64,000 nt of DNA from Phanerodontia chrysosporium (taxonomy: Eukaryota > Basidiomycota > Agaricomycetes > Polyporales > Phanerochaetaceae), in NCBI GenBank assembly GCA_001910725.1, contig MJGA01000025.1, positions 372,001-436,000 of the forward strand, written 5' to 3'. The translations under genes and the position numbers were made by a program. The notes beneath the pieces were generated by a model, which was not told the DNA's origin, ran no database searches, and saw only the letters and a list, made by a program, of their open reading frames with translations. Below, piece after piece: positions 1 to 64,000 of this stretch (positions are counted from its first letter, which is position 1; each line of letters opens with the position of its first letter).

Positions 1-1714
1 AATATATGGCAGAACAACGGGCGAGAAATGAGTCTGCTCCGTATGTCCTCATCGGTGAGTCTAGGGCTCCGCTCGCTCTCCATGACGCTCATGAATTTCA
101 GTCGGGGCGGGGCAGAACGGCCTATCTGCAGCTGCGCGGTTCCGACAGATGGATATTCCGACCTTAATCATCGAGAAGAACGCGTCCATCGGAGAAAGTT
201 GGAGGACGAGGTACGAGAGCCTCACTCTCCACACGCCCGCATTCTACTGCCCACGTGAGTGACAGTCGTCTTGCAGTTTGTTGCGGTAACTACACGATTG
301 TATGCAGTGCTGTACCAGTCCTACCCCTCCGACTGGCCAGACTACTTGCCAAAAGACAAGGTTGCGATTGGCTGGAGTCTTACGCTGCCCATCAGCATCT
401 CACCATCTGGACCAAGAGCGTGCTGGCGAACCAGCCGTCCTACGATGAGAGTACACGCACCTGGGAAGTCGTTGTCGACCGCGACGGCACGCAGGTGATG
501 CTTCGCCCAAAGCATATCGTGCTCGCCACCGGCATGCTCGGCGCGCCGCGCCTTCCCGACCTTCCCGGCCGCTCGAGTTTCGCAGGCACAGTCATGCACG
601 CGGCCGACTTCAGGACGCCCGCGCCCTTCGCAGGGCAGCGCGTCGTCGTCGTGGGCGCCGGCAACTCGTCGATCGACATCTGCCAGGACCTAGCGTCGGG
701 CGCCGCCCCTGCGGCGAGCGTGACGATGGTGCAGCGCTCGCGCACCTGTGTCGTCTCGCGCAGCTCCGTGCGGGAAGACCTCGTGCACAATTGGGCGCCT
801 GGTGCGCCCGTCGACGTCGGTGACTTCAAGTTCGCGCGCAGCCGCTGGGCTGGTTCAAGGAGCTCTTCCAGAGCATGCCGGACGCGCTGTGGGCGCGCGA
901 GAAAGTGCTGCACGACAAGCTCCGCAAGGGCGGCCTCGAGCTGTTTCTTGGTCCCGAGGGTGGCGGGCAGCTCTTGATGGTGTTCGAACGCAATGGAGGT
1001 GTGTGGCGGAAATCTCTCTGGCTGCAACCCGCTTCTGACTCTATCCACTACGTGCAGGTTATTGTAAGTCGACCGGTCACGGCTTGGAAGCAAAGGCTGA
1101 CCTTCTCTAGGGCTTGACAAGGGCGGCGCAGACCTCATTGCCGACGGTCGCATCAAGATCAAGAAAGGCAACGCACCCATAGCTTTTACACCCAGTGGCT
1201 TGCTTTTCGATGACGGAGCGGAATTGCACGCGGACGCGGTGGTGTTTGCGTAAGCACGCGTCAGTCTGTCTAGGCAAACGCTGACTGGCACCGCAGGACG
1301 GGCTATGATCGTATTCGCGACGTCCACACGCGCACGTTCGGGAAGGATGTCGTCGATCGGATGGGCGAGGCATGGGGGTTGGACAGCGAGGGCGAGGTGA
1401 AAGGCTGCTACCGACCAACAGGTCACCCCGCTGTAGGTGGCATGATTATCAGAAGGCCTGAGAAGCTCACCTTCCTAGCTTTGGTACGCCATTGGCGATT
1501 TCTTCAACTGTCGCTTCATGTCGAAGCAGCTGGTAAGTCGTGAACAGTCTCGCAAGAATGAGGGTATTTGACTTGCGTATAGGCAATATTGCTGAAAGCC
1601 GCCGAGCTTGGCCTATACGACCCTGTGAAAGGACAACAGAGATCTAACGGCGCGATGTTATTGACCAGTAGCTTGAAAGCGTCCTATATAAATTTTGTGA
1701 TGACTGTAAGCTAA
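1..1714 (+). CDS. Flavin-containing monooxygenase (5' end outside window)
   Basis: Predicted FAD/NADPH-dependent monooxygenase of the FMO family, which oxygenates soft nucleophiles; the substrate is unknown. Visible motifs in order: FAD Rossmann loop GAGQNG just after the first visible intron, the FMO signature of form FxGxxxHxxxF (FAGTVMHAADF, about 565-615), NADPH loop GAGNSS (about 650-670), and ATGYD at the 1250-1296 splice. Exons read: up to 54, 102-254, 308-998, 1058-1063, 1111-1249, 1297-1432, 1479-1532, 1583-1714. The 6 nt exon is needed to keep phase and gives the conserved-looking GGYWLDKGG junction. The frame breaks twice, near 365 (after YLPKDK) and near 835 (after VGDFKF). Each break is repaired by one missing G in a GG pair, and exon phases then close exactly, so I treat this as one functional gene with sequence errors; a young pseudogene is the alternative. 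The start codon lies before the window. Confidence 0.85.
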
Positions 1715-1776
1715 TTGCGAATGGTTTGGTTGCGAGTCGTGGTCGAAGTCGCCCGGACGAGCTGCACCGGCGCTTC

Positions 1777-3175
1777 ATGGCTTGTCCTTCTCCACCATCC
1801 TCTGTCCTCGCACCGCCCGAGTCTGCCCCACTACCATGGCTCTTCGACGACATTATCGAAGAAATATTGGCGTTCAGCTCTAGGGACAAGCGTACGCTTG
1901 CAGCATGCACTCGTGTTGCCCGTTCCTGGCTGCCCACAGCATCGCGATACCTCTTCCACACCATCGCGTTGCGGGCAAGCCCCACTTCTGTGGATGACTT
2001 TATTACTCTCGTCAAGTCTTGCGAACGGGCAAGACGCAATATAGAGGAGCTGCAGATTTCAACTGCGAACGAGAAGACCCACTACGACGTGTCTTTCTCC
2101 AGCTTGTGCGAGCTCGTCCGTGGGCTGCCCAACCTCCGAGTTCTCCACCTCGGCCAGGTCAACCGGCTACGGGTATACAACGATGGTCGCCTCTCTCGCA
2201 AAGACGGCTGGGGACCTCGACTGGCAGTACAGCGGCTCACCTGGGGCGATGTTGTAGGGGTCGACGGCGAGCACATGCTCGATCTCCTGGATCTCTTCTC
2301 TCCTGTTGGTGAGCTTGCCTTTGAACCCTCGATGCGATTTGCTGGCCAGTCTGCACGCATGTTGGTTCTGGCTGCTCTCGCTGACTTCACGTCGAAGGAG
2401 AAAATTCAGGCGGAAAGTCTGACATTCAGGTTCTCGCTGCACGATGATCTTCAGAGCAGGTTCTTGACAGCCCTCGCTACGACACTCGATCGATCATCTC
2501 TCAAGCGAATCTCTAATGTGTCCGTACCCAGCTTCGCCGAGCTCACCGAACTGGACAACTTCATCTACGATGCATGCGCGTACCTTGAAGAGCTCACCCT
2601 ACGCATATACTCGTCAGGCGTTGACATCGGCTTCCAGCAGCGTCTGGCAGGAGCCGATCCCTCGACCAGTAAGTGCCACTGCTGCGATATCACAGGACAA
2701 GACGCTAAACCCGTTGGGAACAGTAACAGGCCTTCCATCCCTTGGTCAATGCATGAGGTTTCATCGGATTGTCATCTACGTTGACCTGTGGCCCTGGCAC
2801 GACCCCGTCCGTGTACGGAACTCATCACTTGCTTCTGGAAACGCCGTGTCATTCGCCGCTGCGGTCTCAATTCTTGAGACCGCGCTCCAAGCTCCTGCGC
2901 TGCAGAGCGTTGAGCTCGTATTCTTCCTCCGCTACCACCCTCTATCAGTCCCGAAGACGCTTATAACCCCGGAAAATGTACTTGCTCGCCTTCAACAACT
3001 CAACTGGGAACGGCTGAACGACATGAACATTCGGCAAGGCGACCTTCCATCCATTTTCATAAGGCTCAACCGCAGTGACTTCGGAACTGGGAAGCCATGG
3101 CTCGCCGACAACCTGAGGGAGATCATGGATACTCGACTCAAGACACGACTTAGCAATGCTATCCGGGTCGTTTGA
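1777..3175 (+). CDS. F-box/LRR-like protein, paralogue 1
   Basis: A 447-residue protein from two exons, 1777-2668 and 2724-3175 (55 nt intron, phase 1). I chose the ATG at 1777 because the F-box-like helix pair follows it directly (LPWLFDDIIEEILAF, then RVARSWLPTASRYLFHTI), the usual layout of agaricomycete F-box proteins that recruit substrates to SCF ubiquitin ligases. The rest is a series of weak leucine-rich repeats (LRVLHLGQV, LEELTLRIY) ending in a conserved RLQQLNWERLN block. The minus-strand gene at 8542-9917 is a clear paralogue of nearly equal length with its intron at the equivalent site. F-box assignment rests on the N-terminal pattern only; the substrate is unknown. It starts only about 60 bp after the upstream monooxygenase gene. 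Confidence 0.75.
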
Positions 3176-3517
3176 TGTAGTGCGTGCCAGTTTCCATGCT
3201 GTCTTTCGTTGACATCTTCCTTACCTGTCTGTAGTAAATGTATACTAGTGTTTTCGTATGACATTGGAATCTGCTACGCCACCCCATACACCCAAGTGTC
3301 GCCGCTGTGTTAGCACGAGGTAAGTCTTTGTTCGCACCAGTATCATGATTTTGCCTCGCCACAAAGCCTCTCAGCTTGTTGTCTTTCGTCGACGACTGTT
3401 CTTTGTGCAGTTGTCTTTGGTGGCCCTCCGCTTTGGAGGGCCCTACTGCGGTATATATGGTTCCCCTTGCATCTCTGGTCTACCAATATTTCTTCCCAAG
3501 TCTACAATTGCACGGCC
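3176..3517. other. Intergenic spacer, 342 bp
   Basis: 3' flank of the F-box gene and promoter of the next gene. A possible TATA element, GTATATATGG, lies at about 3451-3460, roughly 60 bp before the ATG at 3518. No coding signal, repeat or RNA gene is seen. Confidence 0.5.
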
Positions 3518-5640
3518 ATGAGCACATATCCCTCGCCTCGCTTGGATCGCTACTCTCTCACCTCTCGGGCTGGCGATGTTTCTCGGCCCTCCCCGCAGCA
3601 CCAGCTCTCACCGGGCAGTCAATGCGTCCCTGAGGCAGACGACGAGCCCTGCGCCTCGGAAGTCTCGGGCATTTCGTCGTGGGTGGACGTCGACCCACTG
3701 ACTGACTTGGATGTTGAGCCCCGCCCGCGCGCAACAACTCCGAAGGTAGCAACCCTGCCCGAAAGGCGTGGCTCGCACGCATGATATCGAAGGAGCCTAA
3801 GAGGCTGACTGTGTACGACGATGAAGACGAGGACGAGATGAACTGCAGGCTGCTGGGTAGACTCACGGTCGTCTCGGACTCGCAGATCACACACATTGAC
3901 TACGATAACTTCACTCCGACACAGCCTGTACCGAGTGACATCTCTTCTGACGCAGTATCTCAGCGTGCCTCGGTCGTCACATATGCCACCAGACGCCGTT
4001 CTATGGCTTCTACGGTCTCTGAAGCTCGCCCACCATCCAGTCTTTACGAAACGGAGCTCATGCCAGAGCAGACCTCACGACGATCCTCTGCTATGACAGC
4101 TGAAATATGCGCAGGGCCTCCCGCCGGCGGCCGCACCAAGGCTGTAAGGTCTTCCACGTCAACGGCTACGTCGGCTGTCTCGCTCGCGACTTCCAGATCC
4201 ACCAGCCGCCACTCTACAGATCCAAGTACCCCGCCGACATCCAGGCCTTCCTCAGCTGCCTCATCCGCCATGCCGGACAAGAACAGGGACAAAGGTACCA
4301 CCATAAGTGGACTGCGCTCAGTCACTGTCTACGTCCAACAGTCGGACAATGTCTCTGTGGCGTCACCCTCGGCGGCCTCTGGGACCAGGCACCGCGGGAC
4401 GACGGCCGCCACTCCGGCTACTGCCGCGGATGCAAACTCGACATGCGGGTCTGTGGCGACTCTGCTTGGCTCTGCGAATGACTCCGATGCTGCCCCCGGT
4501 GAGCGAAAGTCTGGTTCCTTGGCTGCATTGCCTTCCGCAGAACAAGGCAAGCCTGTCAGCCGCCACATCGCGGCGGCCAAAGAATGTGCTATAAAAGTGC
4601 CCTCGGTAACGTCTAATTCGCCACAGTTTATCGACCCCCGCCCGCCATGGCTCGTAAACCGTCTAGTCACGCGCGCACTCAGGACGCCGTGAAGCTCCTT
4701 CCACAGCCGACTAGTCACAAGGCTCAGGCATCGTCTGCACGGACGTCTTCGCATCCTGCGACGCTAACTAACGCCACGACCCCATCGTGGTGCGAAGTTT
4801 TGGGAGCACCGAAACCAAGGCCAGTCGTCCACGTCACCGAGGTGTGTCCACCACGCAGCAGACAAGCCCACCGAGCACCGCAACCAAGGGACCTATGACG
4901 TCTCACCGTGAGGGCGTCGCCCGACCAACTGGACTTGCAGACCTATCGAATCGATTGTCGCATACCAGGTTCGTGGGCGCCCTGTGTCGGGAGCGATTGA
5001 ACGGTCCACTTCTGGGAGCCATTCACACTCGAAGTCCCGAACAGTCGCCACACCGCACAGCCCTACATCTCCCTCGAAGATGCCTCTGGACCAGGCCATC
5101 CCTATCAGCAAGAACCAATGCATGACCATCTCAGTCTCTGGCCCACTGGGCGGTTGCCGTAGTATCGAGCCTGGTTACGAGGAGCTCGACCAGCCCGCCA
5201 TGGTTTACGTTGCGGTTGAGGCACGCCAGGTTCGCAAGACACTCATGGACAAGGACGACATCGTCTGGCTCATCCACTGGCCCGTCGGCGTGCGCGGCAC
5301 TGGTCGCCGCGTCCTACGCGTTCACAACGAGGCCGGCGTGCCAGTGTATTTCGGACCGCGCACGCACGACGTACATGACCCACTGCCGTTCATCGAGCGC
5401 GAGCGCGAGGTACGCATTGCCGACATGGAGAGCTACCCGATTGCTGCTCTCCAGCTCCCACAGCGCCGACGGCTAGAGGAGATCGCGGGCAAGGTCGGCG
5501 ATGAAGATCGTCGCAAGGGTCTCGAGTGGGTGTGCCGCGTCTTGAAGAAGGCGTACACACCTCCGAAGCGTGGCACCACCGTTTTCGAGAAAGACACAGT
5601 GTTGGCCGCCATGGAACGTATAGAGCGAGATATTCTCTGA
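3518..5640 (+). CDS. Ser/Thr-rich protein with a conserved-looking C-terminal region, unknown
   Basis: Not recognised. The N-terminal two thirds are low-complexity, rich in Ser, Thr, Ala and Pro, with an acidic patch (DDEDEDE) near 3830. The last ~200 residues (from about 5125) look folded: VYVAVEARQVRK, DDIVWLIHWPVGVRG, GVPVYFGPRTHDVHD and a helical C-terminus ending AAMERIERDIL. The reading passes through frames in the order 2, 1, 0, 2, 1, with changes near 3750, 4650, 4780 and 4985. Each change equals one missing base, and with four restored bases the length becomes an exact 709 codons including stop. The low-complexity part makes the exact shift points uncertain, and hidden introns are an alternative. 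The C-terminal frame from 4984 is solid. Confidence 0.55.
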
Positions 5641-5959
5641 GATCCTCGACTAATACGACCCCTGTCTAGCTTCTCTTTGCACTGCGTCAGTATAGTCTAC
5701 CAAACTAAATAAATGATTGCACCGTCCTGATTGCTGCAGCCCTGTATACAACGGAATAGTCATGGCAAGAAAGCGCGGCGTATTCACATTTACTATCCTT
5801 TATCAAGCTTTTGTATTTGGTAAGTCAATAACAGTAACCACCTTAGGCTAGCTTACTAAGCGCCAGTACTGAGTGAATTCGTCCAGCACTTACTCTGTAA
5901 CGACCACCACCCGTCCCTCATCTACATCTTCCTCACCACACATCCATCAGTTATCCACC
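5641..5959. other. Intergenic spacer, 319 bp
   Basis: Contains the 3' flank of the preceding gene, with AATAAAT near 5706, and the short promoter of the KIN17 gene, which is pyrimidine-rich just before its ATG. Nothing else is recognised. Confidence 0.4.
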
Positions 5960-6997
5960 ATGCCTCGCGCAGAAGGTATGCCATATGTTGCATAAGTCCC
6001 TTGGCTCGAAGTTAATGGTGAAATAGTCGGTACCCCCAAATACCTGGCGAACAAGATGAAGGCGAAGGCCTTCAGCGGCTGCGATGGTACTGCCAAGTCT
6101 GCGAGAAGCAATGTCGTGACGAGAACGGCTTCAAGTGCCATACTCAGTCAGAGGGACATCTTCGCCAAATGCTCGTTGTCGGTGAGCACGCCGGCAAGCA
6201 CATTGCCGACTTCTCCGCCCAGTTCCAGCACGACTTCGTCCAGCTCCTCTCTCGCCGCTATAGCACGAATCGAGTCAAAGCGAACACAGTATACCAGGAG
6301 TTTATTCAGGACCGCAACCATCTGCACATGAACGCTACACGATGGGTCACTCTGACAGAGTTTGTCAAGCACTTGGGAAGGACGGGTGTCTGCAGGGTAG
6401 AGGAGACAGAGAAAGGCTGGTTCATCTCATGGATAGATAACAGTCCCAAAGCACTCGCAAAGCAGGTGCGTATCCTTGTGCTTTCAATGAGGCTTTTCGC
6501 TGACCGGTGATGCAGGAGGCGACGATGAAGAAGGAGCGCCTGACCACCTCGGACGAGCAGCGGGAGCGTCAGCTTATCGCAGAGCAGATCGAGCGTGCAG
6601 CCGCCGAGGCTTCAAGCTCACAGTCACCGTCCCCACCTCCGGAGGCACAGGAGTTGAAGCGCGGTGAGGAGAGAAAGTCGTCTTGTCCCTCGCTCCCAAG
6701 ACGCCCGCCGCAACCGGCGTCACTCCTGCAAGCACTGGTCTGAAGCTTAACCCGCTGAAGGCCAACCCCTTGAAGCCAGCCGTAAACCCACTCAAGGCCG
6801 GGGTCAACCCACTAAAGCGGCCGAATCCTCTGAAGCAGGCTGCGTCATCTCCATCCACGTCGACACCTCCAGCTGAGGCGGACAAGGTCGCGGGCAAGAA
6901 GCGCGAAATGACCGCTGCGGAGAGACTGATCTTTGAAGACCAGGAGCGGAAGCGGAGGCGAATGGAGCGGGATGCGAGAGAGCCAGTGGCAGCGTAG
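5960..6997 (+). CDS. KIN17: KIN17-like nucleic-acid-binding protein
   Basis: Homologue of KIN17, a nuclear DNA/RNA-binding zinc-finger protein linked to replication, repair and RNA processing. Exons 5960-5975, 6027-6465 and 6516-6997 give 312 residues. The family's zinc finger (WYCQVCEKQCRDENGFKCH) is followed by the winged-helix region with HMNATRWVTLTEFVKHLGR and KGWFISWID. The C-terminal third carries five NPLK repeats and a conserved AERLIFEDQERKRRR helix. The C-terminal KOW-type domain of the longer animal protein is not visible. Two frame breaks, near 6068 (at KAKGLQRLRW) and near 6677 (at RKVVLSL), are each solved by one missing G; the first falls inside a strongly conserved motif, so a sequence error is likely. 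The 16 nt first exon encodes only MPRAE plus one base. Confidence 0.9.
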
Positions 6998-7276
6998 AGC
7001 CTGTGTATGCGGACATTCGGTGCGAGTCGGAACTACTATCGTCATTATCGTTGCATTTTGCTGTAATATGCATTTTCTATGTATTTCCAGGTCTCAGGTC
7101 GTCATGCTGTGGGCCTGTCCCGCGTATCCTTGTGCAAAGCTGCTACCATACCCTTTGTCCATCGAGTCAGCGCCATGGCCACAAATCCTTTGGTCTTTTG
7201 GTTAGCTCGGCCCGGCTTTGTCGCATCATGCGGTATATATCCAGTCCCGTCGCTCCTGTAGCCACAAGTCTACGCA

Positions 7277-8313
7277 ATGTCTGACTACACAATATCTCGA
7301 CCGACTCTTCCGACTCGCCACGCCGTCCCGCACACATACTCGTTCCGCCACCGCCCCTCAAGCACCCCGGTCGCCCTGACTCGCCGGGGTGCAGGACGGC
7401 CTGTGATGTCAAAGCCCCTTGGGAAGAAACCTTCTATCAGCAGCCGCCCATGCACCATCTCTCCTCACGCTCGCTCGTGCCTCCGTCCGCAGCACCCCTG
7501 GCCAAGCGCCTCGAGAGCGGAACGTACGTCGCCTTCAGCATCGACACCGAAGCCATCGCCGCGCAAACCACTACGGACCTCGCACACTATCACATTATCC
7601 GCGAATACCCCGTCAGGCGATACGCTGCGCTTGTCAGGCGCGTGGACGACGAGCTAGAAAACTTTGAGTCGTTCAACGCGGAGCGCGATCAGGACACCGT
7701 GGTGCTCTATCTCGTCGGGACCGCACCTCCGCCGGACGGCGACGAAATGGATGCACTACCCATTGCACCGAACGCAGGTCGCGGCGCCCCTGCACTCGAG
7801 ACGAACATGCTCTTGCCCTGGCGCGACGCGGTGCAGTGGATCACGCACGGTGCGACAGCTGCGCGTCTCGGCCGTGCACGACTCGACGCTCGGCTTCTGC
7901 CTCCGTCCGGAGTCCCTCATGCAGTTCGAGACGGCCGTGGACACGCACAGAGACACGCACGTTTTCGACAATAAGGTCTTCCCTGTGCAGATCTGGCGCG
8001 ACGTTCGCGAGTGTGACAACAGGGACAACCCGGGCCAGTTCTTTGCTGAGTTCGCTAACATTGCGAGGTAATTCGTCACTGCATATCTGTCACGTCCGTA
8101 CTGATGGTCTCTTACAGATTGGCCTACCAGATCCTAGAAGACGAACGCCGTACTGCGGATGGTGGCTACCCATCGGACGACGACCGGCAGAGCATAGGGA
8201 GTGAGAGTATGGTTACAGATAGCGACTGGACAGATAGCGACTGGCTCTCCGAGGCTAGTGGCTTCGCTGATGATGAGGACAGTGACAATCCCTATGAGAG
8301 TATGTCCGAGTAA
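7277..8313 (+). CDS. Unknown protein with acidic C-terminus
   Basis: Not recognised. Two exons, 7277-8067 and 8118-8313 (50 nt intron, phase 2), about 329 residues. The core is ordered-looking: RLESGTYVAFSIDTEAI, VRRYAALVRRVDDELENF, TVVLYLVGTAPP and the later LRVSAVHDSTLGFCLRPES. The tail is acidic and tryptophan-rich (DSDWTDSDWLSEASGFADDE). The frame changes twice: one missing base near 7420 and two missing bases near 7850, the latter fitting a GGGG run read as GG. With these restored the exon phases close. Start ATG 7277 is the first in an open frame after the upstream TATA-like sequence GGTATATATCC near 7233. It lies between KIN17 and a convergent F-box gene. Confidence 0.55.
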
Positions 8314-8541
8314 GCAAGTGGCAAATCCAGTATCCCGCACCCTTGGTCTCGCTAGTTGTCGGTGTCGGCACATGCGCATTTGAATCTTTGAAACTGCGCT
8401 CCGCTGCTGAGTTGAATAACATTTCTAGAGCGATTAGAAATGGCTGATTCATAACGAACAGGAGGCAGTCTTGACCTAGAACTAGCGATGGATAGGCTCG
8501 CGTCAGACGCGAGAAATCACCCTGAACGACATTGCGTACCG

Positions 8542-9917
8542 TTAGATGCATCGAATCACAGCGCGTACCCGCCGCTCTAGGCGAGACTCCAGCACCTGTT
8601 GCAAGGCTTCGGGATGCCACAGTCGGCCAGCTCCATTATCGACAGCCGAGCTCACGGGAGGCGACTCCAGATCGTCCAACTCCGTGTGGTAAGCGTTCTC
8701 GTCGTTCTTGTCCACGCCAATGTAAAGTGATTCCAAGCTGTTCAGCTTCAACGTGTTGAGCTGCTCCCAGGCAAGCTCTCGCAAACGCGCGAGAACTGCG
8801 TCTGGGTTTAGAACCACGCCGGACGAGGAGATATGACGAAGGTAGAACACGAGCTCGGCGGTGCGCAGGCCAGGCGCGATAATGCGCTCTCGAGTACCTG
8901 AATGACAGAGTTAAAGGTCTGCTTATTCCCCAAGAAGTTGGAGTTGGGATGTCGAACGGAACCAGGCCCCCAATATAGGTTGAAGCGAAGAACTATTTGA
9001 CGGAACATGGGACACTGAGCAAGAGACCAAAGAACTACTGGTGTACCTAAGACGAGGTGAGCATTCTGTGAGGCGCTGGGAGGAATGAGAGTATGCACCG
9101 TCATTCAGTACGTGCAGCTGAAATCCGCCGACGAGAGGGTGTAGATGTAGAGTGAGCTCTTCAAGATGTGTACCAGCGCGTGCGATAAAGTGATTTAGAT
9201 GTAATAAGCCAAGCCCTCCCGTAATGCAGCAATCGCGAATGCTTTCAACGATGTGTGGTCAATGACTGAGCCTGTCATCGACAGGAATGTATTGAGCATA
9301 GGGCCGTGAATGGAAGGGATCGACAAGCTGTTAAGCTTGACCTTGACTACACTCTCGTGTGCGGGTAACTTCACCGGTAGCCCTATGATACTATCGGGTT
9401 TGTAGATGAGGTGATCAATTGAGGAGAATAGGTCCAAGAGCGTGGTGATTTGGGTGTGGACAATCCCTACGTTACTCGCCCATACCATTGTCTGGATCTT
9501 GGTACGAGGTTTTCCCATTAAACCAGGGCTCATAGCAACATCGTCGAGGATCTTCAGATTACAGACGTCGCCGAGCTTGAGAATTCTAAGCTGAGGCAAT
9601 GCGCCGAGGATCTCCTGGAGGGTAGAAATTGGTAGAATGTATGTGGCTCGAATGGAAGAGACGGGTGCTCTGAGGTAAAGGTTGTGCAGATTACACCTGG
9701 CACGTTGACAGGATTTGATGAAGGCGAGGAACGCAGAAAGAGACGAAGGCCCAGCGCGACGAGGGACGAGATGGACGGTCCGGAAGAGATAGCGAGAGGC
9801 GACAAGCAGCCAGACATGATTGACCAGCGTGCAAGCTAAGAAATAGCGTTTGTTTCCCTCATAGTGACCCAGAATAATGTCGAGTAGCTCGTGAGGGAGC
9901 GAAGGAACGTTCGACAT
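8542..9917 (-). CDS. F-box/LRR-like protein, paralogue 2
   Basis: A 441-residue paralogue of the gene at 1777-3175. Exons on the minus strand are 9917-9099 and 9046-8542, with one 52 nt intron at the equivalent position. The F-box-like start is SLPHELLDIILGHYEGNKR, and shared blocks include LRILKLGDV, THLEELTLHLHPL, CPMFRQIVLRFNLYW and VLARLRELAWEQLN. Two frame breaks near 9214 and 8877 are each repaired by one missing base in a G run on the coding strand; the paralogue has no break at either place. With both restored all phases fit. It shares a 153 bp divergent promoter with EBP2. A real pseudogene is possible but less likely, as no other damage is visible. Confidence 0.75.
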
Positions 9918-10070
9918 GGTGGCAGCAGAAAGCAAGTTATCAGGCGGGCGCTTGGCGACAATGATCAAGGAACAATGCCGCCATCAATACCGCCATCACT
10001 GGCGCTTAGCGAAAACTTGCACCGAGACCGAACGTCTTCCACTTCTCCGTAAACCCCATCCTCATCCACC
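9918..10070. promoter_or_regulatory. Divergent promoter between F-box gene and EBP2
   Basis: Only 153 bp separate the two start codons, so the two genes must share regulatory DNA. No clear TATA box is visible, as is common for ribosome-biogenesis genes. Confidence 0.5.
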
Positions 10071-11553
10071 ATGCCCGCAAAGGCAAAAGCCGCAAAGGCT
10101 CAAACGCAAAAGAAGGAGAAGGCATCTACCCAATTGCCAAAACCTGCAAAGAAGAATAAGCCTTCGATGAGCAAGCCGAAGCCAGTTGAGCCGCCAAGCG
10201 AGGATGAGGACGCTCCAGTCGGTCAGGAGGAGTGGGAGGACGTGGCTTCCGGTGAAGAACACATCGGTCAGGAGGAGAGTGGCGAAGAGGATAGCGAGGA
10301 CGAGGGTGTGGATGCGGAGGGCATGGAGAGGCTCATGAAGGCTCTTGGAGAAGACGGGCTGGACGACTTTGACCGTGCATCTCTCGCGGCGCTCACCGGC
10401 GAGGAGGGCGACAGCGAAGACGACGGAGAGGCAGAAGAGAGCCAAGGTGAGGAAGAGGAGGAGAGCGAAGAAGACGAAGAAGTCTCTGACGGCGAGGAAG
10501 ACCACGCCCTGCAGGCCGAGGCGGCTGAGGAGCACGACGACGACCAGGAAGAGGTCGCTATTCCCCTCGACGAGGTGGATGAGGTGGATGAGGATGTCAT
10601 TCCTCAGCAAAAGATCGAGATTGACAACAAGGTGCGTGGTGTGTCTATCGCAAAGCAGGAGCGGTGCTCAACTCGCAAACTTGCAGATTGCCCTCGAACG
10701 GATACGAGACACAATAAAACTCGACCCGTCCATGCCTTGGACAGAGACACTTGTGCTCACATACCCTCAAACCATCGACGTTGATGTCGATGACGACTTG
10801 AACCGCGAACTTGCATTGTATGTACTCATGTTACTCACCGCCGAAGCCTTACTTACAAGTATCTGCAGCTACAAGCAAGCCCTTCACTGTGCACAAGAAG
10901 CGAAGGCACTCGCCGCGAAACACAATTTCCCCTTCACTCGCCCCTCCGACTACTTTGCCGAGATGGTCAAGTCTGACGCGCACATGGAGCGCATCCGTCA
11001 GCGACTGCTCGACGAAAGCGCGACTATCAAGCGTGCGGAGGAGAAGCGCAAGGAACGCGAGGGTAAGAAGTTCGGCAAGCAGGTGCAGCTCGAGAAGCAG
11101 AAGGAGCGTGAGCGCAACAAGAAGGAGATGGAGGAGCGCCTGAAGGGCCTCAAGCGCAGTACGTCCCGTAGATTCTGTGCCTGCAGGGACTGTCCCTGAC
11201 TTATTTCCACCTCGCGATCTGCAGAACGCAAGGGCGCCTTGGATAACGCGCAGGACGACGACTTTGACGTCGCCGTCGAAGACGCGATCGCCGACCGCCC
11301 CGCAAAGCGCGCGCGCGGCGACGGGCCCGGCGGCAAGAAGAAGGGCCTCCCACGAGAAGCCCGCGACAAGAAGTTTGGCTTCGGTGGGCCTCGGCGCGGT
11401 GCCAAGCAGAACACGAAGGACTCGACGGACGCGTTTGAACCGCGCCGGGGTGGCGGCAAGCCAGTGCGCGGCGGGGGCAAGGGTGGCAAGAAGGTCGGTG
11501 CGGCGAAAAGGCCAGGGAAGAGCAGGAGAATGGCGGCACGAAGCCGGTCATAG
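10071..11553 (+). CDS. EBP2: rRNA-processing protein EBP2
   Basis: Nucleolar protein EBP2, needed for 27S pre-rRNA processing and 60S subunit assembly. Exons 10071-10631, 10687-10817, 10869-11158 and 11225-11553 give 436 residues, and all phases close without correction. The N-terminus is basic (AKAKAAKAQ), then a long acidic stretch of Glu/Asp/Ser typical of nucleolar proteins (about residues 40-180). The conserved EBP2 core follows: ERIRDTIKLDPSMPWTETL, FYKQALHCAQEAKALA, FPFTRPSDYFAEMVKSD, HMERIRQRLLDE and a long Lys/Glu coiled coil with KKFGKQVQLEKQKER. The C-terminus has the family's KKFGFGGPRRGAKQNTK motif and Gly/Arg/Lys-rich tail, which I recognise as characteristic. Confidence 0.95.
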
Positions 11554-12198
11554 TATACGAACGTGTACGCACATACCTCAGTCCTCGCTGACTATGTCCA
11601 GACCCCATAGATGACAGTACCTTGGTCATGGCTGACCACGCTAGACCGAGTGCAGGAGAGCAAAGTCCAGGAACGAGATGTCAGTAGGTGGGGAAGAGGG
11701 TGCGTCATGCCTCACTAGTGTATAGGACCTGTCGTTCCAGAATCGCGAAGCATGTCAGACCATGCCAAGCGGTCGGCGAAAGTCTGGTTCATGTATTTAT
11801 ACGAAGGTGGGGAAAGCCCGTGCGGGGGAGCGCGGAAGGACGCGCCGCATTGACTTTTGAGCACTGACTCGAGCAGGGTCGCGCTACGGCCGATGAGATT
11901 TGTAGTGGGCGATGCTGACGTGCTTATGGCCACTCTAAAATTTCGAAGAACAGCCGAATTTCGAGTGCGGCATGCGGAAGGGCGGATGCTCACTGGACGA
12001 TAAGGCCTCTAGAGATAGCGGAGGTGGCGTGGCGACGCGGGGGAATAGCCGCTCAGCACGATGACTCGGAGTCACATCGATTTTATGGAGCTGCAGCCTC
12101 GCAAATAAAAGGGCGACTAGGGCGGGCGACAGGTACGTCGTCCTCGACGCCAGCATCCTCAGCCAGCTCAGCTCACCGCCCACCGCACGCCTCCAGCC
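11554..12198. other. Intergenic region holding the glutamate dehydrogenase promoter
   Basis: A 645 bp region without a convincing gene. The left half is the EBP2 3' flank. The right half carries a 13 bp perfect palindrome at 12062-12074 (listed separately) and an AAATAAAAGG element at 12103-12112 that may serve as a TATA box about 90 bp before the ATG. Confidence 0.5.
12062..12074. promoter_or_regulatory. Candidate Gcn4/Cpc1-type site upstream of NADP-GDH
   Basis: TGACTCGGAGTCA is a perfect palindrome made of two inverted TGACTC half-sites, 125 bp before the GDH start codon. TGACTC is the core recognised by bZIP regulators of general amino-acid control (Gcn4/Cpc1). The match is seen directly; the regulatory role is inferred. 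Confidence 0.45.
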
Positions 12199-13739
<1,541 letters not shown>

Positions 13740-14197
13740 ACGTCGCAAACAAAAACACAGTGTATCTTGGATGGATGGCGGATGTAGATTTCAAAATGTA
13801 TCATACGGGCTGTTGTATACCTCACTTGTAATTTATTGGTACCTTTCACGCATCTTTGCGACCTCGTTGAGCAGACTCAAGAGAAACTCCCGTCTTGGCA
13901 GCACGTTCCGGCATCATGGCGTTCTGAAGCCGTTCCTCACTGTCATACACAAGTAGTTCATGAAAAACAGTGGTATTGACTAATTACACAGGTGGCATGA
14001 CACTCCACGATATAAATGCAAGCTAATGTACTATAGGTGCTGTCAATATGGTTGAGCCAACTGGCAGGACTGGCATACGCACAGTAAAAATACAGTCCCG
14101 GAACCATGCAAACCAATCAATGCAAAAGCAGCCGCACACATGTCTTCTACGACCGGCGTAGTCACGGGTTCTCTTCTAACATAGTGTAAGCCAAGGA
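13740..14197. other. Intergenic spacer between convergent genes
   Basis: 458 bp between the stop of glutamate dehydrogenase and the stop of the minus-strand gene. It is AT-richer than its surroundings and consists of 3' untranslated sequence. No ORF with supporting context, repeat or RNA gene is visible. Confidence 0.5.
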
Positions 14198-14747
14198 TCA
14201 CAGAGGAGCAGTGTCGAAAAACGTACTAGGCGACTCGCTCTCAGTGCGAGGTTTCTTGCTAGGAGTCTCTGTAGAATCATTTGAGCTTTCGGCGAGAGGA
14301 AGACGACGCTTGCCGCGCATTCTCTGTATTGTGGCGTTAGTACTGGGCCGTGTGCTCGGCGGAATGTACTCACGAATCGATTGTCAAACTCTCGCTTCCT
14401 GGGTACTGGTCAGCAAATATGTGTATTGGTCGATATGGTCACTCACTTGGCTATGATCTCCTCCTGCTTCTTCTTCTCCTCCTCGTCCTACACACTCAAT
14501 CAGCCTGTTCGCGCCGTCTAAAGGTGACACTCACCCTCTTCATATGTTGGAAGCGCTCGAGGAACGTACCGTCGTTGGAGAAGATGTTGACTGGCTTGGG
14601 CTTTGGATGGTTAGCCCTAGAAGTGCCATGGTGAACGTAGGCCGAGGGCGCAGGCGAGAGTCGCGACACTGGAGAGAGATGGGGCACGGGTGAGACGGAA
14701 GGAGCAGGCGAGCCATACCCGCTGACTGGAGACGCTACGCTAGACAT
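14198..14747 (-). CDS. Small basic protein of unknown function, 4 exons
   Basis: Not recognised as a named family. Minus-strand exons 14747-14535, 14487-14447, 14398-14374 (25 nt) and 14323-14198 assemble into 134 residues with exact phases. The N-terminus is a disordered Ser/Pro repeat (SPAPSVSPVPHLSPV), followed by a conserved-looking KPVNIFSNDGTFLERF helix start, then a charged coiled coil (KRDEEEKKKQEEIIAKKRE) leading to FDNRFRMRGKRRLP and a KKPRTE segment that could be a nuclear localisation signal. The layout suggests a small nuclear protein; this is inference. It is divergently arranged with the F-box gene at 15021. Confidence 0.7.
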
Positions 14748-15020
14748 CGTTGCGAGGAGGGTCGAGGAGAGTTACTCGGGAGGGCAGGAGTGGGAGACAA
14801 CGTCGAGGACCGCGGTGGTGATGGTCTTGAAATAAGGAGGCAACGGGCGACTTGCCGCGGAACAGCTCGAAACGTCGGGATTTCCCACGCCTCATTCCCA
14901 TGACGTCGGCCGACGGCAAGCTTCAGTCAGCAGCCGCCGAGCAGCAATCGCAAGACGTCGTCCTCGTCGTCCTCCACGACGTCCTCGCCATACTCCGCGA
15001 CGTCCTCAGAGGTATACACC

Positions 15021-16495
15021 ATGCCCTGCTTGCTTGACCTGCCTCCAGAGTTACTGGAACACATTCTCCTAGAGCTAGACCCGCGCGACGTCGCCCAAGT
15101 CGCCTGCACATGCCACGCCCTCCACGATGTCATCTACGGAGATGCGAACGAGCTCTTCTGGCGCAAGCTCTACCTGCGCATGCCACTCGACGACCCGCGC
15201 ATCTGCCGCACACCTCTCGGCGTCCCTCTGCACGACATCGACTGGCGGCACATGCTGCAGCGTGTCATTCGCGCACGTAGCGTCGTGAACAACACCGCCG
15301 TATGCCGCCCCGAGGAGCGCACCGCCGTCGTGCAGACCCTGCTTGACCTCGCACGCCGCACGCCGCCCCTCTCGAGCACGCTTGGCGACGAGCTCAGCCT
15401 TAACCTCGTCTGGCTCGCCGCCCTCCTCCGCGGCGGTGCCTTCCTCGACCACACGATCTGGGTCCCCGCGGCAGACGAACGGCAGGCCCGCGCACATCTG
15501 CACACGCTCTTTGGCCTCACGTCGCACGACTTTCGCCCTCGCCACCGCGCCGAGACCCGCGCGTTCGTGTACGACTTCAAGCACTACTCCGCGAAGAACA
15601 ACTGGGGCCCGTTCATGCAAGACGGCAGCGGCCGCGTTAACTGGGAGCACGTTCTTGCCATCCACCATGTCATGAGCATGCATATTGTGCCAGAGCCAGA
15701 CGGCGAGCAGCAACCTACCTACACCATCTTCCCCATGAGTCTACCCTTTACGCAGAGCATCATCCCCGCAGGTGTAGACGTCGACGCTATGGACGACTGG
15801 GCTGGCATAGAAGGCGTCTGGCAGTGTGCCTTTGCCTTCATTGATCATCGCGAGTTGCTCTTGTACAACGACATTCCTGGCGGCGACGTGCGTTCCCCTT
15901 TATCGAGATTATATACTCAATTAATTCGGTCTTCAGAGACACGGGGAACCAAGGCGTAGCGGCGCCGGCTTCTTCGAGTCCTCTCGCATTACCGAAGTGT
16001 TCGGCGGGTTGAACATCCTGCTCCGGCTCACGCGTATCGAGCACGACCCGGCGCACCCCACGCGCCCGATCCTGCATTTCGAGGGCCAGAGCAAGACGGG
16101 CACGACCATGTCTGGCTTCGTGCGCGTCACACCCGATGAGAACATCCGCTGGCATTTCGTGAGCACGCCATTGCGCTCCGAGAATACTGCGACGCTGACC
16201 CACACCTGCAGGAGAGTGGCCAGAACGGAGACAACGTCTGGAGGTATGCCCTCGTCGCTCTTATCCGAGTCCAACGCTCACCCTTGTGGACAGCTCGGAG
16301 GGCGTACAAGTCGGCAGTGTGCGCTCGCCCTTTGGGATACTCGGTGTCTGGACGACCGTCAGCCATGATTTCGGTGACCCCGTTGGTTTGTCTTTTCGCA
16401 TTGCGTTGCGTCTCATCATCTGCTCACGATGTGACTGATCAGGGCCATTCTGGATGCGACGACTACCGACAGCTGACGACGCGGGTTTGGCGTGA
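15021..16495 (+). CDS. F-box domain protein
   Basis: A 421-residue F-box protein. Exons 15021-15887, 15937-16158, 16212-16243, 16294-16385 and 16443-16495 close in phase. The F-box is textbook: LDLPPELLEHILLELDPRDVAQVACTCHALHDVI, the Skp1-binding helices of an SCF ubiquitin ligase receptor. The C-terminal part (FEGQSKTGTTMSGFVRVTP, GVQVGSVRSPFGILGVWTT, GDPVGPFWMRR) matches a substrate-binding module I know from many agaricomycete F-box proteins of similar size. The 32 nt third exon is short but is flanked by good splice sites. The target is unknown. The gene is convergent with the BBC1-like gene. Confidence 0.85.
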
Positions 16496-16822
16496 ACCTC
16501 TGGCTGCCATGCCCGCACTTGCATGTGCATCTGTACAAGATCGGATACCTGCTTTATACAGTCGAAAAGGTCTTCGCTCTCGAGAATCCACACCTGCAGT
16601 GCATGTTACCACTTCTGCGTGCTTGCTCAGAGAGGACTGCAGAGAGCCTGTCAATCCTCACTCGTCTGTATCGCCAACACTGGAATCGCGGTCACTGAAA
16701 TTCAGATACTAATGAGTAATGAATTATATTGATCCTACCAATCCGTTCTCATCCTGTCAAGAAAGTGCTATGCCATGACACAAGTGAATCCAAGCTCAAT
16801 GATTAATACTATTCTCTCCTAA
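16496..16822. other. Intergenic spacer between convergent genes
   Basis: 327 bp of 3' flanks of the F-box and BBC1-like genes. No gene or repeat is visible. Confidence 0.5.
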
Positions 16823-19800
16823 CTATGCTTCCAGAACTCGATAGATCTACCACACACTGGTCAGAGAAATATCAAACAACGTGTCGTGCAAGACATACCT
16901 TCACAATGCCACTCTTCAGATCTTCCAGACGATAGCTTACGGATTCGACACTCTGTACAGGCATTAGCGACAAGTCGAATCAAAACTTGTCAGCACGCAC
17001 CTCCTGTCCGACATGCTGGTTCGCCTGAACACCTTCACCTTCGTCTTCTTGACCTCATAGTCCCCGATGATGGCGACCAGCGGCTCACCCATTCCGACGT
17101 TCTGGTGGTAGATCTGGAGACCCTTGTGCCCCTTGAGTTTCGCCTCTTGCAGCACGATAATGTCCCCTGGCATGATGTCGCTCGCGCGCTTCGTCACTGC
17201 CGCCCCGCTCTGCTCGTACACGAGGTACCCAAACGAGTCGTACGGTGGCGCCGGCTTCGTTGCATTCGGCACTTCGTTCAGCACCGCCGCCACGAACCCG
17301 ACGTGCGTCCCGTCTCCGATCAGGCTCTTTCGCGACTTTTCGTATAGGGTCGTCGCTACCTCGGCGATCTGCACACCGACGCGACCCCAGTGCGCCATCA
17401 AGTCGTCCGCGGACAGAGCTACTGGCGGGGGAGGAGCCTGCTTTGGCGGTGGCGGTGGTGGCGCCGCAGATCCAGTCGTGTGCTGACCAGGGTATTGTGT
17501 AGAATCTTCCGACCACTGACCTGACAACGAGAGGTCAGTGTCGCCTCCGAAATCGACACTGCCTTCCCACTGAGCGCCTGGTCTATTGGCCTCCGGGAGC
17601 TCTGGCGGAGGCGGAGGCGGCGCAGAAGTAGGCGGCGCTCTCTTGAGGCTAGCCGTTCGCGGCGGCGGAACCGGCGGCATTTCTTCATGAACGTCCGATG
17701 ACTCGATCATCACGTAGTCATTGTTGGATGCAGAAGGCGAGAGCGTCGGGCGCGACTGCGGCGGCGGCACAGGCGGGCGCCCAGCGGGAACGGGGGCCGC
17801 GAAGCAGGCCGAACAGGCGGTGGTGGAGGCGGTGTCTCTTCTTCATCTTCAGGATGGTCGACCTCCTCGATATCGCTCTCCTCTGCTTCGACCTTTACGC
17901 CAGATGCCTCTGACTCCGCGTCGCTCTGCTCGGGTGCAGGAGGAGGCGGTGCGGCCCGCGGCGGGGGTGGGCGAGAAGACGGAAGAGGTGGGGGCACCTC
18001 CTCATACGCAGCGGCAGCTGGCACTGGCGGTGGAGGCGCAGCTCTAGGCGGCGGCGGACGTGACGGCGGCGGCGGAGGCGGGACCTCGCTATCCTCGTCA
18101 GCCTGTACCTTTGGAGCCCTGGGAGGCGGAGCGGCAGGCGTTGGGAACATTCCAAAGCGCATACCACCAGCAGCCGCCAACCGAGCTGCAATGCGTTGCT
18201 TGCGAGCAAACTCATCCTCTTCCTCCTCGGGCGGCGCCTGTTCTTCTTGAGGCGCCTCGTCGTGTCCGGCTTCCGGCTGTCGTTCTTCCTCTGCGAGTGG
18301 CGCAACGGGCGGTGGAGGCGGCGGACGAGCAACAGGCGGTGGCGCACCGAAACGAATGCCTCCTAGCTTTGCCATGCGCTCTGCAATGGTACGACGGCGG
18401 GCAGTCTCCTCGTCTTCTACAGGAGCCTCTTCCTCCAGTTCGCTCGGCGGGACCTCACCGTGAGGCGAGAGAGCAGGCGGGTCTGGAATCGCAGCCGGAG
18501 GTGACATTGGAGACTTTTGAGGACTGTAGAATGAAGGGTCTATAGGGTCTTTAAAACTTGTCAATAAAATGTCTTACGCAGTTTGACAAACGTATCTTAC
18601 CACCGTCCGAATCGTCCAGAGTATGTGAACCTCCACTCTGTGGAATGACGACGCTAGGAGGCTGAGGCTCTTCCTTGGTAGGTGAGACGGGCATTGACGG
18701 CTTCCGTTGGGGCACAGGGATCGACTCGCGACGAGGTGGAGGCGGTGGAGGCGGCGACAGCTCCTGATTTTGCACGTCCGCGGAGTCAGAGTACTCGATA
18801 GGCTCATCGTTCGCACCCTCCCGTTCTTCGTATACGACAGCTTCGATTGGTGGCGGCGGAGGGAGTGACCGTCTTGGCGATTTGGGCGATGCTACAGGCT
18901 CGGACTCGGCTTCATTGGTAGGGGGCGGCGGAAGCGACCGCCGTGATGAGCGAATGCTCGGCGACTTGTATGAAGTAGCGTCGTCAATATCTTCAGGCTC
19001 TGCAACCACGCTATGCGCGGCGGGAGGTCCGGAAACAAACTCCTCAGGCTCTGCTGGCTTTGCGCGAGGAGGCGGGATCGACATGGAACTCGATCTGCGT
19101 GGTGGAGGCGGGGGAGGTGCGACCTCGTCGTCTTCTGGAACTTCTTCAGGTTCGACTTGCCCCAACGGCGGAGCTGGGGTGGCACGAGGTGGAGGAGGTA
19201 CCGACACGCGGCGAGGAGGCGGAGGAGGCGGCGATTCTACGTCTGCCTCCGCCTCAGGTTCGAGAGTAGACTTCCGACCCAAAGCAGGCACAATCGGCTC
19301 GCTTTCGTGCTCATCCGCATGGGCTTCCTCGTAGACAGACTGCTCGTCGCTCTGCTCCTCTTCGGTTTCACGATACGCAAGGCCTGTAACCTCGTGATCT
19401 TCGTGCCCGTGTACAAATTCGCTTTCATTGGCTACATTGCTTGCATCTACAAAAACAGTAAAGATCCATCAATCCTACATATTCCTTGCCACATCTAGAT
19501 TGAAAGAAGATATTATTTACCATCTACCTCTTCCTGCTGGTACCTAGCATCGCCTTCAGGTGCGTCGCTGTCTCGCTCCGACGCCATGCTCGCGGTCCTG
19601 CCAGATATAGGTCGGGTTGCAGCAGGAGGCACAGGCGGTGGGCTAGCAAGGCTAGATACCGAAGGCGCAGACAGGTCAATGCTCTCCCGGCGACCAGCGT
19701 CTGCTGACTCGGGGAGGACAGGCGGAGGGACATCTGCGGTCTCAGACTCGACTTGCTCCTCATGTTGTGGAGACTCCTCAGGGCTCTTCGGTACGTCCAC

Positions 19801-21379
19801 TGTGGCCTTGCGAGTCGGCATCGGAGGCGGTGCTGCAAAGGGGTTGAAGCCACCCTGCTGGCGGAGACGTTCAGCGATCCGCTGACGGCGCGTTTCCTCA
19901 TCTTCCTCTTCCTCTATCTCCGTAGGCTGTTCAACGGCCTCGGGCTCATCTGCAACAAGCACAGGATCCTCGACGGGTTCGGGATCCTCAGCTGCCTGCA
20001 CGGCCGCAGCAGGCTCGGGCACTTGCGCTGGTTCCTCCTTCTGTCCACGCTCGAGCGCGAGCTCGTCGATGTTGTCCAGCACCTCACTCTGAGACTCCTG
20101 CACGTCGGCGTTCGGCACGTCCGGTGCCTCGGCCTTGGCCGGTTCCACGGAACTGTCTGTCTTCTCCACAGGCTCCAAGTCCAGAACAGCCTCGTCCTCT
20201 TTACTCTTCTGCACAGGCTCCTGGAGCTCCTTCGAGGTGTCATCGCTTGTAAGTTGCGGCGTGCCGGCCGGGCTCTCCGAGACATCGGGAGGGCTTCCGA
20301 GGACTTGCTCGGCAGCAGGCGGCGGAGTTGCAGGGGACGGCGACTTGGGGGCCTTACGACGCGGAGGAGCTGCTCGCTTCGGTGCCGCAGGGACGGGCAT
20401 TGCGGGTGAGCGAGGGGCAGACGATGGTGCAGAGTCGGCAGACAGGAGAGATGTACTGGACGCATTCGGTTGAGCAAAGTATTCTGTATTAAGGTCAATA
20501 TATGCGCAACGTCGGAGGGGAATGACGCACCCTGGCCCGTTTTCTCTGTAGATTCGCCTTCGGCGGCTGCGTCTGGAGGGCTTTGAGGTGCTTTGTCTTG
20601 AGGAACTGTGGTGGTATGTCAGTAACACGTGCCGACACACAACGGCATCGCCGCACCTTCAACATCGGTCGCTTGCTCGGTGGTCTTCTCCTCCTTGGGC
20701 TCTTCAGCCTTTGCAACTTCGGGTTTCTTGGGCACGTCTGGCTTGCGACCGAAGATAGGAGGTGCCATACCAACCCTGGCACCTCCAAGACGGGCCATGC
20801 GAGCAGCAATCGCAGCACGACGCTGCCGCTCTTCTTCCTCTGGGTCCGCCTCCTTTGGCTCCTCAGCGTGCGCCTCCTTTGCGTCCTCTCCTTCCGCAGT
20901 AGGCTGGTCATCGGATGGCACAGGCGCGTCGCTCGCAGGCGGCGAAAGCACGGGCGGCGAGAAGGCACGCGGGCAGCCTCCTTGCCCTCACCGTCGCTGT
21001 CGTCAGCAGGCGGAGACACAACTGGAGGTGGCTTCCACTTTGGTTTCTCGAGCGGTGGCTTCGGTGCGACAGGCGGCGGCGCGCCAAAGCCCCCTCGTCC
21101 CTGGAGAGCCGCCATGCGCTCCCTGAGGCTGCCGCCGGCACCAATGCTGGCCTTCGCATCCGCGGCGCTCATGCCAGCAGCTGCCTTCCTCTCCTTTTCG
21201 GCATCCTCGTCGCTGGTAACGGCGGGCGGCGACGTCGGACGCGGCTTCCAGGAGACGTGCCCACTCGGCTTCGGGCGCGGTGCCGGCGCGGGTGCGGGTG
21301 CAGGCGCAGAGCCCTTGTTCTCGAATGCAGCGATACGGTCACGGAGTGAACCGACCTTCTTCGGCGGAGGATCAGCCAT
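16823..21379 (-). CDS. BBC1: BBC1/MTI1-like actin-patch regulator
   Basis: A 1411-residue proline-rich protein of the Bbc1/Mti1 family, which restrains Arp2/3-driven actin assembly at endocytic patches by binding type I myosins and WASP. Minus-strand exons: 21379-20657, 20605-20531, 20483-19521, 19446-18601, 18548-17001, 16952-16899 and 16846-16823. It opens with the short family motif KVGSLRDRIAAFE. Repeated RxxxxARMAxLGGxRxG-like helices (ERMAALQGRGGFG, ARMARLGGARVGM, ERMAKLGGIRFG, ARLAAAGGMRFG) and many PPPPPP SH3 ligands follow. The folded C-terminus has HWGRVGVQIAEVATTLYEKS, GTHVGFVAAVLNEVPNA, DIMPGDIIVLQEAKLKGHKG and ends SGIVKIYRVLEA, the BBC1/AIM3 C-terminal domain. An SH3 domain at the start is absent. 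Three breaks (near 20966, 17793, 17024) each need one G or C, after which every exon phase closes. Confidence 0.85.
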
Positions 21380-22115
21380 GGTAGACGGCGAGAGTGGTCG
21401 TGGTGGTCGTGGTGGTTGTGGTAGTCGAGCAAGGCGGGAGACGGCGCTACGTCATGAAACACTGCTTATCGTCGTCACTTATCGCTTTACGACCGGTAAC
21501 AAATAGCCTACTGCGCTTCCAACAGAACTCTTACCCGCCTTTCTTACTCCTAGTTTCAGTGATTCGAGACTGCGCCTCGCTGCTGCATCGTGTCTCATGA
21601 CGTCGTCTTTCTCGACTAACAACTCAAATATGTTCTTTGTGATCCCAACAGCGTCGAGAAGCAGCCAAGACTAGTCCTGTGGACAGCAGGTTGCGGAAGC
21701 GTGAGCGATGCACGGCATGCGCGCATGCACGGCGCCATAAGCGTGACCCCTGGTAGCGCGGACCCGGTGTACTCCACACCGCAATCGGTGCTCGCGCTGC
21801 CAAGCTTCGTTCCGTACGGTTACCCGCGTGCAATAGAGCGTATCAGCTGGCATTCACAGCTTTTGGGGCATGGTTCCCTGGAGGACGGCTATGTTGATGC
21901 GCGGGCGGGCGCTCGCCTGTCGGATCCCTGACACCACACACCCGGATGTACTCAGCTATCGCTGGCCCCTGGTTTAAAACTGGCCCCTACTTTATAAAAG
22001 TGGGCTAGCAGTCTCTACATCCACCGTAAGCAACTGGGATCATCTTTGCTAATGCATAGATACAGTACCTATCGATAGACACCAATATGCCAAGGGTCTG
22101 AGCAGGGGAATGAGG
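21380..22115. other. Intergenic, promoter of BBC1-like gene and relic promoter-like DNA
   Basis: 736 bp without a supported gene. The first ~250 bp are the BBC1-like promoter. Further on, a TTTATAAAAG box at about 21991-22000 follows a TGGCCCCT direct repeat (about 21963 and 21980), which resembles a promoter or LTR fragment just before the LTR-like segment at 22116. Confidence 0.4.
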
Positions 22116-22712
22116 TGTCACGGATGTGACGGCGTAGCCCTATTTTTTGCCGATTTTTGGCTATTTTCCTCGATTAATCCAACGGGCGAGCAGCCCTCGC
22201 GCCGTCTGGAGTCCTAGCCGCCCACACTCAGCGCCTGGCCATTCAGCGCCAGCGCCCTGATGGCGCATCACCCCTAGACGCCAGCGCATCCCGCTGCGCG
22301 CTCAGACACTGCCCGGATCACCGGTCTGCCTTGCAACCGGTTCCCCAGATCGCCGAGGAGGTACTGTCATCCCTGATGACTCCCCTCGCCGAGACACGCC
22401 GAGCTGATCAGCCTGATGACACAGCCTCGGCTCGACACAGCCTCGAGACACTGCCAGCTGACACAGCCTCGTGACATAGCCCCCGCACAGCCTCGCCGCG
22501 CAGCCCGCGTCGCAGCCTCGCTGGCTATGCTGAGCACTGCCCATCAGCTTAGGTAATCGTACAGCCTGCCCTAAAGACTCTGTAGTATATAAGGGTAGCA
22601 CTCTTCGCTCCTGTCCGTCATCTCGACCTCTTGGTCAATACGGACAGGTAAGCCGCACTTGTATTCTTTACTATCTCTCAATAATAACTTGGTCAATACG
22701 GACAGTTGCACA
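22116..22712 (+). mobile_element. LTR-like segment (probable solo or orphan LTR)
   Basis: Starts TGTCACGGATGTGACGG and can end in ...GACA or ...TGCACA, so it has the TG...CA form. It contains a TATA box (GTAGTATATAAGG near 22581) and a downstream C-rich transcribed-looking part, the layout of an LTR. A strongly diverged homologue lies at about 43866-44345, sharing GTAGTATATAAGGGTAGCACT-like sequence. No target-site duplication could be found, so both borders are approximate. Confidence 0.5.
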
Positions 22713-22957
22713 AACCGTTCATCGCCGCGTGACTCGCTCCGCTGCGCCATCTCGTCGACCTCCCCATTCGCGCTCCCTCGTGTAGCGTTGAGCCTTCACT
22801 CCGCGACATTAGGTCGAGATCTTTTGGGTACCCTAGGCATTTTTCCCTACCACTCCCCCCAAACCCCAAAAAGTTTATTCCCTCCGTTTAAAGCGAGTAC
22901 GTCGTAGTTGAGCAGCCTGCTCACTCCGTGCACGTTGCTAAGGCCCTTGCTTTGCAG

Positions 22958-23537
22958 TGCCAAAAGACGTCCAGCTCAAGGACCACATCCCCCAGCGCAT
23001 CTTCGACCGCCTCCAACGTCGTCGCAAGGCCGGTAACCCCGTCAAGTGGACGGACCGCAAAGTCAAGGCGGTCATCAAGCACGTCTCCACGCTCCCGACG
23101 CCTCCGCCCTCCGTCCCCTCCATCAACTGGAACGCCGTTCGCGAGGCTCGTGAGGCCAAACAACGCGTAGGCAACCGCATCCGCGAGCAGCGCCAACGAG
23201 AGGCGCAAGAAGCCCAGGCCGCCGTAGCCGCCTCCTCCTCGAAGCTCAGTTTGGCAGAGCGCCTCAGCGCCGCCCCGACATACGGGCCCATCGCCCGCAA
23301 GCCCATCGGCATCGATATCCCCAAGTACTCCCCCACCAACCTCGTCGGCATCTTCACGCCCAAGCTCGACACAACCATCAAGCGTCTCAAGGCCGTCGAG
23401 GAAGTCGACCTATTCCACCTCGTCAACAGCGACCACGCGTACGGCGTTTGCCAGCTGCTTGAATGCCTCCGACAGATCCGCGCCGAGCTCGTCCGTCTTG
23501 CCCCCACTACCACATTTAAGGAGTGGCATTATGCCTA
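22958..23537 (+). pseudogene. Unknown coding fragment cut by repeat A
   Basis: An open frame of about 190 codons (PKDVQLKDHIPQRIFDRLQ through VCQLLECLRQIRAEL) with coding-like composition, but no recognised family. It most likely begins at a splice acceptor (TTTGCAG at 22951-22957), as no ATG is in frame. It ends abruptly where repeat A starts (ATTATGCCTAG at 23530), so only the last two codons and stop come from the repeat. The C-terminus is therefore lost. Position between an LTR-like segment and repeat A makes a retroelement gag relic possible, but no zinc knuckle is seen. Confidence 0.45.
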
Positions 23538-24372
23538 GATTCTTGCTGTCGGTTTAGGGTACATGTTGGGTTCAGGATGGGGCTAAGTACGGGTTCATGG
23601 TTATTAGAGGGTTAAGGTGGGTTTAACTAGGGTTGAAGGTGAAGTATCTGAAGTGGTGCTGAGACAGCCTATGCGCCGCGAATGTTTTGACACACTCGCG
23701 GCGAACTGACGTGAATGGTCATGGTCCCATATACACATGGGTCAGCCGCGATTGTTTCGTGACAGTCGCGGCGATGCCTACCTTTTTTCGCGATCATGGG
23801 CATTTGCAGCAGTCTGAGCCATTTTTTAAATTAAATAATAATCATATCGCATCCAAATAAAATCGCAAAAATAGGCATATATCGCCGCGAGTGTTTCGTG
23901 ACACTCGCGGCGATGCCTACCATTTTTCGCGATTTTTCCATGGGCATTTGCAGCAGCCTGACCCAATATTAAATTAAATAATGATTATATCGCATCCAAA
24001 TAAAATCGCAAAAATAGGCATATATCGCCGCGAGTGTTTCGTGACACTCGCGGCGATGCCTACCATTTTTCGGGATTTTTCCATGGGCGTTTGCAGTCAG
24101 GATTAAATAGTTATTCAAGAATGAAATCCTAAATTATAAACTGCAAGTACAGTGTTTTACCACTTTTTGAGAAACTAATTTTTTACGATGATGAACCCAT
24201 ATTGACATGGGTCAGCTGCAGGTGTTCTGTGACATATGCAGTGGACTGACACAGATAAAGGGTCATATTGATATGGGTCAGCCACAACTGTTTCAAGACA
24301 CTTGCGGCGAACTGAGTCACTTTTTACATTAACTAATAATGATATCTCATCCAAATAAAATCGCTGAAATTG
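23531..24372 (+). repeat. Repeat A, copy 1 (hairpin-rich)
   Basis: Begins TTATGCCTAGATTCTTGCTG and is nearly identical over its first ~330 bp to the copies at 41820 and 44701. It contains ~145 bp tandem units, each with a hairpin whose best form has arms CGCCGCGAGTGT and ACACTCGCGGCG around TTCGTG (for example near 23882 and 24026). The units also share TCCAAATAAAATCGC. It has no coding capacity. It interrupts the coding fragment upstream. Confidence 0.8.
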
Positions 24373-25122
24373 GGAGTTTTATGCCCGCGGGGGGAAAGTT
24401 GGCTGGCCACCACTGTCCACTGGTCCCCCGTGACATCCAGCGCCCAAATGTGCCATATTAGGTTAGATGTAGATAAGATACAATGGCAACTGATAGAATC
24501 CATCACCGCGAGACGCGGGACTTCGCTGGCCGCCATCGTCGTCCGGTGCCCTCCACCATGTCCTGTCGGTGTCCGTTGGACCTCGTCAGGGCATGGTGCA
24601 GGTCACCATTCCCTGTTGTACGGTGTTGAACTGAACCCGGGTGTGGTGAGTTGTGCTGGACCGTGATGAAACATGGTGTATCTGACTGGAGGCAAGCAAG
24701 GTTTGCCACACATCGAGCTCTTGCGCTGATGTGGCGAGCTCGTCGCAGGTCCCAGCGTGGAGCGCGTCGTACTGCAGGCAGTTTCTGCCGTCTGGATTTG
24801 GCCTATGGTGCAGGAACCTGGTCCCTGCTTGGGTAAGCGGTCGTCATTTTGCTTCCGCACGGCCGCGCCACATTTGGATTAAATTCAGTGCGAATCTTAG
24901 TTTCGTGACATCTTGGTCTGGCAGTGCTACTAATGCTCACTATCTATGGTAGAGTTCTGGACTAGATCATGTTCTCGACCGTCCTTACAACCGAGAGCGC
25001 TGTATCTGTTGTTTTCACCCCAGGTTCGTGCTGTTTTTGGATTTTCTCGGTCTCTGCACTCTGCCGCTCACAATTTTCGTTCCCTTCGACCGTCATTCTC
25101 CCTTGTGGTCACATCCCCTGCC
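24373..25122. other. Spacer between repeat A and the SAP-like gene
   Basis: About 750 bp with no supported gene. Short open stretches exist in several frames but none has coding context. The final ~150 bp, pyrimidine-rich, are the likely promoter and leader of the gene at 25123. Confidence 0.4.
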
Positions 25123-27091
25123 ATGGGCGACGAAAAGTGGCTTACCGGCCCAGTTAATCAGCAGCGGAAAAAGGGCGACTTGCTCAAGATCGCACAAGAA
25201 CTCGGCCTCGATATTCCTCAGAACGAGAAGGAGATTACAGTCGTCCGCCTTGTCGAGAAGATCACGACCTACATCTCTGACAATCAAGAGCTCATCGCGT
25301 CATCTGCTAAATTACAACGTCTCGTTTCGTATGGCGCACAATCAGTGGCTCGAGGGAAGGGCCATGCAGGGAAAACGAGTGCGGATAAAGCAGCTGAAGA
25401 CGAGGAGGAACAGGCGAAGCCCCAGAAGAGCCCCACTGGGTGCGTACCTATTTTCTCCAGTAATAACCGCCTCTGATTGCCTCTTCAGTGCACATAAGAC
25501 GCTTCTGGAGAAGAAAATCACAACAGATCCACCAGCTAGCTTTGAACGACTCCAGACCAGTAGTAGGGCAACAAGTATCATACCGAATACTTGTACGTCC
25601 TGGCCGTTATGTCTATCAAACGTATCTGACCGTTTTCAGTGCATGAGGAGGTAACTGATTCGTCTGAGGAAGAAGGACGGCAAGATTCGTCCCCACTGCT
25701 TGGGACCATGCCCCTCCCGGCTCCAGCGACCCCTCGTCAGTTTCGGATGGACGCTGGAGCTGAGAGAAGTGTTCTGGCACGTCTTGAAGCCCTCAAAACG
25801 CCGTCGAAGTGGGAGAATAAACGTAAGCCATCCTATGTATCCTACCACCCGCTCTGACACCACATCTTGAAGGCGACATTGTAGTTTTATTCCACAACAA
25901 CCCTGGCACCAAATCCCACACGGAGGAGGTCTGGATTAGCGGTGAAGACGCCACAGTCGAGGAAAACCTTGTAGGAGGGGAAATCCAACATTTCGCACGC
26001 CTCAGTGAGCTACTCCCGCTCGCTATAGAGCAGAGTAGCACTCCTACGAAAGGTGCGCACCTTTCTGTGGTGCTTTACATCTTATTGGTGATGATCCCAA
26101 CCGTCTCTAGCTCGTCCAGGCCGCATTTATCGTCCTGGTGCCACAGGCAGTGGTAATCGGGTGGACTTGGGATCTGTGGACGCTATTCTTGCTGGAGAGC
26201 GTCCCAAGGCCCTTCGAGTCGATTGGCTCGATCGGTACCGCCTTCGCGAAACAGAGGATGGGGAGGCGTTGGCCTGTGACCTCTTTCTCGAGGCGGAGGA
26301 GCCTAGAAAGGTTCGTTGCTTTTTCGAAGATATTGAACGGTATCTAATGCCTCTACACATAGGTCGTGGAGCAGCTGGCCTCGCCAGGGCGCAAATCGAA
26401 GATCAACACTCTGCAATCACCCGTGAAGATGGCCAGTACGACGAAGACGAGGGCACGAAGCCCAGTAGCCCCACAGGCCGCTCCAGACGCACCCCCAGAC
26501 AAGGCTCTGATCCAATTCATCAACCGACTCCTCGGCGGCCCTTCCAGGCCGGGAAAGCAAGCTGTTACTGCGGGTGATGTGCTTCTGCGCCATCATTTCG
26601 TCAAGGACAAGCTCGAGAGGTTGGACTCTCTTGAATGGAACCAGCCCAGAGGTGGATACCGTATCCCAGCAGGTGCGTCTCCTCCATCTTCCAAGATCCA
26701 TTGTTCTCTCAGTTTTATTATAACAGACTTCGAGGATGCGCGATTCGCAGGACGCAGCTTTCAAAAAATTCATGTGTACGAAGCGCTGCACCTCAACGAC
26801 TCCCTCATTTCTGCCGACCGTAAGCTCTTCGCCGACCATTACCTCGCTAAGCTGCCAACGATCAAGGCATGGTACAACGATCCTTCAAACACACAGTACG
26901 AACGCTTCGCCAAAATGGGTGTCAATGAGTTCCGCACATACGTCAAGCGCAAGTGTGCTGATAAGAATGGGGTGCCTTCGAGGACGAAGCGCAAGGCAAG
27001 CGACGAGATGAATGACCGTGCAACTAAGCGGCGGACGGAGACTTCGGGTGGTCATACTCACGAAGGGTTTGAATCAGACGATTTAGATTAG
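25123..27091 (+). CDS. SAP-like domain protein next to KDZ transposase, unknown
   Basis: Seven exons (25123-25439, 25489-25592, 25640-25822, 25873-26052, 26111-26310, 26363-26672, 26727-27091) give 552 residues with every phase closing. The N-terminus (KKGDLLKIAQELGLDI, then VVRLVEKITTYI) resembles a SAP-type DNA-binding helix pair. A middle region (DIVVLFHNNPGTKSHTEEVW) and a DWLDRYRLRETEDGEALACD block look folded. The C-terminal part has IQFINRLLGG, FAGRSFQKIHVYEALHLND and FRTYVKRKCADK, and ends with a basic KRKASDE and acidic tail. No enzyme motif is recognised. It lies 150 bp upstream of, and on the same strand as, the KDZ transposase gene, so it may be an accessory gene of that transposon; that is inference. 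Confidence 0.65.
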
Positions 27092-27244
27092 CTGTAGACG
27101 TTTACTAGATTGTGCAATGTATCTCGAGAGTGGTGAACGAGACATATGTTTTGTGAGATGAATCTGGTGTGCTCAATCTGGCTAAACAATTGTGCGGTCT
27201 GAAAATTATACTCGCCCTTGCTCTATCTTGTCTATCCGACCACC

Positions 27245-29129
27245 ATGTCTGGGACAATCCGCGACCTTATAGCTGTGCTCGATAACTTCCTCCCTCTCGA
27301 TCTACCCATATACCAGGCACTATCCGTTGTGAGGGCCATTGCTGCACTGTACCCGCTGCTTCGTCTTCACAGACAGCAGAGAACAGAGCCAAGGCAGCCA
27401 CAAGTCACCGCCTGGTTGAAGCGTGCTGCAGATCTGCTTCAGGAAACGTTCTGTGGGCCTGAAGATCATCCCTTACATGTTGACCTTGGTCCAGACGAGC
27501 AAGACTCCAGGATAATGCATGCAAAGCTAATCTCTTACGATCTCGACATGCTGTACGAATTCCTCGGCCTCGACGACCTTCCTGCCCCCTTGGAGGACCT
27601 CCTCGTGCCTTCCAAACCAATTCTCATCACTTCTCACCGTGTCTGCGTCCTATGCCCTCCGGAGACGCGACTTAAATCGCTTCGGCTCCATGACGAGACA
27701 CAGAACGTGCAAGTACTGAAGGACAACTTGGAATGGGCTTCTGGCGTCCTCCTCGTGGCGCACTGCAGATCCTGTGGCACAGATTATTATCCAGACCGTA
27801 TTACATTCAAACACGCACCTGGGGAGCGGCGGCAGCATCTTGAGTATGATGCTGAGTTCTTGTGCATCTCTAAGCACGGTCTATGGTGCTCTCGCCGCGT
27901 AGCTCGCATGCAAGAGTCCAGTGTCCGCGAGTTTCGGGCTGGATGGTCCAACTTTGCGAACTGGCTTAATCAAGTCATCTCCAAGGGCCCTCGAATTACT
28001 CACCGTCAATCGCAACGCCTTTTTATCGAGCACTTCGCAAGGCGACTCCTCGTGGCCCATGGGCACTCCGAGACGTTCACATGCGCCACAAATCTCAAGA
28101 CAGCTGACCTTGCAAGAGTTGTCCGTGACAAAATTGGAGCTGATGGAGGTGTCATTGTCAGCACACTGAAACACGGCTGCCTCGAATGTACACACGTGAA
28201 ACGCTATCGCGCCGATCTTGTTGCTGAGGGAGCCTTGCTTGAGGCTGAACCAGACGACGTCGTAGGTGCAGAACATATCGCAGATATTCCGGCTGAGGTG
28301 AGCCATGAATCTTTGTTCATTGCGCATAATAGCTTAGGATAGTACTTGCTCAGAATGCTCCCAATGTTGACGATGCTGTAGTACCGGCAGGGCTTCCTCA
28401 AGAGCCTCCCGTGCAGCATCCTCCTCCGCCTGGGGCGCCAAGAGGATATGTCCGGATGGCCGTCATGGATGGCAAAACTATAGGTCATCGAGTAAGCTGC
28501 CTATCCACTAGAGTGACCTTGACATGGGCTCACCTTTTATACCGTAGATTTGCGCACTGACCGACTGCAAGAAACCTCTTGTGAACTACAAGAACGGCCG
28601 ATTTTGTGCGGAGCATCTGGAGCTCTACGGAAATATATGCGGCATTGTAGGCTGCAATGAAGCTATCAGCGACCCGCAGTCCATGACATGCAATAACCCA
28701 ACACATGGCGCATGGTTCGAGGCCTGGAGGCAACGCTTTGGACGCATCTCCTATGGACAAGTTCGACGCGTCATTCGTCAACACCGACAGAATGCGGACC
28801 GCATGGCAGATCTCCACAACGTCCACAATCGACCTCAGCGTGAGCTACGGGTTAACCTGCCTGAGCTCGAGGGCACAGCAGGAGATGAAGTGACACACAC
28901 CTTTCGTACACAAACTGTCTATTGTCTCGAGACGATCCAATGGTCATGTGGCATGCCGATCGCGTGGGGCAAATGCTACAAGGCTGAGAGCTCATCGCAA
29001 GTGACAGCCTTTGTGAAACGCACCTGGGAAGGATATGAGAACCTTCGGCCAAGCTTCCTATGCTACGACGACGCCTGCGACCTTCTCCGTTGTAACGACG
29101 CTTCTTTTGCGGTGATTAGGAAGTGTTGA
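27245..29129 (+). pseudogene. KDZ transposase, C-terminally truncated (CxC5 and CxC6 clusters)
   Basis: Exons 27245-28297, 28354-28491 and 28548-29129 encode 590 residues. The first exon contains a CxC5-type cysteine cluster (CVLCPP ... CRSCGTDYYPD). The third begins with a CxC6-type cluster (CALTDCKKPLVNYKNGRFC, then CGIVGCNEAI and CNNPTHGAWFEAWRQRFGR). Both are the cysteine modules I know as associated with Kyakuja-Dileera-Zisupton DNA transposases of agaricomycetes. The catalytic domain starts normally (QTVYCLETIQWSCGMPIAWGK) and reaches LCYDDACDLLR, but then stops within a few codons, where family members continue for several hundred residues. The nuclease is thus incomplete and the copy should not transpose by itself. 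Confidence 0.8.
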
Positions 29130-29340
29130 GGTTGGGTGGTTAGGCCGTGGTCAACGTTCTTGCTAAACCGCCTGGATTCTCGGATCGCGACTTTGGATCG
29201 GAGGGTCTCCAGTCGTTCGTTGGGGGTTGTAGGGTAGTGTGTGGGAGTGACAAGGCTTATCCTCAGAGTCTTGAGAATATGCAGGATGTTGGGATGGGGG
29301 AAATAACTCAGGCAATAGCCTCGATGCTTATTGCTCTGCA
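29130..29340. other. Junction between KDZ remnant and gypsy LTR
   Basis: Short stretch following the premature KDZ stop. It reads openly for 69 codons from about 29147 but shows no recognised motif; it may be a scrambled remainder of the transposon. Confidence 0.3.
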
Positions 29341-30095
29341 GTTATTATGGCTTTGACTTCCAGTTGAAGTCCTTGAACTCTTCTCCAGGTATGGTCCTTC
29401 TGGGTACTCAAATAACTCTTGTCAGTAGGCTTTCTGCGCCTCTGATACGTACTGCTGGATACTGAGCAACGGGTTTGCTCAGGAAGCCAATCCCAGCTCT
29501 GACACTTTGAGAGCTCTGCTTTGGGGAAATTTGGATTGGTATTTAGTGGGCTACCTACGGCTGTATATATACTGCTGTAGGTATATTTGAAATTCCCTTA
29601 TGGGGTACACGATCATGCAACCTGATTGGCTGAGCTCCCATGCTCTTCCAATTTGTCGCAGAGAAAAGTAGTTCCATAATCAATCAGCTAATGATCTGTC
29701 GTGCTGATTGAGCCTTTAGTCATCCCATACCCTAATTTCCTTCTTTTCTGACTCATACTGCTTGGCGATGAGTCGCTTTCCAGCTTCTGAGGTGCACCCT
29801 TGATTCTCTGATCGCGTTTCAGGGGGCTGTGCGATCGAGGCTTGAGTATTCGATCGCTTGATCGTGATCAGTGGCCTTGTGATCGAGACTAGTGCAGTTG
29901 ATCGTGCTTGATCATTTGGGGTGATCAGGGGGGGTGTTTGTGCAGTGATTCCAGTGCCTTGGTGCCTGTATAATCCCATAGAAAGTCTTCCCTTTCTGTC
30001 TTGGCTGGAATATACTAAGTAGGCATTTGCGGGTAGGCTGTACCCTTTCAGCATTTTCCTTATGTTCTTGTGTCAAACAAGTTTGACGCAGGACA
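29341..30095 (-). mobile_element. 3' LTR region of the gypsy element (far border approximate)
   Basis: Read from the minus strand, the sequence after the pol stop starts TGTCCTGCGTCAAAC at 30095, which suits an LTR start. The terminus holds an inverted repeat, GTCAAAC and GTTTGAC (30072-30087). A GATC-rich cluster at 29810-29926 and a palindromic GTATATATAC at about 29562 could be U3 enhancer and TATA. The other border, towards 29341, is not determined, because no second LTR is available in the window for comparison. Confidence 0.5.
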
Positions 30096-30125
30096 TCCGG
30101 GGGTCGCTTGAAATTGCAACTGTCC

Positions 30126-33100
30126 TCAGTTGCTCTCGGAATCTTCCTCCAGATCCTCAGAACTTGAGTCCTCTTCTTCTTCCTCGTCTGTTCTTTCTTC
30201 TTCGTCTGCTCTTCGTTCCAGCTCTTCCAATGAAGGTACCGGGTCGATCTTGCTAAGGTCGGCAGCCAGTTTCTTCAGCTCCTTCTTGTTTCCTCGAGCA
30301 ACATAAGGAATGAGCCGGAAGGCTGCTATTCCTGTCCTCCAATGTGCTCCATCCAATTCCTTGATGATGTAGGATCCGCCGGCGGTTCGTCGTACAATTT
30401 CGTAGGGCCCAAAGTAGCGGCTTTTCGATTTCTTGTCCAGCGATTTTTCAATGGCAGTGTTCCTGATCAATACTAGAGTCCCTGGGGCTAAAGACTCGTT
30501 GATCATGCGGGCTCGATATCGCTCTTCGAATTGTGTCTTTGACTTGAGACGCAAGGCCTTCATTGTTTGCGCTGCCTTGGCTATGTCTTCGGGTCGCTTT
30601 TGAAGTTGCCGAATTCGTAAGGCCAGTAAGTCGCTGGTTTCCATGTCGCGGGTGAAGCCATCCACCATGAATGAGGCTTCCACCAAATCGAAGGGTAGGA
30701 CTGGATGTGTGCCGTGCAACAGATAGTATGGGGAATATCCTGTCTGTTGGCGGACGGTGACTCGGTCGGCAAAGAAAGCGTGACTGACATAGTCAGGCCA
30801 TTCCTTGATCCTTCCTTCGCATGACTTGAGTATTGCTTCACGGATGATGAAGTGTCCTCGTTCGACCACTCCATTGGCTTTGGAATTGTAGGCCGAGATC
30901 TTGATGTGTGGCAGGTGATAGCGATCCATAAGTAGGCTGTATGCACCCATGAATTCTGGTCCATTGTCTGTAACGACCCATCCAACGGCGCCGTATCGAC
31001 ATAGGATTTGTTCCCAGAAAAACTTGGAGACTGCTTCAGCTTTCTTGTTTCGCAGGGGGCGCCCTTCGGATACGCCTGAAAGGTCATCCTTGCCGGCGAT
31101 GATGCAGACATAGGCTTGGGCCTTGGGCATGTGCATGATGTCGAGGTATATTTTGACAAAGAGAGTGGCTGGGGTCGATACCATGATTGGTACTTCTGCC
31201 TTGCGCAGGGCTCGGATTTGGCATTGATGGCAGGACCGTACATGGTGGCGTACGTCGTTCCATAATCCTGGCCAATAGAAGCGTTGTTTTACAGTTTGAA
31301 ACGTGGCTAGCTCGCCTCGGTGCCCAAGTTGCTCATGGGCTGCTTCCAGAATGGCTTTGCGCTTCTCCTTTCTGAAGATGCACTTGGTGGGTATCCCGTG
31401 AGGGTTTCTTCGGTACATGGCGGGTCCTTTTACGAAGTACTTCAGGGATTTCTTGATGAACCGGTTTTTCTCTTGTATAGAGTCAAACGACGGTGTCTGA
31501 AGTGTTCGCAGGAAGTCGTAGATGTCCACTAATGTCTGTTCTGGCTTGGGAAGAACAGAAGCATATATGCGGAGTTGCTTCACATCTTCTGGCTCGGTTT
31601 GGACATGATACAGGTCCCATTCGCCTTGTTGCCAGGAGGATAACTGGTGGGTGGCTGTTGCATGGGCGAACAGTGCGATGTCGTCCAGCCAACTGTCGTC
31701 TTCTTCTTCCATGCTTTCTCCTTCTGCTCGCTCCTTTCGTGACAAAGCATCTGGTCCTCGGTGTTTGGCTGCTGGCACATGTACCAGCTCGAAGTCAAAC
31801 AGGAGAATTCCTTGTATCCAGCGGTTTATGGCTGCGTTCGGTTGAAGGTCGGGGTCGTTGAGCATGCCTTTGATATACTTGGCATCTACTTCAACTATAA
31901 GCTTTTTGACGCCTATGAGGTGTATTCTCCAAGCACGCAATGCCCGGAATAGACCATATAGTTCTAGCTTTGGTTGCGAGTAGCGTGCTTCGCGTTCATT
32001 CATTGGAATTGAGCCGTAGCGTGCTGGTCTTCTTCGCCCTTCTTCATCGATTTGCGATAGGATAAATCCGACTGCTATGTAGCTGGAGTCTACAGCGAGA
32101 ATAACTGGTCTGTCGGATTTATGGTCGATTTGTCGCAGTGCTGGGGCGGATGTGATGGCCTTCTTCAAGGTGCAGAACGCTTCTTCTCGGCGGGCATCCC
32201 AGATAAACTCGTTTCCTCTCCGGATAAGCTCAGTAAGCGGTCGTGCTTTAACTGAGTAGTTCTCAATCCATATTCTGACAGTGCCGCATAGTCCTAGGAA
32301 TGCTCGTACATCCTTGACTGTTTTGAGCGGAGGCCAGCTGAGAACCTTCTCCACCTTCTGCGTATCGGGTAATCGTCCTTCTGGCGTACACTTCTGTCCT
32401 ACTATAAGGACTTCTGGTCTGGCCAGTTGTACTTTGGCTGGGGAAAATGTTCCTCCTGCATGTCCAACTCGGTGGATTATTCGATGTACGTCATTGGCGT
32501 GTTCCCAAATGAATCGCCGGATGCCTGGGTTTGTGGGCAGAACTTCAGGTCGTCCATTCTGATCTTTATACTGTGATGCTGGGCCTTTGATGGGTAGGTC
32601 GTCGATAAATATGTTGGCCTTGTGTGGGATTTCGTGTTGTAGAATGAAGGACATGCAGGCCTGGAACTCAGCAGGGGAGTTCGTAAAGCCTGTGGGTAGC
32701 GATGTGATTCGTAACAGCCCAAGAGGTGTCATGAAGGCTGTTAAATCACGGCTGCGGGGGTGTACTTTGCGAGCATCGAATCCCCAATAGAGGTCGAATA
32801 CAGTGTAACACTGATGTCCAGCAAAGGGTTCCACAAAACTGTCCAGGTTCGGGGGTAGTCCAGCGTCCCGTATGGTAACTTTGTTGAGGGGCTGCAAGTC
32901 ATGTACGATGCGCAGCTTGCCGTTCTTTTTGCGTACACAGAACCATCTTGAGCGATAAGATGATTGGCTTGATTCGTATACTCCTGCCTCCATCTTTTCC
33001 CTTAGTAGTTGTACAACCTGGTCTAATATTCCTTGTGGTATAGGAATATTAGGGAATGCCCAAGGTATGTGCGGAACTACTGGAATAATGTATGGCGTGA

Positions 33101-34871
33101 AGTAGTCTTCTCGAAATGATCCTCTTTCGTGGTCTTCCCAAACAAAGTGATCCTGATGGGTTTGGAGGATATGCTTGAATAGCTTTTCCTCTTCTGGCCA
33201 TAGGAATCCGTCTTCGTTTATCTTCATTTCCTTCATACGTTCGGCTGTGAGTCTGCCTCCATTTGGGGTGAATTGTGGTGGGTGTGTAGGTAATTCTGGC
33301 AGGGAATCGAGGGGTTCTTCAGGGAAGTGTCTTTCAACCCTGGCGTCCTCGGGGAATACAGCAGGTACAGGCTTGACTTTGCGGTCTACCCGTTTGTAGG
33401 CCGCAAACACTTCTGGTAGATGCATTGGCTTGCAGGCAGCGAAGAGTTCTTCCCCGTCCATACAAATAATATCATCGTCATCATCCAGTGTGGCTAAGAA
33501 ATCCTCCATGGCTACTGTATACAACAGTGGAGCGCTTGGAGACTCAGCGTCTTCCTCCTCCAGGACTGTAACATATAATCCTTTCCATTCCTCCTTGTTG
33601 ACTACATCTCTTGACCCGCCCAAGGGCTTGGGGTCAGATATGCATTTAATGTCTTCTTCATTTCCCAACATCTCCTTAGGTCTCCTGGGGTCTTCTGGTG
33701 CCTGGGTTGCCAAGGCTGTGTGATAGTACCCTTGTGTTCGAGTTCGGGTATTGCTGGAATATTCTTGTGATTTTTCCGATTTTATAGGCGGATGTGCAGC
33801 AGGTAACTTGTCTGCGGCTGATCTGGCGCCAAAGGTCTGGGTTGCCGGTTCGAATCCTGCTCGTGCTTCTGGATTTTCTTGCACTGAGCCTCGTAGCAAT
33901 CCTTGTGGCATGCCCGAGGGTTGGCCGAGGTCAGGTGCTGATTTGTGGCGCGCGCCTTGCTCGCGGGCGCTCGCCGAGTGCAAGGGTTCGATTCTCGTGG
34001 GTGCCGTTTGCTGAATATTCAAGACCGAGGCAAGGCCGAGGCGCTTAGCTGACCCGGGGGTCGCTTGAGCACCGAAGTCTCGTCTCGTCGCGAAATCTCG
34101 AATATCCGGCTCGCGTGCCGGTTTCGGAGGCTCCGTATTTTTCTGTAGTTTAATATACAAGGGGTAAGTCCATCTTTCGAGTCCATAGGTCAAGATAATA
34201 CTGCAAAGAAAATAAACAAATTTTTCGAGAGTTTTGTAAACTAAGAAAAATTCGTCCGGGTCAAATGTCCATATGAGCGTCGCGCTCCTACTGATACAAG
34301 TACATACGAAAAGGAAAAAAGTACCGGGAGATATGTTTTTGTTGCCGCCACGCGCCCTGACGCTCGTCATGGTGCTTTCGCACTCAGGAGCCGGTGGCAG
34401 CGCGGCGGCGTTTCTTGTGCAGAGGCTCGCGAGCGTGCGGGCGACGTAGCTACGCCCGAGCTGGCCGGTGCCTGCGCTTGTACAAAGACAAAAAACTAGT
34501 CCTAGAAGATACGCTCGTAGTCCAGTGTCTGTGTTAGTCCAGAGTTCGTACAAAACGAGGCTAAAATAAAGAAAAACATATCCGTAGCGCATTGCGTTCG
34601 CGCCGAAGTCCGTGGTCGAGGTTGTCCGTGTGCCGTAGTTATTTCCGTGGTGCGCCTTCATGCGCGTATCTTCTTCAATGCGCTTCGCCATAGTCGTCAA
34701 GGGGGAGGGGCGTGCTGGTGTGATTTCCGATATGATAGAGGGTGACCGGGGTGATGTAGCTGGGAGTGCCGATATAGCCTGCGAGGCGGTCGGCTCGTAC
34801 TTGCTCTTCGTCCGGTTCGCCCAGTCCGTAAGCGAGTATCGCGTCGCATTCGCGAACGTAGTCGGCGGCAT
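30126..34871 (-). CDS. Ty3/gypsy pol polyprotein with N-terminal membrane segment
   Basis: An open frame of 1581 codons. The first ~240 residues contain four hydrophobic stretches (for example YGYVFLYFSLVLYELW, LRAYLLGLVFCLCTSAG, FFLFVCTCISRSATLIW, FVYFLCSIILTYGL), unusual for pol. Then come reverse transcriptase with YTVFDLYWGFDARKVHP and an intact FIDDL active site, RNase H (VILAVDSSYIAVGF, KLELYGLFRALRAW, DALSRKER), the integrase HHCC zinc module (HEQLGHRGELATF, CHQCQ), and a D,D,E core (YLDIMHMP, VVTDNGPEF, NGVVERGHF). All catalytic residues are present and no stop interrupts it. It overlaps the upstream gag-protease frame by 197 bp in the +1 frame, suggesting +1 frameshifting or re-initiation. 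Confidence 0.9.
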   Translation of the reverse strand: MPPTTFANATRYSLTDWANRTKSKYEPTASQAISALPATSPRSPSIISEITPARPSPLTTMAKRIEEDTRMKAHHGNNYGTRTTSTTDFGANAMRYGYVFLYFSLVLYELWTNTDTGLRAYLLGLVFCLCTSAGTGQLGRSYVARTLASLCTRNAAALPPAPECESTMTSVRARGGNKNISPGTFFLFVCTCISRSATLIWTFDPDEFFLVYKTLEKFVYFLCSIILTYGLERWTYPLYIKLQKNTEPPKPAREPDIRDFATRRDFGAQATPGSAKRLGLASVLNIQQTAPTRIEPLHSASAREQGARHKSAPDLGQPSGMPQGLLRGSVQENPEARAGFEPATQTFGARSAADKLPAAHPPIKSEKSQEYSSNTRTRTQGYYHTALATQAPEDPRRPKEMLGNEEDIKCISDPKPLGGSRDVVNKEEWKGLYVTVLEEEDAESPSAPLLYTVAMEDFLATLDDDDDIICMDGEELFAACKPMHLPEVFAAYKRVDRKVKPVPAVFPEDARVERHFPEEPLDSLPELPTHPPQFTPNGGRLTAERMKEMKINEDGFLWPEEEKLFKHILQTHQDHFVWEDHERGSFREDYFTPYIIPVVPHIPWAFPNIPIPQGILDQVVQLLREKMEAGVYESSQSSYRSRWFCVRKKNGKLRIVHDLQPLNKVTIRDAGLPPNLDSFVEPFAGHQCYTVFDLYWGFDARKVHPRSRDLTAFMTPLGLLRITSLPTGFTNSPAEFQACMSFILQHEIPHKANIFIDDLPIKGPASQYKDQNGRPEVLPTNPGIRRFIWEHANDVHRIIHRVGHAGGTFSPAKVQLARPEVLIVGQKCTPEGRLPDTQKVEKVLSWPPLKTVKDVRAFLGLCGTVRIWIENYSVKARPLTELIRRGNEFIWDARREEAFCTLKKAITSAPALRQIDHKSDRPVILAVDSSYIAVGFILSQIDEEGRRRPARYGSIPMNEREARYSQPKLELYGLFRALRAWRIHLIGVKKLIVEVDAKYIKGMLNDPDLQPNAAINRWIQGILLFDFELVHVPAAKHRGPDALSRKERAEGESMEEEDDSWLDDIALFAHATATHQLSSWQQGEWDLYHVQTEPEDVKQLRIYASVLPKPEQTLVDIYDFLRTLQTPSFDSIQEKNRFIKKSLKYFVKGPAMYRRNPHGIPTKCIFRKEKRKAILEAAHEQLGHRGELATFQTVKQRFYWPGLWNDVRHHVRSCHQCQIRALRKAEVPIMVSTPATLFVKIYLDIMHMPKAQAYVCIIAGKDDLSGVSEGRPLRNKKAEAVSKFFWEQILCRYGAVGWVVTDNGPEFMGAYSLLMDRYHLPHIKISAYNSKANGVVERGHFIIREAILKSCEGRIKEWPDYVSHAFFADRVTVRQQTGYSPYYLLHGTHPVLPFDLVEASFMVDGFTRDMETSDLLALRIRQLQKRPEDIAKAAQTMKALRLKSKTQFEERYRARMINESLAPGTLVLIRNTAIEKSLDKKSKSRYFGPYEIVRRTAGGSYIIKELDGAHWRTGIAAFRLIPYVARGNKKELKKLAADLSKIDPVPSLEELERRADEEERTDEEEEEDSSSEDLEEDSESN
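33790..34020. other. Two tRNA-like T-arm sequences inside pol, antisense
   Basis: On the plus strand, GCCGGTTCGAATCCTGC (about 33844) and AGGGTTCGATTCTCG (about 33983) look like tRNA T-arms. Read on the coding strand they give the peptides AGFEPATQTFG and TRIEPLHS. Complete cloverleaves cannot be drawn: the acceptor and D arms do not pair well. They may be tRNA-derived repeat remnants included in the coding frame. Confidence 0.3.
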
Positions 34872-37800
34872 GGGGAATGTCTAGGAGGCCAGCCCAGCGG
34901 TGGCGGCACTGGCGAATGGCGAGCTGCTCGCACGCGTAGAGATACGGGGTGCCGAATTCTTCGGTGTAGGGCAGCAGGCACTCCAGGTCGCGGGTCGTCG
35001 GCTCCTCGAGGGTCCACTTCTCGGCCAAATACGTCGGTAGGTCGTAGGCTTGCGTTTCATGTAGGACGGCCTGCGCGCGGCCAAGGAGGTGGCAACGGGT
35101 CGCAGTCATCGCTACGATCTTCGTGGTCGTGGTAGCAGGGCGTTCAGCACGGCGCCGAGGGTCGAGATGCGGGGGGATGATCTCGCCGTACGTCCTGAGG
35201 CGGATGTAGCGCATGTGGATGGTGCCGTGTTCGTCTCGGGCGAGCGAATATTGATACATGAAGCTGATGTGGGGCGGCCTAATATGCGGGCCTGCGTTTT
35301 CGTAGAGGTGTTGGACGGGCGAGGGGGTATGATGTTGCGGCGTCGTTTGCCTGGTTTCCTCGGAGGCAGCGCGGCTGAACGTAGAGCTGGCGTCACTCAC
35401 CGAGCCCTCGGTCATATCCCAATCCTCCTCTCTATCCCGTCTCTCGTCCTTCTGCCTCCAGTCCTCGCGTACTTCCCCTTCCTCAGCCTCGCTCATCTCG
35501 CTCCAGCTCTCGCTGCGAGCTGGATGGACGAGGTTGGGTAAGTGCGGGCGTACAATGCGTGGTTGCTGGTACTCACCGCCTTCGGCGTGGCCTGGGGTGC
35601 GTATCTCGTCGTCCGAGCCCATAGTCGACCTCGTGGACACACTCTGGGTGTCGTCCATGTCACTGTCAGGCTCGGCGGCGTCGGCGGCGGCATTGTCAGC
35701 GCGGTTGTGCTGCTGCAACGTCCTGCCTACGCTGGCACCAAAGGTGGGGCTGTAAGGCGGGGGGCTGAGTTCGTGATCATGATGAGCAGTCTCGGCAGCG
35801 TTGCCAGCAGGGGGGATTTCGTGTACGCGGTGGTAATCGTCGCGGTGCGGAAGGTTGTCGGCGTCCGCGCCGTAAAGTCCGGATGCCTGGCTCGCGTGGC
35901 CATCACGGGCATCACCATTGATGCGCCACCAGGTCGCCGGCTCCCAACTTCGGTAGTCATTGGTCCAAAAATCCTCTTCCTCTTCGTGTCGGGGCACCCA
36001 GCTCTGGCATACACCGAGGAAACATCGGCTTTCGAGTACACGAAAGCGCGATGAGTCCAGGATGCCGCAAGCGGTGTCGCGGACGTGCTCGGTGCGTACT
36101 CGATAGATCTTCCAGGCGGTCGCGCCGGTCTGGTCGGCCTGCGCGCTGAGTTCGAGCACGGGCGTGGTGCGGATTCTTCTCCCTTCGCGCTGACCTGCTT
36201 CTTCCTCAGGTCCAGCGGGTCTCTCCTGCGGTCCAGGTACGTGCATCATCCATGACTCTGGCCTCTGTCCGGCTAATCCTAGTCTGAAGGTCCATTTGCC
36301 GGCCTCCTCGAAGGTCTGGCAAGCGGTCGGCCAGCTTTCGAGGCCGTCAAGTCGGTGTCCACCTTCGAAGCCCATCACCTCGCGGTAGAAGAGCCTGGCG
36401 TTGTGGCGATCGAGGCTTTCGCGGATTACTTCAGGTAGGTACCCCGGCTGCGACAAGGTGAGTAGCACGCGCGGCAGCGGCGTGTCTGTCAGCAGCCAGA
36501 CGTCGTTCCTTTCAAGGAACCGTGGGTTGGGACAGCCGTTATAGGCTTCGATAATCGCGTGGCCTTCGAAGCGCAGCGGTGCGCAGTCGAGGCCGTTCGG
36601 GTGGATCTCGTAGAAGGTGCGTGCCGTGTAATAAGTGATATGGGTCGGGTTGTCTCGCTGATAATCAATCGGTTGTAGCATATCGACGTCTTCGCCGTCG
36701 GGCGCGTCGATCCGCTCGGGTTTCTCGAGTGGCCAGAACACCAGGGGCCATCGGCTGTGGCCGATGGAGGTCGCCTGGGGTTTGTCGACTTGCCCCAGCA
36801 CCGAGTCGAGGTCATGGCAGGTCATGTACGTCTCGAGGACGCTGCCATCGACTTCAGGGATCATCCCCTCGACTCCCCTAGGTAACTGGTGAGTAAACTT
36901 TAAGGTGATGTGATCGTACACTCGGTCATGCTGATCCATTTCTTCGTGCAGCTCCTTCGTTCCCCTTGAGACCTCGGCGTCAGGGTCCATGAGGCGGACG
37001 TTTCCCTCAATCTTGAGGCGGCATGCGAGCTCTACAAGCGTGCGCAGTCTGGGGAAACGGTGCAGGTCGACGCAGGCGAAGGGGACGGTGGCCATGTCCG
37101 CAAGCACAGGAGGGCAGGGGGGACGAGTCTCCCTCTGCTTCGGCAGGGCCTCCTTAAATGCTTGCTGGGCCGAGTCACTTTCCTTCTCGTCGCGCAGCTC
37201 TTCGATCGGTAAGTCTTGAATTTCGATCAGCAGTATGGTCGGCTGATCTCTTTCTTCGTCATCCTGAGGCGTTTGCAGGCCGTTGTGTATTGCAGGGGCT
37301 CGTCCCTGATCATTGCGCGATACCGGGGTCGCACGCAGAGTTGCGCTTGCCGCGGTAAGTTCGATTAATTCTTCCAGCTCTTGAATCGACTGGGTGAGGC
37401 TTTGCAGAGCCTCCTGCTGACCCGTATCGTCTTCTGTCCAGGTTGCTTGAGTGGCCCAATCGTGCTCGCCGTCCTGCGCCAGCAGATGGGGCGTGGCGCG
37501 GCTTGCCCGGAGGCTTTCTTCGCTAGGTATGTCGCCGGGTTCCAGGTTTTCGTCGCTGATGTCATTAACTGCACCCGCCAGGCTGGATAGATCGAGCAAA
37601 TCTTCGATCTCCATGGCCTCCGGTGAGTTTCCGGTCTCCTGACCGTTCTCCTGTCGTGTGGCGTTGACCATAGGGGCTTCGTCTTGCGTTCTTGCAGCGC
37701 ATTCGCGGTACCGAGCGGCCAGAGTGCTCACAAAGCCAGGTAGTGGCGTCGCTGCGGTGCCGCGCATATCCAGATCGACAATAAGTCGCGCTAGGTACGT

Positions 37801-40800
37801 TCTTCCGACATTCAGGACTTGCTCGCGCGTTGCCCAGCCGAGCATCGCGTTCCTGATCTGCCACTCACGCTCACAGGACTGCCGATCGCTTTCAGGGGTA
37901 CGCCACGGTTGACTCAAATGGTAATATCCATTCCTTTCGTCCTCCGCTATCTGCAACAGCTGACGGTCGAGGCTCTCGAGCAGGCGTTGCTCGGCCAGGT
38001 ACTGTGCTAATCGGTACCTGGAGGCCGTCATGTGGCCCAGCCGATCTAGCAAGGTCTCGACATCTCGTCGGGCCTCTGCTACCTCCCGTTCTGTGCGCGT
38101 TCCTGGCGGTCTCGGCAGCATTCGTCCGATATCTTGTAGGTGGCGCGTTCGTCTTGTGGCCATGCAGTTTGCTGACATATTCGTGAGCTCCTGCAGCACT
38201 CGGGTCTCATCGTTCTCGTTCAGAACGATGGCGAAGACTTCTTCGCGTGGCTCCGGTACGTCTCCTAATCCGTCTCCTGTTGCTTGCTTCTTCTCACTCC
38301 TTTCTCCCTCAGCGAGATCGCCTTCTGACTGGTAGCAGGGTCTAGCCTTCAGGGGCTCGGTCAGACGGGTGTCTGCGTCCTCTGAAGACTCACCTCGGCC
38401 TGGCATTGCCAGGGGCTGGCGGTCAGGTACGTTCTCGTGCTCTTCTCCGTCCGTGACTGAGTTGTTCTCAGCGTATGACTCCAGCCTTCGATCGGCCGTG
38501 CTCGTCGGGGCCTCGTATTCTCCTGGCTCGTCCAGGGGAACGAGATCTGGTAAGTCGTCTTCTTGCTCCTCGTCCTCCATCATCTCTGTACGGCTGCCTT
38601 TGTTTGTCCAGCGCGACAGGCGGTCGGCTTTGCGTTGCGTCAGATCGGGGGCGAGGTTCAGAAGCTGAGACTTCTGGAACCTTTCTTTGGTGAGCTTCAT
38701 TCGTTCATTCAGGTCGTGGTCGTATTGCTGAATGAGGTTCGCCAGGTGGCGTAGGCTCTCAGTGAGCTCCTCGGGTAGGTGGCGTTCTTCGTCGCTGTAC
38801 TGGCTTGCTAACGAGTCTTCACAGTCGGTTTCTTCCTCATCAGACGGCAGGCTTGAGTCCGAGGCCGTGCTTGAAGCCTCGGGCACCTCGTTGGGGGTCG
38901 AATCAGGCTGTCCCCCGCCCATGGGTAAGTTGTCCCACAGTTTGGAGATCACGCGGCCGCAGAATTGACCGGCGCGCATGAGCAGCCTTCCCAACGGTCC
39001 TCCGTCTTCTGGGAAGTGCGCATCTTCGTTGAGGAGGATCAAGCCTCCTGGCATGGTGAGCGGTTCCTCGATTTCTTCTTCTGCTCCTTCTTCATCGTGC
39101 TCATCTCCTTCCTTCGCCAGGTAGTACACTTCTTCAACCTCGGTATCTCCGTCGTGCCCTCCTGGACTTCCTTCGCCTTTAGGGAATCCCTTTTGTGGCG
39201 CGTCCGCCTGTTGGGTATGTTTCTTCTCGCGTTTGGTGCTGGTTTCGTCTTGCTGACTTCGTGTGGCGTCGCGTTCTTCCTTCGCGACGATGGTGGCGTC
39301 ACTATTCTTTATTTCTTCAGGGAGTTCTTCAATGTTTGCAGTGGCATATTGACGAGTAAGTCCTCTTCCTTGGGTCTTAGCCTCGGTTATGGCATATACT
39401 GATAACGGGCTGGCAGTGGCGTAATTCGTGTGGCGCTCTTGAGTTTCGTAGTACTGCCCTTGTTCATGGGCTCGTGCTTGTGCTGTAGATCGCGAAATAT
39501 ATTCTGCAATGTCAGGATCAATGTCATCGGGGGTGACTAAAATTTCATAGTTGACCCTCAATGCTTTGTCCTTAAATTGCAGATATGTTCCGTCCAGCCT
39601 TTCGTCTATTGAGACGAAATTTCCTCGCTGCCAAGGTCTTCCCAATAATAAATCAAAGGGAGCCTTACGGCCAACGTACATATTAGCGTAGGTAAGTACA
39701 GCGCCACATGACAGTGGCACATGCTGTACAAATCCAGCTAAAGTACCTTCGCCTCCATTTGCATCGCCCATGGTGATTCGCTGAGTAATGTCCATCGGAC
39801 GGGCCAGGCAATTTAGCCAGACCTTATGATGTACAATATTCAATTGCGAACCAGTATCCACAATGGCGAGTATCGGAACTCCATCGCATTCCATACGCAG
39901 CTTGATTAATTGCCCACGAGTCCGAGGCATGAATGCAGCAGCAGCTACAGGCATTTCTGGAGGCAGGGAATTTGCGTATTCTGCAAGGTGCGCATTTGGC
40001 TTGGCTTCTTGCGATTTGACTGATTTAACCTTGATGACCTCTTGAACCTGCTGGCTAATTTCTTTTGATACAGCCAGCAGTTCTCCGACTGCCATTGTAA
40101 CCGGAGTTCTCAGAACCTTGTCCAGAACAAGTTTTGAGTCTACGGCACTTTGGAGGTCCGATTTGCGAGGCATGCGTTTCTCGTCCTTGTCCTTGCGGGG
40201 TTCGGGTTCTCCCATGGTAATGTCCTCATTTCCTCTCTCCCGTCCTTTATCCTTTCTGATTTTCTTGGCAACGGCAGGATCTTCTTCATATGCTCGGGGG
40301 TCTTGCGGGTTAAAAGCTTGCTTATGAACATCCACCGGAGTTGGGTTTATGGCTTGCGGAGGTCGCGGAATTCCTTGGGGTACAGGTACGTTTTCCTTGT
40401 TCTTCGGCTTCTCCATTTGGCGTCTGGGAGGTACCCAGACTCCATCGAATTTCTCCTTGCGATTCGCAGTGGTTTGTTTCTCTGATCGGGTGACTGGATA
40501 TGCTTCGTTCATTTCCTCGTCACTGGAGTCATCGGCATCAGACATGTGTACTGCGGTTCTTGGGTGCTGAGCCGAGTAGACTTGTTTAGTGCCTGTCCCA
40601 GAACCGATCCCAAAAACCGAGATGTAGTTGCTTTGCGGAGACATGGCTCGCTTGATAGCAGATACCAGAGGTTCATCCATGGTTGCTTTCATTATTGGAG
40701 CACCGGACGTGAAGATGTATCGCCCGCGCTGGTTGCGGGTAATGACACCCTTCTTCACGTATTCTTGAACGGCTTCACAATTATTTATGCTGTGGCCTGA

Positions 40801-41820
40801 TTCACCACAGCCAAAGCATGTCCTTTGGAAGTATCCTCCCGGTGCTGAGCTAGTGCCTTGCATATGGGGTGGAACATCGCGTTCATTTGGTCTGGCTCGT
40901 CGAGCTTGCATTTGTTGTTCGCGGGGTGTTGGAATGATGTGTCGTATGTCGGGATTCAAGGTGTACGCCTTGAAGTAGATCGCCGCATAACGTGAGTCAT
41001 TCACGGACATGCGCGAAAGCTGTTCAACAAGATCTTCAAGCTGTTTATCCTCAGTAGAGGATTTCTTTTCCGCTACGATTCTTTCCTTCTGGCGGCGAAA
41101 CAATTTAAGAGGTGCATCTGAATCCGACTCTGAAGTAATTCCAGAGCTTCGGTGTTCAGTTACATCCTTCTTCTTTTCGTTTGCCTTTTTCTTGCTTGCA
41201 TGGCTTCCAGACTTGCGGCGGTGTCTCTTGTGATGACGCTCCTCATCCGATGATTCAGAGTCGCTATCACTTGTGTCGGAGTCTGAAGTTTCAGACTCCG
41301 AGGAAGAGGAGTCATCGCTATGTTCCGAACTGACGCGCTCGGTATCAAAGCGATCTCGCCTAAGCAAGTTCTGCGCAGCCTTGCAGACATCATCCTCGCC
41401 AAAGGGTTTCTCCAGGTCATGATTGGGGTTTTGGGCCATGAGCCTAGCCTCCAATATGTCTCGGAACCTCTGCGGGATTCCAAGCCAGAAGTTGGTTTCG
41501 TATTCGGTGCTTGTAATCTTCTTGTGCTGCAGTAGCCAGCCTGCGATGCGGACGTATCCTCTGCGGTACTTCATCCAGGCGGCCAAATCCTTGATCTTTC
41601 CTTTCTCTGACTGGGTAATGTACTTACCCACGTCAGAGATTCGGAATCGCTTCTTGTCTCGTTCGGCTTCGTAGTAATTCTTGAAATCGTCTTGAAAGGC
41701 TCGCCAGTTACGGGCTTCGTAACTCTTTAGGCCTTGTAGGGTTTCGCGTACTGTTCTCGAACAGTAGTGGATAAGGTTTTCGATCTTGTCCTTATCCTGC
41801 GTAACATTGCATTTGGTGCA
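34675..41820 (-). CDS. Gypsy gag-protease polyprotein with ~1650-codon unknown extension (5' truncated)
   Basis: One uninterrupted frame from the repeat A junction at 41820 to a stop at 34675, over 2370 codons. The upstream end has gag-like helices (ENLIHYCSRTVRETLQGL, NWRAFQDDFKNYYEAERD, WLGIPQRFRDILEARL), a zinc knuckle CFGCGESGHSINNC near 40815, and a retropepsin with VDTGSQLNIVHHKVW near 39850 and LLLGRPWQRGNF. After the protease the frame does not stop but continues about 1650 codons. This extension starts acidic and low-complexity, contains folded-looking parts (FACVDLHRFPRLRTLVELAC, LVFWPLEKPERID, WTFRLGLAGQRPESWMMHV), and ends YGEAH. I recognise no domain in it. The DNA there is visibly richer in G+C than the gag and pol parts. 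The gag start and 5' LTR are missing. Confidence 0.8.
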   Translation of the reverse strand, partial: CTKCNVTQDKDKIENLIHYCSRTVRETLQGLKSYEARNWRAFQDDFKNYYEAERDKKRFRISDVGKYITQSEKGKIKDLAAWMKYRRGYVRIAGWLLQHKKITSTEYETNFWLGIPQRFRDILEARLMAQNPNHDLEKPFGEDDVCKAAQNLLRRDRFDTERVSSEHSDDSSSSESETSDSDTSDSDSESSDEERHHKRHRRKSGSHASKKKANEKKKDVTEHRSSGITSESDSDAPLKLFRRQKERIVAEKKSSTEDKQLEDLVEQLSRMSVNDSRYAAIYFKAYTLNPDIRHIIPTPREQQMQARRARPNERDVPPHMQGTSSAPGGYFQRTCFGCGESGHSINNCEAVQEYVKKGVITRNQRGRYIFTSGAPIMKATMDEPLVSAIKRAMSPQSNYISVFGIGSGTGTKQVYSAQHPRTAVHMSDADDSSDEEMNEAYPVTRSEKQTTANRKEKFDGVWVPPRRQMEKPKNKENVPVPQGIPRPPQAINPTPVDVHKQAFNPQDPRAYEEDPAVAKKIRKDKGRERGNEDITMGEPEPRKDKDEKRMPRKSDLQSAVDSKLVLDKVLRTPVTMAVGELLAVSKEISQQVQEVIKVKSVKSQEAKPNAHLAEYANSLPPEMPVAAAAFMPRTRGQLIKLRMECDGVPILAIVDTGSQLNIVHHKVWLNCLARPMDITQRITMGDANGGEGTLAGFVQHVPLSCGAVLTYANMYVGRKAPFDLLLGRPWQRGNFVSIDERLDGTYLQFKDKALRVNYEILVTPDDIDPDIAEYISRSTAQARAHEQGQYYETQERHTNYATASPLSVYAITEAKTQGRGLTRQYATANIEELPEEIKNSDATIVAKEERDATRSQQDETSTKREKKHTQQADAPQKGFPKGEGSPGGHDGDTEVEEVYYLAKEGDEHDEEGAEEEIEEPLTMPGGLILLNEDAHFPEDGGPLGRLLMRAGQFCGRVISKLWDNLPMGGGQPDSTPNEVPEASSTASDSSLPSDEEETDCEDSLASQYSDEERHLPEELTESLRHLANLIQQYDHDLNERMKLTKERFQKSQLLNLAPDLTQRKADRLSRWTNKGSRTEMMEDEEQEDDLPDLVPLDEPGEYEAPTSTADRRLESYAENNSVTDGEEHENVPDRQPLAMPGRGESSEDADTRLTEPLKARPCYQSEGDLAEGERSEKKQATGDGLGDVPEPREEVFAIVLNENDETRVLQELTNMSANCMATRRTRHLQDIGRMLPRPPGTRTEREVAEARRDVETLLDRLGHMTASRYRLAQYLAEQRLLESLDRQLLQIAEDERNGYYHLSQPWRTPESDRQSCEREWQIRNAMLGWATREQVLNVGRTYLARLIVDLDMRGTAATPLPGFVSTLAARYRECAARTQDEAPMVNATRQENGQETGNSPEAMEIEDLLDLSSLAGAVNDISDENLEPGDIPSEESLRASRATPHLLAQDGEHDWATQATWTEDDTGQQEALQSLTQSIQELEELIELTAASATLRATPVSRNDQGRAPAIHNGLQTPQDDEERDQPTILLIEIQDLPIEELRDEKESDSAQQAFKEALPKQRETRPPCPPVLADMATVPFACVDLHRFPRLRTLVELACRLKIEGNVRLMDPDAEVSRGTKELHEEMDQHDRVYDHITLKFTHQLPRGVEGMIPEVDGSVLETYMTCHDLDSVLGQVDKPQATSIGHSRWPLVFWPLEKPERIDAPDGEDVDMLQPIDYQRDNPTHITYYTARTFYEIHPNGLDCAPLRFEGHAIIEAYNGCPNPRFLERNDVWLLTDTPLPRVLLTLSQPGYLPEVIRESLDRHNARLFYREVMGFEGGHRLDGLESWPTACQTFEEAGKWTFRLGLAGQRPESWMMHVPGPQERPAGPEEEAGQREGRRIRTTPVLELSAQADQTGATAWKIYRVRTEHVRDTACGILDSSRFRVLESRCFLGVCQSWVPRHEEEEDFWTNDYRSWEPATWWRINGDARDGHASQASGLYGADADNLPHRDDYHRVHEIPPAGNAAETAHHDHELSPPPYSPTFGASVGRTLQQHNRADNAAADAAEPDSDMDDTQSVSTRSTMGSDDEIRTPGHAEGGEYQQPRIVRPHLPNLVHPARSESWSEMSEAEEGEVREDWRQKDERRDREEDWDMTEGSVSDASSTFSRAASEETRQTTPQHHTPSPVQHLYENAGPHIRPPHISFMYQYSLARDEHGTIHMRYIRLRTYGEIIPPHLDPRRRAERPATTTTKIVAMTATRCHLLGRAQAVLHETQAYDLPTYLAEKWTLEEPTTRDLECLLPYTEEFGTPYLYACEQLAIRQCRHRWAGLLDIPHAADYVRECDAILAYGLGEPDEEQVRADRLAGYIGTPSYITPVTLYHIGNHTSTPLPLDDYGEAH

Positions 41821-43079
41821 TTATGCCTAGATTCTTGCTGTCGGTTCAGGGTACATGTTGGGTTCAGGATGGGGCTAAGTACGGGTTCATGGTTATTAGA
41901 GGGTTAAGGTGGGTTTAACTAGGGTTGAAGGTGAAGTATCTGAAGTGGTGCTGAGACAGCCTATGCGCCGCGAATGTTTTGACACACTCGCGGCGAACTG
42001 ACGTGAATGGTCATGGTCCCATATACACATGGGTCAGCCGCGATTGTTTCGTGACAGTCGCGGCGATGCCTACCTTTTTTCGCGATCATGGGCATTTGCA
42101 GCAGTCTGAGCCATTTTTTAAATTAAATAATAATCATATCGCATCCAAATAAAATCGCAAAAATAGGGGTGCATCGCCGCGAGTGTTTCGTGACACTCGC
42201 GGCGATACCTACCATTTTTCGCGATTTTTTCATGGTTGTTTGCAGCAGCCAGACCCAATATTAAATTAAATAATGATCATATCGCATCCAAATAAAATCG
42301 CAAAAATGGGGGTGTATCGCCGCGAGTGTTTCGTGACACTCGCGGCGATGCCTACCATTTTTCGCGATTTTTTCATGGTCGTTTGCAGCAGCCTGACCCA
42401 ATATTAAATTAAATAATGATCATATCGCATCCAAATAAAATCGCAAAAATAGGGGTGCATCGCCGCGAGTGTTTCGTGACATTCGCGGCGATACCTACCA
42501 TTTTCTGCGATTTCTTCATGTGCACTTCGGTGGCCTGAGTAATTGTTTAAATTAAATAATAATCATATCTCATCCAAATAAAATTGCATGAATTGGCATA
42601 TATCGCCGCGACTGTTTCGTGACATTCGCGGCGATGCCTACCATTTTTCGCGATTTTTCCATGGGCGTTTGCAGTCAGGATTAAATAGTTATTCAAGAAT
42701 GAAATCCTAAATTATAAACTGCAAGTACAGTGTTTTACCACTTTTTGAGAAACTAATTTTTTACGATGATGAACCCATATTGACATGGGTCAGCTGCAGG
42801 TGTTCTGTGACATATGCAGTGGACTGACACAGATCAAGGGTCATATTGATATGGGTCAGCCACAACTGTTTCAAGACACTTGCGGCGAACTGAGTCACTT
42901 TTTACATTAACTAATAATGATATCTCATCCAAATAAAATCGCTGAAATTGGCACAAATCGCCACCACTGTTCGACAACATTCACGGCAATTACTATTATT
43001 TTTCGTGATTTTGCCATGGGCATTTGCAGTTAAAATTAAATGATTATTCAAGAATGAAACCATAAATTATAAACTGCTG
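41820..43079 (+). repeat. Repeat A, copy 2 (longest, about nine hairpin units)
   Basis: Starts TTATGCCTAGATTCTTGCTG directly after the gag frame. The first ~330 bp differ from copy 1 by only a few bases. It has more tandem hairpin units than copy 1 (near 41966, 42037, 42174, 42316, 42461, 42601, 42795, 42855, 42957), some with a GGGGTGCATCGCC variant. Unit number therefore varies between copies, as in tandem arrays that expand by slippage or unequal exchange. Confidence 0.8.
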
Positions 43080-43521
43080 TCATGGCGCTGAATCTCTGAG
43101 CCAACTCTGCTCATGAAAAATGCCAGAGTTCAAGGGAAGTTACGGAGTAACACGAACACTCGGAGTTGCAAACCCTGGTGGTCGCTATGAACTTTTATTG
43201 ACCACATGCCTTTATCATCTCACAAACCTTTATCCCTTTGTTCCTGAGACAATTCCCAGATTGAAAGTATGATATATTGTGTGCATTTCCGGTCATCCAC
43301 GTGAATTCCAGACTCAGTAGTATATAAGCTCCCGTGTTAGCACTTGTATCTTCAGTTCAGATATCTACTTAGGTTTCCCCTGTACCTTCTCGACTCTGCA
43401 TAAACCCTTCTCGCAACCCTGTATAGAACTGGACACCGCCACTTCTCCGTATCTCTGACTTCAAAATCCAGGCAACGCAGACCGCCGAGGGTGCAGCCCT
43501 CTAAGACTGAAGCCAACTGTC
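43080..43521 (+). mobile_element. LTR-like segment
   Basis: Begins TGTCATGGCGCTGAATC inside a repeat A unit (after ATAAACTGC) and may end CCAACTGTCA near 43521. It contains GTAGTATATAAGCTCCCG near 43319, a TATA box followed by a C-rich leader, as in LTR promoters. No target duplication or partner LTR was found; the right border is uncertain. Confidence 0.4.
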
Positions 43522-43865
43522 ATCTGACTCCCGACCTCTGCTTTCTCTGATCCATTCTCTGTTCTCCGGCCCTATCTCTACCATGCACCTTGACATATAG
43601 TTGGGACTTATTATACTCTTAATCTGAACATGGTCACTTTACTGTATATTTCTACACTTGGATACTTATTTCAAAATGAAGCTCTGCTTGATCATGGCAA
43701 TCTGAGTCACATTTCATTCTTATCTGATGGCAAACAGGTTTGGATTGTGATAGTCTGTCATTGGATTTGTCAAATCTGACCATATCTGTGTGATACTTTT
43801 GCAGTCAGCAACACATTTTTATATTAGCTATACATATTTGAACATACAAACAACGAACATGACAG
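43522..43865. other. AT-rich spacer between LTR-like segments
   Basis: No gene, hairpin or recognisable element is visible; probably decayed mobile DNA. Confidence 0.4.
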
Positions 43866-44345
43866 TGTAGACCTATTTTTTGCATTATGTTTTGACTATT
43901 TTTGTGGTTTAATTCATTGAGGGAGGAGTTTTCCGATTGTTGAAAGTCCTAGCTGCCGACAGTTAGTGTCTGACTACTCAGATGGTGTGCCTCTGATGCT
44001 GTCAAGAGCACTAATCTGGTCACAACTGGTTCTTGGATTGCCAGAGATAGCACTGTCATTTATAATAACAGCCCTTGCTGAGATAAACGAAGCTGTCACT
44101 CTGCTGATGCAACCCCGGCCTGACATAGCCTAGGGACACAGTCAGCTGACACAAAGTCATAACACGGCGCAGTACAGCTCTGTTGCGCAGTGTAGCGTCA
44201 GGTTGCAGCGATGTTGCTTGTTATGGTGAGGACTGGCCATTGGCTGAGGTAATTGTATAGCGTGCCCTACAGTACAGTAGTATATAAGGGTAGCACTGTT
44301 TGTTGCTGTGCGTTATGTCGATATCTTGGTGAATATGAACGGCTG
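43866..44345 (+). mobile_element. Diverged homologue of the 22116 LTR-like segment
   Basis: Shares order and several exact blocks with 22116-22712: a TGTAG(A/C)CCTATTTTTTGC-like start, CAGCTGACAC, TGCGCAG, TAGTATATAAGGGTAGCACT and CTTGGT(C/G)AATA. Most differences are at positions that are C in the other copy. Borders are approximate. Confidence 0.5.
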
Positions 44346-44700
44346 GATAGGTTATTTGTTACTGTGTGATATGGTCTGGGATGCTGTTTTGTCGAGCTGT
44401 CGATTTGTGCTCAGTTTGTGGTGTGTTTGAGGTGTAGCTTAGTGACAGAGAGGTGAATAACAAGTTTTAGAATGTGAGAAATATTTTGATTTATTGTAAT
44501 GTGTGAAAATGAGATGAAGTATGTTTTTTGTTTGGATGCTGTGATGGAGGTAAAGGTTGAGAAGGAGAGTTGTAGAGGTTGATGAGAAGGTGGGGTGAAG
44601 GTAATGATGAGCTGTTTATATGGTGAATGGAAGTGAGGGTAAGTTATGGAGATGTGTTGAAATGAGGTTATGTTAGCAAATAGGTGAAGTGATGTAGTTA
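44346..44700. other. Cytosine-depleted segment
   Basis: No gene. From 44461 to 44700 the plus strand holds 4 C and 82 G in 240 nt. The rest is A and T. See the separate finding. Confidence 0.85.
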
Positions 44701-45103
44701 TTATGCCTAGATTCTTGCTGTCGGTTTAGGGTACATGTTGGGTTCAGAATGGGGCTAAGTACGGGTTCATGGTTATTAGAGGGTTAAGGTGGGTTTAACT
44801 AAGGTTGAAGGTGAAGTATCTGAAGTGGTGCTGAGACAGCCTATGCACCGCGAATGTTTTGACACACTCGCGGCGAACTGACATGAATGGTCATGGTCCC
44901 ATATACACATGGGTCAGCCGCGATTGTTTCGTGACAGTCGCGGCGATGCCTACCTTTTTTCGCGATCATGGGCATTTGCAGCAGTCTGAGCCATTTTTTA
45001 AACTAAATAATAATCATATCACATCCAAATAAAATCGCAAAAATAGGCATATATCGCCGCGAGTGTTTCGTGACACTCGCGGCGATACCTACCATTTTTT
45101 GCA
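44701..45103 (+). repeat. Repeat A, copy 3 (truncated)
   Basis: Starts TTATGCCTAGATTCTTGCTG and is nearly identical to copies 1 and 2 through three hairpins, ending in CGATACCTACCATTTTTTGCAA at the edge of the inverted-repeat region. The remaining units are missing, so the inverted-repeat cassette or a deletion replaced them. Confidence 0.8.
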
Positions 45104-46018
45104 ATTATACTGGTTTTTTACTGGTACCTTAGGGCTTAGGTTACCCTCCAGGCTTTGACTTTTATTTTTGCGAAATAACGAGGGGTATCCCCGACACATT
45201 TCAACCTGTGTGAAATTATGGAACGTGGAAATCCATGAATCGGGATCGATTATGTATGCTGCAAGCATGAGATCAAACTTATAAAAAATGACTGAATCTC
45301 CGATGGCTGCTCGAGCAGCGATCGGAAACGGTCCAGTCATGGCAGGTAACACTGCGTAAAACCAGTGTTACTGTCCGATCACTGCTCGAACAGCGATCGG
45401 GAAGCACTGACAATCGAAGGCAGCAAAGGGAGCGAGTATACCCATGAGCCCCGATCGCTGCTCGAGGAGCGATCGGAGTGAGGGCTTCATTGCACAGAAG
45501 GCACTTCGATCACACCCCATAGCAGCCAAAGTGACAACAACTTGTCATACGCAAGCGACAACAGTCTGCATATCATGACATGCTGGTTTTCAAGTCACCA
45601 GTCCCTCAATCATGTAACCACCAACAGAGATCGTGAATAAATGTCAGAAGTGTTTATGCCTCGAATAAATCGCCCTCGGTTCAGGGTAGATGTTGGGTTC
45701 AGAATGGGTTAGAGGTTCAGAGGGTTCAAAGAGGAGTTGACGAAAAGGCATTTGTGCCACAACCAATTTCACAGATGTTTGTGTCGGTCACATAGTAGAG
45801 ATCATACTATCTGGGATGTCAGAAATTGCGTATGTCTGCCACAAACATATTTAAAAAAACAAATGCAAAGGCGGGAATGTCCATTCCACCGCCATCAGCT
45901 GGTCGATCTATCTGCAAACAGGTGCATACAACATGTGATCAAATTCTTATCAGTAGCGATCTCGCGCAAGGGCAGTGCTGAGCGACTTGAAAGACCACCA
46001 CCACCATCCACCCTCGTA
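45104..46018 (+). repeat. Left inverted-repeat arm / cassette upstream block
   Basis: Inverted partner of 48047-49000. The outer part (CTGGTACCTTAGGG..., TCCAGGCTTTGACTTTTATTT) matches the right arm less well. The inner ~250 bp before the start codon (45760-46010) differ from the right arm at only about two positions. The block holds three 26 bp palindromes (45300, 45375, 45451) and a segment related to the head of repeat A (TTATGCCTCGA near 45655, GATGTTGGGTTCAGAATGGG). It acts as the promoter region of the gene at 46019. Confidence 0.8.
45300..45476. repeat. 26 bp palindrome cluster A (3 copies)
   Basis: Copies at 45300-45325, 45375-45400 and 45451-45476. Consensus left arm CCGATCGCTGCTC, right arm GAGCAGCGATCGG with no loop, built around CTCGAG. 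Each copy carries one or two mismatches. They lie upstream of the cassette gene at 46019. Confidence 0.9.
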
Positions 46019-46674
46019 ATGTCCAGCACTACCGATTCGCGTGCCGTCCCCGAAGAGGTCGAGGATGGGGAGCATGCCTCACCTGGCGTAAGTAAGGTTT
46101 TCGCCGAGTTGAAGATGGTACTGATGAAGAGTTTGGCAGAACGGAGATGGGAGCCCGGTGCGCAACCGACAATACGTGTTTGAGGAGCATTGGAAGTTCG
46201 AGGGTTTGTCTGGGCCGTGCTACCGCGATCGAAATTGGGACAACTTCGAGGGAGATTTCGCAGAGTACGCACGGCAGAACGATGACGCTGAGGACGTCAA
46301 GAAGGCCAGGTTCGTGTGCATACTCCACAGCGCGCGGGCGATTGCTGGAATGATCCTGAGGATGAACCTGAATATCAACGACATGTCGCGGGGTGACGAG
46401 GCCTGGACGACGATCCGTGACACCGGGGTGAGTTCGTGAACGACATTGATGCATAGTGTGAAAGCGGGCTTACTATCGAATCCAGACGTATTGTCGGGAG
46501 CATTTCGGACCGAGTCCCTGGAACATTGCGATGTATCACCTCGTGCGGAGTCATGGTCTGCACTGGCTTAGGACCTTTCAGCGCGATTTCATTTTTACTA
46601 TGTCCGAGAGTTTCGACTTTGAGTTCACATTGCATCAGGAGCTCGCGCAGCGCGAGAAATGTCGCTACTTGTAA
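46019..46674 (+). CDS. Cassette family protein 1 (orphan)
   Basis: Not recognised. Exons 46019-46087, 46140-46427 and 46486-46674 give 181 residues with exact phases and good splice sites. It is acidic at the N-terminus (AVPEEVEDGEHAS), with a central helical part (NWDNFEGDFAEYARQNDD, KKARFVCILHSARAIAGMIL) and a C-terminal exon with NIAMYHLVRSHGLHWL. No signal peptide or membrane span is seen, so it is probably cytosolic or nuclear. The minus-strand gene at 47379-48046 has the same exon structure (first two exons of identical length), and the gene at 50796 is a more distant member. Exons differ far more between the pair than the promoter or first intron. Confidence 0.7.
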
Positions 46675-47378
46675 CTAGTATCCCTCGTTATTGGCATGTT
46701 TGGTCGTGAAAATCTACAACTCGGGGTCAGTTATGTATGCTGCAACAATGAGATCAAACACATGAAAAGCGACTGAATCTCCGATGGCTGCTCGAGCAGC
46801 GATCGGACAGCGTACACTGATGAGAGGTGACAACGAATAGAACCAGTGTGGCCATCCGATTGCTGATCGAGCAGCGATCGGGTGACAACAGATAATGAGG
46901 TTGGTAAGGTCACCCGATCACTGTTCGAGCAGCGGTCGGGGAACCACCAACAATTGAGGGCATTGGAGAGAGGCAGCATACCCATGGGCCCCGATCGCTG
47001 CTCGAGCAGCGATCGGAGAGAGGCATTCATTGTGCAGAAGGCACTTTGATCGCTCCCCATAGCAGGCACAGTAACAACCACTTATCACACGCAAGCCACA
47101 ACAGTCTTCATATTACGACATGCTAGGTTTCAAGTTACGGGTGCCTCAGTTATGTAACAACAAACAGAGATTGTGAATCAGTGTCAGTAGTATGCAAATG
47201 TGACTGCTGGAAGACAACAAGTCGCCTTTCATCGTCGATGTTAGAATACAAGCAGTTTATACGAATGTGCCCTTATCTTAAAGCCCACCATAAATCACAC
47301 AAATTATTTCTCTTCCTCGGGATAGACTGGATACATTTGAGACCGATTTGTACAGCAGATAACGCACATAGCAATGAG
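46675..47378 (+). repeat. Central spacer with a third, geneless copy of the upstream block
   Basis: From about 46690 to 47200 this repeats, in direct orientation, the block seen at 45230-45655: ATCAAAC, GACTGAATCTCCGATGG, CCCATG(G/A)GCCCCGATCGCTG, CAGAAGGCACTT and GACATGCT blocks in the same order. No gene follows; instead the 3' end of the minus-strand cassette gene begins at 47379. Confidence 0.7.
46781..47016. repeat. 26 bp palindrome cluster B (4 copies)
   Basis: Copies at 46781, 46856, 46914 and 46991. Variants include a TTGCTGATCG left arm and a GCGGTCGG right arm. Confidence 0.9.
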
Positions 47379-48046
47379 TTATTCATAGAAGCAGATGCAC
47401 CTTTCGATCTGAGAGAGCTCCTGGTGGATTGAGTCCTCAAACGGGAGCGCGTAGTCACCGGACCACTCATACTTGAACTCGCGGTTGAACATCAAAAGCA
47501 TCCGCAGACCATGACTCCACACGAGGTGACGCATGGCAATTTCCCACGCAGTCTCTCCGTATTTCTGGATACACTCCGGCTGGGTTCAACAGTGAGCTCG
47601 CTGTCGCACTATGCATCATGATCGTCCATCAACTCACCGCGAAATCGCGGAGGGCGGTCCATGCCGGGTCGCCGGAAGTCATTCCGTTGATATCCAGGTT
47701 CATCCTCAGGATCTGGCCAGCAATCGACTGCGCGCTGGTGAGTATGCGCACGAACCTGGCCCTCTTGACGTCCCGGGCATCATCGTTTTGCCGAGCGTAC
47801 TCTGCGAAATCCCCCTCGAAGTTGTCCCGATCTCGTTCGTGGTACTTCTCCCCAGACAAACCATTGAAGTCCCAATATCGCTCAATCGCGTATTCTACCT
47901 CGCGGAGCATCCTCCCACGTCGATTCTGCCAAACTCTTCATCAGTACCCTCTTCACTTCAGCGAAAACCTTACTTACATGAGATGAGGCACGCTCGCCAT
48001 CGTCGACCTCTTCGCTCACGGCACGAGATGGAGCGTTTGTGGACAT
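47379..48046 (-). CDS. Cassette family protein 2 (orphan)
   Basis: Inverted partner of the gene at 46019. Minus-strand exons 48046-47978 (69 nt), 47925-47638 (288 nt) and 47579-47379 (201 nt) give 185 residues. Exons 1 and 2 have exactly the same lengths as in the partner. Shared core: DRDNFEGDFAEYARQNDDA, KRARFVRILTSAQSIAGQIL, NLDINGM. The last exon (CIQKYGETAWEIAMRHLVW, SHGLRMLLMF, ending ICFYE) aligns only loosely with the partner but well in layout with the distant member at 50796. Function unknown. Because the two genes converge, read-through transcription would give complementary RNA over the similar exons. Confidence 0.7.
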
Positions 48047-49000
48047 TATGATGAGGGGGTGGTGGTGGTTGTCTTTCAAGTCGCTCAGCACTGCCCTTGC
48101 GCGAGATCGCTACTGATAAGAATTTGATCACATGTTGTATGCACCTGTTTGCAGATAGATCGACCAGCTGATGGCGGTGGAATGGACATTCCCGCCTTTG
48201 CATTTGTTTTTTTAAATATGTTTGTGGCAGACATACGCAATTTCTGACATCCCAGATAGTATGATCTCTACTATGTGACCGACACAAACATCTGTAAAAT
48301 TGGTCGTGGCACAAATGCCTTTTCGTCAACTCCTCTTTGAACCCTCTGAACCTCTAACCCATTCTGAACCCAACATCTATCCTGAACTGAGGGCGATTTA
48401 TTCGAGGCGTAAACACTTCTGACATTTATTCACGATCTCTGTTGGTGGTTACATGATTGAGGGACTGGTAACTTGAAAACCAGCATGTCATGATATGCAG
48501 ACTGTTGTGGCTTGCGTATGACAAGTTGTTGTCACTTTGCCTGCTATGGGGAGTGATCAAAGTGCCTTCTGTGCAATGAAGCCCTCACTCCGATCGCTCC
48601 TCGAGCAGCGATCGGGGCTCATGGGTATACTCGCTCCCTTTGCTGCCTTCGATTGTCGGTGCTTCCCGATCGCTGCTCGAACAGCAATCGGGTGGTCCTA
48701 CCAATCTCGTCAGCTGTCGCCACCCGATCGCTGTTCGAGCAGTGATCGGGCCGTAACACTGGTTCTACACAGTGTTAGCTGCCATGACTGGACCGTTTCC
48801 GATCGCTGCTCGAGCAGCCATCGGAGATTCAGTCACGTTTCATACGTTCGATCTCATCTTTGTAGCATAAATAATTTGTATTTTCCGCTTACGTAATTCG
48901 ACATAGACTGGAATGTGTCGAGGATACCCCCTTTTACTTCGCAAAAAAATAAAAGTCAAAGCCTGGAGGGTGACCGAGGCGCTGAGGTACCGGTAAAAAA
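48047..49000 (-). repeat. Right inverted-repeat arm / cassette upstream block
   Basis: Reverse complement of the left arm. It includes the near-identical promoter segment, the repeat A head-like segment (near 48400) and four palindromes, and ends with TACCGGTAAAAAACCG near 49000, matching CGGTTTTTTACTGGTACC-like sequence near 45108. Confidence 0.8.
48590..48824. repeat. 26 bp palindrome cluster C (4 copies)
   Basis: Copies at 48590, 48666, 48724 and 48799, upstream of the minus-strand cassette gene, mirroring cluster A. Confidence 0.9.
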
Positions 49001-49406
49001 CCGCTATAAAATTTTGAAGAGTTTAATAATTGAATTCAATGGAGGGAATGGATGGAAGTTGCGGCTTCCCCGGTCGGCTGACACCAGAAGGGCGGGCCGT
49101 CTGCATGAATGCTAAATAACAAAATTGGGCCTTGTTTAAACGAGAGGAGGGTCAGGATGCGCAGAATGAGATGGGACGGTCAGAATCTGTCAATCCGTGA
49201 AGCAATCAAACCGTGCGTGTTCCGCTGTCGCGTCTTCCTGGCGTGTGATCAATGGAGTGTCATGTGAGAAATTCATATGAGTGGACAGGGCCCAAGATTA
49301 GATTGTACATGCTTGGCGCTCTTTCTTTATTGTACTGTTACTGTGGATGGTAGGCGACAGGAAGCTCTCTGTTCGCCCCCCTCCCCCTTTTCTTTCACGG
49401 ACCACG
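49001..49406. other. Spacer and promoter of the SAM-like gene
   Basis: 406 bp outside the inverted repeat. No palindrome, repeat or gene is visible. The last 40 bp are a C/T-rich tract before the ATG at 49407. Confidence 0.4.
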
Positions 49407-49919
49407 ATGATTCCGGTTCCAAGGTCGACATCGAAGTTCCGCGGGCTCACTTCGATTGAAGGAATGACGGCGGGAGAGAGGAGGGAACTGATCGTGCGTT
49501 GGTGAAGGAACTTGGAGGGTCGATTGAAAAGCTAATTGAAATATTGTTGTTGAATGTGCAGAAGGTGGCGAGGGAGGAGTATCCACGGTTCATCCCTGTG
49601 GAGAGGCGTTGGGGTGATCGGTCTGCAGCAGAATACGAGTCACTGCGGAACAAAGTGAGTGCTGAGTAGGCTGAATTGGAAGGCAAAGATAGAAATATAG
49701 CGAGGTGCTGATGTACGATATAGGTGATGGAGAGATGCCCGTTCCTTGGACGGTACGAGGAGGGGTGGCCGCTGGAGGTGTATCTACGAGCACACGTGAC
49801 GAGCCAGCAGTGGCGGGCTGAACAATCGTTGAAGAAAAAAGGCAAGGGGCGCAAGGCGAAAGAGAGTGAGGAGGAGAATGAAGAACCTATGGACGAGGAG
49901 GAGGACGAGGAGGAGAAGA

Positions 49920-49980
<61 letters not shown>

Positions 49981-50338
49981 AGATGAACTTGTTGAGGAGG
50001 AGGACGAGCAGGCTCAGGGAAGCAAGGATGGCAAGGTGATGGAGACGATGCAGGCTGATGAGCCTGAGGAGGTCGGGAGTAGCATGGCTACTCAGGATGC
50101 GAGCGCTCCAGTCGAGTCAGGTGGGGCTGTCCTGGAGTTTCTCCGAAACCTGCAGCTCCCGCTTGACACGTACCTCGATCGGTTCCTGGAGGCAGGTATT
50201 CGGACGGAGGAGGATTTGCGCGCGGTGGCGAATCTAGGTGAGGATAATTATTTGAAGATGCTCCGTCATGATATTGGGATGACGCTTCTCGACTCCCGCC
50301 GTGTTGAGTCTCGGTTGCGGGAATTGTATCTTCACTAA
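49407..50338 (+). CDS. SAM-like domain protein with acidic repeat
   Basis: Two exons, 49407-49654 and 49724-50338, give about 287 residues. The N-terminal half (ALVKELGGSIEKLIEILLL, REEYPRFIPVERRW, GYEEGW-like segment RYEEGWPLEVYLRAH) is not recognised. A low-complexity Glu/Asp tract follows, encoded by a GAGGAC hexamer microsatellite at 49920-49979. The C-terminus (VLEFLRNLQLPLDTYLDRFL, GIRTEEDLRAVANLGEDNYL, RRVESRLRELYLH) has the five-helix pattern of a sterile alpha motif, a protein or RNA interaction module. One base is missing near 49484 (GGG where GGGG is expected) to join MTAGERR to DRALVKEL; with it, exon phases close. The start at 49407 depends on this correction. Confidence 0.65.
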
Positions 50339-50795
50339 GTGCCATGTAATGTAACAATAGTTGTCTGTTTGTAGTAGATATTGTTGGCCAACTTACGAGA
50401 GTTTACTGTTGAACGGTGCGAGACTCCGATGGCTGCTCGAGTAGCGATCGGGGGATGGCGGACATTGAGATTGGTGCTAAGTCGCCCGATCGCTGTTCGA
50501 GCAGCGATCGGAGAGGCACTACCGTTCAAGACAGTGCGCAGGAATGATAAACACGTGCTTCGGCTATCAAGCGTGGGAACAATTAGTAGATTACAAATCG
50601 TCACATCGCCCGTTCGCTGTCGAACGCAGCTTCAAGAGTACCACCACCTCATCGAAGTTAGTTGATATGGCACATAACAACCAAGGCGAGGGATTGAACG
50701 GAGGAGAGCCGAGGCGAGGAGAGCGGTGAGCCATTAAGCTAAATGAGGTTATTGAGGTTAACGTGGTAGGATAGGCTTTGGGGGAGGAGGCAGCG
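50339..50795. other. Spacer with palindrome cluster D
   Basis: 457 bp between the SAM-like gene and the third cassette gene. It holds two palindromes and no gene. Sequence around the first (ACTCCGATGGCTGCTCGAG) resembles the cassette upstream block. Confidence 0.6.
50426..50511. repeat. 26 bp palindrome cluster D (2 copies)
   Basis: Copies at 50426-50451 and 50486-50511 with the same 26 bp length and core as the other clusters. Confidence 0.9.
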
Positions 50796-51322
50796 ATGTC
50801 CAACGATGGGAGGGAATCGGCCTTTGACGGGCTATCAGGTGAAGCTTATGGAGAGGAAGCATATGACCTGGCGGACGGTATAAGCGAGGACAACATGGTT
50901 GGGAACGCCGAGGAACGAGAAGTTGCTTTGAAGAAGGCGAGGCTGAGGCGAATCGTGTCAAGTGCTTGGCAGATTACGTCGAGGTTGCTAGAGCTGGAGA
51001 AGTTGATCCCTGATATGCAGGCAGGAGATCTGACTTGGTTGGTAGTCCAACATGAAATCGTAAGTGACTGGAGGACTGAAAGTCATTGATGGAGGACTGA
51101 CGGCGGGGTGGTTGTGGACAGAGGCAGTCCATTGCTCGATACGGAATGCATGCGTGGCAGCTGGCTGCCTCTCATGCAATCGAGTTTCATGGACTGGAGC
51201 GATTGGGCCAGTTCCCAGCGGCTTTCTACTTCGATCCTGAGGTGGGAATTGTTCATGGATACCGAAGGATCGCGCGAACGCTTATGGAACGGGATGACCG
51301 CTGCTACGAACGTCGAGAGTGA
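50796..51322 (+). CDS. Cassette family protein 3 (distant orphan member)
   Basis: Two exons, 50796-51059 and 51122-51322, give 154 residues. The first exon parallels exon 2 of the other members (ALKKARLRRIVSSAWQITSRLL matches the KKARFVCILHSARAIAGMIL region, and IPDMQAGDLTW matches INDMSRGDEAW). The second exon is 201 nt, as in protein 2, with ARYGMHAWQLAASHAIEFHGL aligning to QKYGETAWEIAMRHLVWSHGL. The acidic 69 nt first exon and its intron are missing. The family relation is inferred from this alignment by eye. ATG 50796 is the first methionine before the homologous part. Confidence 0.6.
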
Positions 51323-52186
51323 ATTTAATTATGGGTATCCATCATCGAAACTCAGTAATAAATTTCATTGTGTTCTATTTTATATCGGACGAAGAGGAAG
51401 ACATGAGACGAGATTCCAAATTTGTGAAGAAAAGGACGGGGTTGGCTAAGGCCTTCAGACTGCAGGCCAGTGTGAATGGGATGGCCTGACAGGATGTGAA
51501 GCGTGATACAGGCGCCCGAGCAGAGCTTGCAAGTTAAGACCAAAGTCAAAATAAACCACTCACAGAAATGGCCATGTTTGCAGACGGAGCGTTTGCAGAG
51601 ATAGAATATTCTCCCGATCGCTGGACGAGTAGCGATCGGAGTGGCACAACGAGAATGGATGCAATCATCCGATCGCTACTCGACCAGCGATCGGAAAAGA
51701 GACACCATATTGGCGCAGGATTGAATTGAGAGGTGTCACCGACCGCTGGTCGAGGAGCGATCGGGGAGTCAGGCAACATGCCCAAATTCCTGCGCAATCC
51801 GATCGCTGCTCGACCAGCGGTCGGAAGAGCGAGGTGAATTTGATGGGACAGCGTAGTGACAGCCAAACATGCTGCGAAATTGCATTCTCGCCATTCCTGA
51901 GTGCTCCCGATCGCTCCTCGAGCAGCCATCGGGAAGACACAAAAAGTTATGTCCACATTGAGCCTTATCAAATAAATTAATTAGTTGTGTTAATTCCAAA
52001 TCTGGACGGCGTGCAATCGATCGCATGCTGATCGAGGCGTTTTTTACTCACTCAACCACCACTCGGTCGAGAAACTCGCGAACAACAGCAACAGCAACAG
52101 CAACAACAACAGCAACAACAACAGTAAGTGGGACATTGTCATTAGGGTGCAGAGCAAGTCTGACAGGGAAGGTCGCCCTAGGAAAC
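51323..52186. other. Spacer with palindrome cluster E and a CAA/CAG microsatellite
   Basis: 864 bp without a supported gene. It contains five palindromes (51614-51932) and, just upstream of the large gene, an imperfect CAACAG/CAACAA tract at about 52083-52122 that probably lies in its leader. Confidence 0.7.
51614..51932. repeat. 26 bp palindrome cluster E (5 copies)
   Basis: Copies at 51614, 51669, 51739, 51799 and 51907. This cluster has the most core variants (CTGGACGAGTAG, CTACTCGACCAG, CTGGTCGAGGAG), yet the outer CCGATCG/CGATCGG arms stay. Confidence 0.9.
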
Positions 52187-55100
52187 ATGTCTGAAAAATC
52201 GAAATCTGGTACACGGAAGGCGAGGTCGTCTCTCGCAGCTGCACCTGAGGCCGGGTCGTCGGCGACAGGGCGCGGCAGCAACGTGGCGGGAGATCGCCGT
52301 GGAGGATCGGAAGGCAAAGGAAAAGGGAAGGGAAAAGGCAAGAACGTGACGATCGACGAAACTACGGTGCGCTTGATACGTCATGGGAACTCCTGTTGGG
52401 AGTTCCCTGCAGGGTAAAATGAAGTGCTGACGTGATGAACAGAAGCAAAAGGTTGACGTGGAGATCCAGAAAAAGACAAGCGAGCTGGAGAGGACGCACA
52501 CAGAGCGGCTGCAGCAGTTGTCCAAGGCCGCGAAGAAGGCACTGCTCGGACATGCGCGGATGAACTTGTCAGAAGGCGCGTCGGTCGAGCTCGAACACGG
52601 TATCTACAACACGCGCGCGCTCCTGAAGCAGGCTATGCAGAATCTGAAGAACGGCATGATCGAGGCTGGCATCCGGCGCTGCGACGCGACGTCGGTGATT
52701 CTGATTCCGGTCCACGTCAAGACGCAGCTGAAGCCCGACGCGGTCGAGCGGCTGAGCAAGTGCCGGGACCTCGACCGACTGCGCGAGCTGTCGATCTCAG
52801 AGGCAAGCGAAGAAGAGTGGCCGACGGTCGAGTCGCTCGTCAAGGAGGACGTCAAGATGTTGCCCTCTTGTGGTGGACAGCACCGTCAGGCGGCGCTGCG
52901 TGCGGTTCTCAAAACTGCGGAGACGCAGATCGCGGCGGCGATGCAACGCTACGCGACGATCGAGGCCGATCTGGGGAGCCTTCAGGACCAGGCTTTGAAA
53001 GAAGACCTCGCGAGCGAGAAGATCGGCGCGGAGCAGCCGTCGGCACGGCGCAAGATCTTCCTGGAGGAGGAGAGAGAGAAACTGCTCATGTCGATGGCGA
53101 AGTGGGAGAGGATCCGGAAGGATGGCGGGCTCTGGACTGTGGCTTTGTATGACGCTGGTGAGTGCGAGGCTCGAGTGGAACGCGTCTCGAGGGAGCTGAA
53201 AGTTGTGCGCAACAGATTTATTGGCTATGGACGATTTGTACGCTATGGCAAGGAACGAGGCGGACCCCAAATATGTGGAATCGAACGAGGAGTTCTTGGA
53301 CATGCTGATGGTACAGGTGGCGCAGATGCGGGACCGCTACATCTACAGCGAAGGCGAGGACGGCGAGGCGGCGGCGGCGGCGGCGATGGCTACTGCGGCA
53401 AGCGAACTGGAGGGTGTGCCGCACGCGGTCCAAGAAAGCAATCGGCTCAAGGAGAGGGCGCGGCTTGCGATGGAGGAGGTGAAGACACTCGAGGCGAAGA
53501 TCAAGGCTGCGTCGAAGGCGAGGCAAGACGTGTCGGCGTTGAAGCAGGAGCTCGCGGCGGCGAAGGTCGAGGCTTCGGAGGCGAAGACTGCTGCAAACGA
53601 GGCAGTCGCGGCAGCTGAAGCAGCGCGGGTGAAGGAGACGGAGGCCGCGATGAAGGAGAAGAACACGAAGTCGCGGGGCGTCATGGACACGCTGAAGCAG
53701 AAGGCGAACGACAGGGCTGGCAATAAACTGGGCCCTGTCATAGGCCTGGTACGTTGCGAGCATGCGGTCGCGTTCTTGATCCGTGTGGTGCGTGGACGCC
53801 GTGCGCTGGCTCGGCATCCGCTGTGGAAGGTCCCGGAGTTGTTCGCGCATCTGCTTGGAACGTCTGGAGCGGTGAGTTCGGGAATGTTTTCTTTTGGTGC
53901 GAACGAACTGTGACAATGTGTTTGTGCGGGCAGATTACATCGGAAATAGTGGACACGCTATGGGAGCGGATGGACGCTATGGGGCGAATGGTGGCGGAGT
54001 GCGGCTCGCAGCAGGAGGTGAGGACGTGGGTGCAGAGCCTCGTCGAGAAGAGTGACACGCTGGACGAGAAGACGCTGAAGCAGAACGAGGAGGAGCAGCG
54101 TGGATGCTGGCTGCGGTACCTGGGGAACCCTCGCCAGAAGCCGTCGTACGACATCCTCGAGGACCTGCTGCCGGTGATCGACGAGGCGTACCTGGAGGCG
54201 TTCCCTCGTACATCGGACGGCGAGCCGAGCGACGCGATTATGGCGCTGACGGCGGATGGAAGTCAATCGCTGGGCGAGGAGAAGATGGTGATGAAGGCGA
54301 TGGATCACTACCGGAACACGCTGTTGGACAAGATCGAGAAGGTGGTCGAGAGGTTCGGCAAGAAGGAAACGCGATACTCGGAGTCGCAGAAGGCTTTGTG
54401 GCGACAGGTCGCGGCGAAGGTTCACGTCTTCACGACGCTGGCTGGGTTTCCCGAAAGCTACGTGCCGCGTATGCCTCTGCCGTCGTACAGCTTCATCCAG
54501 GACTTGATGCGTCGGCTCGATCTGAGCCAAAGCGGTATCGCGATGGTGAGTACTGCTCGACACTTCGTATCCACGTTCACCACACGTTGTCCTCCCCCGA
54601 CCGCTGTTCGAAGAGCGGTCGGGGCGAGGCACAGGTGCTCGTTCCCCGACCGCTCCTCGAGCAGCGGTCGGGGCGAGGCACAGGTGCTCGTTCCCGACCG
54701 CTCCTCGAGCAGCGGTCGGGGCGAGGTGCAGGTGCTCGTTTCCCGACAGCTCCTCGAGCAGCGGTCGGGGCGAGGCGTGCGTGCTCGTTTCCCGACCGCT
54801 CCTCGCGCACCTACACCTCGCCCCGACCGCTCCTCGAGGAGCGGTCGGGGAGCTCACTTACTATGCACAATCCTCAGTTTACCTGGACCCAACACTAATC
54901 AATGTCCCACAGGCGTGTTCGATGATTGACCCCAGTATCCCCACCCTCGTCAGGAAGTCCAACAGCTCACCTCTCGTCGCCCGCGATGTCTCGGATGCTG
55001 CCCGACGCGCGCTCATGAATCCCAATAGCGGCATCGAGTTTGGGTCAGACGAACGCGCTCGGAAAGAGGTATGTACATAATCTGTCATACCGTACAACGG

Positions 55101-58100
55101 CTCACTTCATGTTCCCAGCTACTCTGGACGCTATTCAACGCCTGCCCCGTCACCTTGTACGAGCTCACCTTCTTGGCAGACAAGATGCCACCGCGTCTCG
55201 TCGACAAGAAGGTCCAGGTCAATGTCCTCATGGATCGTTGGACTCTCAGCCCCCACATCGACCTCAACGAAGCCAAACAGTTGTACGCCCGCCGTCGCGC
55301 CGATACCTCCCTCCAGAACCAGAAATATATGAAGGCCATCAAAACTCTCTTCGGCATCAACAAACGAGGCGCCTCGAAGGTAGAAGATCTCGGAATCGTT
55401 CCCGACAAAGACGTCGTCGACCCGGATGCCGACTACGTCCCTGGCACAGATGCCATCGTAGCCGACAACGGCGAGGACTTCGACGACGGTGACGAGATCG
55501 ATCCCAGCGACGATGACAACGACGACGGCGACAACGACAACGACAACGACAATGACAACGACGACGACGACGACGACAACGAGGGTGACGACGACCGCGA
55601 CGACGAGAACGACGATGACGATGCGCTGAACGAACACCATTCCACCGAGAAGGACGAGAACGACATGGATGAAGACGACGACGACAGCGACGAGGAGCCC
55701 GCCCACAAGCAGAAGCAGAAGAAGTCCGCGCTCAAAGCCAGGCCCAAAAAGACCACTGCGACCAGGGGGCCGAGGCCGTCCACCTCGCGTGCGAAGGGCA
55801 AGGCACGTGCGACAGTCTTGGATGAACCCGTCGAGACAGACGTCACCAAGGGCGTCAAGGGCAAGGGCAAGGCCAAGGCCAAGGGCAAGGGCAAGGAAGT
55901 CAAGGCCGGAAAAAGCAAGGGCACGGGTAAGGGCAAGGGCAAGGACAAGGACAAGGACCCTGCTCCCGTTGCCGACTCCGGTTTCGTCGACATTTCTCCC
56001 TACCGCGAATGGCTGAACCCGACGAACTTCCCCCTCCTCGAGGTAGTTCAGAATATCGTCGACGACCTCCAGTTCTGCAAGCCCATCATCGACTCATTCG
56101 TCGTAGGCAAGACGACAGAGCGTCGTTGGAAAGACTCCCACCTCCGCGAAAACGTTCCCTCATCCATCCCCGCGCAGTGGCTGCTGCGCATTCACTACAA
56201 CTATCCCGCCATCGGCAGCAACTCAACGCGCGTCATCGTCCGTGACCTTCTCATCGCCCTGCACTTCGAATACGCATACTCGACGGTCGTGCTCTCAAAA
56301 ATCAAGGACATGATCGTTTTCCGCAAGACCCGCGACATCCTCCAGGACGTGCTCGACAAGTACTGCCGCCCATCCCTCACACGCGACCAGCTCCTCCTCG
56401 TCAGTCAGCGCGAATGGCAGTGGCCAGACAGATACCGCGTCACTTTGAACGACGCCGATTACGATTGGTGCGCCCCATCCGCAAGCGACACGAAGTTCTG
56501 GCTTGTCCGCCGCGCGACGATCGCCAGCGAGAAGCAGAAAGTCCTCGCGCCCATTCTCAAGGCCCTTGGGCTCGCATCTGCGTCGGCATTCAACCCCGAG
56601 ACCTCTCAGGTCATGCCTGGGTCCGTCTCACAGTCCGTCTTCTTCGCTGCGCAAGGATTCCTCACGGTGAGAATCCTGAAGCCGTCTCGCCGCGTTACTT
56701 GCTCACCCTTCGTACAGGCACTCATGGGTAACATGCAGCACAAGTACGAGATCGAGAAGATCAGGCTCCAGTTGCGGAACCAGCACCCGGAGAGGGAGAC
56801 GCGCGAAGTCCTCGAGAAGAGGCTCGAGGAGGAACGGTACTTCGACCCGTCGAAGTACTGGAACATGTATCCGCTGCCGACCGAAGGGATTCGAACCGTG
56901 GTTGACTACGACAAGGCATCACCCTGGAACCTCAACGCGCTGACCTCCTTCGATCCAGATGGCCCACCTCGCGTTCCGTTGACGAGGACGCCTCCGGCCA
57001 ACTCGGGATCAGACTCGGCTGGCAAGGGCGCGACTTCAGACGCGATCGAGATCGACAACAACGAGCTCGTCATCGTACCCAAGTCGTTCGAGGTCTATGT
57101 CGGTCAAAAGCGCACGTATACCCCACCCTCAGCTCAGGAAGTTGCGGCAACGACGTCTCCGGAAGCAGCTCCCTCGACGCCCAAGAAGCGGAAACACAAC
57201 GTGACGTCTTCGCCGCAGAGCGGTTCCACCGGCGAGACCCCCTCGACGAGGTTGGCGAGGAGTGGTTCCGTGGTTCGGTCACCTGTGAAGAAGAAGGCCC
57301 GCCACGACGAGGGTGAGGTCTCGGCCGTGGACGAAGACGTCGAGATGGATGAGGCCGACGAGCCTTTGACCAATCTTGCGTCGACCTCCGCTTCCAAGCC
57401 CAAGCCCCGCCCTCGGCGAGCTGCGTCGAAGACACCGCAGTACGCTATGGCCGGTGAAGACTGGGACTCGGGCTCCTCGGACGAATACGCTGACGATGGC
57501 TCCAGCAGCGAGCTGTCGACATCGGACGACGAGGGAGTATCCGAGTCTGACGACGAGCTTTCGGACGACCCCGAGCTGCGGCAGTACGTCGCTGAGGCAC
57601 TCGCAAGGAAGAAGGGAAAGGAGTTGGCTATGATGCACGCTGAGGCTGCGTCTCAAGCTGCGCAAGACGATCGCCATCGTCGGGCTGAAGCTCAAGAACG
57701 AGAACGCAAGTTGCGCAGAGAGAAGCGGCTCTCACGTCGAAGGGGACAGGAGCAGGTCGCGGCGCGAAATATCTCTGGTGAGTTCGCCCATTTCGATGTC
57801 CCTCCTTCGATCGCTCCTCGAGCAGCGATCGGATTGCGTACGCTTCCCCGACCGCTCCTCGAGCAGCGATCGGATTGCGTACGCTTCCCCGACCGCTCCT
57901 CGAGCAGCGATCGGATTGCGTACGCTTCCCCCGACCGCTCTTCGAGCAGCGATCGGATGTTGCATACGTCTTTCCTGATCGCTGTTCGAACAGCGATCGG
58001 GTTGCGTAAGCTCTATCCGATCGTTCTTCGAACAGCGATCGGATTGTGTACTGCGTTCCCGACTGCTCCTCGAGCAGCGATCGGATAGCGTACGAGTTCT

Positions 58101-59106
58101 CAATCTTCTGTCGAGAACCAACGTTTCCCCGATCGCTATTCGAACAGCCATCGGGAATCTACACTCTTCTCGTCTTCAAGTATTGTAGGCTAATTGCTTC
58201 AATTCGCCAGATGACATAGACATGCTCAACTCCGAGGAGGAGAGGGAGGTGCTGCTCGACTCTCATGCCAATGACGAGCACGAGGACCCCGACGTCCACG
58301 GCGATACCGAGGACGAGGACCAGGACGAGGACCAGCACGAGGACCAGGACGGCAGCGGCTCCGATAGCGATGGCCGACCATCAGCTCCTGAAGGCTCGCA
58401 GTCTCCTTCCCCAGAGCCCGACCAATCGCTCGCATACGACAACCCTGCCGACATCGCTGCTTCATCACAGCTCACGTTGCCTCCGTCACAGCTCCCGTCC
58501 TCGTCGATCACCGATGCAACCCCGTCATTCCCAGGCGTCGTCCGCCACAGTCGCACGAGCTCGGAGTCCAGTCTGTCGTCCCTTCCGCCCACTCGCCGTT
58601 CATCGTCCCTCGCACCTGCCGCACCCGACTCATCGCTCCATCCCCCTCCGCCCTCACAGCCCAGACGCTACCCTCGCCATGGTCAAGAGTTGTTCGTCCC
58701 GCCCCCAACCGAAGAGTTCGACCGCCAGTACGCTGCCCAGCGCGAACTTGAGCTCGACGCCGCGCGTTTCGACGAACTGCCCCAATCGTCGGCCCCCTCC
58801 TTCTCACAAGGCCCCACCCTCGCCATGTCGCATCGCCCCTCCGCTGCCACCAGATCATCGACGCCCGCCGCTCCCTCACCTCACACTCCCTCCCGCACGC
58901 AACCAACCTCCCCTGCATTCGCACAAACCTCTCAACCCTCACACGATGACGACATCGAAATGCACCACGAGGAGGAAGAGTCACGCTCGTCGCCCGTCGA
59001 AGACTTCCCACCAGGTCCAACCACCAGGCAGAGGGCGTCCCGCGCCCCGATCACCATGGAACCTCTTCGCCCCTCGTCATCTCGTACGAAGCATCAGAGG
59101 CGCTAA
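52187..59106 (+). CDS. Large orphan protein X1, 1940 residues
   Basis: Not recognised. Eight exons (52187-52366, 52443-53157, 53216-53871, 53934-54545, 54913-55068, 55119-56666, 56718-57777, 58211-59106) join with perfect phase into 1940 residues. Layout: basic Gly/Lys start; helical, coiled-coil-like region (TSELERTHTERLQQLSKAAKK, ALKQELAAAKVEASEAKTA); a folded part with LLWTLFNACPVTLYELTFLAD and LMDRWTLSPHIDLNEAKQLY; an acidic Asp/Asn/Glu tract near 55500 and a Lys/Gly repeat near 55880; a second folded part (WLNPTNFPLLEVVQNIVDDL, FLTALMGNMQHKYEIEK); then a long Ser/Pro/acidic tail. There is no catalytic motif that I know. Introns 4 and 7 (367 and 433 nt) carry palindrome arrays; the others are 50-76 nt. 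The first half is G-rich and the second C-rich on the coding strand, so two genes read as one remains possible. Confidence 0.7.
54546..54912 (+). repeat. Palindrome array F inside intron 4 of X1
   Basis: Five full copies and one half copy at 54597-54848, spaced about 48 bp with nearly the same spacer (GGCGAGGCACAGGTGCTCG). Here both arms have changed together: left CCGACCGCT, right AGCGGTCGG. The intron keeps GTGAGT and CACAG ends. Confidence 0.9.
57778..58210 (+). repeat. Palindrome array G inside intron 7 of X1
   Basis: Eight copies at 57808-58154, spaced 41-43 bp in the first part with the repeated spacer ATTGCGTACGCTTCCC. Left arms are often CCGACCGCT while right arms stay AGCGATCGG. Confidence 0.9.
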
Positions 59107-59670
59107 ACTTCACTCGTCCCTCCACTCCCTCCCGTCACCGTCACCGTCCCTCGCCCTCCATGTCCCATGAGTACATCGCGCGTTCGTCATCATCGTCCAT
59201 AGATTACATGTACTTTTACTGCACTATTTCTATCGTATAATTTCATTCTCGCTTTCTCATCATTTTTCTCCCTCAAAACACTCGTGCTGTCTCCGCAACG
59301 CTCAGGTAAGCCACTTCATTCCCTTAGCCACTACCCACAAATTCGCAACGTCCTCCCTGGGCCTTTAGATATAGCACCGGTCTGTGTCTTCGCTCCCTCT
59401 CTTCCGTTCCCACCCTCCCCTCCCCCATGACATGAGGTACACCACACTAATGCGTTTTACACCTCGCTTACAACCATATCAAGTCACATCAATCGATATC
59501 GCTCCGTTTACATGTTTTTCCCCATCATCAACGGATTATCGCGCAGCAATTTTCCGGTTTTTAATCCTTGCCAAAGTCATTTCACCCGCGCGCACCCCCC
59601 TCCCCTCCTCCCTCTCATCACCTCCTTTGAAATCGCACATCTCTTCCTTGCGCAGACGACACAACACAAT
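59107..59670. other. Intergenic spacer, C/T-rich
   Basis: 564 bp between X1 and X3. No palindrome occurs here. It is strongly pyrimidine-rich on the plus strand near 59370-59430 and 59580-59650, as expected for a fungal promoter. No gene is visible. Confidence 0.5.
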
Positions 59671-62600
59671 ATGCCTCCTGTCAAACCCACCTCTGTGACC
59701 CATAGGCAACTCGCTCCTGATCGACGCTCATCCCAAGTCCAGCAGGCGCTCGCAATGGACGCCATGCTTGCAGATCCGTACGTTCTCCTCTCTATGCTCT
59801 TCGACATCCATCGCTAACTCTGTCCAATCGACTTCCTCATTCATAGCTCTTCTCGTCCTGTCAATGAAGTAGAGGTCGACCTCGCTGCACCTCCCTTCGC
59901 CTTTCTCGCAAACGACGCCGTCCCTCAGAACGACGTCAACAACTTCTTGCGTTTGTACGATCGCTCGCACGACGATCGCGACTTCCATGACTCCCGTCGC
60001 AAAGAAGTACTTCTATCCAAGCTCCGTTACATCTACAAAAAGGGCACCGTATCTGACAAGATACGCCTCCTCACCTCACGCCACAAGGTCGTCATCGACG
60101 ATCACTACATCCGCCCCGCGAGCCATGCTTCCATCGCTCTCGATATGTCGTCTGGCACCATGGACTTCAAATTCTGCGTCCCTCGTCAGCCCGGCTTCGG
60201 CGCAGTTATTCCAAACACTATCGCCGGACTTCATTGGTGTTGGAAGCTGTTCATCACCCGTGCTCGCTTCTTCGCAAACAAACATGCAAGGCTCGGCTTC
60301 GACCCCGTCGGCTCCATGCTTTACATCGGCACCGCAAACGACGAGGATCTCTGGCTCGTCTTCGCTCCTAACGACTTCTTTCGCGACGACCCCCAAATCG
60401 AGTACAAACCTCCGGGCACCATCTCTGGCGATCCCAGGCTCTCACATATACACTGGTACTACGCATGCATCTGGCTCGCTTTCGTTATGCGCAAGCGCGG
60501 AATCTCAGACGTTACTTGTAGCGATGAGATGTATTGGAACCTGGACGATCCCTCCTTGGATTCTCTCAAGGAGATAACCAACATCCTGTGAGTACATTGT
60601 CCTTGTCTTTGTCTTTGCCATTGTCGTCGTCCGTTTCCCCCTGCCGCTCTTGCGGCATCATGATGACGTTGACTTTGTCAGCCACTTCATGCCCAGTCAT
60701 CGCGAACCACGATCGCTCTTCGAGCAGCGATCGGTGCAACTCGGTCCCTCGACCCCTCGTCGTCGCCGACACCCCGATCGCTGCTCGAGCAGCGGTCGGA
60801 GTTACCCCCCTCATTCTCGGTCCCTCGACCCCTCGTCGTCGTCGATGCCCCGATCGCTGCTCGAGCAGCCGTCGGAGTTACCCACCTCATTTCAACGTGG
60901 CGTCCTCCATGCCACTTTCACCGACCGCTGCTCGAACAGCGATCGGGAGCCCCTCCCCTGAACTCTCTTCACCTCCGTCTCCAGCACTATTTCACTGACA
61001 TAAATATTTCCTCGAGTGAGGGCGGTCGAACCCTACAGCTTGATGCTGTCGTCAAACTTCATGATCACTGGAACAACGACTATGAAGACTTCCGACACAG
61101 ACTGCCCGACAACGTCAGCGACTGGTTCGCAAAGCGCAAGCCTATGGTCATCTGCTCTCGCTACGGTCAGAACAAACCCATCAGCACTGCTCCCGACACA
61201 CTCGAAGCTTACGCGCAAGAGTGGCGGACCCTCCACAAGTTCGAGAACATCAAGTTTCTCTCACTCGCTCTCTCCACCGATGTCAGGTCAGTTATTCCAC
61301 TACCACACCCCATCCGTTTCCACTTTCCCTCAATTCATCCATCACCTGTTCTAACCGCCACCTCCCCTCAGAGCCGACTTCGTCGACACCTACCATGCCA
61401 TCCCCGACGAAGAGATCTACCAAGATCACCCAGAGCTATACACCCATTGGGACCCCGAGGTTCGCCAACATCTAGAGCTCGACGACCTCCTCGCGCTCCC
61501 TCTCGCAGATGAGGACAACAACCAAATTCACATCTACGACGCTGACGGCTACCTTGTTCCTCGCACCGTTTCTGTCCCTGCTTCCCCCGCTGCCATGCTC
61601 GTCAACTTCAAACGAATCGACGACCTTTTCATCAGCTCCGCCCAGCACACATCGCGTTCCTACACCCATGACGACGGCGAAATCAACTCAGGCCGTCCCA
61701 GCCTCTACACAATCTATCCTCAAGCTTGCCTCCATCACCTCGGCCACCTCCAGGCCACTGTCCTCCCGCGCCCTCATCGTAACTTCGTCAGCAACCTGAA
61801 CAGGGCCGTCGGACTCACTCATTGGGTCGACGAGGGCGAGTTCGGAGACTCCAGCGATGACGACGAGCTCGAGCGCCGTAGCCAGGCAAGCCTTCATCCT
61901 CACCAGGAAAAGATCACCGAGTCCCCCATTACCACCAGTGCTCTTCAAATTTACGCCCTTCCCATGCATCGCAGCAGACGCACCGCCAAACACCACGACG
62001 TTCAACGCGGTCAAATAACCGCTTCCCTCGCCTACCATTACGTCACGTCCACTCCCGAGACCAAGACCCTCAATAACATCAAGGATCAGTTCAAGGCCGG
62101 CCTTCCGCATCAACGCTTCAAAGAGAAGATCAACACCCCGGAATTGCCTCGAGAGTTGCGCATCGAAGTTGTCTATCACTTTGACATGTGCAAGCTTGAG
62201 GACAAGTATTACGACGGCGCGTAAGTTCCCTCTCACCTACTCGTTCCTCGCCCGCATACTCACCCCACCTCCAACCCTTCTCTCCCCCATTTCTCACGTC
62301 GCTACATCCCTCAGCGTATTCTTCAAGGAAATTGTCTCACCCCTCATCCGCTCCTGGTCGCACGGCAGCCTGAGAGAAGATATTATCCCACATTTCACAG
62401 CTATCGACACCAAGGTAAGTATCAACCTTTTGCTGCCGTATTCCCGAACCATCGTTCATAGAGTCCCTTCATCGACCTCAATCGTACGCTAGGTCTACCC
62501 CCAGCTTTACAACTGGACAACCCAGGGCTTGACCACTCTGCTCGAGCACCTTCATGACCAAGGCACCATGACCGAGGGCGCCGGTACTCATGTTCCATCA

Positions 62601-64000
62601 CATTTCATCGATCTTGTCGCCAATCTAGAGCGCGCCCTCAGTTATTGCCACACCGGCATCGCACGCGTCATGACTCGAAGTACCATGGACCCCCTCTGGC
62701 TGTCCACAAGCCTGCTCATCGACGGTATGCCGTGTCTGAACCCAGACATTGTCTCCATTACTTTCCCAAACGGCCTACCCAAAGTCGACGTTTCCCTCCA
62801 CAATTGGCCTTGCGAAGACAACGGAATAGTCCCAAAGTCTGCCGCCCGCGCAGGTCTGATCTATCACTATGGCGTCGATTTATGTGCCGTGAGTAAACAT
62901 TTTGTTCTCTGCTCTTCACCGTCGAATCGCACTTCTGTTCTCTCCAATCACTTCATTTCCGTCGTCGTGTTCATGTTCATTGTTTCCCACTGGTGTCCAC
63001 CGATCGCTGCTCGAGGAGCGGTCGGTTTCTCCCCGTGCTTTCACCCCCTTTCACCTTCGTTCCCGATCACTCTTCGAGAAGCGATCGGCTCTCCTCTCTC
63101 CCTACCTCACGCCTCTCCGTTTCCGATCCCTGCTCGAGCAGCGGTCGGATTTCGCCTCTCCCTACCACACGCCTCTCAGTTTCCGATCCCTGCTCGAGCA
63201 GCGGTCGGATTTCCCAGCCCCTCACACACTCCCCTTCGTTTCCGATCCCTGCTCGAGCAGCGGTCGGGTTACCCTCCCTCGCGACGGAGTCAGTAACATG
63301 TACTACATCCTACCCCCTCATACAACCCCATGGCTTTCAACCTCCTTCTGGATGGATACTGATTGTCCATCATCCTCCAGCGTTTTCAAGCCACCTTCTC
63401 CCTCGAAATCCTTGGCGCGAGGTCCGCTTTCAATGCGAGTGATCCATCAAAGACCGTCTCATCGGCATCTCGCGCCTTCGACCTCTGCGTCGCCTTCTGG
63501 CGCGTGTTCGAGCAGGAGACAGTTGCTTGGCTCCTCAACGAACTCGAGCAAGACATTCAGAGACAATCTCGCTCCCACCAAGCCCCCGGTGACAACGATA
63601 TCCCCCCGAAGATCGCAAAGAAGCTCTTCGTTTTCTCTCCCAAAATTGCGAACATCCCCTTTCCCTCGCTGGAAGCGCTCACCTCTTGAACGTCGTCGCA
63701 ACAACGAACGACGCTCGTCTCGACTACTTGCCCGCTAGTTCCACCCTCCCTCAAACCACCCGTTTCGAACTCTGTTGGAATCTCATCAACAGTTGCCTCG
63801 ATAACGACAAGCCCCCCACCGCTCCGTTCACCTCCACCTCGTTCGCATACCGCCTCCTCCTTCGCCTCTATCACTCTCTTCCATCTCTCTACCCCGACTT
63901 CTTTCGTGACCCCACAAACAACAAAAAGGCTATCTGTCACCTTCTCCAATCCTCTCTTTTCGAAACCGGCATCGTCTATCTCCCTTTCTTCGACACTCCG
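59671..64000 (+). CDS. Large orphan protein X3 (3' end outside window)
   Basis: Not recognised. Exons 59671-59777, 59847-60587, 61017-61286, 61372-62220, 62315-62414, 62493-62888 and 63381 to the window edge give at least 1028 residues. It appears folded throughout: FLANDAVPQNDVNNFLRLYD, IAGLHWCWKLFITRARFF, GSMLYIGTANDEDLWLVF, WYYACIWLAFVMRKRG, LDAVVKLHDHWNNDYEDFR, LHHLGHLQATVLPRPHRN, RAGLIYHYGVDLCA and RFELCWNLINSCLDND. It is rich in Trp, His and aromatic residues and has few low-complexity parts, suggesting an enzyme or a large binding protein, but no motif is decisive. One base is missing near 63687 (after SLEALTS), after which the frame runs openly to the edge. Introns 2 and 6 (429 and 492 nt) hold palindrome arrays; the others are 69-94 nt. 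Confidence 0.75.
60588..61016 (+). repeat. Palindrome array H inside intron 2 of X3
   Basis: Four copies at 60709-60946. Two spacers share CGGTCCCTCGACCCCTCGTC. The splice acceptor at 61016 (CCTCGAG) was chosen because it alone keeps the frame into GGRTLQLDAVVKLHDHW. Confidence 0.85.
62889..63380 (+). repeat. Palindrome array I inside intron 6 of X3
   Basis: Five copies at 63000-63267, spaced about 60 bp with related spacers (CCTCTCCCTACC...CACGCCTCTC). Left arms read CCGATCCCTGCTC, right arms GAGCAGCGGTCGG. Confidence 0.85.

Follow-up and report, generated by a model that had tools for sequence, protein, structure and literature searches.

Family-specific 26-bp palindromes in the noncoding gaps of a telomere-associated multigene element of Phanerodontia chrysosporium

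The window analyzed here is a stretch of 64,000 nucleotides from a Phanerodontia chrysosporium contig (MJGA01000025.1, positions 372,001 to 436,000; contig C64 below). It ends inside an element, F1, in which genes A, A′, B, and C are followed by two large genes, gene 1 and gene 2 (Table 1). Gene models follow open frames and splice signals; that of gene 1 also agrees with its homolog in a second family, F2. For gene 2, 84 open solutions were obtained on the C55 copy, and the one with the best score has 1362 aa and seven introns. The C64 copy gave no open model, and the open frame there is shorter in C64 and C44 (395 aa) than in C55 and C113 (472 aa). A gene 2 exon has two homologous proteins, one from P. 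carnosa (45% identity) and one from an ENA contig (78%). No protein homologues were found for the gene 1 stretch 55185-57791, and viral and prokaryote contigs yielded no confirmed relative of gene 1. The stretches of the element proteins that were scanned with Pfam, from genes 1, 2, A, B, and C, had no match to a DNA-binding domain, a helicase, a reverse transcriptase, or DUF3435. Outside the element, a reverse transcriptase lies at 30-35 kb.

Table 1. Positions of genes, palindrome clusters, and related repeats in the window
Feature	Position	Strand	Remarks
F3-type array	23676..24307		resembles the array at 42 kb
F3-type array	41968..42885		unit length 143 bp; probably left over from another element family
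F3-type palindromes	44848..45082		at the inner F1 border
F1 family element	45104..64000	+	inner end ~45104; runs ~3.7-3.8 kb past the window to a TTTAGGG telomere
F1 cluster 1	45300..45476		3 sites, upstream of gene A
Gene A	46019..46674	+	approximate limits; 66 genome matches, 9 of them gene C-like
F1 cluster 2	46781..47016		4 sites; A and A′ converge on it with their 3′ ends
Gene A′	47390..48047	-	diverged inverted copy of A; approximate limits
F1 cluster 3	48590..48824		4 sites, upstream of A′ and B
Gene B	49407..50338	+	approximate; acidic, with a weak SAM-like end that stays under the Pfam cut-off
F1 cluster 4	50426..50511		2 sites, 3′ of gene B
Gene C	50797..51322	+	approximate; distantly related to A
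F1 cluster 5	51614..51932		5 sites, 5′ of gene 1
Gene 1	52187..59106	+	1957-aa model, no internal stop, six GT-AG introns; GGQHRxAALR block
Gene 1 intron 4	54546..54912	+	367 bp; holds F1 cluster 6
F1 cluster 6	54597-54848		5 sites and a half copy, in gene 1 intron 4
Gene 1 intron 6	57778..58210	+	433 bp; holds F1 cluster 7
F1 cluster 7	57807-58154		8 sites, in gene 1 intron 6
Gene 2	59671..64000	+	extends past the window, to base 1091 of locus L023; related to a DUF8190 protein of P. carnosa
F1 cluster 8	60709..60946		4 sites, gene 2 intron (430 bp in the C55 copy)
F1 cluster 9	63000..63267		5 sites, gene 2 intron (450 bp in the C55 copy)

The F1 element is ~22 kb long and is repeated at chromosome ends. 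C64 terminates in TTTAGGG-type repeats, a sequence with no match for basidiomycetes in the literature searched, and whole or partial F1 copies at 96-99% identity were present on C33, C44, C55, C57, C60, C63, C88, and C106. The C55 and C64 copies extend to the telomere, the final 2.3 kb of C55 being just 81% alike, and the shortened copies on C57 and C60 pass straight into TTTAGGG repeats. On C21, telomere repeats lie directly before the inner end of the element, an arrangement that resembles stacked subtelomeric elements. Not all copies are terminal, as a partial copy on C63 occupies the region 74-83 kb away from the telomeric end. The earlier note on this DNA had taken the genes around the palindromes to be unrelated, and the palindromes hence not to be part of one transposon; instead, the genes share one element that recurs on other contigs at this high identity.

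The 26-bp F1 palindrome, CCGATCGCTGCTCGAGCAGCGATCGG, occurs at 34 window sites with ≤3 mismatches compared to 0 in 100 shuffles. At a looser limit (≤7 or 8 mismatches), 40 sites form nine clusters between 45.3 and 63.3 kb, and a half copy was seen by eye near 54,795. This re-count matches the previous count of 40 full copies and one half copy in nine clusters, as does the absence of any F1 site in window positions 1-45,000. A tenth cluster lies just beyond the window, towards the telomere, and C64 has 48 sites altogether, 40 in the window and 8 beyond.

Some trends in the placement of these sites were apparent. First, the palindromes lie in spacers and introns, as had been noted before: 0 of the 48 C64 sites overlap an exon of the gene models, the limits of A, A′, B, C, and the C64 gene 2 being approximate. 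Exons make up ~61% of the C64 stretch, and the chance that ten random clusters would all miss them is ~8e-5. Second, cluster centers are 1.3-3.3 kb apart along the element. Six of the C64 clusters are outside the gene models, and the remaining four are in long introns. Among the 13 modeled introns of genes 1 and 2, the four longest (367, 433, 430, and 450 bp) hold one cluster each, and the other nine (50-139 bp) are palindrome-free. An early idea of a 3′ cluster for each gene was dropped because clusters 6-9 lie in introns. Third, none of the 48 C64 sites is flanked by exact direct repeats of 3-12 bp, and 2-bp flanking repeats are found at six of them compared to 2.9 expected. The sites thus show no common target duplication, in agreement with the first description, and an identity as MITE termini is unsupported.

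The whole assembly (39.0 Mb, 145 contigs) contains 477 F1 sites at ≤3 mismatches, and the array runs past the window towards the telomere. The palindrome is therefore not confined to one 18-kb locus, as the earlier note had it, and the locus-specific interpretation does not stand; its specificity is for an element family, of which there are many subtelomeric copies. An even genome-wide distribution, the outcome that the note had set against its own reading, is also unlikely. Among the matches listed (100 of 954, both strands), F1 sites lie on 19 contigs, and element gene A is also present on 18 of these 19. The 223 kb read from nine contigs gave 283 F1 sites at ≤7 mismatches and 238 at ≤3; the segments read, the window's own contig apart, had been picked for having F1 matches, and the other 239 sites were partly placed.

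The main new result is that two diverged families, F2 and F3, carry different 26-bp palindromes at places that correspond to those in F1. The F2 palindrome is CCGCGCGTGTTTCGAAACACGCGCGG, with 68 genome sites at ≤2 mismatches. The F3 sites are versions of CCGCGAGTGTTTCGTGACACTCGCGG, with 30 genome sites at ≤1 mismatch, in which the outer arms are steady and the center is variable. Gene 1 homologs (~35% identity) are found on contigs with F2 palindromes (C63, C93, C116, C117, and C85), and further homologs of this identity on C73, C21, C79, C117, and C82, with palindromes read on C82 only (F3). The C21 stretch of F3 gene 1 has no palindrome because this copy breaks off before intron 4. Three places have palindromes in every family: 5′ of gene 1, the exon D-E gap of gene 1 (intron 4 in F1 and F2), and the exon G-H gap of gene 2. 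F1 and F2 also have them farther along gene 1, in a long gap that follows a GTGAGT donor, and F1 and F3 have them in the gap after exon H. Placement was read from three contigs for F2 and, where linked to genes, from one for F3.

Palindrome divergence tracks gene 1 divergence. F1 and its paralog F1b, at 63% amino acid identity in gene 1, have the same palindrome type; F2 and F3, at 57%, differ at 4 of 26 palindrome positions; and F1 differs from F2 or F3, at 30-33%, by 12-14. Plain common descent would also give this pattern. Descent within whole element copies is unlikely to be the sole cause of palindrome identity, given that the F1b intron outside its palindromes aligns no better than shuffled sequence. 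Intron 4 of F1b has the same start as that of F1 and four F1-type palindromes, and when the palindromes were masked, its first 330 bp scored 17.0 against F1 compared to a shuffled mean of 16.7 (95 of 200 shuffles reached the score). The palindromes are the sole recognizably shared sequence of these two introns.

Conservation within the F1 palindrome is also patterned. Over 104 distinct sites, the entropies of the two arms show a mirror correlation of r = 0.97 (0 of 20,000 permutations), and the blocks CCGA, CT, TCGA, AG, and TCGG are near-invariant, each position being retained in at least 99 of the 104. Near-invariant, mirror-symmetric blocks about half a helical turn apart are better explained by a DNA site that a dimer binds than by RNA pairing. 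We propose, with a probability of roughly 0.55, that the clustered palindromes are putative dyad-symmetric sites for a dimeric or tetrameric protein that binds DNA sequence-specifically and is devoted to a selfish multigene element at telomeres. Each family would keep its own 26-bp version in the noncoding gaps of its genes. The binding protein would probably be encoded by the element, with gene 1 the favored candidate, or else gene 2. By coating, bridging, or marking the element, this protein might allow copies to be recognized, silenced, marked at their boundaries, or recombined between chromosome ends. A more specific version, which we consider quite improbable, is a plasmid-like site system in a eukaryote, in which the gene 1 protein loads on the palindromes private to its family and spreads along the element or bridges it, the families having evolved mutually exclusive protein-site pairs by analogy with the parS and incompatibility systems of bacteria. 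The earlier note had offered a locus-specific repeat that serves as a protein-binding site, a recombination site, or an RNA element; this set of options stands, its locus-specific part does not, and the data favor protein binding.

Substitution counts bear on this proposal from both sides. The counts for clusters, which may partly reflect misaligned repeat units, were significantly lower in sites than in spacers in three of the four F1 comparisons (C64-C55, 36/1118 in palindromes versus 105/1232 in spacers; C55-C44, 30/883 versus 95/974; C64-C63, 1/390 versus 16/486) and in two of the three F2 comparisons (C63-C116, 1/130 versus 56/191; C63-C85, 2/78 versus 33/118). The third F2 pair, C85-C116, gave 1/78 versus 8/118 (P = 0.09). 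Several points count against binding. The Pfam-tested stretches of the element proteins show no DNA-binding domain, C64 and C44 show no difference (12/832 versus 10/879), the palindromes have changed by 3.2% between C64 and C55 compared to 2.0% for the rest of the element, and homogenization alone could also maintain one sequence per family.

A second explanation, which we regard as rather unlikely, is a selfish palindromic mini-repeat that spreads by slippage, unequal exchange, or gene conversion, has no function, and is homogenized within each family. Copy number does shift by whole units of spacer plus palindrome, with gaps of 40, 44, 49, 50, 70, 72, 140, and 142 bp, and four of the F1 window clusters are tandem arrays. 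Homogenization would likewise suit F2, where 25 of the 31 sites in the loci read are exactly alike. However, the spacers of cluster 5 and of the F1b intron are mutually dissimilar while their sites are alike, positions within the site are unevenly conserved, with mirror symmetry, and flanking duplications of 3-12 bp are lacking. Slippage also leaves unexplained why clusters lie in corresponding introns of different families.

The palindromes could also act in RNA, as 11-bp hairpins with a UCGA loop that lie in introns and 3′ regions and aid the splicing of long introns or end transcripts. They are in the longest introns and 3′ of genes B, C, and gene 2; both arms differ between families, as expected if they change together; and F3 retains the outer stem, not the palindromic center. 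If RNA pairing is under selection, G·U should exceed A·C in the transcript sense. All 157 transcript-oriented copies lean this way (97 versus 56), but they are not independent, one site being counted many times; the 58 distinct oriented sites give 33 versus 25, with no clear preference. Compensation is weak within F1, where Watson-Crick pairs number 1126 of 1352 compared to 1110.5 ± 7.6 in shuffles (48 of 2000 reach it), a slight excess, and mismatched pairs are frequent, the pair 10-17 being Watson-Crick in 49 of the 104 distinct sites. Clusters are also found upstream of A, A′, and gene 1, and Rfam gave 0 matches at gathering scores over window positions 1-64000. Because conservation is mirror-symmetric and barely compensatory, a dimeric DNA-binding protein fits better than an RNA hairpin, and we judge the RNA explanation improbable.

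Another possibility, a very unlikely one, is a partition or clamp system like ParB/parS, in which a ParB/sulfiredoxin-like domain of gene 1 would load on the palindromes and spread. The clustered palindromic sites are spaced along the element as such a system might have them. In four aligned gene 1 proteins, GGQHRxAALR is alike, and a coiled-coil-like insertion separates it from a hydrophobic strand, which three of the proteins follow with YD. This order is like that of ParB, and the GGQHRxAALR block is reminiscent of ParB and sulfiredoxin motifs. Searches for the domain speak against it. ParB_N had 0 matches in the genome compared to matches in 11 of 14 control genomes (9 over the cut-off), the 12 weak PDB matches included no ParB, and an hhalign comparison with 11 ParB proteins gave a probability of <2% with or without the insertion; with the insertion left out, 78 of 300 column shuffles scored as high, and the alignment was wrongly placed. 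A ParB identity for gene 1 is thus unsupported by the Pfam, NCBIfam, PHROGs, PDB, and hhalign tests, nor was any relative confirmed when viral contigs were scanned with a ParB seed. Finally, the palindromes might be ordinary minisatellites of a subtelomeric segment that was duplicated long ago, similar through recent duplication only. This would suit element copies that are 96-99% identical but is extremely unlikely, as the sites persist in a paralog at 63% amino acid identity whose intron no longer aligns and the family-specific versions persist at 30-33%.

If, as we favor, an element protein reads the palindrome, the families would form a natural set of co-diversified protein-site pairs. This would offer a route to how selfish elements at chromosome ends recognize themselves, stay at the ends, and resist mixing with rivals. 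The 26-mer is also a short tag with which such elements can be searched for in related fungi. The degenerate palindrome had no exact match in viral contigs, four 14- to 16-base pieces of it did not occur in the literature searched, and among the matches listed for basidiomycete or Phanerochaete subtelomeres, subtelomeric helicase elements, and palindromic repeats of introns and spacers, nothing was recognized as this element.

Telomere-adjacent repeat elements are common, but we know of none whose families carry private palindromes in corresponding introns and spacers. The yeast Y′ elements and telomere-linked helicase (TLH) genes are subtelomeric repeat elements. F1 is like them in consisting of multikilobase repeats that adjoin telomeres in several near-identical copies, with telomere repeats at the C21 inner end and directly on the shortened C57 and C60 copies. 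It differs in having no helicase in the Pfam-tested stretches and in having family-specific palindromes and two large genes that are rich in introns and lack a Pfam match. FoTeRs, MoTeR, and Terminons are telomere-associated retrotransposons, and F1 resembles these in its telomere location and in shortened copies capped by telomere repeats, whereas its tested stretches contain no reverse transcriptase and its genes retain introns. With ParB/parS, the likeness of short palindromic site clusters serving one replicon is by analogy only, as there is no detectable ParB homology. The giant Starship elements have DUF3435 and DUF3723 genes (PMC12134995, PMC10175614). The gene 1 domain has a weak, subthreshold match to DUF3723 (E = 0.04, ~13 bits compared to a cut-off of 22) in two of three gene 1 sequences with the insertion left out, and the longer F2 gene 1 piece gave no match. 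Unlike Starships, the element protein stretches tested show no match to the DUF3435 tyrosine recombinase captain. MITEs differ both in the target-site duplication that is missing here (0/48, 3-12 bp) and in their organization; what F1 sites share is the 26-bp palindrome, and their flanks differ, so that there is no longer body between terminal inverted repeats. Fungal mitochondrial genomes contain palindromic repeats, GC clusters, and double-hairpin elements that are, like the palindromes of F1, short and scattered in introns and spacers. Here, in contrast, the palindromes are on telomere-bearing contigs and are tied to element families at corresponding positions.

Tandem units of 143 bp carrying the palindrome of a second element family, F3, are found at three places in the window, with ∼97% identity between the places in sequence comparison. 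These arrays would appear to be leftovers of F3 elements at the inner side of the border of F1, the ∼22-kb subtelomeric repeat, because the stretch at 42176-43421 is 98.5% identical to a C82 contig stretch adjoining an F3 element gene. Two long frames adjoining the subtelomeric element constitute a Gypsy-like retroelement, which is flanked on either side by F3 palindrome arrays (23.7-24.3 and 42.0-42.9 kb).

Within the F1 element, gene A and its diverged, inverted partner A′ lie arm to arm and share 65% amino acid identity. Gene A had 66 matches in the genome, including 9 resembling its distant relative, gene C. On C64, the contig of the window, the frame of the large gene 2 is seemingly disrupted in its last large exon, after window position 63380, and modelling gave no open solution. 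The open frame of the C44 copy is shortened in the same way, and copies with an intact open frame are present elsewhere in the genome.

Features of the window and of contigs C21 and C44
Feature	Location	Strand	Remarks
143-bp tandem units	23526-24373; 41818-43421; 44700-45106		F3 palindromes
Gypsy-like retroelement	30129-41820	minus	RT, RNase H, integrase domains; DUF4100
A/A′ pair	45375-48691	A′ inverted relative to A	F1 inner end
Palindrome cluster array	C44:860598-918418		23 clusters; inverted and diverged element segments
GGGGGGCGCGAGACGCGAGCG... repeat	L045 1700-2400 (C21); L032 2290-2500 (C21); L011 9870-9979 (C44)		Loci numbered separately

The C44 cluster array is a big composite subtelomere, its element segments having diverged to 68-78% DNA identity. 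At the C44 end, a short telomere-like motif is followed by the GGGGGGCGCGAGACGCGAGCG repeat, and on C21 this order recurs where a copy of the F3 gene 1 is broken off. The apparent far end of this repeat lies before telomere repeats on C21 and also near the C51 end. The GGGGGGCGCGAGACGCGAGCG repeat is possibly a second telomere-capping element.
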